Assembly (NCBI GenBank): GCA_949318235.1
Contig: OX439132.1
Coordinates: 43,588,831 to 43,652,830 of the forward strand
Length of the DNA stretch: 64,000 nucleotides
Direction of reading: 5' to 3'
Source: Ecdyonurus torrentis
Lineage: Eukaryota; Arthropoda; Insecta; Ephemeroptera; Heptageniidae
The notes under the pieces are model-generated. The model saw only the letters and a list, made by a program, of their open reading frames with translations, was not told where the DNA came from and did no database searches. This document shows, piece by piece, positions 1 to 64,000 of the stretch; the first letter of the stretch is position 1; the number at the start of each line of letters is the position of its first letter. Made by a program: the position numbers and the translations under genes.

Positions 1-189
1 TGCAAATAAAGTGAAATATTATAATTTTAAAAAAATCAACTCTTGGCTTTTCCCGCACGTAAAAATAAACGGTCCGCTAAAACACAAATTTATGCCGCTG
101 AGTGCTGTCCCGCAGTTCGTCAATTTTGATCGTGCGTACGGCCCTAGACGGCTCTGGTCGGCTCTCTGTGTCCCGCATGTGCTTCCCAC
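1..189. other. Unassigned left edge
   Basis: No gene can be supported here. A short open frame covers it but has no recognisable domain and overlaps the start of the satellite-like repeats. Confidence 0.4.
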
Positions 190-505
190 TAGTCCCCAAT
201 TGTCCCATGGGTCTGTTTAAACTCGCCGCCCGTACCGTATCCAACACGCACTAGCTGTCCCATGCGTGCATTGATTCGGCCCGTGCCGTATCCAACACGC
301 ACTAGTTGCCACATATGCCGTATCCAACACGCACTATAGTTGTCCCATGCGTACGTATTGGCTCGGCCCGTGCTCTATCTAACACGCACTAGTTGTCCAA
401 TGCGGGCATTGGCTCGGCCCTTGCTGTATCCAATACGCATTTGTTGTCCCATGCCTATATCGACTACGCCCGTGCCGTATCCAACACGCATAGGTTGTCC
501 CTGCA
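190..505. repeat. Minisatellite of about 60 bp, degenerate
   Basis: Five to six imperfect copies of a unit built on GTATCCAACACGCACTAG followed by TTGTCCCATGCGTGCATTGG and TCGGCCCGTGC. Copies differ by point changes and one is shortened near 310-335. It is markedly more GC- and CpG-rich than its surroundings. Confidence 0.75.
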
Positions 506-918
<413 letters not shown>

Positions 919-964
919 GGAGTATGTATATGTGAGAGTCATGTAAGAGCCAATATTTGTTACG

Positions 965-2120
965 TTTAGGAAATTACCTTAATGGAAAGTCTCTTTTACT
1001 TTTATTACAAAAGCGAGTAAAACTTTACTACACCACATCTGTATCAAAAAAAAAAAAAAAAAAAAAATTACTGACGTGCCAACGTCTGAGAAGAATTATA
1101 AGTTGGAGGTCCATGCACTTGGTATAAGAATTATAACTATATAATATATATATGAGTTATATTTATACCAAGTGCGCCACTATATACGATAACTATAACG
1201 ACAGTTCGTTATAGATATATTAGTATAGATTATCACTTTTGCAAAAACTTAATATCCTTAATTATATAGTAATATTAACATTTATTACCACGATAATCGT
1301 CAAATTCGATAACGATACTTTTAAAAATCTTACTCAGAAAAACGAAAAGCTAAAAAAAAATATATAATAAATAAAAATAACGAGAGAGAAAGAGAAAAAA
1401 CGGGTACAGAGCAAGATGTATATCTTGGTACAGAGTATGAATAGCAGGTATACAGTATTATATTTATATATATATAATACTTATATGGCAATATCTAAAA
1501 AAAATCAACAACTGAGGTTTAATTGTTACAACAACTTACGACCCTTAATTAGCTGACAAGAATTTGAATTCAATGAATAGCTGGGTAAGTAAATGATGGA
1601 CAGTAATGAACATTGCTAGTGGTCTCTGAGCTCGGAGAGCAAGCCTACCTCTGTGCCTGCGCACAACATTGGTCAGTAACGGTCGTTGTTAGCGGGGTGT
1701 TTGAGTACGGTGTTCGAGGATGTAGCATAATGGAGCGTAATGCGGCACCGAAAATTAACGTCTTCGCATATGAGCATGTTGTAGTGTATATATGTTTGTA
1801 TATGTAGGTATATATATATATCTGAACGTATGTATGTTACGCCTGCTGTTAGACGGACACTAGGCATGACAGACTCGCCTTAAGTAGAACCATGATCTAG
1901 GCAGAGGTTACGGTTGTTGATAAACAGCTGTAGAAAGGCAATGAAATCTCCGCGAGCTTCCTGGACCGTCGTCTGAGCTCTTCTCAGACGTTGGGACGTC
2001 AGTGATTTTTTTTTTTTTTTTTTTTTTTGTTGTTGTTGATAGAGATGTGGTGTAGTAAAATTTTACTCGGTTATTATAAAAGTAAAAGAGCATTTTCAAT
2101 TAGGTAATTTTATTCAAGCT
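965..2120. mobile_element. Foldback element with inverted arms of about 130 bp
   Basis: The left arm (about 965-1100: TTTTACTTTTATTACAAAAG, TTTACTACACCACATCT, an A-run, then TGACGTGCCAACGTCTGAGA) is mirrored by the right arm (about 1975-2115: TCTCAGACGTTGGGACGTCA, a T-run, AGATGTGGTGTAGTAAAA). The interior carries a copy (about 1600-2000) of the 400-bp repeat that is also present four times in the giant palindrome at 21685-28461. The repeat therefore moved as part of a foldback family. The open frame at 1673-1867 recurs in the palindrome only because the DNA repeats. Confidence 0.7.
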
Positions 2121-3434
2121 CTTAAGACTGATTTAGACCTAATTAACAAATATATATGACTCTTATATGCAAAGCAATCAGCACCATAACCATGTATGTA
2201 TCTATATATGCAAACACAACAACAACAGAGTGATAACCTTGTTAGAATTATTTGCTTATAATATTAAAGTATTGCTGTTTGTATTGATACCTTATTAAGT
2301 AATTAACTGAACTAAATTAAGTGTCATTAAGCTTAAAAAAACGGAAGAAAAAGGAAGACACAGTATATATTTTTATACGTAGCCTTTGAAAACGTTAATA
2401 TTTGTGTGTATAAAAAACATAATATGTTATATTATAGTGTATATAGTATACTTTTTAGTTTACATGTACCGCAAGGAAATGAAAAACCTGCACAACTATA
2501 GACTGAAAAGCATCACTAAAATTGCAGGTTATTCATTTCATTTCGGTACATTGCACTGTGTAGGTGACTATTGGTGTTGTACGTTATTTTAAAGTCAAAT
2601 CAATTTAAGCAGAATGAATGAATGCCATGTCTTATAGAAGTTATGACAAAAATGATGTTTTTTTTTATATACTATTTAATAATAAAAACTAACATTTATA
2701 AAACTCATTAAATTATTATGTCATATTTTATAACTTAAAGTACACTTCATAACCTATGTCATTTGATTATATACCTTACATAGCTACACCTTTTTGTTTG
2801 AAATATCTTAAATATTAAATACGAAAATAAAATAGATCTATCTTAAATTAAAAATGCATTTATAGAAATACTGTACATTATACATGATAAGTCATTTTAT
2901 TTCCGGGCTTTCTATTTTGTGCAAAAATGAAAAAAATACTATTTTAGGATATATCAGAAGAGATACATGCATAAGTTTTTGCTCAAAAATGTTATTGAAT
3001 TCTGTTTATAATCTGTGATTTTATTTTATTTATTTTTTTTTTTTTAAAGTTACGCACAAACAATTTTGTGATAATCTGATATTATATTTTATCTTTTAAA
3101 TTCAGTACAGTGCATGTTTTTCTCATAAGAATTACATTGCAACTTTAGTATAAGAATGATAATACTGAATGGTAAACTATATTATCACAATTATTTGTAC
3201 AGTATATTATATAGGGTATTTTTTTTTTATAATTTTTTTTAGAGTAAAATCTACAAGTTTACCTCAGTTTTAATTTCAAATTTTTATTAAATAAATTCTT
3301 AAATAAAATAACAGATTCATAAGATACACGATTATATTTAATATACATAATATAGTACGCATGCAGGTATATAGTGATAAAACAAAATGAAAAAGGTACG
3401 AATGATTCGTGATGATAGCGAAAGCGAGGGAAGT
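2121..3434. other. AT-rich sequence downstream of the stathmin-like gene
   Basis: I see no gene. The part next to 3434 is probably the 3' untranslated region of the minus-strand stathmin-like gene: several TTTATT stretches (AATAAA on the minus strand) occur at 3020-3045 and 3280-3310. The rest is AT-rich with homopolymer runs. Confidence 0.4.
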
Positions 3435-16685
<13,251 letters not shown>

Positions 16686-16737
16686 CTGTATCAGTCATAA
16701 ATCACTAAAGTCAACTTCACGTATTAAGGGTTGTATT

Positions 16738-17065
16738 CAGATGGCTTGTATCTCAAAATCTAAAAAGAAAACTTCCAAATTTTATGAAGCCATTTGAAAG
16801 TTAATAGTAACAGCTACCTATGATAAAAATTTCAGAACCCGTGACCATCAGATAAGAGAGAAATTAATTATTGAAATTAACATGGGCTCTTATGGGACTA
16901 AAACTTCAAAAAATCATAATTCAAAATCTAGCATGGTGACCCCCCAAAATTTTTACATTTTTGAAGATACCTAATCCTAATGTACCACTGAACAAAATTT
17001 CAGATTTTTCTGTCTTTACAACTTTTTAGTCAAATCTCGCAGTAGCTGACTTCCCGCCTTAAGAA
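16738..17065. repeat. Dispersed repeat, copy 2
   Basis: Direct copy of 15925-16260, with small indels. It ends near TTCCCGCCTTAAGAACA, parallel to TTCCAGCCTTAAAACA in copy 1. Confidence 0.8.
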
Positions 17066-17570
17066 CACTCATTACAATGATTATTAAAGAATTTTTGGGG
17101 GGGGGGGGGGCGTATAGGGATATATACTATTATTTAAAATTAAGGTTTTTGAAATTTATTTCTTCTAAAGATGTAAATCTGAAAGCATAAGATGCAAAAG
17201 CAGACATTTGTTGCACAGCTCATTTCTCACCTGCTTAGTAAGAGAAAATGACGCTTATTTTTACTATAATTATGTTGAATGTCTGCTTTTTTTTTTTTTT
17301 TTTTGCATCTGAAGCTTTCAGCACATCACTAGAAAGTAAAACAGTACAAATTTAAAAGTATTTAATTCCTGAATAAGCTCCAGTCAAAAGAGAACAAGGT
17401 GGAAATCATGTGTGAAGTTCAAAGTAACAATTATAGTTACAACAAGCATTGGTCTTGTCAAACTTAAAATTAAAATGACATATAGAATAGTTATACTATA
17501 ATAAACAATAAATTAGACAACTAATAATAAGTACAAATGTAATAAATAAACATATTATAATAAAGTATGT

Positions 17571-17612
<42 letters not shown>

Positions 17613-17844
17613 CATAAACTCCCCATTGACCCATTGCCAGTGACGTCATGTGCTTTCCTAATTACTTGAAGTTGACTATACATTGAATTAAAAATTTGTG
17701 TTTAATAACATTATAAAATATTACACGAATCTAATTAAAAGATTATTTAAATCTAATAAATAATTAAATGAGTAAATAAATACAGCAAATAAAAATTATT
17801 ATTGCAACTTAAACTTATTGTTATACACGTTCTAAATATTGATC

Positions 17845-17889
<45 letters not shown>

Positions 17890-18354
17890 CCTGCAAACAA
17901 AGACTAAAAAATAATTATTGTTATACGTCATAAAAAATATGTTTCACGCAATTATAAAAAATTTTATTATTGATTTTCTAATCTATTAATTTCAATAAAA
18001 ACAATTTACTATATTCAGGGTCTAGTTTATTATAAAATTTAATAATTTAAAATTTTAAAGTGAATAATTGTTGACATCAATAAACTCTACGCATACTTGA
18101 CTTAATTAGGCCAAACAATCGCAATCGTGTCAATGTGTCAGGATTTGTTATATTACCTGGGATCTTAATCATAAAAATAAAATAATCTATATAGCAGTAT
18201 TATAGGCATGTTTTACCATGCATCAAAACTAGTTGCATGCGTCACACATACATTTTGTTACCCATTTTAATACCAACGCAAAGTCTTATACAAAAACATA
18301 ATATACAAATAAAATTTATGTTTAATTTTTTCTTTTGTGTAAAATTAATATTTC
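17066..18354. other. Intron with foldback and simple repeats
   Basis: A poly(G) run (about 17097-17110) precedes an imperfect inverted repeat (about 17168-17330: GATGCAAAAGCAGACATT against AATGTCTGC..TTTGCATC). A poly(A) run lies at about 17573-17611 and a (TA)n tract at about 17849-17886. No gene is seen. Confidence 0.55.
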
Positions 18355-18625
18355 TTAAAGGCGTAGAATACCTTGAAAAAAAAAGTTGTGTAATATTCTA
18401 ACAAACCTAAAAATCAACGTTGATTTCTCCGGAGTCATTGATTTCTAATTTATTTTCCATTCACATAATGGCACAAGGAGTCACTGACGTCACAGCTTGC
18501 TTGTTTTACGCGCGCGTGGACCAGGTGAGCTGTGACGTCATTGACCGCTCGTGCCATTTTGTGAATGGAAAATAAATTAGAAATCAATAACTCCGGACAA
18601 ATCAACGTTGTTTTTCAGGTTTTCA
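18355..18625. mobile_element. MITE family 1, right end lost
   Basis: Starts TTAAAGGCGTAGAATACC and follows the family through CAACGTTGATTT and two TGACGTCA sites. It stops after CAACGTTGTTTTTCAGGTTT without the terminal CGCCTTTAA. Confidence 0.75.
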
Positions 18626-19333
18626 AACGGAAACACCCCCTTTTTCCTGGACTTTAATCCAGTTATAGGCATAAAATTTAACACGTTCAATATTACATTG
18701 ATCACCGTAAATTTGTTGGCAAAATTAGGCACTCTGTAATAGCATGTAAGTGGACAATTCCATGTATGCCTTCAACAATCGTAATACTGTATTGTATACT
18801 AGATTGTACGGAGAGTGGAAATTGAGAAATTTTTAAAAAATTTGGTGTTTATTTTGCGGAAATTGTTTGCGAAAAAGGGATGCATCTCATTATAAAAATC
18901 TCTGATCTTGTTTTGACACATTATGATATTTAGTTACTGGTAATTCTTGACAAGGCCACAATGTAATGCTTAATTACATATATGCAAATTATTATTATTT
19001 GCTTATTATATATATGCAATGTTTGTATAATATACTTAAAAAAGTTTTTCTTCTTCTTTATGTCATGCACTCTGCTCTTCATTTTAACTTTTATATTAAA
19101 TTAATAGTAAATATATCGAGCTAAATTTACGTAGAGCAGAAAAAATAGTTATTTCATTATTAAACAGGGTCATTTCAATTAAAAAAAAAAAGGATCAAAT
19201 TTCGTGATATCAATTTGTTACTATATTCAAATTTAGATTGATTATTATTATAATTGTTGCAGATTTATTTGTTATAAAATATTTTTTTCTTTAGAAATAC
19301 AAATGAGGGATTTTATTTCCGCCTTACATAAAA
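18626..19333. other. AT-rich intron sequence
   Basis: No gene or clear repeat seen. Confidence 0.4.
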
Positions 19334-19645
19334 CTATAGGGTGGTTTCATTCACGTTCAAGTCGATGCCATAAGTGAGTACTAAATAGCATTGGCCGTTA
19401 TAGGAAAATGGCACATTTTGCCAGTTTAAAAATACTTCGCAATTTTTTTTGAGAGCATTGATGCTATTAACAGTTTAAATTAGCACCTCAAGTATACAAG
19501 AAAAATAATAATGACCAAAAAATAGCTAACTTTCCAAAGACAATAGCCAAAAACTACGTTAGCCCTATGCTGAGCAATGGTATTCATTGCTAAATATGAG
19601 CATCGAAAAGTACTCAGAATGACGTCATGCGTACACACCTTATAA
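19334..19645. mobile_element. TATA-flanked MITE, CTATAGGGTG family
   Basis: Begins CTATAGGGTGGTTTCATTCA and ends ATGACGTCATGCGTACACAC before TTATA. It is the reverse-complement relative of 25365-25670 and is more distantly related to 31932-32505. The minus-strand open frame 19665-19480 lies inside it and is not a gene. Confidence 0.7.
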
Positions 19646-19847
19646 TGCACGGAGAGTACGTACAAACTAAAATAATATCTTATGTATTAAATATAGGTAC
19701 ATCTGTATATCTTTTACATCGCTTCAGAAATAAAGCTCCGCTGTTTTAATAGTCAATTAAAATATTTCATAAAAACTGGACGGCTGGAAAATATAAAATT
19801 AGTATAAAATAAAGTAAAGATGAAATTTTACTTAAAGTTTTAGCTAT

Positions 19848-19901
19848 ATAGCCTCTTCAGTCCCAATATACACTGAGTTGTACATCAAAAAACTTGCCAA
19901 A

Positions 19902-19933
<32 letters not shown>

Positions 19934-20178
19934 GACAAAATAAAGATAAAAATATGTGGATTGTTTCAGAAAAAAGCCCCTTAAAATTTCGCGTTTTTAA
20001 GAGCTATTTTGAGGAATTTGAGTGGGTAGGGGGGTCCTTGAAAGTAAGAAAAGAGGAAAAAAATTCGACAAAAGAGACATATTTTTGTCATTCTGAAAGT
20101 TGCACAAAAACGTGGTTAAAATTTACGACATTGAAATATTGTTTACAAGTGTACGGGACTGAAGAGGATATAACGTCA
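19848..20178. mobile_element. MITE with CCTCTTCAGTCCC termini
   Basis: TATAGCCTCTTCAGTCCCA on the left is mirrored by GTACGGGACTGAAGAGGATATA on the right. It contains an A-run and a lysine-rich open frame (19894-20226) that passes through the right terminus, so that frame is probably not a host gene. Confidence 0.65.
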
Positions 20179-20466
20179 AAAACATGCAAACACAGAAAAT
20201 TATTCTATTTTAAAGATAACATGTAAATGTGACATTTTAAATTTTAGAATCAACTTTTAAGTCAAATTAAAACCTTTTTTGTAAGATAAAAAATAATCTT
20301 AAAAATAAATTCGGTACAAAAAATATGCAGTTTCATTTATAAATCATTGTATTTATGTAGCTATGGAAAGAATTATCGTGAAAAATAAAGTTTCAATTTT
20401 GACTATTTCCAGTTCAAGTTAATCACCCTCTTCGTTAATTATTTTGTATATTTGTATAAGTATAGC

Positions 20467-20806
20467 TTAAAGCCATAGACCACATAAAACAACATGTGCT
20501 CATTTAAGACACGAAATGAGATCTTCAAAACTGTAAACAATTTTTACCATAGAATGTTAATGTAGCTCCACGAGAGAGTGTGAAAATACTGTAAAGTATG
20601 CAATTTGCGTGATTATTCATGTTTATGACGTCAGAAACATGCAAAAATTAGTATGAAAATGTTGTGCAAATTGCATAAATTGAAATTTCTAATCACTGCA
20701 ATGGAGCTACAGTTAGGTTTTGAGACAAACTAAAGTTAGTTATGTAAGTCCCATTAAGTGTTTCGTGATATAAATGCTTATGTTTTTCTCTGGTCTATTC
20801 CTTTAA
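20467..20806. mobile_element. TTAA-flanked MITE, family 2
   Basis: TTAAAGCCATAGACCACATA to TCTGGTCTATTCCTTTAA, with the family core TATGACGTCAGAAACATGC. It lies directly downstream, in genome order, of the 19848-20178 MITE. Confidence 0.8.
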
Positions 20807-20866
20807 TTTTGTGAATTTTTTTTCTTCTATTTAATCATGAATAGTTAATAAATACTTTTGACTTAC

Positions 20867-21040
20867 ATGTTTTGTTGTGTTCCTGGTTGCCACGCAGCTG
20901 AGAGCGATTGTGTCGATGGTGTACACCTCTCGAGCACTTGACCACTAGTGTTGTGTGGTGGTTTGCTATACCGTGTCGTGTGGTAAGAATGACCATGCAC
21001 CGCGCAATCACGCAGCGCATGAACCATCGATCCTCGGCCA
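20867..21040 (-). CDS. Probable upstream coding exon of the stathmin-like gene
   Basis: A GC-rich island in AT-rich DNA is open on the minus strand and ends at a consensus donor (GTAAGT at 20866-20861), leaving two bases (AT) of a codon. The exon at 16685 begins with A after a CAG acceptor. The join gives ATA GAG ATG GGG TGC, in frame with MGCMESSRR. An in-frame ATG lies near 21027; alternatively the exon starts at an acceptor near 21050. The peptide (about 55 residues, His/Ser/Thr rich) has no domain I recognise. It could be an alternative first exon. Confidence 0.45.
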
Positions 21041-21174
21041 CTCACCTCAGGCCAACCCACCCTTACTTACACCCTGTTTATCATCATTAATTATAATTGA
21101 AACTTTGCTTATATTATGAATTTGTCATAAATAATATTTGTCAAAAGAAAGTAAAAATCATAACAAAAAACTGT

Positions 21175-21176
<2 letters not shown>

Positions 21177-21262
<86 letters not shown>
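21177..21262. repeat. (TG)n(TA)n microsatellite
   Basis: A few TG units followed by about 38 TA units. The IYIY open frames across it are artefacts. Confidence 0.95.
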
Positions 21263-21265
<3 letters not shown>

Positions 21266-21298
21266 GAGATACTTTTATTTCTTGAAATATAGTAAATA

Positions 21299-21640
21299 TT
21301 AAAGCCATAGACCACATAAAACAACATCTGCTTTTTAATGAATAAACACGAAATGGGATTTCCAAAACTGATGACAATTTTTACCAGAATGTTAATGTAG
21401 CCCCGCGAGAGAGCGTGAAAAAACTGTAAAGTATGCAATTTGCGAAAAAATTTATGTTTATGACGTCAGAAACATGCAAAAATTAGTATGAAAATGTTGT
21501 GCGGGTTGCAAAATTGAATTTTCTGATCACTTCTACGGGGCTACTGTTGGGTTTTGAGACAACTTAATGTTATTTATGTAAATCCCCTCAAGTGTTTTGT
21601 GGTATAAATGTTTATCTTTTTCTCTGGTCTATTCCTTTAT
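21299..21640. mobile_element. MITE family 2 with a visible empty site
   Basis: TTAAAGCCATAGACCACATA to GGTCTATTCCTTTATA. It interrupts a segment (AAATATAGTAAATA ... TTTTTCTAGCTGGGAAC) whose uninterrupted relative is in the right arm of the palindrome (about 26743-26790, reverse strand GTAAATATTAAATATTTATC). That pair shows insertion at TTAA. Confidence 0.75.
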
Positions 21641-22674
21641 ATATTTTTCTAGCTGGGAACTTGAATCAACTGTAAGTAAATTATTATTCACTTGAAATTC
21701 GTTATGAAGCGTCAAGCTTTGTAATAAATCAAACCACTTTTCCTTTTGTTTTTTGTCCTTCTTCGTTTACTATAAGGCAATAGAATAAAAGTTGAAATCA
21801 CAATGTACCTGTATTACATCAATTTTAATATATTATTATTGTTAATAATGTGTTAAATAAATTATAAGGTTCTCGTAATAATAATAATATATATTTTATA
21901 TACACATATCTTCTAGATTTAATAATTGTTCAATTATTCTTAAAAAAATATATCGTTTATTCATAAGAAAACTCCCATTTGTAATGAATGACAAATTCTA
22001 TGATATTTGAATCACTTTTTCTCAAAAAGACATTATAATATAATATTACATGATTAATTTCCTAATATTACGAGAGCCGGGAATAATGAGTTCTGAGAAA
22101 TGCATATAAATATTTATATTATGACAAAATAAAAAACTATCTATCAGTGGTATTTCAATTGCACAAATTTATTTCCGTGCCAGATACTTAGAATCACTCC
22201 GCCACACATTTTTTTGGCCATTTTTGGTTTAAAAAAAATCAACAAATAACAACCACTTTAAATGAAAAAATAGCTAACTGGGTACGCCAAATGGACACGG
22301 AAGATAAATAATGGGTTCATTACCTATCACTTGAAACCAAGAAACAGTTATGAGAAGCAAACTTTGTGTGTCAAACGTAACCTAAGTAAGTAAGTTAAAT
22401 GTAAACAAAAAAATTATAAAAAAAGAGATATTTTAAGGTCCTCTTATTTTCTCTTATTTATTTCATATAAAATTTAATTCTATTGGCTTACGGCCATACA
22501 ATACGATCCGATGGAGATTTCAGTTAAATACATGTTATTTCCATTTGTATATAGAATTCAATTTTTTATGAAAGAAACTATTCAATGAATTTGATCATCA
22601 TTAAAATTGCAAGTAATGAGAATAATTTAAGAGAATTACTAAAAATTTTGTTAAAAAAATATAAATTGTCTTTC

Positions 22675-23050
22675 CAAAGTCTGAGAACAGCTCAGACGAC
22701 GGTCATAGAAGCTCGAGAAGAGTTCAGTGCCTTCTCTATTTACCGATGTAGGTTCACAACGATAACCTCTGTCTAGATCATGGTCCTTCTTTGTGGCGAG
22801 GCTGTCACGTCTAGTGTCCATCCCCCTGCAGGAACAAACAATTAAGCTTGCTCATACACAAATGGAGACGTTAACTTTTGGTGCCGCTTTATTACTCCAT
22901 TATGCGCGATCTTCGAACACCATACTCAAACACCCTGCGATCCATGACCGTCACTGGCCAAATTTGGAGTGCAGGCACAGAGGTAGGCTCGCTCTCCGAG
23001 CTCAAGGGCCACTGGCAATGTTCATTAGTGCCTATCACTTACTTTAGCAA
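22675..23050. repeat. 400-bp repeat, diverged subtype (mirror copy 27085-27475)
   Basis: Runs from AGTCTGAGAACAGCTCAGAC to GCTCTCCGAGCTCAAGGGCC and CAATGTTCATTAGTGCC. The same framework occurs at 24145-24545 in the opposite orientation but with clear sequence differences, marking two subfamilies. Overlapping open frames of 84-91 residues recur in the mirror copy only because the DNA is duplicated. Confidence 0.75.
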
Positions 23051-23089
23051 TTCATCTCATTCATATTTAATCAAACAGTGCGATAATAT

Positions 23090-23823
23090 TAGGCTGACCA
23101 GACGTCCCGATTTTCCCGGGACAATCCCGATTTTGACACCTTGTCTCGGCTAAAAATTGAAATGTCCCGATTTCTAATGAAGGGAAAAAATACAATGCAA
23201 GAGAAAAAATAAAAATATTTTTAAAAAATCTATAAAATACGCACATACTATTTATTTTAATATAAAAATCTCGTGATTTATCAAGAACTATGTATCAATT
23301 AATAGCAGAAGTTAAAATATTTGGCAAGATAAATTAAAATTAAAGTGCCATTCTGAAATCCTTTTTCTTCACTTTAAGGAAATTTGCGTTTTTTTTTCTT
23401 CTTTTCTTCTTTGCTAAATCTTATTTGCTGGGTAGATAGTTAAAATATTAGTCACAAAAAAAAATCAATGCTATTATTTATTAAAATTACAATTTTTGAT
23501 GCACATTTTAATTACGGTTCGCAAAAAAAAAAAAAAAAAAAAAAATTGCCTTTGAAGCAAAAAAGTTAAAAATATTTAAAATTTATGGTTTAAAAAAAAA
23601 AGGTGAATGTAGCTCTAACATTTTTTTTTTTTAGATTTTTTTTCAATAATGGTCATTTGAAAAAGGATTAAAATAGTAATACACTTAAAAATTGGGGACC
23701 ACGCCCCCTTTTATGAAAATTTTTCGTCTACGGCGAGGCCCCCTCCCCCACGTCCCAAGTTGCCTCTCTCCTAGGGTCAAAGTGTCCCGATTTTGTCTCT
23801 CAATATATAATACGGTCAGCCTA
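23090..23823. mobile_element. hAT-like non-autonomous element with 8-bp target duplication
   Basis: Starts TAGGCTGACCAGACGTCCCG and ends GTCAGCCTA (inverted 9-mers, further CCCGATTTT similarity inside). It is flanked by GATAATAT at 23082-23089 and 23824-23831. The mirrored arm has the empty site with one GATAATAT (about 27047-27054, reverse strand), which proves the insertion and its duplication. Eight-base duplications are the hAT hallmark. No transposase frame is seen in its 734 bases. Confidence 0.88.
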
Positions 23824-24144
23824 GATAATATGCATGAATTAGTTATTAAATATTTAACAGTTTTTTTTATGCCTAAATAATGTCATACCCTCTAAAATTG
23901 CAACAATAACTAACTAGTTGAACTGTAGTTAAGTTTTTATTGCGATCACTGCAAAAAAAAAAAAAAAAAAATGACTTAAATAAATTTTGCAGCTAACGTA
24001 TCTTACAGATTAAAATTGATCGAAAAACAACACAATTTAAATATATTTTTATTTGACATTGTGCATGAGATACTTTTATTTCATGAAATATATTAAATCT
24101 TTATTTAGCTGGGAACTTGAATTAACTGTAAGTAAATGATAATG

Positions 24145-24545
24145 AGTAATGAACATTGCCAGTGGTCTCTGAGCTCGGAGAGCAAGCCTACCTCTGTCCC
24201 TGCACACAACATTGGTCAGTAACGGTCGTTGTTAGCAGGGTGTTTGAGTACGGTGTTCGATGATGTGGCATAATGGAGTGAAACGCGGCACCGAAAATTA
24301 ACGTCTTCGTATATGAGTATGTTGTAGTATAAATATGTTTGTATATGTGTGTATATATATATTAAACGTATATATGGTACCCCTGCTGTTAGACGGACAC
24401 TAGGCATGACAGACTCGCCTTAAGTAGAACCATGATCTAGGCAGAGGTTACGGTTGTTATACAGCTGTAGAAAGGCAATGAACACCTCGCGGGCTTCCTG
24501 GACTGTCGTCTGAGCTCTTCTCAGACTTTGGCACGTCAGTGTTTT
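24145..24545. repeat. 400-bp repeat, main subtype (mirror copy 26310-26700)
   Basis: Runs from GTAATGAACATTGCCAGTGG and TCTCTGAGCTCGGAGAGC to GCTCTTCTCAGACTTTGG and CACGTCAGTG. It is nearly the same as 1600-2000 and its mirror copy. The interior has TATA-rich sequence and CpG-containing blocks. The function is unknown; the repeat sits inside foldback structures each time. Confidence 0.75.
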
Positions 24546-24554
24546 TTAATGCAC

Positions 24555-24840
24555 GTAAAAATTACATAAATATCAATGCTGCATTGAATAATTTCTACAT
24601 TGAAGAACACAAATGTTGCAATTTGGTAATAACATAAGTAATTATGCTTAACATCTTCGCCACTGTGCTATATAGAACTGTATAATATAATAACAACACA
24701 ATGTAGTTAAAATAATTTCTATATTGAAGAACACAAATGTTGCTATTTGGTAATAACATAAGTAATTATGCTTAACATCTTCGCCACTGTGCTATATAGA
24801 ACTGTATAATAACAACACAATGTAGTTAAAATAATTTCTG
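24555..24840. repeat. Direct duplication of about 125 bp, mirrored in the other arm
   Basis: GAAGAACACAAATGTTGCAA, GGTAATAACATAAGTAATTA and CATCTTCGCCACTGTGC occur twice in tandem here and twice in the right arm at about 26010-26260. The tandem duplication therefore happened before the palindrome formed. Confidence 0.8.
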
Positions 24841-25364
24841 TTTAACCATAACAATGCTGCTGTATTGAGGTAGCATAATTAATACGTATTAATTTTGAAA
24901 CTTGTGGTCAAAATGTCATCAATAAAACATAAATAATTTAATAGGATATTTAATTCATGCATGTTATTATACCTTGCATTGGTCCATTAGTAACACATTT
25001 TCAACAACGATTTTTCTTCTTTGATTAATAATTTTATGATCACTAGATTTGAAAGGGGAACAAATGTAGCTATGTATATAATCTCAAAATATTTATTTTA
25101 TTTTTAATCAATTTCAATCTCTATCTTAAGATTTTTTTTCCCTTTTTAATTAAAAAAACAAAATAAAAAACTACAGTATGCTCAATTTTATTGTCTATAC
25201 TGTTTGATACAAATAAACTATTCAATATTGTTTTCATCATTTAATTCAACCAAAATTTATTCAGGCTATGTGAAAATTTAAAATAACAAGAAATATAGCC
25301 TGAATAAAATTTGGTTGAATTAAATGATGAAAACAATATTGAATAGTTAATTTGTATCAAACAG

Positions 25365-25670
25365 TATAGGGTGTGTACGCATGACGTCATTCTGAGAGCT
25401 TTTCGATGCTCTTCTTGAGTAATGAATAACATTGCTCAGCATAGAACAAACGTAGTTTTTAGCTATTTTCTTTGGAAAATTAGCTATTTTTTGGTCACTA
25501 TTATTTTTCTTGCATACTTGAGGTACTAATTCAACCTGTTAACAGCATCAATGCTTTCCAAAAAATTGCGAAGTATTTTTAAACTGGCAAAATGTGCAAT
25601 TTTCCTATACCGGCCAATGTTATTTATTTTGACTTTAACAAAAATTAACATGAATGAAACCACCCTATAG
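25365..25670. mobile_element. TATA-target MITE in the right palindrome arm
   Basis: TATAGGGTGTGTACGCATGA at the left, CACCCTATA at the right. The other arm has the uninterrupted site (AACAGTATAGACAATAAAA as read in this orientation), so the element duplicated TA or TATA. That fits a Tc1/mariner-type MITE. Confidence 0.75.
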
Positions 25671-26881
25671 ACAATAAAATTGAGCATACTGTAGTTTTTT
25701 TTAATTTAAAAGGGAAAAAAAATCTTAAGATAGAGATTGAAATTGATTAAAAATAAAATAAAAATTTTGAGATTATATACATAGCTACATTTGTTCCCCT
25801 TTCAAATCTAGTAATCATAAAATTACTAATAAAAAAAAAATCGTTGTTGAAAATGTGTTACTAATGGACCAATGCAAGGTATAAGAACACGCATGAATTA
25901 AATATCTTGTTAAATTATTTCTGTTTTATTGATGACATTTTGACCACAAGTTTCAAAATTAATACGTAATAATTATGTTACCTCAATACAGCAGCATTGT
26001 TATGGTTAAACAGAAATTATTTTAACTACATTGTGTTGTTATTATACAGTTTTATATAGCACAGTGGCGAAGATGTTAAGCATAATTACTTATGTTATTA
26101 CCAAATTGCAACATTTGTGTTCTTCAATGTAGAAATTATTTTAACTACATTGTTTCGTTATTATACAGTTCTATATAGCACAGTGGCGAAGATGTTAAGC
26201 ATAATTACTTATGTTATTACCAAATTGCAACATTTGTGTTCTTCAATATAGAAATTATTCAATGCAGCATTGATATTTATGTAATTTTTACGTGCATTAA
26301 AAAACACTGACGTGCCATAGTCTGAGAAGAGCTCAGACGACAGTCCAGGAAGCCCGCGAGGAGTTCATTGCCTTTCTACAGCTGTATAACAACCGTAACC
26401 TCTGCCTAGATCATGGTTCTACTTAAGGCGAGTCTGTCATGCCTAGTGTCCGTCTAACAGCAGGCGTAACATACATACGTTCAGATATATATATATACCT
26501 ACATATACAAACATATATGCACTACAACATACTCATATACGAAGACGTTAATTTTCGGTGCCGCGTTTCACTCCATTATGCCACATCTTCGAACACCGTA
26601 CTCAAACACCCTGCTAACAACGACCACTACTGACCAATGTTGTGTGCAGGGACAGAGGTAGGCTCGCTCTCCGAGCTCAGAGACCACTAGCAATGTTCAT
26701 TACTCATTATCATTTACTTATACAGTTAATTCAAGTTCCCAGCTAGATAAATATTTAATATTTACTGTATTTCAAGAAAAAAAGTATTTCATGCACAATA
26801 TCAAATAAAAATATATTTATTTTGTTGTCTTTCCATCAATTTTAATCTGTAAGAACCGTTAGCTGCAAAATTAATTAAAGT

Positions 26882-26918
<37 letters not shown>

Positions 26919-28461
26919 CAATGATTGCAATAAAAACTTAACTCCAGTTCAACAAGTTAGTTATTATTGCAATTTTAGATGAGTATGATATTATTTAGGT
27001 ATAAAAAGTAAAAACAACTGATAAAAATTTAATAACTAATTCATGCATATTATCGCACTGTTTGATAAAATATGAATGAGATGAATTGCTAAAGTAAGAG
27101 ATAGGCACTAATGAACTTTGCCAGTGGCCCTTGAGCTCGGAGAGCGAGCCTACCTCTGCGCCTGCACTCCAAATTTGGCCAGTGACGGTCATGGATCGCA
27201 GGGTGTTTGAGTATGGTGTTCGAAGATCGCGCATAATGGAGTAATAAAGCGGCACCAAAAGTTAACGTCTCCATTTGTGTATGAGCAAGCTTAATTGTTT
27301 GTTCCTGCAGGGGGATGGACACTAGACGTGACAGCCTCGCCACAAAGAAGGACCATGATCTAGACAGAGGTTATCGTTGTGAACCTACATCGGTAAATAG
27401 AGAAGGCACTGAACTCTTCTCGAGCTTCTAGGACCGTCGTTTGAGCTGTTCTCAGACTTTGGAAAGACAATTTATATTTTTTTTAACAAATTTTGCAGCA
27501 ATTCTACTAAATCATTCTCACATATATTAATTGCAATTTTTGTGATGATAAAATTCATTGAATAGTTTCGTTCATAAAAAAATTGAATTCTATTGGCCAA
27601 TGGAAATAACATTTATTTAACTAAAATCTCCATCGGATCGTATTGTATGGCCGTAAGCCAATAGAATTCAATTTTTTATGAAATAAATAAGAGAAAATAC
27701 GAAGATCTTAAAATATATTTTTTATTATTAATATATTTTGTTTACATTTAACTTACTTACTTAGGTTACGTTTAACACACAATGTTTGCTTGTCATGACT
27801 GTTTCTTGGTTTCAAGTGATAGATAATGAACCTTTTATTTATCTTTCGTGTCCATTTGGCGTACCCAGTTAGCTATTTTTTCATTCAAAGTGGTTGTTAT
27901 TTGTTGATTTTTTTAAAACCAAAAATGGCCAAAAAAATGTGTGGCGGAGTGATTCTAAGTATCTGGCACGGAAATAAATTTGTGCAATTGAAATACCACT
28001 GATAGATAGTTTTTTATTTTGTCATAATATAAATATTTATATGCATTTCTCAGAACTCATTATTCCCGGCTCTCGTAATATTAGGAAATTAATCATGTAA
28101 TATTTTATTTTAATGTCTGTTTGAGAAAAAGTTATTCAAATATCATAGAATTTGTCATTCATTACAAACGGGAGTTTTCTTTTGAATAAACGATATATTT
28201 TTTTAAGAATAATTGAACAATCATTAAATCTAGAAGATATGTGTATATAAAATATATATTATTATTATTATTACGAGAACTTTATAATTTATTTAACACA
28301 TTATTAACAATAATAATAAATTAAAATTGATGTAATACAGATACATTGTGATTTAAACTTTTATTCTATTGCCTTATAGTAAACGAAGAAGGAAAAAAAA
28401 AGTAAAAGTGGTTTGATTTATTACAAAGCTTGACGCTTTATAACGAATTTCAAGTGAATAA

Positions 28462-28991
28462 GTTAACACATTTATTTAAAATTTATTACGTTAAGCCATG
28501 AATGAAATTTACATACTCTACTTGCAATCAACAAGGAAAATAAAATGTATAAATTTGTTGGACGCGATAATAAAAATAAATTACATATTAATGAGTTTAG
28601 AATTAGGGCATTGGTGAATCTGCTTTTTATACTAAAATCAATATATTATTTTATGTGTTCAATTATTCAACAGCTATAAAAGATGAAACTTAAATTTTTT
28701 ATAAATAACTGTTTTGACCTCTTTATAATAAATAAGTCAAAAAGTATTTCATTATAATAAAAAAGTATAATAATAATAACGTAGGATTGCATTATATATT
28801 TATTATTTATGTTTAAGCATAATCATATTTGCATATGGTCATATGGATATATATTTGGAAATCATTTCCAATGTTATAAAATACTGCTTCGCTCTCTATG
28901 TCTTCTTATTTTTTGAACTTTTACTTTATTTATCTATTGTTATCATCCAATTTATCAATGTTTTTGTAAATTATTATTGTTACTGCAACTA
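28462..28991. other. AT-rich intergenic sequence
   Basis: Nothing recognisable between the palindrome and the next MITE. Confidence 0.4.
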
Positions 28992-29333
28992 ATAAAGCCA
29001 TAGACCACATAAAATTACATGTGCATATTAATGAATAAACACGAAATGGGATCTTCAAAACTGATGACCATTTTTACCAGAATGTTAATGTAGCCCTACG
29101 AGAGAGCGTGAAAATACTCTAAAGTATGCAATTTAAGTGACTATTCTTTTTTATGACGTCAGAAACATGCAAAAAATTGTATGAAAATGTTGTGCGGGTT
29201 GCATAAATTGACATTTCTGATCACTGCTACGGAGCTACAATTGGAGTTTGAGAGAAACTAAAGTTATTTATGTAAATCCCATAAAATGTTTTGTGATATA
29301 AAAGCTTAGGTTTTCTCTGGTCTATTCCTTTAA
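28992..29333. mobile_element. MITE family 2
   Basis: TAAAGCCATAGACCACATAA to GGTCTATTCCTTTAA, with TTTATGACGTCAGAAACATG inside. The left TTAA has decayed to ATAA. Confidence 0.8.
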
Positions 29334-29502
29334 GTAAATATTGACAACTATAGGAAATAAAATAATTAAATACGTTAATTTATCACGCAAACAAACAAGT
29401 ACACAAAAACATCTCTCGTTCTTACACACATCAGGCAACTTTGTGATTGCCTGTTAGGATATTTAAGAAATTGTCATTATTTCTTTTAATTATTATCTGT
29501 CT

Positions 29503-29655
29503 TTAAAGCCTAGGACAGCCGTCCCTTCTTAGCGATATTCTTAGCGCAGCAATAAGAGTTTGGACTGACTTGTGAGTTAACTTTATGGACGCTATCGCAG
29601 GGGTAAGATAAGAATTGCGCTAAGAAACCACCGCTGTCTTGAGCTTTAGAGCTAC
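29503..29655. mobile_element. Short MITE, AAAGCCTAGGACAGC family
   Basis: TTTAAAGCCTAGGACAGC is mirrored imperfectly by GCTGTCTTGAGCTTTAGA. The interior has TTCTTAGCGCAGCAATAA and GCTATCGCAGGGGTAAGAT. A reverse-orientation relative lies at 39399-39530 in GR-B intron 3. A short (TC)n tract follows at about 29675-29697. Confidence 0.6.
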
Positions 29656-29883
29656 TAAAATCTCAGTTCGATCGTCTCTCTCTCTCTCTCTCTCTCTGTC
29701 ACCAAAATTTAGAAGTTATCTACTGAAAAAACTACAACACAGTGGATTAAAAAGAAAAGATAACAGAAAAAATATATATCGTATGCATTTCTAGCGTAAG
29801 GACAGATGGAGACTCACAGAGCGTATTAATGATAAGAGAACGTGATTTAATTATTATTTGCTCTTGTTATTAACAGTTCAGAA

Positions 29884-32800
29884 ATGACCGTGACAGAGAA
29901 CACATCTCAACAAGTTGTTCCGGTGGTTGACACACTTTATTCAAAACTTCGCATACTCACGCTCTTCAGTAAATTACTAGGCGTATTTCCTCTTTCTAAT
30001 GCACTAAAAAAAGACGGTAGAAATCTTAAATTTAAATGGACAGACAAGGGACATATATGGGATTGTATGATATGCGCGGCAACCATGTATATTTTTATTC
30101 AAAATTGTTCATATCTGCTAGAGAAAACACATACAGACGAAGATGGAACTATTGTTAAAATATGGCTATTATTAACATGTTACATTGTTTCTGCACGAGC
30201 TGTAGTTCAATTTTCATTAGTTCATATTTATGCGATTCGAATGCCAAGATTGATTACAGAGCTAGAGGAATATCATCAGATAATAGGTGTTTCTATAATT
30301 AAACCTTCTAAACGACGAAAATATGCTAATATTTTGACTATGCTATGGACCATCATTGCTTTGATTGCATTACAGCTAGCTTCGATATCATTCTTCAGTC
30401 AACTTAGTAGTGGAGGAATATTCTACGATACGTGGTCACTCTATATTTCATTCATGTTCGCCAATCTATGGAAAGAATTACCTCTTAGCTTGTTTGCTCT
30501 AATTTGCATATATTTAACTGCTAGGTTTCGTGAGATACGTAATGAGATACGGATTGCTAGACAAGCAGGAACAGAGAAGTTGGGAGAGACGCTCAAGTCA
30601 TTACGATTGAAACATGCTGCTCTGGCGAGAATAATCTCGAGTTTACAACGATGTTACGGCACACAACTTGCAGTGAATCTTCTGTTTCTTCTTCTTGATA
30701 CTGTGATCCAACTTTTTGTCTACTTCTCTCTCACTGCGACTAAGAATGTGTACCTTCTCGTCCTTGCAGCCTACTACTTCATATCGTCTGTCATTTTGTT
30801 TGCTATCGTTGACAGATTGGAAAGAACTGTAAGTAAAAAATCAAATGGGTTTTTATCATGAAATGTGCAATGAAAGTGAAACACAATATCGAATTCTTTA
30901 AAAGACATGAAATAAATCATAACTATAATACTAGAAATACCAAAAAAAAAATTAAAAGTATATATAACAGAACTGAAATGTATAATAAGGGTCCTTTCTG
31001 TAGTTGTCTGAATATCTACATAATAAATTGCCTTTAGATATGAGAAAGCAAAATGATTTAATAGCTTTTAAAAAACACAACTAAAATTTTTCCTATTAAA
31101 TAAGCAGTATTACTCAATTGATGAATATATGAATGATGAAACAATTTAAATACAAATTGTAATTTTATACATAAGTGTCGTTTTTTTGTTTTATTTGTAT
31201 GTTGTAAATAGTTTGACTATCATTTCTATATTGTCATTTATGGCAATAACCTAGACTAATGCAGGGACCGGATTTTCAGTTACAAATGTCTGCTTGCGCC
31301 TGCAAGTTTGGTTTGCTCCTCGTACTGAACAACAATTTACTAAATATTTATAAATTTTGGTTCATTCCAGGTATTCAGGTAGATAGGAAATATTTTACAA
31401 ATTGATAATAAGTTGTGCAGCAGGAAAAGTAACTGCTGTTTTTGCAGGCGCAAGCAGACATTTGCAACTGAAAATCCGGTCCCTAAGCATTGGATTGTAT
31501 TATGTATGTTGGATGAAAGAAATGAATAAAAGAAATTTGAATTTGAAACCATGATTATGCTTGCTTACATGTTAAAAATATTACAGAGGTAGTCTTTATA
31601 TTGCGTGTATTTATATGTATGACTCCTAAGTTAAAAAAAAAGAGCACTGAAAGTAAAATTAATATTTAAATTTACATCAAGAGGCTATACATATCATCCG
31701 CCTAGATTTATAACATGACAATTCTAGTTCTACCATCAGTCAATAGTTTGTTGTGCCAAATATTACTTTTTCCATTAAAATTGTTTTTAACAAAGCTTGG
31801 AAAAAATTCAATTAATAAAAATTGAGCCATATTTATACAATAAAATATAGTATACATATAAGGCTATATATTTGTATGTTATTTTCATTTTGCACGTTTT
31901 TGAAGTAGTGTATCATTAAAGCTTGGCTGTCTATAGGGTGTATGCTCATGACGTCATATTTAGTGCGCTTGGACGCCATACTGGAGTAATGAATAACTTT
32001 GCTCAGCATATGATGAACTTTGTTTTTGGCTATTTTTATTGGGGAATCTGCTATTTTTTTGTTATTATTATTTTTCTCCATTACTAATTTAATCTATTAA
32101 TATCATCAATGCTCTTAAAAATAGTTCTTAGTATATTTATACTGACAAAATGAGTTATTTTCCTATGTGTCCCATGTTATTGAGTAATCCAACATTGCGT
32201 TGACGTTACAATAAACCTCTTGCACATCCTTGCGCTTTGTCGCCATGTTTGTGGTGCCTAATGTATTGTCCAGCATAGGGGAAACATCATTTCTCCTAAT
32301 TTTTCTCTTAAAAAGAGTTTATTTCAACTGAACGAAATTTTCTCATATTCTTCAAGCTTATTAGGAGCTAGAAATAAGACTTTGATGGAGGTTTGAAGCT
32401 TCTTTTGCTATTAAAAAAATGAAACTTACTTTTTTCCTATGCTGGCCTATGTATTCCTGGCCAACAAAATGGCGGCTCTTAAATATGAGTGCAACCGGTC
32501 TATAATAAACTTCATTACAAGCTTCTTTTTTTTTTAATATAAAAGATATACAGCATAATGGCTATGTAGGACAGAATTTGTATATAAATAGCAATTTAAA
32601 TTGTATATTTTGTAAGTAAAGTTAATGAAATGTCATATTATAATTCTACATTTTTCAGGGAGAATTCCTAGCTGACGAGATTGCAGCGTTTGACATTGAT
32701 TCGGAATCCAATAAAGTCGTATTTGGCGAGGTAAGTTCAAAACTCAAATATGTTTTTAGCTTCAATCTGATCTTTATTTTTGGTTACAGATTCAACTCTT

Positions 32801-34407
32801 CATGGCTCAGCTTACAGTGCGTCCAATCAAAATCTCAGCGTCTGGATTTTATATTGTTAACAACACGTTGGTCGTCTCGGTGAGTTCTTGATGATTGTTT
32901 ACCCCTCAATCACTCTCAGTATCAGAAATAAGAATAATGAGAAATAAGAACTTTTATTGCCCCAGGCAGTTCATAGAAACATAACGTTGTTACAACAAGC
33001 GTTGGTATAGTCATTATTTACAATTAACATAATAATAAATAAAAATAAATAAACATATTTATTACTACAATAATAAAATATCAATTTTCCCAAGAGTTGT
33101 TTCTTTGTATAATGCCTTACCTGTTATGGCTAGAACCCCCGTGCCAGTGTAATACATTCATCTTGTGTTTTTAATGTGTTTTTATATGTTTATTTATTGA
33201 CGAAGCAGTATTTCTGATACTATGGTGTGAGATCACGTCCAGTGTATAGGCATTTTGCCTTTTTCTCATCACCTGTTGGGTAATTTACATGTTTGTTTTT
33301 ATGTATAATACCTAGACCCAATAAAGAACAATTATTATTATTATTATCAATATATCAGTCTATATCTTTTTACAAACATAATATTGTTTTATGCAAACTT
33401 GATAATTTTAGTGACTAAAATGTTCCAAATTTGAGATTGTGGTAAACAAAATTACATCAATTTCATCAATTTTTAAATTAAGGTCAAAGTATTTGGATAA
33501 AGTATAATATTCTTTATATATTTAAAAAAAATCAGTAGGTTTTAAAATAATGTATTATTATTTCAATTTCGAAGTATTGATGGTAGACTATCTTAAATTT
33601 GTGCTGTAATAGTACTGTAATAGTACTGCAATAGTACTGTAATAGTACTGCAATAGTACTGTAATAGTACTGCAATAGTACTGTAATAGTACTGTAATAG
33701 TGCTGTCAAACTACGGTCTTTTATGTATATCTATTGACTTTTTTTATTTTTTATTTCAAACATAAAAACTATGGATTAATTTTGTTTGCAATTTTCTGTC
33801 TATTACGAATATGATAATAATATGTATAGTACTATTATTTTGCAATCAGTTATTCCCTTATTTTATAATTTTAATAATTATAAAAATATTTTAGTGCATT
33901 CATAATATTCATATTATATTCTCAATAATGCAAACTTAATTTTTGAATTTTAAGTTTCATTTTTTGTTATACCATTTGAAAACTTTTTTTTTTATGAAAG
34001 AGGTTTTATAATTTTATTTTTAAACTTATAATCTCATTGCAAATTTAAATTTATTGAAAACTACCATTTAAAAGAATAAATAAGCTTAAAAATTAATGCA
34101 CAGAAATTATTATTGAAAAAAAGTATAAAAAATAGTTATTTTTCTGTTACGCTCAGCGCAATTCTCAAATAAACTGACTCGCTACAAATCAATATCTTTG
34201 CATACACGTTTAATGGTAGAAATGATAACTGAGAAAGTAAGAACATAATCTTCAACTACGAGATTGAAGCGAGTACATGAGCCAGACAGCTTTGTGTACA
34301 TGTGAGTGAGTCACCACTGCACTGATTGCAATGTACGGAGTGATTGGTTACGTGATTCTTATTATCGTTGTATGGTAATTGTAGACTTTGTCGGTCTTCG
34401 TTGGTTG

Positions 34408-34484
<77 letters not shown>

Positions 34485-35052
34485 CATTCATTCATTCATT
34501 CATTCATTCATTCATTCATTCATTCATTCATTCATTCATTCATTCATTCATTCATTCATTCATTCATTCATTCATTCATTCATTCATTCATTCATTCATT
34601 CATTCATTCATTCATTCATTCATTCATTCATTCATTCATTCATTCATTCATTCATTCATTCATTCATTCATTCATTCATTCATTCATTCATTCATTCATT
34701 CATTCATTCATTCATTCATTCATTCATTCATTCATTCATTCATTCATTCATTCATTCATTCATTCATTCATTCATTCATTCATTCATTCATTCATTCATT
34801 CATTCATTCATTCATTCATTCATTCATTCATTCATTCATTCATTCATACAATCATACAATCAATAATTCAATCAATCAGCCGATAAATCAATGAATATCC
34901 ATCAATCAATTAATAATTTATTGTTTCAGATGATCGGCTCGGTGGCAACATACCTCGTTGTTCTAATCCAGTTTGCACCATACTTCCAAGTCGTCGCAAA
35001 CATCACGGGTCTGTCGGCAGTCTTGGGACCACCCAACATTTGCGAAAAATAA
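29884..35052 (+). CDS. GR-A: gustatory receptor, complete, 409 residues
   Basis: Exons 29884-30828, 32659-32730, 32790-32879 and 34930-35052; all introns are phase 0 with GT-AG ends. This multipass chemoreceptor would sit in the membrane of sensory neurons; insect GRs act as ligand-gated cation channels. The family is shown by the last exons: IQLFMAQLTVRPIKISASGF, then TYLVVLIQF, the GR TYhhhhhQF motif at the seventh helix. Conserved within this array are FPLSNALKKDGRNLKFKW near the N-terminus, LEEYHQIIGVSIIKP before helix 3 and WKELPLSLFALICIYLTARF. The length is normal for GRs (370-450). The start is the first ATG, in GAAATGACC. The ligand is unknown; the RLKHAALARIISSLQRCYG loop is loosely reminiscent of sugar-type GRs. 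Introns hold MITEs, a retro tail and a (TTCA)n tract of about 450 bases. Confidence 0.9.
31262..31486. mobile_element. MITE with CAGGGACCGGATTTTCAG termini
   Basis: Left CAGGGACCGGATTTTCAGTT and ATGTCTGCTTGCGCCTGCAA, mirrored by TTGCAGGCGCAAGCAGACAT and CTGAAAATCCGGTCCCTA. The inverted termini of about 45 bases lie in intron 1 of GR-A. CAGGG-type ends suggest hAT, but no clear target duplication is visible. Confidence 0.75.
31932..32505. mobile_element. Larger CTATAGGGTG-family element
   Basis: TATAGGGTGTATGCTCATGA continues as GAGTAATGAATAACTTTGCT, CAGCATA, like 25365-25670. The right end GTGCAACCGGTCTATA gives only weak inverted termini. Intron 1 of GR-A. Confidence 0.55.
32930..33345. mobile_element. 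Two retroelement 3' tails in GR-A intron 3
   Basis: Minus-oriented tail at about 32935-33010 (TTATTGCCCCAGGCAGTTCA, ACAACAAGCGTTGGT), the reverse of the tail at 58745-58850. A plus-oriented tail at about 33160-33335 ends ACCTAGACCCAATAAAGAAC before an ATT tract. Confidence 0.5.
33601..33712. repeat. 11-bp minisatellite TAATAGTACTG
   Basis: About ten units alternating TAATAGTACTG and CAATAGTACTG. Each holds the palindrome AGTACT. Confidence 0.9.
34409..34860. repeat. (TCAA)n then (CATT)n compound microsatellite
   Basis: About 18 CAAT units change to about 92 CATT units with a short CAATCATA transition at the end. The tract ends about 70 bases before the last coding exon of GR-A. IHSF/INQS open frames are artefacts. 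Confidence 0.95.
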
Positions 35053-35699
35053 ATTGGTAACGAAAAATAAATACAAGAGCTAACAGGAGTGCTCTATAAA
35101 CCTCAAAGTATGTCTACTTTTCATATTTCTACACAGAATTCAACCGACGTATGGCATTATGTTCTGATGTCAAATAATGTGAAAGAGTGCATGCTACGTA
35201 ATTTTATTCAAATTGTTAGTGAATTCGAGTAAGTTAAGTTATAATAACTACGGATATACAGTTATATTTAGTGATATTCTTTAATATCTTCAAACTTTAT
35301 TTATGTTATTATTTAGATATAATTTTCAGAAAATTTAGAATATTATTTCAGAGAAAAAAAATAGTGGAAGTTTATTCAATAAGTAACAAATAATGAAAAA
35401 ACACCCGTCTTATAAATTTTTTGCATTGAAATAGAGTACTTGTAATTATTATGATTTTATGTATGATGAAATTTTATAATATAACCAATAACGTAACGTA
35501 AAATAAGAAGTAAATTTTGTTTGGAATATTATTTTAATCTTTTTAAAGTTCAGATTCAGTGCCGTCACGGAGAGTTTCAAGCGCCTGCAATAAGTAAAGT
35601 TATGCAACCAGTTGCTCCGATGTACCCAACTGGTGGCGGACTTTACAGGGGCTCATCCGTTACACACGTCCAAGATGAAATCTACAATTTGTTTGCTTG
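35053..35699. other. GR-A 3' flank
   Basis: Overlapping AATAAA signals follow the stop codon directly (about 35047-35072), so the 3' untranslated region may be short. Nothing else is recognisable. Confidence 0.45.
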
Positions 35700-36464
<765 letters not shown>

Positions 36465-39346
36465 ATGGAAGTTGTGGAAAACACAATGTCGACCTCAACT
36501 ACCGCGTTACACACCAAAGAGACTGCTTATAGTACTTTTAAATACTTGGCAACGTTCTGCAAAATATTTGGAGCTTTTCCTTTGTTGAATACTTTGAACA
36601 GCGATGGTAAGAAGTTGCAACATAAGTGGCTGCACAAGATACATCTGTGGGATTGCATGCTGTGTATAGTAATCCTGATGATCTTCATCAAATGTCTTTG
36701 TAATACGTTATCGCAGCTGGAGAATGAAACTATGGAAGACATGCACAAAATTGGTATTGCTATATCTTATTTTATTGGTGGGGTACGAGGAATCGTTCAG
36801 TTTATTTTGTTGCATATTTTTGCACCAAAATTACCAAAATTATTTAAGTCTTTAGAAGAATATCACCAAGAAATCGGAGTTGATATCATTAAGCCAGAGA
36901 GAAACTATTTTTTTAGTCAATTTCTGTCAGTAATCCGTATAATATTGATTTTAATAGTTGGAGAAATATTATCATTCATGTTCATCAGCACTTTATACTC
37001 TCCAGATTACTTTCTCTACGGATGGCCTATCATAACGTTATTTATATTTTCCAACTTATGGCAAGAAATGCCAATGAACATATTTGCCAAATTATGTATG
37101 TATTTGACGAAACGTTTTGCTGAGATACGAGATAATCTTGTAGTTGCACGACATGAGAAAGATACGAAAGATGTTTCTGAGACAGTTGAGATGTTGAGAC
37201 TACAACATGCAGCTCTTGCTTCTATCATCACTCAACTGGAGAAATGTTATGGTGTACAATTGGCAATTAACGTTTTCTTTCTCTTAATGGAGATCGTGGT
37301 TCAATTGTACGTGTTCTTCGTGGTCACGCTGTGCAGCAACGTGATGTTAGTGCTGTTATCGCTCTACTACTTTGTCATGGCCGTCATAATCATTGGAATC
37401 ACGGATAGACTGCAGAGAACAGTACGTAAAGCATTAAAGCCCTTTTCAACTTAATTTTTTATCATTTAGAATACTAGATTGATAATTACCATACCTTATT
37501 AGACCATGAATTAGACTCCACCACGTTGATTTTGTAGTTATTTTCATTTATTTTCTTTTTGACGGTTATCTGACGTCACAATGAACCGCTGCCAATCACA
37601 GTCACCGCTTTGGTCACGTAATTACCCCTATCACGACCCCAGCATTACATTGTGCCGTCAGATGCGTGAAATAACCGCTAAAATAAAAATAAATGAAAAT
37701 AACTACAAAATCAACGTATTGGTGTCTAATTCATGGATAATAAGGTATGGTTATTATCAATCTAGTATTCTAAATGATAAAAAAGTAAGTTGACGGGGGC
37801 TTAAAATCACTTGTAATTAGGACCGCGGTAATATATTTTACCATTGTAAAACTCGCACTTAATTTGCAATCTTATTCTTATAAAAAAAACTCGCTGGATT
37901 TAAATGGTAAATAAAATATACTATCGCGGTCCTGTTAGCTTCGAATGCAGTTTTATTTATCACATATATATTTTCTGAGTTAAATTACCTCCAATTAACG
38001 CAGAAAATATGTATATACATTAAAATTTAATCGATGTTTATTTTTTAGAGTGTTATTATGTAAATTTTAATAGCATGACTTATTTTATTTGGAACTTGCT
38101 CAATTGCTCAGCAAAGAGGAAAATGTTCAATTATTATTGTACAAAAAAAAAAAAAAAAAAAAACGTTAGTTCTATTACTGAAAGAAATATAAATATGCAT
38201 TTGTAATATTTGTACATTAACAAAAAATGTAATACTAAATACTTAATTTCTTCAAGAGTAGTATTTAAAATTATTAAAAACAACGGTGATTTTTGTTTAT
38301 AAATTAAAAATAAATCATATTAATTTGTTTTACAGAACTATGCGATCGCTGAAGAAATTTCAGCATTCAAGCTCCGTTCTTCTTCATCAGATTTAAATCT
38401 TCAGGTAACAGTTATATTATAAGTAACATATGTTATACATTTTTTTTTAAAGTTACGTCATGTTTTTAACGTCATTTTATTGTAATCAATATTTATTTGT
38501 AAACGTCATCTTCTGCTGATGAATTTACTTAAATTTAACAAATATAAAATTTAAAGTGCTTTTCAACTCTGAATTTAAATATATTTTTGTAAATTCAAAT
38601 GATTTATCTATTCAGCAGTGGACTGGAAAAGTTTAATTTAGGCACTAACTATAATAACAATAGAGTAAATATATAAAAAAAAATAAGTAATTTAGTTATT
38701 AATTAGTAGTAATTAATATATTTATGTTACTATGAACTGTCACCGTTTTTCTTCTTTTTTGTATCGTTTAGTTTTTATACATTTTTATTATTAGGCCTGA
38801 AATAGAATAAATCTTAACAAATACCATCTTATAAATTTGTAGATAAACCTTTAAATAATTTTAAATTGCAATTTCAAAGAAATCCAAAATGCTTTTATTT
38901 TTTTATAATAAGAGAAAAATATTCATTGAGTTCTATAACAATTTCAGATCCAGCTGTTTTCCTCGCAGCTCACAGCACGTCCTGTCATATTCTCGGCGTC
39001 GGGATATTTCATCGTGAACAACACTCTCGTCGCGTCGGTACGTTTCAAACTTTGATTAATCATGTGTTTGTCTGACGTTAGTCTTTTGTTGTTTCTCCTA
39101 CCAGACATACACAAGGTCACGAACACATTGATCCAACATTCACTTTTCATCGTGTTAATGACTTTTGCTTTCTGTCAGCGAACTTTCATTGCAATCAATG
39201 TGTATTGTGATTAATAATATTTCATACATGTTTTCTTTCTTTTTATAACTTTAAACATCAATAATGTATATTATTATAAATATATTGTTATGATGATAAA
39301 TGAAACAATGAGTCGTATGACGTATTACAGTTGGTTGTGAAATAAT

Positions 39347-39395
<49 letters not shown>

Positions 39396-39846
39396 GCAAA
39401 GCCTAGTATAGCGGTCAATTCTTATGGCAATTCTTATCCCACCCCTGTGATAGCGTTCTTAACGTTAGAATTTTATTACTGCGCCAAGAAAATCACTAAG
39501 AAAGGACCACTTTCTCAGGCTTAAAAGCAAAGGTGGTTCATTGGTTCATATTATTTAACAAAAATATATAAATTTATAATTTTTCTTTTATGCAAGTCAT
39601 CCTTTAAAGAAGTACTAAAATTTACAAACATATAATAATAACAATAAAATAGTTTATCGTAAATATATTACTACGTACAAATAAAAAACATTAAGATAAT
39701 GATGTAGTAAGACTTATTAAGTAAATTAATATTAAATACTGTCTGTATTTCAGATCCTTGGCTCCGCAGCAACGTACCTGGTTGTGTTGATTCAGTTTGC
39801 ACCTTACCTACACGATCTCCTACAACTTAATGCAACTAAAATTTAA
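36465..39846 (+). CDS. GR-B: gustatory receptor, complete, 402 residues
   Basis: Exons 36465-37421, 38336-38404, 38948-39037 and 39754-39846, with the same three phase-0 introns as GR-A. The ATG in GACAATGGAAG (MEVVENTM...) is the first in frame. Array motifs: FPLLNTLNSDGKKLQHKW, LEEYHQEIGVDIIKP and FSNLWQEMPMNIFAKLCMYL, then LRLQHAALASIITQLEKCYG. The C-terminal exons give IQLFSSQLTARPVIFSASGY and TYLVVLIQF. As for the family, it should be a multipass chemosensory channel subunit of gustatory neurons; the ligand is unknown. Introns 1 and 3 contain MITEs; a LINE tail sits just after the stop. No defect is seen. Confidence 0.9.
37455..37786. mobile_element. Palindromic MITE in GR-B intron 1
   Basis: TTTTTATCATTTAGAATACT and AGATTGATAATTACCATACC on the left are mirrored by GGTATGGTTATTATCAATCT and AGTATTCTAAATGATAAAAA on the right. 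It contains TCTGACGTCACAATG and starts only about 33 bases after the exon 1 donor. Confidence 0.85.
37818..37934. mobile_element. Short MITE, CCGCGGTAATATATTT family
   Basis: AGGACCGCGGTAATATATTT mirrored by AAATATACTATCGCGGTCCT, with AACTCGC inside; sister of 11584-11702. Confidence 0.75.
39350..39530. repeat. (AG)n tract and AAAGCCTAG-family MITE
   Basis: About 21 AG units (39350-39393), then GCAAAGCCTAGTATAGC with TTCTTATCCCACCCCTGTGA and GCGCCAAGAAAATCACTAAG, the partly reverse relative of 29503-29655. Within GR-B intron 3. Confidence 0.65.
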
Positions 39847-39869
39847 TCAACAATAATATTTGTTGATGT

Positions 39870-40090
39870 ATTTTGTGTTATTTGACTTGTTCTACTCTGT
39901 AAAGACATACTGTCCGGAGAATTTAAGAATGATTCAAGGTCATTTGAAAATCCAACAGTCGATTATTTGTGTGAATACAAACAGGTACACCTTTTTGGGT
40001 GATTGTTCAAAAAGTCGACCTATCGCCCACATTGTTAAGACCTCGCAGGAATAGAACGTAATAAAATCTTATATCTTATCTTATTACTAT
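39870..40090 (+). mobile_element. LINE 3' tail, interrupted, in the GR-B 3' flank
   Basis: TTGACTTGTTCTACTCTGTA and AAGACAT (to about 39908) match the tail of the LINE at 5238-5816. The match resumes at about 40050 with AGAACGTAATAAAATCTTAT. The 140 bases between are foreign to the family and probably a later insertion. The AATAAA of the tail is the first good polyadenylation signal after the GR-B stop. Confidence 0.6.
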
Positions 40091-40210
40091 AATTATGTTA
40101 ATTATACAACTGAAATATTTACTGTGTGCTTTTAAATCAATAAACTAAGTTTTAAAACAATATACCAACTATATACAAGGACTTTTTTTAAAACATTTTC
40201 ATGCAATACA

Positions 40211-40375
40211 TACATTATATATACTTGACTCAAAAAACCTCAGTCGATTTAAATCGGACATGCCTAAAGTATCACCCATTGTCACATTTGAGGAGCAGGG
40301 GGGCGGCTGGGCGATACCGTAAAAGGTCGTACGGCAGGTAACTCAGGTTTTTTGAGTCGCCGAGTATATAATGTG
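40211..40375. mobile_element. MITE with ACTCAAAAAACCT termini
   Basis: ACATTATATATACTTGACTC, AAAAAACCTCAG is mirrored by CTCAGGTTTTTTGAGTCGCC and GAGTATATAATGT; the middle is G-rich (GGAGCAGGGGGGCGGCTGGG). Confidence 0.75.
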
Positions 40376-41112
<737 letters not shown>

Positions 41113-41378
41113 TATCAACTGTTCAAATATATAATATGTTGCTATATATAAAAAAATCAAGAACCTCAAGTTCGTTAACTTCTTTCAATAATTGATTGCT
41201 ATTTGTGAAGATAAGATTTGTCCAAGTGCAAACTTATGGAAGAGGAAATTTCACGTAAGTAGCTATTATGACAACAGTAAACGTTATATCAGTAAAATGT
41301 GATTCATCTCACCATATGGTCAATCCTCTTAAAATTCGTTGACTTAAGTGTCCATTAACTGTCGAGATCAGTCAAGAA

Positions 41379-44300
41379 ATGGAAGAAGTTGAAATAGTTG
41401 CGACTGAAAAGAGTGAAGAAAAATCTACGGTAAATTCATTTTATAAAATATTACGATATGTAGCTATAACGAGTAAAATTTGTGGTAGTTTTCCTTTAAA
41501 ACACGTTTTAAAGCAAGATGGTCGTGAAATCAAACATAGTTGGGTATCCTCTATCCATTTATGGGATATTTTCTTCTGTATTGTGGTCATCTTATTGTTC
41601 ATGGACAGTTGTGCCGCCATGCAAGCTACATTGGGAGACAGTGAAGAGCAGTCCAGTCTCCTCATATGGCTGACATTGACTTTCTTCATCGTGACCATTC
41701 GCTGTTGTGCACAGTTCATCATCGTGCATTCCTACGCACCGTGTATGCCAGTCCTGCTTACTGCACTCGAGGAATACCATCAAGTTATTGGAACTTCTGT
41801 CATCCAAGCCGACAAGAGACCAAGATTAACACAATTATTCCCACTTTTACGAACTGTAGTAATTCTTATATTACTTACAACGATTTCATTTGTTTTCTTC
41901 GGTCAATTTAATGGAACAGAAATAATGTTTGAATCATGGCCGATTACATTACCATTTTTATTTGCAAATATATGGAAAGAGTTACCAATGAATGTTTTTG
42001 TAATCGTATGTCGATATTTGACACTTCGGTTTAATGAAATAAAAGTAGAGACTCGGAGAGTAAGGGAGAGTGCAGAGAAAGCTAATGCAAGAAAGATTGA
42101 GGAGTTACGACTTCAGTATACGGCTCTCGTGAACATTTTATCACTCGTGGAAGAGTGTTTTGGTATGCAACTGGCGGTCAACTTGTTCTTCCTGTTCATC
42201 GACACTGTTCTCCAGCTCTATGTATACTTTGTCATCACCGCGAGTCAAACTGCAATCTTGCTGCTCCTCGCCTGCTACTACTTCTTCATGGCGGTCATGA
42301 TGCTCATCATCGTACAGAGGATGGAGAGCATGGTTTGTAAAATACATTACAAAACAAACAAACAAATAATATCGTGATACAAAAACAAAAATAATTCAAT
42401 AATTCAATAACAATAATAGTAGATATAGAGGGCCGCACCAGAATGTGTGGAGCAGTGTGGAGCCTTGTGTGGAGCCTGTGTGGAGCTGTGTGGAGCATGT
42501 GGATACTCGCGTACGTACACGAGGTTCAAAAACAAAATGGCGGCCGTTTTGTGTGGAGCTGTGTGGAGCAGAGTGATTCTCGCGTACGTCCACGAGGTAA
42601 TAAACCAAGATGGCGGCGATATGGGCGTGGCAGGTTCGTATTAGCGTACGTACACGAGGTAAAAACCAAGATGGCGTCTGATTATGTACAATAAGTCAAT
42701 ATTTGCATACGTTCACGAGGTTAAAATCCAAGATGGCGTCGATGAGGGTGTGGCAGGTGTGAATTAGCGTACGTACACGAGGTAAAAACCAAGATGGCGT
42801 GTGATTTATGTTGATCAGCTGAATAGTTACGTACGTATACGAGGTCAAAAACAAGATGGCAACTTATTTGTGTGGAGCCTGTGTGGAGCATCTATCACAA
42901 AATTTTAAAATCTTCATACGTGCGTGGGCAGAAAAATAAAAGTGACGTCAGAAAAGAAAGTGCGGTAAAATTTAAATTACATACAGCTTATTGGTTGTAT
43001 AAAATAATTTGAGGGGAAATTTCAAAAATTAAGGAGAAATTCAAAAAGAACCTTTACTCTGATTGGTTCACGGTTTACCCCCACCATTTTTTAATAGCAT
43101 AGCCACATAACAAGTAAAAAACTCAAGGCATACACAAGTCTTTCTCTGCTGCTCCTGCATCTTGATCCTTTTGCTCCACACAAGACTCCACTGAAAAGTC
43201 ATCATGTCTTTCGTAAGTATTAAGTTTTATTTTATTTCTTCTTTTAACTTTAAATTTTGAAATAAGGAATTTTAAAACTTTTATAAAGTAAGCTAACAGT
43301 ATTATGAATTTATTTTTTTCTATAGGTAAAAGAAGCTAAACTCCTCCAGGCTTTGGGCCACGTAGAACCTGCATTATCCTGCAAGACTCTGACTGCTGGA
43401 AAATCATACCTCATCGATAGTATAGAGAAAATCAACTCTAACTACGCAGACGAGCAAGTACTGATTGCAGTATTGAATGCCCTGGACCACTCAAAATTCA
43501 TCCGTGTGTTCCTGCCGTCTAGAATTCCAGCATCAAGGTTTAGTGATGAATTCATTGCGGAATACAACTCATGTCCAGAATGTAAGAAGATGGTTCTCGT
43601 CTACAACGGCATGGTTGGAAGATGCATCGATGTTGAATTTTCCACTAGATCCAGCAAGTAAATATTTTTTGTAATGATGGAAGGATTAAATAAAATCTCA
43701 ACTTGCCTTGAAACCCTTAGTGATTTTTATTGAATACTAAAACCCTTTTCTCTTAGAATATGGCTCTTAAAGTTTATAGTTTGTAAGTTTAAATAAAATA
43801 TTATTGCATCTAATTTATAAATTTAATAAAAAAAAGTTAAAATAAAAAACCATTGAATAAAAACTTAGAATATTTTTCATGAAGTCGCTCTATGTTTAAA
43901 ATGTTTATGAGTTGAAAGGATAATTTTATAAGCAATGAAAACACTTTCAGCTACATGTTCAGACAAAATTTTATTTTAAAAATTTTTACATACGAAATTT
44001 CAAACAAAATTTTTTTACTTGAAGAAACAAAGATAGTGATAAATATACAACTTGATACAGGATTAAAAGTCAATGCCAGTGAATGATGGGGTATAGTTAA
44101 ACATGACACAATATTTGTTCAATTTTCTATGCTTGTCGAGAGGGTTATCCAGCTGGGCCCAGTTGCATACTTGGAGCCCGCAGTAAATGCACTCTGTCAT
44201 CTCAGGAAAATCCTCCGTCGGCTTGTGGAAAAATCCTGCTGCGACTAGATCGTAGATATGAACACTGTCTGCAGGCCAGTCTTTGAAGGTCTCCGCTCTC

Positions 44301-47300
44301 ACATCATGGTTCAGCACATTGATTTTTGACTTATTGTTCAAACACCAATGTGCCAAGCGGTAGGCGTTAGCATGGGGACATACACAGGCTTCGTCACGGT
44401 GCAAGTGATACAGACACTCTGTGCCTACGTTGGTTGGAAGATCTTTTAATTTCACTTGATGCACCTCTAGCAGATCAAATATTGTGGAACGTTTCAACAG
44501 TTTCTTTAACATATCATAGTCTTTTTGACCGTGACAATATAAAGCCTTGTAGGATTCTGTTGCTTTCTTGAGTACTGCACCCACTTGTTCGTAGGCGACA
44601 TCACCAGAGTAGTAAGGATCTTGTATAAATCTCGTGTAATCAAGATATTTATACTCACTGGTAGGGTTTGCAAATCTCCACTGCTGGCTGGCAAACGTAC
44701 TCACGTCGACAACTGCAATTTCTTTGATGACCTCGTTGTGGGTTCCAAAGTACGGCGTTTCCTCACTCGAGAACAAGACTTTAACAACTGCTGAAGCCAT
44801 GGTGGATTTAATGACTCCACACAAAGTTTTGCTCCACACTGACTTATAAAAGATGCACTTTAAATATGTCTGCGGACAATATTGGTGAGAGGAGTGTACT
44901 CGACGACTCTATCGTGGAGAATGAAGGAAATAAAGATATAGAATAGTTTTCAAGTAACACTTACAAAACTTTTCCACAGTTTATCTTTAAGCTATTTTCT
45001 TTAAAAATTATTCTATTTATTTAATAAAGAATTGCTACTCCTATTTTTAACTTGATCAAGTGTTTTGTACTTCAGACTCTAATCTTACGTTGCTCATTTT
45101 ATAGATTAAAAACTTTTGATCAAGAATTTTTGCTTAATAATATATTGCACATTTTAATTCTATGTTGAAATCGCAGTGCATCTAAATACGTTTTATAAAA
45201 ATCTGTTTTCCTATATTGTAAAACATCTTCATTATCCTCTAAGATCATTATTTTAATATTACCAAACGAAACCTTCTTTTTTGTAAATGTGATTTCCTTT
45301 TGAGCGTGAGCTTCCATGTCTAGCCTTCTTGTCTGAGAGATATTCTGATTGTATTTGTAAAATATGCCTCTAGGTTTATTTATATGCATATACAAACAAA
45401 ACTTGGATGCAAAGGACTATGGGAGAAGAGATAAATATATAAAAAAATTAAAGTATGTACAATTCTATCTTTTAAAAATGCTTAATTCGAACACGTTAAA
45501 AAAATATGTAAAATTATTACTCAAGTTCTGAGCTATATTTTCAGATATATTCATACATAAAAAGTTGGCATGCAAAATTATAATCTCAATATAAAGTGTC
45601 TATGTAACTGAAATAAATCAGTTAACATTTTCACCACAAAATATTAAAAATTATATATATCCTTTATTTTCAAAGAACAGCTCATTTACGCTTCAGCAAT
45701 CGTACTATAAAGTTCTGTATACTTTCTCTATGCCAAAGCAACTGAAGATAATATTTGTAAGTACTTAAGTTCATAACAGTGTTCATAAAGACAAATTTTG
45801 ATTCTGTAAAACAGGTGTCAAACGGGTGTAAAGCAGATATTGCAAGGGTATCAAACGGGTGTAGAACGGGTAAAAGACGGGTTTTGAACGGGTATAGAAC
45901 GGGTGTAAAACGGGTACTGAACGGGTATAGAACGGGTAACAAACGGGTATAGAACGGGTGTAAAACGGGTACTGAACGGGTACAGAACGGGTATAGAACG
46001 GGTGTAGAACGGGTGTAAAACGGGTATTGAACGGGTATAGAACGGGTAACAAACGGGTATAGAACGGGTGTAAAACGGGTATTGAACGGGTACAGAACGG
46101 GTATAGAACGGGTGCAGAACGGGTGTAAAACGGGTATTGAACGGGTATAGAACGGGTGTCGAACGGGTAACAAACGGGTTAAGAAAGGGTATCAACGGGT
46201 ATAGAACAGGTATTGAACGGGTATCAAACGGGTATTGAACGGGTGTCGAACGGGTATTGAACAGGAACATTAGGAATTAACATAATTAAGATGAAACGTT
46301 TTACTTCAGAGTCTGATTTGATAATTCAGAATATTATCTCCAGTAAAAAAGCTATACGTAGAAAATATAAAAATATGAGGCTTTCAAGAGGGATTGCTGA
46401 AGACAAAATAAAAAATAACTTGAAAACTGTATCTGAGCCTTTAAAAGAGTTATTGGATCTTGAAGGAAAAAATTTGAAAGCTCATTATCCAGCTACTCAA
46501 CAGTTCAAACAAGAGGTTGGAAACAACATTTCTCCATACATTTCTGCATATATGGGATCTCAAAATAAAGTTTATTTTGATACTGTTTATGGCATGAGAT
46601 ATATAGAAGGGACTTGGTATCTTGGATGAACACCTATTCAGTTTACAGAAAATAGTCTTGTTGTGAATGATGTGACCATACAGGGATCCGTCGGTCTGTT
46701 TGAATTGTTGTTTATGAAGTTACCAAAGAAAGGCCTCTACAGCAAAGAAGATTTAAATGTCTACAGAAATATCATATTGAAAACAAATGCACACAAGCAG
46801 GGATATAAAGAAAATGGTAATCTCAACTTCAACAGAGGATACAAGTACGTGAATATTATCAAGCCGTTGTTTACTTCAACCAAATCAGGTTCTGGCATAG
46901 ACGTATCAAGACCCAAATATTTGGACGACCATAATGAACTTGTGAATAGCCTACGCATACTTCTGACTTCAAAGTCTTCAGACAGCTTCAAACTTTATAA
47001 AGATGTTCTTTTCATTATAGATATCATGCTTAATGTTGGTATATTAGAATGACTTGTTTCTAAATATTTTATACTGCTTGAATACTAAGATCGTCTACAT
47101 TTAAAACAGATTTCATCAGAAATATATAAGTTTTATTTACGAAAGTCTAAATGATTCAAAAGTTGAAACAGTTTCATTGTATATTGTCTTGCGTTTGATA
47201 GTTACCTCAAATGTCGTGTAAATAAGGAATGATGTATTCCAATAATATGCTATATTGCACTCTTTTTACCCTGGTTCTGTATCGCTGAATTATATTGTAT

Positions 47301-50300
47301 ATCAAGTTACATGTTAAAAATAAAATATAAATTTTTGTAAAATCTCTAGTTTTATTTGGAATTTTAAAAAAAACATATAAACATACAAAAATTGAAAGCA
47401 TGGTTCTCATTTGAACAAAGAAAAGCTAAGTCTATAAATTTTTATATTCAAATAAACAATTACATTTTATAAATGAAACATATATTTTATAAAATTTCTA
47501 CTGTTTCTACTAGAAGCAAAAAACGTATATACAAACATGAAATAAAAGCATCAAAACAAATACAAAGTAAACGTAAAATTATATTACTAATTCATATTTA
47601 CAGTACAATATTTCAACATGTATGTCTGCATTCATTTAAACATTCATGTCTACATCCATTTGTACATTCATGTCTACGTGCAATTCACGTACGCTCTTAT
47701 GTCCATATGGCAGTGTATTGATTCCGTCCCCGAGAATTACGCGTTTATCATCATGGAAAGAGAGAGCTACCTTAGTACAATCAAAAGTAAAAACGTTATG
47801 TTTCTTTGACATGATGTTTCTATAGGAGACAAGAGATGATGCTTTCGTATGAAGGCACTTGAGATAGTCAGCTATGGAAATTTTATTCTTGACGGCGTAT
47901 GATTTTACTCCCTTGATTTTCTTCACGTTCTGACCGTCAAATTCAATGAAGTACATTTTAGGACGTAAGCCACAGAACTGACTTATCGGCTTACTATTCG
48001 TCTCGTCCTTGAATTTACATAGAACTTTCATATTCTCAAGAGAGTAACACATATGTGTCTTGGGATAGCCAGAGAAGTCAAAGTGCTGCTTCATTTCCAA
48101 GCAATCCTTGTATATATCAGCTGTTTCTACCATGTATATCCACGCATCAGTATCTCCATACAAAAGCGTCAATTTTTCACCGTACCTTGCCTTCAATACA
48201 TCATAATAAAACTCGTACATGGTTACTTTTGATACATCGAGAATTGCTTGGCCGATGTAAACAGGCTTATTCATCACGATGCTTTCTTTGGCCAAGTGTA
48301 CAGCTACGACATTCTCGGCAAATATAGTTCTGTCTAAGAAGTTACATTTATTGATGAGTTTCTGAAGCAGTGCTTCAGTGGTGACAAGACGTATATTCAT
48401 GCGATTTCTTACTTGCTCCATGGTCTTACCGAATACTGCATTGTTCATTAACTTGAAAAAATCTCTTTCAAACTGATTCAGAGCTGCTTGTCTAAGTTTT
48501 GTGTTAAGATTTATATATGAAGCTAACCAAGCAGATTGTTTGAATTTAATGGCTCTGTGAATGTTAGTTATGACGAGACCGTGAGCGATGGCCTGTTTAA
48601 GAAATCTGTAATGTGCCACATACTTTTCCTTTTTATGCAATGTGCTTACTAGCTTGGGATATTTTGAACCTGCAGGCACAGACTTGTGTGGCAAGAACGG
48701 CAAGTCGGAATGAACGTCATGCAAGTGATCAGGATATGCTACATCAACTTCAAATATGTACCCCTCGTCGGCATCGTCTTTTATATCATTGATTGGCTTT
48801 ATTGAATCTACATCGGTCCATTCAAACCCTCCATAAGGCAGGTGGGTTATCATGGCTCCGCCATATAAATTATTACTGTCTCCGTAAAATATATATTGTG
48901 TTGGTTTACTAGGATCAAAATTTTCCAAGTACGGATTGTTGGCAACGGCGTGACGAGTGACACAAGTGGTGAAGCCACCTCGTATGCCCTCTTCGAACAT
49001 GAGCAACATATCATAATCCTGCAAGAGTTCAAGTGTGACTTTAGTTTTTTTCAATGCAGCATCCCACGCAAGACCTGGAGCTGTGAAGTAATAGCATGGA
49101 TCGAGCTCATAATTTTTCAAACATAAATCGCGAAAGTGTTCAAACACATCAGCAAGGATCAAAACATCAGTTCTAAGATACAAGTCACTATATTCGCCGA
49201 GAGTTTTGATCTCGAATTGATCCCAAACACTCTGAGCATGAAGATAATCTTCATCACTTATTTCTGACTCTGTGATCAAGCTTCTAAACTTTTCTTTAGC
49301 AGGCAGAGAAGTTTCTTTTAACTTATCGAGGGAATCTGTATAGTCATAGCAATAAACGCCCTTGCGAAGTAAGAGCTGCAACTGCTCCTTTGATACGTTG
49401 CTATGTTTAGCTGTTTCCAAGAAAGCATCGCGAGGTAGATTATTAGCCAAAGTGGACAAACCAGACGACATGAATCTGAGACTGTCGAGAAATCTACATT
49501 TTATGTTTCCAATTTTTTTAGTGAAACTTATATACTTCTCCTCGGTGTTTGGGATCACTTCGACATCGCCCGGTACAGCATTCAATTTCTTAACAATGAA
49601 ATGTGAATCGTAATTAGACAGACCATGAAAGAATATGGGCAGTACTCTTGGCTTTCTATTATTCAAGTTACAAATTCTATGACAGGCACCCCTATAAGCC
49701 CCCGTGATGTGATCATGGTCTCTCACTTTGTAATTACAAGAAGTAAAGACATTATTGCACAAGTAACATGCTTTAGCAGCGGCATACGAAGATTTTTCAA
49801 CCTCCGTGAGTGGATTCATAGGATCTTGCTTGGCATAGATCTCTTTTACAATGTTTGCTATCTTTTGTATATATTTTACAAAGTGAGCTCCAATATCATC
49901 ACCTTCACTCATTTTTCTATACGTAAATGGTTCTTTTGGCAGACATTTCTTTTCTGCTTCATTTAAGCCATAAGTTTTAATGTATACACAATAACTCATA
50001 AGTTCATGTACTTGAGTAGAAGTTGTGCTAGATTGATTTGGATTTGGCATACAATTATCAACTTTTTTTAAGAGACTCTCGAAATCTGCATAAAGAACTA
50101 TTGGCAAGCGAAGAGAATGTTCAACGTTTTTAAATTTTATTTCTGAATGCTCTTGATCGGGCATTAAAATTCTAGCAACTTTTCTCTTGTTACATAATTC
50201 TTTATGATTTTTCAAGTTCTCCTCACCATTTTTATCTTTGTAATAAAATCTAAAACATCTTTTGCAAATACATATTCTATGACGTCTCTTACTCAGCTGA

Positions 50301-53300
50301 GATCCTACGAGTTTTTCAAAGTCCGAAATATAGCAGAAGTGAGTTGAACCATATTTATCAGTCAAAAACAATAAATCGCTATGATCTTCTAGTTCCTTCT
50401 CACAAACTTTTAAAGGAAATACTTTATCATTTTCATCTATTCCAAATAAGTTGATGCTAATGTTATTTACTCTTTCAAAAGTAGGAATTTCACTCAGCTT
50501 AGTAGGAGCATTTATACACGTAAAATTATATTTGTTTGATAATTTAGAATAATCGTAGCTCTCTGGACGTGATTCTGTGGCTAATTTTGCTAACACTGAA
50601 TACTTGAAGCAATGTGAGTCATTGTTTTGAATATTTACAACTGCATTACGTCTGCGCAAACTTTCAGGCAAAGAAATGTAACCGTTACCTCTAAGGGGAT
50701 TGAATTTATTTAAACGAATTTCTATGCCTTGCACTTTTGAAACAGTCCAACCACTGCCTTTTGCTTGGAACTCACTTAATTCACGCTGCAACTTATCATA
50801 TGTTCTAGCAACATAGTCATTTAAATCACTTTCTCTATAAATTGCAACGTTCATTGTTTTGAAGTTCTTTTCTTGAGTTTCACCACGTAAGTTTTCATGC
50901 TCTACTTCAAACCTCACATTAACTTTCAAACACTGCTTGTTAAGCAATCCTTTCTGTATGATATTCTTTATCGCATCTGACTTTAAATATAAATACTTTA
51001 AAGGATCGTGTTCTCCACTTCTATTTTCAATTTTATATGTGCAAATTCTACTTTGAAATGCTGATTCTAAACTCAATATTTCTCTTGTGTCTAACAGCTT
51101 TTGGAACTCAACATTCACGTCACTTGAATTATTTTTATCACTGGCTTGTAAAGCAACATCTTCTAGAGTCCCTTCTGGCTCCCCCTGGTTACTGACAGCA
51201 TCGGTGTTTTCCTTATTTTGAGATTGTGAAGCTTTTGTACTTGCAGTTGTGGCTGCTACTCCCATCGTCTCCTGACTTACTTGTGGAAATTGGTCGTTTT
51301 GAGTCTCTGCATCATCAATAATACTTTCAGCTTCGGTGGAGGTTGTAGCTACAGGCTCAGCATTTTCGTTAGTTGAACTATTGGCAGTATTAACGTTAAA
51401 AGTTGCTTCTCTAAACGTATTTCTTCCACCTTGTAATTTACAATACTTTGCTGTATGTCTTCTGAGTGCATCAGTTCTACTAAACGTTGCATGACAATTT
51501 TTACATGCTATTTTTTTCGTCTCTGCAGCCTCTGCTTCAGCAATATCATTCTCCTCTCTTCTCACTCTTTTAGCTTGTGTTTCACTGTGATGCTTGCAGC
51601 TAGTAGTTTGATGTCTCTTTCTGTTTCGTAAGTTAGAGAAAAACTCACCACAATGCTCACAGGGAAAAATACTTTTTCCATGCTTGTAGAAACTATGGAG
51701 TTGAACGTCCTTTTTTTCTTTAAAAAATTGTTCGCAGTGATCACACTTGATGCTGGGAGCAACTTGCTTACTGTTCGACATTGTCGAGGCTTCAGATGAA
51801 ACAGAATAAAAGATGAGTCAATATTTCACTACGAAAGTGGAGAGACTATGCTAACTGCACCGCAGCTCAAACACATCTAACGGCCTTTCTTTAATGTTTA
51901 ATGTTATATTCTCGAAATTAAAGGAGTGGGAGGGGGGGGAAGCTTCTGGCGCTTTTTTTTAAATACTATGTATACGTTTTTATTTTCAACTTTACTGGCT
52001 TCTTTAAAATTAAAATTTTAGCAAAATAATCCTTCCGAAATATTAAAAAAAAATTATTTATTTTTATTTTTCTTACTTATAAAGATGTAAGTATTAACGA
52101 AAGGAAATTTATATGTTATAACATAATATTATTTAAAAAGTATATACATTTGCTTGTCTTTATTTAATCTTGTAAATTTATTGCAAGTTTTAATTTATTG
52201 TTTCATTTTTTCCTTCTTTTTATTTCCACTCAAAACTATTTTTTTTCTAGACTTTTAAGAAATAAAATTTATTCATCATTATAGTATATGAAGAGTTTAA
52301 AAAATTCTAGATTTACTTATAATTTTTTTAAATGTACAACTTTTATTATTATAATTTTTTTCAGAGTTATGATTAACATTTTTAACTTCCACGCAAAAAG
52401 AGAACCATGCATGCATTTTTATGTTTCTTTTTATAAAATTGTATACGGCTTTATATAGCACAAACTTAAACAAGTGTAATTTTATTTTACCACGCATGCG
52501 CGGTATAGAAAACTTGTTTGAAAAAAATATGCAAGTTTCTTTTATTTTTCTCAAGTTCTATCTTATAATCTTGCTTCAACTTTTCTCTTTCATACTTAGA
52601 GTTATAAAATATTTCCAACAGTTTTTATTTTTATTTTTACTCTTTAAGAATTTTTCTAAGTCTTGAAGAAAATTTATATTCAAAGTTTTATAAATGTAAC
52701 TCAGAATGTAAAAGATTTTTATTTTACTTCTATTACTCTCAGTTAGAAAAATTATTTTACATAAAATTATATAAATTTGTGCTCATGATAAAATTTTAAT
52801 TTTTTTCTTGAAGTAATATTTTTTAATATATATGAAATGTAAAGTAGAATATATGTTTCTTATTTTACTTAAATTATTTTAACTAGAAAAAATTATACAT
52901 TTACAAAGATAATAAATATAGAAGTAATTTATAGTTTTTGTTCGTTGAAAAATATTTTACAATTTTAAATTTGAAAATATCTAAATCATACTCACTCGAG
53001 AGTCGAACTCGTGTCACCTCAGGAGCACCTCAATTGGGAGAACCTTGATCATCCGCTGCCGCCCTCTTTCTGAACCAGCGGTACATTGCCATCCTGCCCA
53101 TACCTCTGCAGTGAGGGGTACATATGGCAAGGGGTGGGTGGGGCAATTTTTATAAACAGAATATTCTGGTAGGCATCAGTCATACCTACCACCCGATATA
53201 TTTTTTTTTACCGTCCGATACACCTTTGATTAGTTATTGGCTCTCAAAGTTCGACAAAATTGAAGCTGGGTGCCAGGAGATCATAACGTCGAAGAAGTAG

Positions 53301-55273
53301 TAGTCTGTAACAGTGTGGGCGGGTCCCTGCACGTGTGATATGTTTATCTTCTCTCACGAAGGAATGTTTATAATAACTTGTTCATATTTCAAAGATAAAA
53401 TATAAACAGAGGAATGTATATGCAAACAAGAAGAAACATGTGCAAACAAGACGAAAAATATTTATAAAATAAATAATTTATTAAAATTATTTTACAAATT
53501 CGATTTTAGGGGTTTGACATATTTCACAGAAAATCTAAAACCGGATGTTGATAGAGCCTTGAAAATAATCCGGGGATTTTGTAAAAAAAATTGGGCCACT
53601 CCCAAAACTACACTGAAAAAAATTAATTTTTATAGAAATAAGCAAGTTATAAAAAATCTGTCTGATGTACCTTATAGACAAGTCAATCAATGTCACAAAA
53701 CGATCAAAAAAGTACACTGTCAAAACGACACTGAAAAAAAAAATTATTTGGTAATATGCTAAAATTCAAATTTTTTTTCAAATTTTTTCAAGTGCATGTA
53801 CACATAGTGACTTAGGCCATACAGTGCTTCGCACAATGAGCCGCCATTTTGTTTTTTAATGTACTTAACCCCGTGTACGTGCGCTACCAATCAACTATTT
53901 GATACAAGTCTGTCGCCATCTTGTTTGTAACCTTGTACTCGTACGTAATTTTTCATTTGTTTGTCACAAATCGGACGCCATCTTGGTTTTTACCTCGTGT
54001 ACGTACGCTAATACGAACCTGCCACGCCCATATCGCCGCCATCTTGGTTTATTACCTCGTGGACGTACGCGAGAATCAGTCTGCTCCACACAGCTCCACA
54101 CAAAATTGCCGCCATTTTGTTTTTGAACCTCGTGTACGTACGCGAGTATCCACATGCTCCACACAGCTCCACACAGCTCCACACAGGCTCCACACTGCTC
54201 CACACATTCTGGTGCGGCCCTCTATATCTACTAATAATTCATAAATTATTTGAATGAGTAGTAATATTCAACCAACACATTACGTAAAAAATACAATACT
54301 GAAAATCAGAGATATATTTTTTTAAATATTAGTAATGCCATACTATGGTAATCGGGCAGATTGGAACGTTCTTTCTTATTATTTTTTCAGCGTACTTTAC
54401 TCGTAGATTGCATGAAAAAAAAATAATAAAAGTACCAATTAACATACATTTCATCAAAATATGTTCTTTATATTTAAGTGCTTAAGAGATCATATTGAAG
54501 TGCATTCAAAATAATTACATAAATTACATTTTTGACGTATTATGTATAATCCTTGTTACAGGGTCCAAACATTATGCGAGAGGTGACTGCATTCGAGTTA
54601 TGTACTGCTAATCACGATCAGCAAGCACAGGTACTACATAATTTTATATTCCACGAATTACAAAGTATAAATATAATGAGTAAAGTTTCAGACACTTCAA
54701 ATAATTCCTTTCGTATAATTGTAATATTTTCAACCAAAAAAATGTTACTAATGTGATTTCTAAAAGAATTATATTTTTATTTTATTTTGTGTTCTGATTA
54801 TACGATGTTTCCGCAGATTCAGTTGTTCACCATGCAGCTGTCTTTACAACCTATCAAGCTGTCTGCTTCTGGTTTCTTTATCATCAATAATGGATTGATA
54901 TGCTCGGTAAATAATCAATAATATCATTAAATTGTATCTGCAATCTAAAAAAATTAAATACTTAATTAATAATAATAAAACGAAACAATTTTGGCACAGT
55001 GTGCATTGTGTATAGCTAAAAGAAAACAGAAAAAAGGAGTCCATTCAATAAAACAATACTTCTACTATATTCCATACACTATATAACCCTGTATATCCTT
55101 GTTAATTTATTTACTAAATTTATTGAATTTCAATTCTATTTGTGTTCTAATATTTATATTTTAGTCTCCGATATGTCTTCGTGTTACTTTTTTATTATGG
55201 TTATAAAGTAATGATAAAATTTGAGTCAGAAAAAGTCAATTACATCATTGCGTGTAATATACAGTGTTTTATA

Positions 55274-55346
<73 letters not shown>

Positions 55347-56206
55347 AGGTCTGTGACCAATAATGATTGGAATCGTCATATCATGTGATATTAATCAGGG
55401 AAGTAAATTAATGTTTGTTTTTTATATATATAAAAAGCTATGGTCAATCAAATATAATCAAATGACGTCACTTTAGGCTTTTATAAATATTTTTGATGTT
55501 GTCTGTGTGAGACTATCTATAAAATATAAATAAAATATATTGATCACAGAATAAAATAACACTTTTAAATTTTATTTTAATGTTTATTCTAAGTAATCAT
55601 ACAATTTATTTTAAATGATTTTTGTTTATCATTTTAATCTTTCAGTTCCTTTATTATTTACTAATTTTTTGTTAGGGTCCAATATTAAACTAAGTTATTT
55701 GCCTCTTAAATATAAATATGAAATAAAATACCCTCAAATAATAAAAAATAATTTAATGATAATAATAAAATATGTTAAAAGTGATTCCTCCTGACTGGGA
55801 CTCGAACCCAGATCTTTGGCTTCCCGATTAACGAGGAATCCCTTTAAACATATTTACTGCTCTATATAAACATGGTGTAACAAAAAAAAAACTACTTTTC
55901 AATACTTCCTATGTAAAAACAGTCACTAAATTACAAACTCACAATATTAAAATATCTTGTTATTAGAAGGCCAAAAAAGGTATAAACCCAAAAAATGGTC
56001 TTTCTGTGGTTTACACCTATAATGAGGAAGACTATTATTTTTAATTAATTGTTGAAAGTTTCAAAATGACGTCACAGGCTACAACCTTTCCTATGCTCAC
56101 ATGTATAAGTTGCAGCCTGTGACGTCATTTCGTGAATTTCAAAAATTAATTAATAATACTTAATGAACTCAAAAATAAGAAATTCACATATGTATCGATT
56201 CAGGAT

Positions 56207-56274
<68 letters not shown>

Positions 56275-57638
56275 GAATGTGAAATAAAATTAACGCCTAA
56301 AATTTTGTCGTCTTCCTCATTATTTAATTTTTAAACAAAAAAATAGATTTACAAACTTTACTGTGATTTTTAATGAAAATTAAAAATATTACACTCTTTA
56401 TTTATTTATATTGTTATACGCTATAATACATAACGCTTTCATTGATCAATGCATTAACTTAATGATCAGATATGTAGAATAAATAAATAAACAAACAAGT
56501 AAATTTATTGATCAGAAGATTACATAATATAGTAATATAGACCTTCTCTACTATATCTTGTCTAGAATTTTTATCAAATTCAATTTATCTAACTTAAATA
56601 GATAATTAGCTCCCAATTTCAAAATGAGAACTAATTGTACAAAAATAATTGCACTGACAACACAAATATGCAAAACTCTAAAAAAAATTTTAAATAATAA
56701 TAATAATAAAACAATTTAGCCCCACTTAAGTTTATTAAGAGTCCGGTACACTCTGGAAAAACACCGTGATCGAAGTCACGTGACCAGTGATTCAAGTGAC
56801 TGAAGTTCTTACAGGATATTTCTATGATAGTAGCAAACAAAAATACCAACATGTATTAGAAGTAAAACTATTTTGATGATAAAGGTAGATAGTAGCTTCC
56901 TGTCTACAAAAATAAAATAAAGCCCGAGGCAATGTGATTCAGTACTGCATAATTCTAAGGCGTAAGTAAAATAAAATGCAAAACTTAATTTCGTATTTAT
57001 CAAATTTCTCACTTATTACTTATCAATTTGGAATTTGAATCACACCATCAAATAGAACAAAAAATTAAGCGCGCATTGGTAGCTTTAAATGTTTTATATT
57101 ATTAACTGACGCATTTTAATAACCAAAAAACGTTATATCTGAAGTATTTTTTGCGATAGAAAAAATTTGCACTTCCAATGCGCAGACATTGTAAAAAGCT
57201 ATTAGTGTTCCAAAAATAAAACTTTAGAAACATTTTTTAGAGAAATAATCGCGAAAATACGATTTACATGTGTTTATATGGATGTATGAAAAGTTGCCTA
57301 TCTACTATCTACTAGTGCACCGGACTCTTAAACGTGAAAACGTAGTTTATAAAGAAATTTGTAGGAAAAAAAATTGAAAAAAAAAAAAAAAAGTATTTTG
57401 CAACATACCAAAATTTTGCTTATAAAAATTTATTTTCATAGCTTCTATGTTTTAATTCGTATTGATTTCTTCTTCTTCTCTTTCAAAATTTATGTTAATT
57501 ATAGCACTTAATTTTTTTTTTTACTTGCAGTTGATGGGAGCTCTCGCCACTTACATTGTAATGCTTGTCCAGTTTAAACCCTACATCTCTCTGCAGCTCG
57601 GCAACTTCACCCTTCCCTCCATCATAGGTCCATCATGA
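41379..57638 (+). CDS. GR-C: gustatory receptor, complete, 406 residues, split by a Polinton
   Basis: Exons 41379-42332, 54562-54630, 54817-54906 and 57531-57638; all phase 0. Intron 1 is 12.2 kb because an 11.8-kb Polinton starts 85 bases after the donor. The coding exons show no stop or frameshift. Array motifs: FPLKHVLKQDGREIKHSW, LEEYHQVIGTSVIQ, FANIWKELPMNVFVIVCRYL, LRLQYTALVNILSLVEECFG. The C-terminal exons give IQLFTMQLSLQPIKLSASGF and TYIVMLVQF (the GR signature with Val before Gln). The exon 1 donor is GTTTGT, weaker than the GTAAGT/GTACGT of its neighbours. Ligand and expression are unknown. Splicing across the element is inferred from intact exons, not proven. Confidence 0.85.
42412..42417. 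repeat. Target-site duplication, left copy (AATAAT)
   Basis: Six bases directly before the AG start of the element, identical to 54233-54238. Confidence 0.9.
42418..42900 (+). repeat. Left terminal inverted repeat with internal repeat array
   Basis: The first 80 bases contain about six GTGTGGAGC-type units. After that a unit of about 64 bases recurs, each with a CGTACGTACACGAGGT block followed by AAAACCAAGATGGC (starts near 42509, 42580, 42644, 42706, 42769 and 42829). Strong identity to the right terminus ends near 42680; beyond that only the repeat units correspond. Confidence 0.88.
43204..43661 (+). CDS. Small spliced Polinton protein, possible OB-fold
   Basis: Exon 1 is 43204-43212 (ATG TCT TTC) and exon 2 is 43326-43661. 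Donor GTAAGT and acceptor TTTTTTTCTATAG are strong, and the join is in frame, giving 114 residues (MSFVKEAKLLQ...). The pattern is short alternating strands (a TAGKSYLIDSIEKI stretch, FIRVFLPSRIP, MVLVYNGMVG, VEFS) with a CPEC pair. It resembles small OB-fold single-strand DNA binding proteins, which would fit replication beside the polymerase. That is inference; I recognise no named family. TGCTCCACACAAGACTCCAC lies just before the start, as at the BIR gene. Confidence 0.6.
44063..44800 (-). CDS. BIR-domain protein with exonuclease-like N-terminal half
   Basis: 245 residues from the ATG at 44800, which has a strong context (CCACCATGGC) and a TTTTATAAG box about 65 bases upstream. Residues 168-231 form a complete BIR domain: RAETFKDWP, AAGFF, CIYC (Cys204, Cys207), Trp214, DNP, His224 and Cys231, the four zinc ligands of inhibitor-of-apoptosis proteins. 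BIRs bind caspases or other apoptosis proteins. Residues 25-153 resemble a degenerate DnaQ/Maelstrom-type RNase H fold: EIAVVDVSTF, then ALYCHGQKDYDML and CPHANAYRLAHW; this is a weaker inference. There is no RING finger. It is probably a host-derived or viral cell-death suppressor carried as cargo. Confidence 0.8.
   Translation of the reverse strand: MASAVVKVLFSSEETPYFGTHNEVIKEIAVVDVSTFASQQWRFANPTSEYKYLDYTRFIQDPYYSGDVAYEQVGAVLKKATESYKALYCHGQKDYDMLKKLLKRSTIFDLLEVHQVKLKDLPTNVGTECLYHLHRDEACVCPHANAYRLAHWCLNNKSKINVLNHDVRAETFKDWPADSVHIYDLVAAGFFHKPTEDFPEMTECIYCGLQVCNWAQLDNPLDKHRKLNKYCVMFNYTPSFTGIDF
45120..45389 (-). CDS. Putative PPP1R15/GADD34-like eIF2-alpha phosphatase regulator
   Basis: 89 residues from the ATG at 45389, or 65 from the in-frame ATG at 45317. 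Residues 37-42 read KKKVSF, an RVxF-type docking motif for protein phosphatase 1. Thirty residues later comes LDALRFQHRI (69-78), matching the RFxxRI motif at the end of the conserved region in GADD34, CReP, herpesvirus ICP34.5 and African swine fever virus DP71L. Spacing and order agree, and the small size is like DP71L. Such proteins recruit PP1 to dephosphorylate eIF2-alpha and keep translation on during stress. The usual Trp between the motifs is missing (Phe/Tyr instead). The call rests on two short motifs. Confidence 0.5.
   Translation of the reverse strand: MHINKPRGIFYKYNQNISQTRRLDMEAHAQKEITFTKKKVSFGNIKIMILEDNEDVLQYRKTDFYKTYLDALRFQHRIKMCNILLSKNS
45815..46268. repeat. 11-bp minisatellite AACGGGTATAG in the Polinton
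   Basis: About 41 units of AACGGGT plus four variable bases (ATAG, GTAA, ATTG, ACAG, AACA), with higher-order repetition of about 120 bases. It fills the space between a minus-strand gene start (45389) and a plus-strand gene start (46291). It is open in several minus-strand frames (TRSIPVLYPF repeats), which I do not regard as coding. Confidence 0.92.
46291..47052 (+). pseudogene. Polinton-associated gene of unknown function, broken by one TGA
   Basis: A 254-codon frame with a single in-frame TGA at 46627-46629 (codon 113); the frame continues without shift on both sides. The first part is basic and helical (MKRFTSESDLIIQNI...), then VYFDTVYGMRYIEGTWYLG, stop, TPIQFTENSLVV, GSVGLFELLFMKLPKKGLYS, YRNIILKTNAHKQGY and NELVNSLRILLTSKS. 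From memory this is the family called DUF8207, often met in arthropod Polinton-like elements; the function is unknown. The TGA sits between Gly and Thr-Pro where the family reads through. It may be a real nonsense mutation, readthrough or a base error. Confidence 0.65.
47636..51781 (-). CDS. polB: Polinton protein-primed DNA polymerase B, 1381 residues
   Basis: Intact frame from ATG 51781. Residues about 14-105 hold three C2H2 zinc fingers (CDHCEQFF..., CEHCGEFF..., CKNCHATF...). A further Cys/His cluster (CICKRCFRFYY...) is near 500. The exonuclease domain shows YADFESLL (about 564, Exo I), SNYDSHF (about 722, Exo II) and LRTDVLILADVFE (Exo III). An endonuclease VII-like CYLC..RDHDHITGAYRGACH segment lies near 675-705. 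Polymerase motifs: GDSNNLYG (A, about 965), KLMNNAVFGKTM (B, about 1113) and YGDTDAW (C, about 1210). This is the DNA_pol_B_2 type of Polintons and adintoviruses, which copies the element from a terminal protein. The catalytic Asp residues are all present, so the enzyme may still be active. Confidence 0.93.
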   Translation of the reverse strand: MSNSKQVAPSIKCDHCEQFFKEKKDVQLHSFYKHGKSIFPCEHCGEFFSNLRNRKRHQTTSCKHHSETQAKRVRREENDIAEAEAAETKKIACKNCHATFSRTDALRRHTAKYCKLQGGRNTFREATFNVNTANSSTNENAEPVATTSTEAESIIDDAETQNDQFPQVSQETMGVAATTASTKASQSQNKENTDAVSNQGEPEGTLEDVALQASDKNNSSDVNVEFQKLLDTREILSLESAFQSRICTYKIENRSGEHDPLKYLYLKSDAIKNIIQKGLLNKQCLKVNVRFEVEHENLRGETQEKNFKTMNVAIYRESDLNDYVARTYDKLQRELSEFQAKGSGWTVSKVQGIEIRLNKFNPLRGNGYISLPESLRRRNAVVNIQNNDSHCFKYSVLAKLATESRPESYDYSKLSNKYNFTCINAPTKLSEIPTFERVNNISINLFGIDENDKVFPLKVCEKELEDHSDLLFLTDKYGSTHFCYISDFEKLVGSQLSKRRHRICICKRCFRFYYKDKNGEENLKNHKELCNKRKVARILMPDQEHSEIKFKNVEHSLRLPIVLYADFESLLKKVDNCMPNPNQSSTTSTQVHELMSYCVYIKTYGLNEAEKKCLPKEPFTYRKMSEGDDIGAHFVKYIQKIANIVKEIYAKQDPMNPLTEVEKSSYAAAKACYLCNNVFTSCNYKVRDHDHITGAYRGACHRICNLNNRKPRVLPIFFHGLSNYDSHFIVKKLNAVPGDVEVIPNTEEKYISFTKKIGNIKCRFLDSLRFMSSGLSTLANNLPRDAFLETAKHSNVSKEQLQLLLRKGVYCYDYTDSLDKLKETSLPAKEKFRSLITESEISDEDYLHAQSVWDQFEIKTLGEYSDLYLRTDVLILADVFEHFRDLCLKNYELDPCYYFTAPGLAWDAALKKTKVTLELLQDYDMLLMFEEGIRGGFTTCVTRHAVANNPYLENFDPSKPTQYIFYGDSNNLYGGAMITHLPYGGFEWTDVDSIKPINDIKDDADEGYIFEVDVAYPDHLHDVHSDLPFLPHKSVPAGSKYPKLVSTLHKKEKYVAHYRFLKQAIAHGLVITNIHRAIKFKQSAWLASYINLNTKLRQAALNQFERDFFKLMNNAVFGKTMEQVRNRMNIRLVTTEALLQKLINKCNFLDRTIFAENVVAVHLAKESIVMNKPVYIGQAILDVSKVTMYEFYYDVLKARYGEKLTLLYGDTDAWIYMVETADIYKDCLEMKQHFDFSGYPKTHMCYSLENMKVLCKFKDETNSKPISQFCGLRPKMYFIEFDGQNVKKIKGVKSYAVKNKISIADYLKCLHTKASSLVSYRNIMSKKHNVFTFDCTKVALSFHDDKRVILGDGINTLPYGHKSVRELHVDMNVQMDVDMNV
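51782..53834. other. AT-rich right part of the Polinton without a clear gene
   Basis: No protein family is visible. A GC-richer patch at about 52985-53345 starts with GAGAGTCGAACTCGTGTCAC, whose reverse (GAGTTCGACTC) is like a tRNA B box, and may be a tRNA-derived insertion. A short frame at 53514-53762 shows no domain. This is where missing Polinton genes could have been lost. Confidence 0.4.
53835..54232 (-). repeat. Right terminal inverted repeat with internal array
   Basis: Reverse complement of the left terminus: near identical over about 53970-54232, with five GCCATnTTG-containing units (near 53840, 53912, 53977, 54037 and 54107). The inner two units differ from the left ones, so left and right arrays have evolved separately in copy number. 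Confidence 0.88.
54233..54238. repeat. Target-site duplication, right copy (AATAAT)
   Basis: Six bases directly after the CT end of the element, identical to 42412-42417. Confidence 0.9.
55276..55344. repeat. (AT)n microsatellite
   Basis: About 34 AT units in GR-C intron 3. Confidence 0.95.
55750..56035 (-). mobile_element. Second tRNA-like element, reduced core
   Basis: On the minus strand GGATTCCTCGTTAATCGGGA is followed by a T arm CTGGG-TTCGAGT-CCCAG and GAGGAATCAC. The A-box region is missing. The flank TATTTACTGCTCTATATAAA and CATGGTGTAAC matches the arm of 6663-6895 (TACTGCTTATATAACACGG). Within GR-C intron 3. Confidence 0.6.
56038..56271. mobile_element. TGACGTCA palindrome element with (CT)n tract
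   Basis: GAAAGTTTCAAAATGACGTC, ACAGGCTACAACC is mirrored by GTTGCAGCCTGTGACGTCAT and TTCGTGAATTTC. AACTCAAAAATAAGAAATTC and a CT tract (56212-56271) follow, the same order of blocks as at 60140-60250 and 62207-62420. Confidence 0.65.
56272..57530. other. Rest of GR-C intron 3
   Basis: AT-rich. GAGTCCGGTACACTCTGG near 56740 and CTAGTGCACCGGACTCTTAA near 57311 are inverted and may mark the ends of a MITE of about 600 bases; the arms are short. No gene is seen. Confidence 0.4.
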
Positions 57639-58522
57639 CCTGATCCCTAATGTTGTCAGTTTAAAAATAAATAATAAAAACTTAATCAATTCTTTTCTGT
57701 TTTATTATTGTTCTTTTAATAAAAATTGTTAGCATTTACGTGGTTAGTATCACGTTCTCTGTCAATAAAAAAAGTTGGTTAATGAAATTTAAATAAATAT
57801 TCGATTTATTTCAATAATTACAGAGATAAAAATTAAAATTAATTATTTAAATTAATATTAATGCTTTTAAAAAAGATTTAAGGCCCGCAAAGCCATATTA
57901 TTTTATTTAATATTAAGTTAATTTAATCAAATAAGCCGCTATGATTGGCTGAGAATCGACTCTCAGTGGCTTATTTTCTAAAATTAATTTAATATTAAAT
58001 AAAATAAGACGGCTGCGCGGGCTTTTATAATGAAAGCTAATCGGGCAATGAATCACACTTAAAAAAGAATGAAATTTAAGTAAACATGCCATTATTTGGC
58101 AGTTTAAAAAACACTTTTACCAACAAAAAATCATAAGATAATAGAAAGGCAATGTAGAAAATATAATTCCATATCTAAATTTAACCAAAAATATATTTAC
58201 TGCAAATTCAAAATATTAAACAGTGCTTGTAAAAATTTATAATATCTGTAACTTGCTTTAATATGACAGTAACTTCATCAATTTCGGCCTTGTTATTGAA
58301 TTATATAACAAAATTCTTCGCTATAGTATGTATAATAATAAATATTGCTTACGTGAATATAAACATAATAAGGATGATTATACGGCAAAACATTGCTACA
58401 GTTTTTGGTTCTTATCGGACGAGTGTTCTTTTTTTATATTTACGAGGTTTTGCGTCTGAGCTTAGGTGCATCTTAATAACAATATTAATGAATTTTATTG
58501 GACAAAATCCGGTTTCACTTCA
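57639..58522. mobile_element. Intergenic GR-C/GR-D with a palindromic MITE
   Basis: At about 57880-58024, AAGGCCCGCAAAGCC, then TATTTTATTTAATATTAA, is mirrored by TTAATATTAAATAAAATAAG and CGGCTGCGCGGGCTTTT, with AGCCGCTATGATTGGCTGAG in the centre. An AATAAA signal for GR-C lies at about 57667. The short plus-strand frame 58263-58550 runs into the next MITE and is not supported. Confidence 0.65.
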
Positions 58523-58679
58523 GGTGAGATACTGGTCCACGCGCGCTTAAAACAAGCGAAATGTGACGTCATTGCCCGCTCGTGCCATTTTGTGAATGGA
58601 AAATAAATTAGAAATCAATGACTCCGGGTTTTTTATGATATTACACAACTTTTTTGCTCAAGGTGTTCTACGCCTTTAA
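58523..58679. mobile_element. MITE family 1, right half only
   Basis: From CAGGTGAGATACTGGTCCAC through TTTTGTGAATGGAAAATAAA to CAAGGTGTTCTACGCCTTTAA; the left half is missing. Confidence 0.75.
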
Positions 58680-58744
58680 TAAACCCCACCACGGTTATCC
58701 GTTAGTCTTCAAAACTAGCATTAAGGTTTAACCTCAATTATCGA

Positions 58745-58850
58745 ATCTTGAAAACCTAAATCAATACAGATAATGACTAGACCAACGCTTATGTAATAAC
58801 CTTAATGTTATACTATGAACTGCCTGGGTCAATAAAATACTTCATTTCTT
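58745..58850 (+). mobile_element. Retroelement 3' tail
   Basis: AGACCAACGCTTATGTAATA, then ACTATGAACTGCCTGGGTCA and ATAAAATACTTCATTTCTTA; the same family as 32935-33010 (reverse) and the fragment near 10150. Just upstream of GR-D. Confidence 0.55.
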
Positions 58851-59013
58851 ATGATGATTACTTTTGAAACGCATTATAATTTTCGTATAATTTGTTTTTA
58901 ATTGATAACACTACGAAGAAGTTGAACCAAAGTGAACAGACTGCACAAGATTATTTTTCCTTTTCTCTCTCTGATAACAAAAATCTCACAGAAAACAAAG
59001 TCACAGTTTAACG

Positions 59014-60435
59014 ATGACTGCTATGGAGTGCAGATCAACCAAACATGTTGAAACTTTCTACTCAAAAGTTCGATTTCTAGCCGTAATAAGTAAAATCTGG
59101 TCTTCGTTTCCTTTAGGATATACATTGAAGAAAGATGGTCGAAAATTAAGCCATAGTTTTTTCTCATTAATTTACGTGTACGATGTAATTAGTGTTTGTA
59201 CTTACATGGCTTGGTTTATTTATGAATGTGTGAATTTAATTGATCCAGCTACTAGTGAAATTGAAATTACTTTAGTAATCTGGCTTACACTTACCTGTTT
59301 CCAAGTTGCTTTTCGTGGATCTATTCAGTTTTTTGTCGTCCATGCATTTGCAAGTAGATTACCGGCATTGTTTTCTGCTCTAGAAGAATATTGTCAGGAA
59401 ACTGGAGTCAATATAATTAAATTTAAAACAAGAAAAAATTGCTGTAGTAGATGTATCAACCAAATTTTATCAATTATTTGGACCATTATAATTTTATCTT
59501 TAATCCAATCAATATCTCTATTTTTCTTTCAACAACTTGACCCTTCAATCACGATACAGACAGCATTACCTGTAGCAACATCTTATATGCTGGCTAATAT
59601 ATGGAAAGAACTACCTATGATAATGTTTGCGAAAATTACAATTCAGATTACAAAACGTTTCTCAGAAGTAAAAGATGAATTGAAACGTATTAGAGAGAAC
59701 AATAATAAGGCAGAGAATTGGACACAAGATTTAGAACGTCTAAGACTGCAGCATGGAGCACTCTCACGTATCGTGACACTTCTGCAGTTTTGCTATGGAA
59801 CACAACTTGTTGTGAACATCATGTTCCTGGTCGTGGAAATTGTGCTTCAACTTTTCGTCTTTTTCATCGTCACGAAGAGCGAGAATATTGCACTTCTTGG
59901 ACTTGCCTTCTATTATCTACTTATGGGGCTAATATTGCTATCCATAGTTGAACGAATGGAACGTACGGTACGTTAAAACAAAATTAGTTAGTACTCAGAA
60001 TAATAATAATTAGCAATAAAACTGAATAATAATAAATATATAACACAACCAATAATGATGGTCATTAATATAACTTGTTTTGCAGCTTAAAAATTTACTC
60101 ATAAATTTTTATTGACATATATAGAAAAAAGTTTCTGATTATGACGTGATTTTCAAAAATTAATTAAAAAAACTTAATGAAACTCAAAAATTAGAAATTC
60201 ACATATCTATCGCTTCAGGACATCGGCTTCTTTCAGAATATAGAAAATTACCCTCCTTTTTTTAGTGCTACTCATTAAGGATGTTTTCAATAGTTTTCAA
60301 ATATGATAGTTTTCAAATATGATAGTTTACAATTATTCGAGAAATAAATTGTTTTCTCTTAATCAACTGATAAAATCGTTGTTATGTACTTCATATTCAA
60401 TCATTTACTCATCATGTATACTATGAATTCATTTG

Positions 60436-60472
<37 letters not shown>

Positions 60473-61787
60473 CATTAATGAATGAAAATATGTTTTACAG
60501 TATATCTGACTTTCTGACAGTTAATATTGTCAAATATAATTAAGACATATTTTGCTGTACATTTAATATTATTTGTTGTATGTATGTTGTGTTTTGACTT
60601 GACTTGTTCTACTCTGTATAAAAGACATGGAACGTAATAAAATTAACCTTATATCTAATAGTAACTCTTATTGTACTTGCTAAGGACCACGCTGTACTGG
60701 AGGAGATAGCAGCTTTTGAAGTGTCCTCTGCTGACATACAACAACATCTGCAGGTAATTACAAATTAAAAGTTATTAATTAATATTAAAAAAATCTTCAA
60801 TTCACATTCATTATATTGACGATTAAATGATCTCATCCCGTTACTATAGCCTATTGGTCAGAATTATTATTGACATTTGATTTCAGATTCAACTATTCAC
60901 ATCACAAATAACCGCGAGGCCAGTTAAATTTTCTGCTTCTGGATACTTCAGTGTGAACAATGCGTTGATGTGTTCGGTAAGACAATTAACTTACAAAATA
61001 ACTTCAATATTTGGCTTTTATAAATTATATCAGGGATAAATTAAATTTATCTAAAAAAAAAAAAAAAACTTTTTTTTGTTTTTTGTTTTTATTGAAAAAC
61101 TTTAGTAAAGTTTTTTTGTTATGTGTTTTGAAAATAAACTGATGTTTTAATTTTTATGAACAAGCAATAATAATTCATCAAAAGAGAGTTACAATTTCAA
61201 TGTTGACGTGTAAAAAAAAAAAAAAAAAAAAAAACTTTACTAAGTTTTTTTGTTATACATCAATATTATTCCTCATAAAGTTGCTAACTATTTCCCTTCA
61301 ACATAGAAATAATTTGATAGAAATTATTAATAGAAATTAGTTGATAGAAATTATTTGCTTGCATAATCAACAGAAGTTTTTACACATCTTTAATGACTGC
61401 TGCTTGCATTTTTTTTTGTAGTTAAATACTTAAATGTGTTTTAAATATCTCTATTTAAAAAATATCTGGATTAAGATTAAATTATTAGTATCAATTCTGG
61501 ATATAATATTAAAAAATAGATGACCCCTAAGGGAATAGTTCCGTAATACTCAAGTATAGAAATAATTGTGAGCGTATGTGTGTTGATTGGCTCGTGTGAA
61601 GCCAGTAACATCCATTAAAGCAATGACAATGCGTGACGTAATATGGTGTTGATTTCAGATTCTTGGTGCCGTGGCGACGTATCTTGTGATGATGGTCCAG
61701 TTCGGGCCTTACATCAACACACAGTATGGAAATGAAACCCATTCTCTGAGTCGGTTTATAAAATTTATTTTAGAGCACCGCCAATAA
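59014..61787 (+). CDS. GR-D: gustatory receptor, complete, 413 residues
   Basis: Exons 59014-59967, 60685-60753, 60887-60976 and 61659-61787, phase 0 throughout. Array motifs: FPLGYTLKKDGRKLSHSF, LEEYCQETGVNIIKF (Cys where the others have His), LANIWKELPMIMFAKITIQI, LRLQHGALSRIVTLLQFCYG. The C-terminal exons give IQLFTSQITARPVKFSASGY and TYLVMMVQF. The tail after helix 7 is the longest of the set (about 20 residues past the neighbours' pattern). The exon 2 acceptor is GCTAAG, not the TTTCAG of the others, and it lies directly behind a LINE tail. Role as for the other GRs; ligand unknown. Confidence 0.88.
60140..60660 (+). repeat. GR-D intron 1: MITE remnant, (TC)n and LINE tail
   Basis: TTTCAAAAATTAATTAAAAA and AACTCAAAAATTAGAAATTC (about 60150-60250) match the block order of 56038-56271. 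A (TC)n tract lies at about 60439-60468. TTTTGACTTGACTTGTTCTA, AAAGACATGGAACGTAATAA (about 60593-60643) is the tail of the LINE at 5238-5816, ending about 40 bases before exon 2. Confidence 0.65.
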
Positions 61788-61891
61788 TAAAGACTAAAAT
61801 AAAATAAAATAGAGTGTAATTTTATTTTATATTCTAAAAGAAGACAATGTCCTGAATCGATTGTTACGCGAGCTTGTAATTTTTAAGTTCA

Positions 61892-62203
61892 TTAAAGGCG
61901 TAAACACCTTGAACAAAAAAGTTGCGTAATATCCTAACAAACCTGAAAATCAACGTTGATTTGGCCAGAGTAATATATTTCTCATTTATTTTTCATTCAC
62001 AAAATGACACTGGCGGTCACTGACGTCACAGCTCACCCGGTTTACGCGCAAAACAAAAGCGAGCTGTGACGTCAGTGACCGCCAGTGGCATTTTGTGAAT
62101 GGAAAATAAATTAGAAATAAATTACTCCGGCCAAATCAACGTTGATTTTCAGGTTTGTTAGGATATTACGCAACTTTTTTGTTCAAGGTGTTTACGCCTT
62201 TAA
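61892..62203. mobile_element. TTAA-flanked palindromic MITE, family 1, best-preserved copy
   Basis: TTAAAGGCGTAAACACCTTG, CAACAAACCTGAAAATCAAC-type arm and TTTTCATTCACAAAATGACA are mirrored through TGACGTCACAGC/GAGCTGTGACGTCA to CAAGGTGTTTACGCCTTTAA. It lies about 105 bases after the GR-D stop codon. Confidence 0.85.
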
Positions 62204-62877
62204 CTATTTTTAATTAATATTTTGAAAATCGAAAAATGATGTCACGGGTGTTAAATGGCATAGGAAAAAATGACCACCAGTGACGTCATTTCGCAACTTT
62301 CAGAAATTAATTAAAATTCTAATTAAACTAAATTAAAAAAAAAACATTGCAATCTCTTGATTCAGAACAATGTCCCCTTGTAGAATATGAAATAAAATTA
62401 CCACCTAATTTTTTAAGTCTTCTTCAATGCACCATTATAAATGTATTATCTTAACAAATGTAACTGAAACACAATTAAAAAATAAATAATATAATTAAAA
62501 ATAAGTTCCTTTAATTGTACAATAATTATAACATAATATAAAACTAAAATATTACAATAAACTAAAAACACTTATCGTATAAATTTAAAATACGTAATGT
62601 AATAAAAATAAACTTTTAATCGTAGATGAATCATAACATAATACTGTAACATACTGAAGTTTCTTAAGTGAAATGAAATTTTAAAATACTATAATAGCGC
62701 TTTATTAACTGAAACTCCCATAATCATAATTCAGCAAAAATTTAAATATAAATAGTTCCAAATTGTATGTTGGTAATTTAGTATTGATCGTAGTTAGAGC
62801 GATACTTAACCCTAAAAATGAGTATTTTTTTTTTCTAAAACAATTCAATAGTAATCACTAATCAGTCATTTATTTGG
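62204..62877. other. Intergenic GR-D/GR-E
   Basis: 62207-62320 is a relative of the 56038 palindrome (AAAATGATGTCACGGGTG against CAGTGACGTCATTTCGC). The rest is AT-rich with nothing recognisable. Confidence 0.5.
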
Positions 62878-63100
62878 CTTTTTTAGTCCTGGGATAAGTG
62901 AGCCCCGCGAGGGTAACGATATAGGGTACTGTTACATGCACTACGAGAGTAAAAAACATGTGCTCCCTGCTCTACCTGCTAAGCTTACCTGAGAAGGTGT
63001 ACAGATTTTTTACTCAGTATACTGTAAAGGAAATCTACTATATCAGAGTTTTCCTCATTATCCTCGTGGGGCTCGCTTATCCTGCGGGCTAGAAAAGTCA
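62878..63100. mobile_element. MITE with GGGATAAGTGAGCCCC termini
   Basis: GACTTTTTTAGTCC-like left end with GGGATAAGTGAGCCCCGCGA (from CTTTTTTAGTCCTGGG) is mirrored by TCGTGGGGCTCGCTTATCCT and GCGGGCTAGAAAAGTC. Confidence 0.75.
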
Positions 63101-63586
63101 AAGAAACATCTTATTTCTATTGAACTATTTTAGAGAAGAACAAAAAAAAATATATATATTTTTAGGATTGTGTATCGCTTCAATATAATGCATTGAAAGA
63201 GTGTATTGTATGTTGGCAGCATCGGTCCTTACAAAATTGCATTATTTTCAAAGTTTAATAATAAGTACTATGGTTTAAGTTATTTCTACATATTTAATGA
63301 GTTTCGATGTTTCTAAACCTGCCTTAATTTTTTCACACACAGCAATATTTTAAGGTAATATATTTATCGCTTTTTACTGTATTTTATATCAATATAACAA
63401 AATACACAAATATGGAAATTTCCATCAACTGTGATCGAGAGATAAATAATAAAATTGATAAAATAAAAACATGATCCATCACTCTCGTATATACTTGAGA
63501 TACTACCCAAAAAAATAATGTCCATCTGTCAGTTTGATAAATATAGCTTATATAATAATTTATAAGAAAATAAGTTTAGTTTTACG
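63101..63586. other. Upstream region of GR-E
   Basis: AT-rich; no repeat or promoter element can be assigned. Confidence 0.35.
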
Positions 63587-64000
63587 ATGACCGTCACCGA
63601 GTTACCAAGTGAAAAATCAGACCCAAACTCTGAAAATATTTCATTTTATTCCTCTGTTAAACCTCTAGCAGTTCTAAGCAAGTTTCTTGGTGCTTTTCCT
63701 TTAAAGAATACATTAAGTAAAGATGGTCGCAATCTTGGTTTTACCTGGTTATGTTTGAGTCACTTGTGGGATGTAATCGTGTGCGTTTTTGTAATTGCTG
63801 CTTTCCTGATAGTGTGTTTAGAGTTTTTAACGGACCCGGAATATGTAAATGCTAACACTAACAGTAACAACACATCACTATGGTTGCTCTTTACATGTTA
63901 CTTCGTATCTGTACGTGGAGTTATTCAATTCATCACAGTTCACTTCTACGCACAATATTTTCCCAAGTTATTTCAAATGATAGAAAAATATCATCAAGAA
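63587..64000 (+). CDS. GR-E: gustatory receptor, 5' part only (138 codons)
   Basis: Open from ATG 63587 (ACGATGACC, start MTVTELPSEK) to the right edge with no stop. It shows the array motifs FPLKNTLSKDGRNLGFTW, HLWDVIVCVFV, VSVRGVIQFITVHFYA and the beginning of the EKYHQE motif. By alignment with its neighbours about 180 codons of exon 1 and three short exons should follow beyond the window. The start resembles GR-A (MTVTE...), suggesting these two are close relatives. Confidence 0.85.
   Translation, partial: MTVTELPSEKSDPNSENISFYSSVKPLAVLSKFLGAFPLKNTLSKDGRNLGFTWLCLSHLWDVIVCVFVIAAFLIVCLEFLTDPEYVNANTNSNNTSLWLLFTCYFVSVRGVIQFITVHFYAQYFPKLFQMIEKYHQE

Follow-up and report, generated by a model that had tools for sequence, protein, structure and literature searches.

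A probable satellite-like Polinton carrying a Maelstrom-like/BIR gene in the genome of Ecdyonurus torrentis

We have analyzed a stretch of 64,000 nucleotides from Ecdyonurus torrentis (the window, C11:43588831-43652830 of a genome of 503 Mb in 117 contigs), which contains a Polinton of 11.8 kb at 42418-54232. This element has terminal inverted repeats (TIRs), a polymerase B open reading frame (ORF), a small gene (SM) and a gene for a Maelstrom-like/BIR protein in common with complete-type Polintons of the same genome. A type-specific cassette, made up of a KVSF gene, a minisatellite and a divergent gene X', replaces their capsid, phospholipase-like, ATPase and integrase genes. Taken as a whole, the most probable reading is a non-autonomous, satellite-like Polinton, which would be integrated in trans and whose BIR and KVSF proteins would act on host responses. 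A preliminary description had presented this element as the carrier of two putative suppressors of host defence. The Maelstrom-like/BIR fusion, common to both types of element, and the spread of the type lacking capsid and integrase genes are a stronger finding than that reading. That description does not cover the stop codon in X', the probable splicing of SM, the absence of capsid and integrase genes or residues 1-165 of the BIR protein.

Ends, insertion site and gene content

AG...CT ends, long TIRs and a 6-bp target duplication are the signature of Polinton/Maverick elements, and the window element has all of them, together with an ORF which we read as a polymerase B. It starts with AGTAGATATAGAGGG and ends with CCCTCTATATCTACT, the complement of the start, and a direct reading of the sequence finds AATAAT on both sides (42412-42417 and 54233-54238). 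The left TIR core (42418-42683, plus strand; the repeat array runs on to 42889) aligns with the right TIR (53969-54232, minus strand) with 260 identities, 4 mismatches and 2 gaps. With core arms that are 98% identical, the element has probably been inserted rather recently.

The terminal regions (42418-42889 and 53842-54232) contain arrays of about 62 bp in which AARATGGCG, presumably similar to a YY1/Pho-type site, lies beside GTACGTACACGAGG, with five AARATGGCG sites per arm. Ten of the 11 AARATGGCG sites in the window fall within these regions (0.74 expected), as do all 12 sites of GTACGTACACGAGG when two mismatches at most are allowed. The TIR-end repeat unit GTGTGGAGC has 16 of its 18 exact sites there, and the remaining two are 5' of element genes: one at 43173-43181, 23 bp upstream of SM, and the other at 44831-44839 (minus strand), 31 bp before the start codon of the BIR gene, so that this gene is linked to repeats of the element itself. 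The site before the BIR gene has an identical position in three complete-type copies (L033, L037 and L039), is absent in the distant L043, and is found in at least 11 of 30 loci, a lower bound since the script knows three N-terminal prefixes only. Placed before both SM and BIR genes, GTGTGGAGC might possibly be a shared control site.

The element lies after a plus-strand ORF (41379-42377) with the long first exon of a 7tm_7 chemoreceptor (PF08395, E 9.7e-10), whose intron holds it. We infer that an exon candidate for a receptor C-terminus (TYIVMLVQF), found at 57549 and likewise on the plus strand, belongs to the interrupted gene. That ORF is the third in a tandem plus-strand array of four similar receptor first-exon ORFs (29884-30861, 36453-37454, 41379-42377 and 59014-59976), and the one to which the Pfam test for 7tm_7 was applied. 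A tRNA gene is found at 6730-6810 on the minus strand.

The first gene is SM, a probable small spliced gene for 114 amino acids (43204-43661, plus strand), which by splice reading has exon 1 at 43204-43212, an intron at 43213-43325 and exon 2 at 43326-43661. It is followed by the BIR gene (44063-44800, minus strand) and by the KVSF gene (45120-45389, minus strand), which are discussed below. An 11-bp minisatellite (45846-46262), detected by a repeat scan, contains 38 copies of the unit GGGTATAGAAC, and long open minus-strand frames run across it. Gene X' (46291-47052, plus strand) is about 50% identical to gene X of the complete-type copies. In the window it is broken by an in-frame TGA (46627-46629).

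The B-family DNA polymerase ORF (47636-51781, minus strand) codes for 1381 amino acids and is free of internal stops. We take YADFES, NYDSH, YSDLYLRTD, DSNNLYG, NNAVFGK and YGDTDA to be the ordered exonuclease and polymerase motifs of a protein-primed B-family polymerase; a Pfam search with this ORF reached no polymerase family. The element would replicate by means of this enzyme. Its inverted ends and target duplication, an intact polymerase and its location in a receptor intron had all been described correctly, the last of these with the exon at 57549 as an assignment of our own.

Complete-type and window-type copies

A search of the host genome with the BIR protein gives 70 matches at E up to 1. 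Near full-length matches, 83-100% identical, are found at 36 places, and 24 matches with E above 1e-3 are confined to the BIR domain region. We have compared 30 loci seeded by the BIR gene, all of which contain it by construction. The SM exon-2 protein was also detected at all 30, with a loose splice-like signature at 22, and the KVSF gene at seven.

Nine loci (L032-L040) of the 23 without a KVSF gene were analyzed as 9.9-kb pieces, and all nine have seven open frames between the BIR gene and the polymerase: capsid, a 228-aa protein, a phospholipase-A2-like protein, a packaging ATPase, gene X, a 156-aa protein and an RVE integrase. In L033, Pfam identifies the capsid (1.1e-99), phospholipase-like (6.4e-12), ATPase (8e-8) and integrase (8e-14) proteins, and gives no match for the 228-aa protein, gene X or the 156-aa protein. 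We call these copies complete-type, a label which is to be read with right ends partly covered only (L055, L057) and a protease not among the identified genes; none was identified in any copy. The distant family of L043 has the same gene order, with a BIR relative at 41%. The phospholipase-A2-like domain (PF08398, at L033:4919-5701) is also known from parvovirus capsids.

These relatives have the double jelly-roll (DJR) capsid, A32/FtsK-type ATPase and RVE integrase of Polintons. The window type differs in having none of these genes, with the KVSF gene and X' of the cassette instead, and in its length of 11.8 kb, compared with the 15-20 kb given for Polintons in a passage of PMC4028283. When the L033 capsid, ATPase, phospholipase-like and integrase proteins were compared with the window element by tblastn, the only match was a scar of the major capsid protein gene (44863-44925, minus strand), corresponding to its C-terminal residues 388-408 (21 residues; 90% identity to L033, E 1.2e-7). 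No Polinton gene was found by Pfam in 10 of the 39 leftover element ORFs of at least 45 codons. As tblastn with the L033 query finds no RVE integrase, we have filed the element as a non-autonomous Polinton derivative. In having a putative protein-primed polymerase (pPolB) and no capsid module of its own, it resembles transpovirons and pPolB-bearing linear plasmids (see in part PMC11071308). Unlike these, it is integrated in an animal genome, has Polinton TIRs and has complete-type relatives with near-identical flanks.

Two other loci, L041 and L042, are also of the window type. For the left flank of the window element, identity amounts to 98.1-98.7% with L032-L036, 97.6-97.8% with L041/L042 and 86-87% with L037/L039, which are complete-type copies from another subfamily; the polymerase end gives 93-98%, 94-95% and 86-88%, respectively. 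For the cassette, L041/L042 give 96-98% identity, and in the seven complete-type copies compared it is absent or 66-67% identical. Flanks therefore appear to have been exchanged between the two types, and the cassette is what differs. On these comparisons, the window type is a derivative of a complete-type Polinton which has kept the end of the capsid gene.

A complete Polinton decayed by internal deletion, with the KVSF ORF and the minisatellite as functionless filler, would also have left the capsid scar, and the stop in the window copy of X' fits such decay. The KVSF ORF itself has a non-coding-like composition, its copies differ by 6 synonymous and 17 non-synonymous changes (p = 0.23, so constraint is not significant), and one of the six other copies has a stop and a 12-nt gap. 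Nevertheless, we consider mere decay quite improbable. All six window-type sites examined have matching 6-bp flanks (AATAAT, AATAAA, TATATA, AATACT, TATATA and TATAAT), a count which excludes the rearranged place L011; among the complete-type copies, the end pattern of the window did not locate the terminus of L038. The recurrence of a structure lacking capsid and integrase at six such sites indicates that the shortened form itself has moved. The cassette is conserved between the window and L041/L042, X' is open in L041 (253 aa), the polymerase is open in both L041 and L042 and 92-94% identical across its full length, and the KVSF gene has relatives elsewhere, two of them adjoining polymerase-like and ATPase genes. 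One copy at a different site (L002) has BIR and KVSF genes identical to those of the window, and the complete-type L033 has its own flank duplication, CATTTG.

A satellite-like form without an integrase gene leads us to infer integration in trans: proteins of the complete copies, presumably the integrase, would insert the window type, and they may perhaps also package it.

Other copies show further variation. L026-L031 and five further places (91-92%) form a subfamily in which the range covered by the query contains one TAA; the 245-codon frame of L026-L031 is stop-free, so this TAA sits upstream of its start. Groups of near-identical copies suggest recent bursts. L011 (C20:7697583-7708939) has a nested or duplicated arrangement with several partial copies of the BIR and small genes. 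A degenerate rearranged element (L065, L066; C8:2446891-2453049) contains KVSF at 72% and integrase fragments at 47-72%, and it is perhaps an older form with both gene sets.

The Maelstrom-like/BIR protein

The BIR gene codes for 245 amino acids, with a DnaQ-like model at residues 1-165 and the BIR domain from about residue 168. A full BIR domain had been announced for this protein, and Pfam supports it clearly (PF00653, E 1.3e-15, 58.1 bits against a cut-off of 22.9; match at 181-247 in a 258-aa reading). Its zinc pattern is C204-x2-C207-x16-H224-x6-C231, and the CCHC spacing is strict in the window and in 15 of 16 database homologues, all of which have the same architecture of an N-terminal DnaQ-like domain and a BIR. 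The gene, present in both element types, is under purifying selection across genomic copies (pN/pS 0.13).

In the N-terminal domain, residues E27, C129, H132 and C141 are invariant in 17 of 17 proteins. We predict that this ECHC tetrad, a Maelstrom signature, binds zinc. The domain has the DnaQ-like fold of Maelstrom (MAEL), the tetrad with identical C-x2-H-x8-C spacing and, like MAEL, a catalytic DEDD which is not conserved. It differs in its length of about 165 residues, in its fusion to a BIR and in having no significant sequence match: Pfam and PDB searches with this domain found no MAEL, and the 245 residues contain no HMG domain. PF05370 (DUF749) was touched by 5 of the 17 family members, with a best value of 0.0069, which we took as noise.

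The best structural matches of the N-terminal model are ISG20L2, DinG, ExoX and DnaQ, and the top Foldseek match is QIP, as for a DEDDh nuclease, working or degenerate, that has no relation to Maelstrom and could serve, for example, in DNA end processing during replication. We find such a nuclease unlikely. Position 7, presumed to be that of the first catalytic Asp, has D in 10 of the 17 proteins and K in the window, with no E two residues on; judged by these residues, the catalytic site is not conserved. On the other hand, the ECHC ligands are invariant, and this tetrad is reported for Maelstrom and arenaviral ExoN in the relevant part of PMC7968707. A Maelstrom-like half would bind RNA without cutting it, and the BIR protein would delay cell death.

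The BIR domain and fold matches in BFVD are shared with the viral IAPs of baculoviruses, nudiviruses and entomopoxviruses, from which the window protein differs by its single C-terminal BIR on a DnaQ-like domain and in which the Pfam scan detected no RING. For a 166-aa protein of Drosophila-associated adintovirus 2, itself uncharacterised, the predicted structure matches at least part of the BIR-protein model (TMt 0.62, 19% identity). Adintovirus 1 has polymerase, integrase, capsid, protease and FtsK genes, and adintovirus 2 an almost identical set, according to the main text of PMC8363768, in which, unlike here, the words apoptosis and IAP are absent. Neither viral contigs, queried with BIR, polymerase, X2 and KVSF, nor prokaryote contigs gave relatives. 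Among the open-access papers listed in our searches, no title or abstract beginning mentions a Maelstrom-BIR fusion or BIR genes in Polintons; Polinton, inhibitor of apoptosis and BIR do co-occur as terms in two papers, one on a clam genome and the other on a fungal transposon.

The KVSF protein and the meaning of the element

The KVSF gene codes for 89 amino acids, with the KVSF and RFQHRI motifs which had been reported. KKVSF, an RVxF PP1-docking motif, is unchanged in seven of seven copies. As in PPP1R15 (GADD34/CReP) and its viral counterparts, KVxF is followed by R-x3-aromatic-x9-F-x2-R-I. PPP1R15B has K640-V-T-F, R658, W662, F672 and I676 (a passage of PMC4394352). The spacing of the window protein (R, F, F, R-I) agrees with it from the Arg on, with three extra residues between KVxF and the Arg and Phe for the conserved Trp. 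In PPP1R15A, F592 and R595 are actin contacts, and the window protein lacks the C-terminal actin-contact extension (human Arg612; both from part of PMC8500838).

The full pattern, with Trp relaxed to any aromatic and chosen after the preliminary description had named two of its parts, is shared by the window protein with human PPP1R15A and B; it occurs in only 1 of the 555 ORFs of the window and in 0 of 200000 shuffles. The arm R-x3-aromatic-x9-F-x2-R-[IVL] by itself occurs in 80 of 200000. As for a chance ORF, at least 89 codons are found in 0.7% of simulated local sequence, and we have rejected this origin. With a profile of the two human PPP1R15 sequences, the window protein ranks third of the 555 ORFs (E 1.1; 18 of 5000 shuffles equal or better). 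Smith-Waterman comparison is matched by 707 of 5000 shuffles for PPP1R15A and by 31 of 5000, in the wrong register, for PPP1R15B. Searches of Pfam, PHROGs, NCBIfam, PDB and a protein database with this protein found nothing relevant.

The genome relatives are more informative. Thirteen matches include seven near-identical copies (the window among them), two in the degenerate element and four distant ones (32-36%). L067 and L068 have the sequence RKSNWHSIRADEIRFKDRI, with Trp where the window has Phe. With the human profile, L068, L070 and L067 (E 0.001-0.0027) come out above every one of the 555 background ORFs. When these three and the window protein are combined into a profile, human PPP1R15B takes the first and A the second rank of 10,002 targets, at 12.7 and 12.6 bits and a domain E of about 0.1; for each, 0 of 5000 shuffles are as good. 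PF10488 gives sub-threshold matches for L067 (0.0087, 16.2 bits against a gathering score of 26.1) and L068 (0.049), and none for L070 or the window protein. These scores make a PPP1R15-like origin likely; as the gathering score is not reached, we call the protein PPP1R15-like and do not file it as a member. Profile searches thus bear out the BIR identification directly, while the proposed PPP1R15 identity stands through the relatives and not through a direct match of the window protein.

In L067, the KVSF-like gene lies between a polymerase-like ORF, which we assign by motif, and an A32-type ATPase (25% identity to the L033 ATPase, E 4.7e-7). L068 is 95% identical in DNA, its ATPase having E 0.005. 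Such neighbors apparently represent another Polinton lineage, which goes against a chance insertion of the KVSF gene. In L070, the gene adjoins an ORF which presumably resembles an IS1595-type transposase.

The earlier proposal of a virus-derived pair, a BIR and a PPP1R15-type protein acquired together against apoptosis and translation shutoff, has in its favor the clear BIR domain and the link through L067, L068 and L070. Both proteins do exist, yet they do not form a fixed pair. The BIR gene lies in the left end common with complete-type copies and the KVSF gene in the cassette only; KVSF is missing from 23 of the 30 loci, and the BIR gene, as the query, from none. Within the 3.2-kb loci of L067/L068, the search found no BIR gene next to the KVSF-like gene. 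Joint acquisition thus seems doubtful, and joint action of both proteins within the window type is possible. In the satellite-like Polinton which we favor, the KVSF protein would recruit PP1 to phosphorylated eIF2-alpha, and translation would be reopened.

In summary, a satellite-like Polinton type is found together with its likely helpers in a single genome assembled to chromosome scale, which makes the trans-mobilisation of virus-like transposons directly testable. The fusion of a Maelstrom-like domain with a BIR, which is conserved among 17 proteins and on which purifying selection acts in the genomic copies, would represent a protein architecture new to viruses. With PPP1R15-like genes in two lineages of Polintons, mimicry of the eIF2-alpha phosphatase, known from large DNA viruses, would reach Polintons as well. 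More tentatively, and with the odds still against it, animal genomes may host satellite Polintons which have shed capsid and integrase, keep their own polymerase and ride on complete Polintons with a host-manipulating kit of their own, including a Maelstrom-like pseudo-exonuclease-BIR protein that might act on piRNA/RNA-silencing defence and apoptosis at once.
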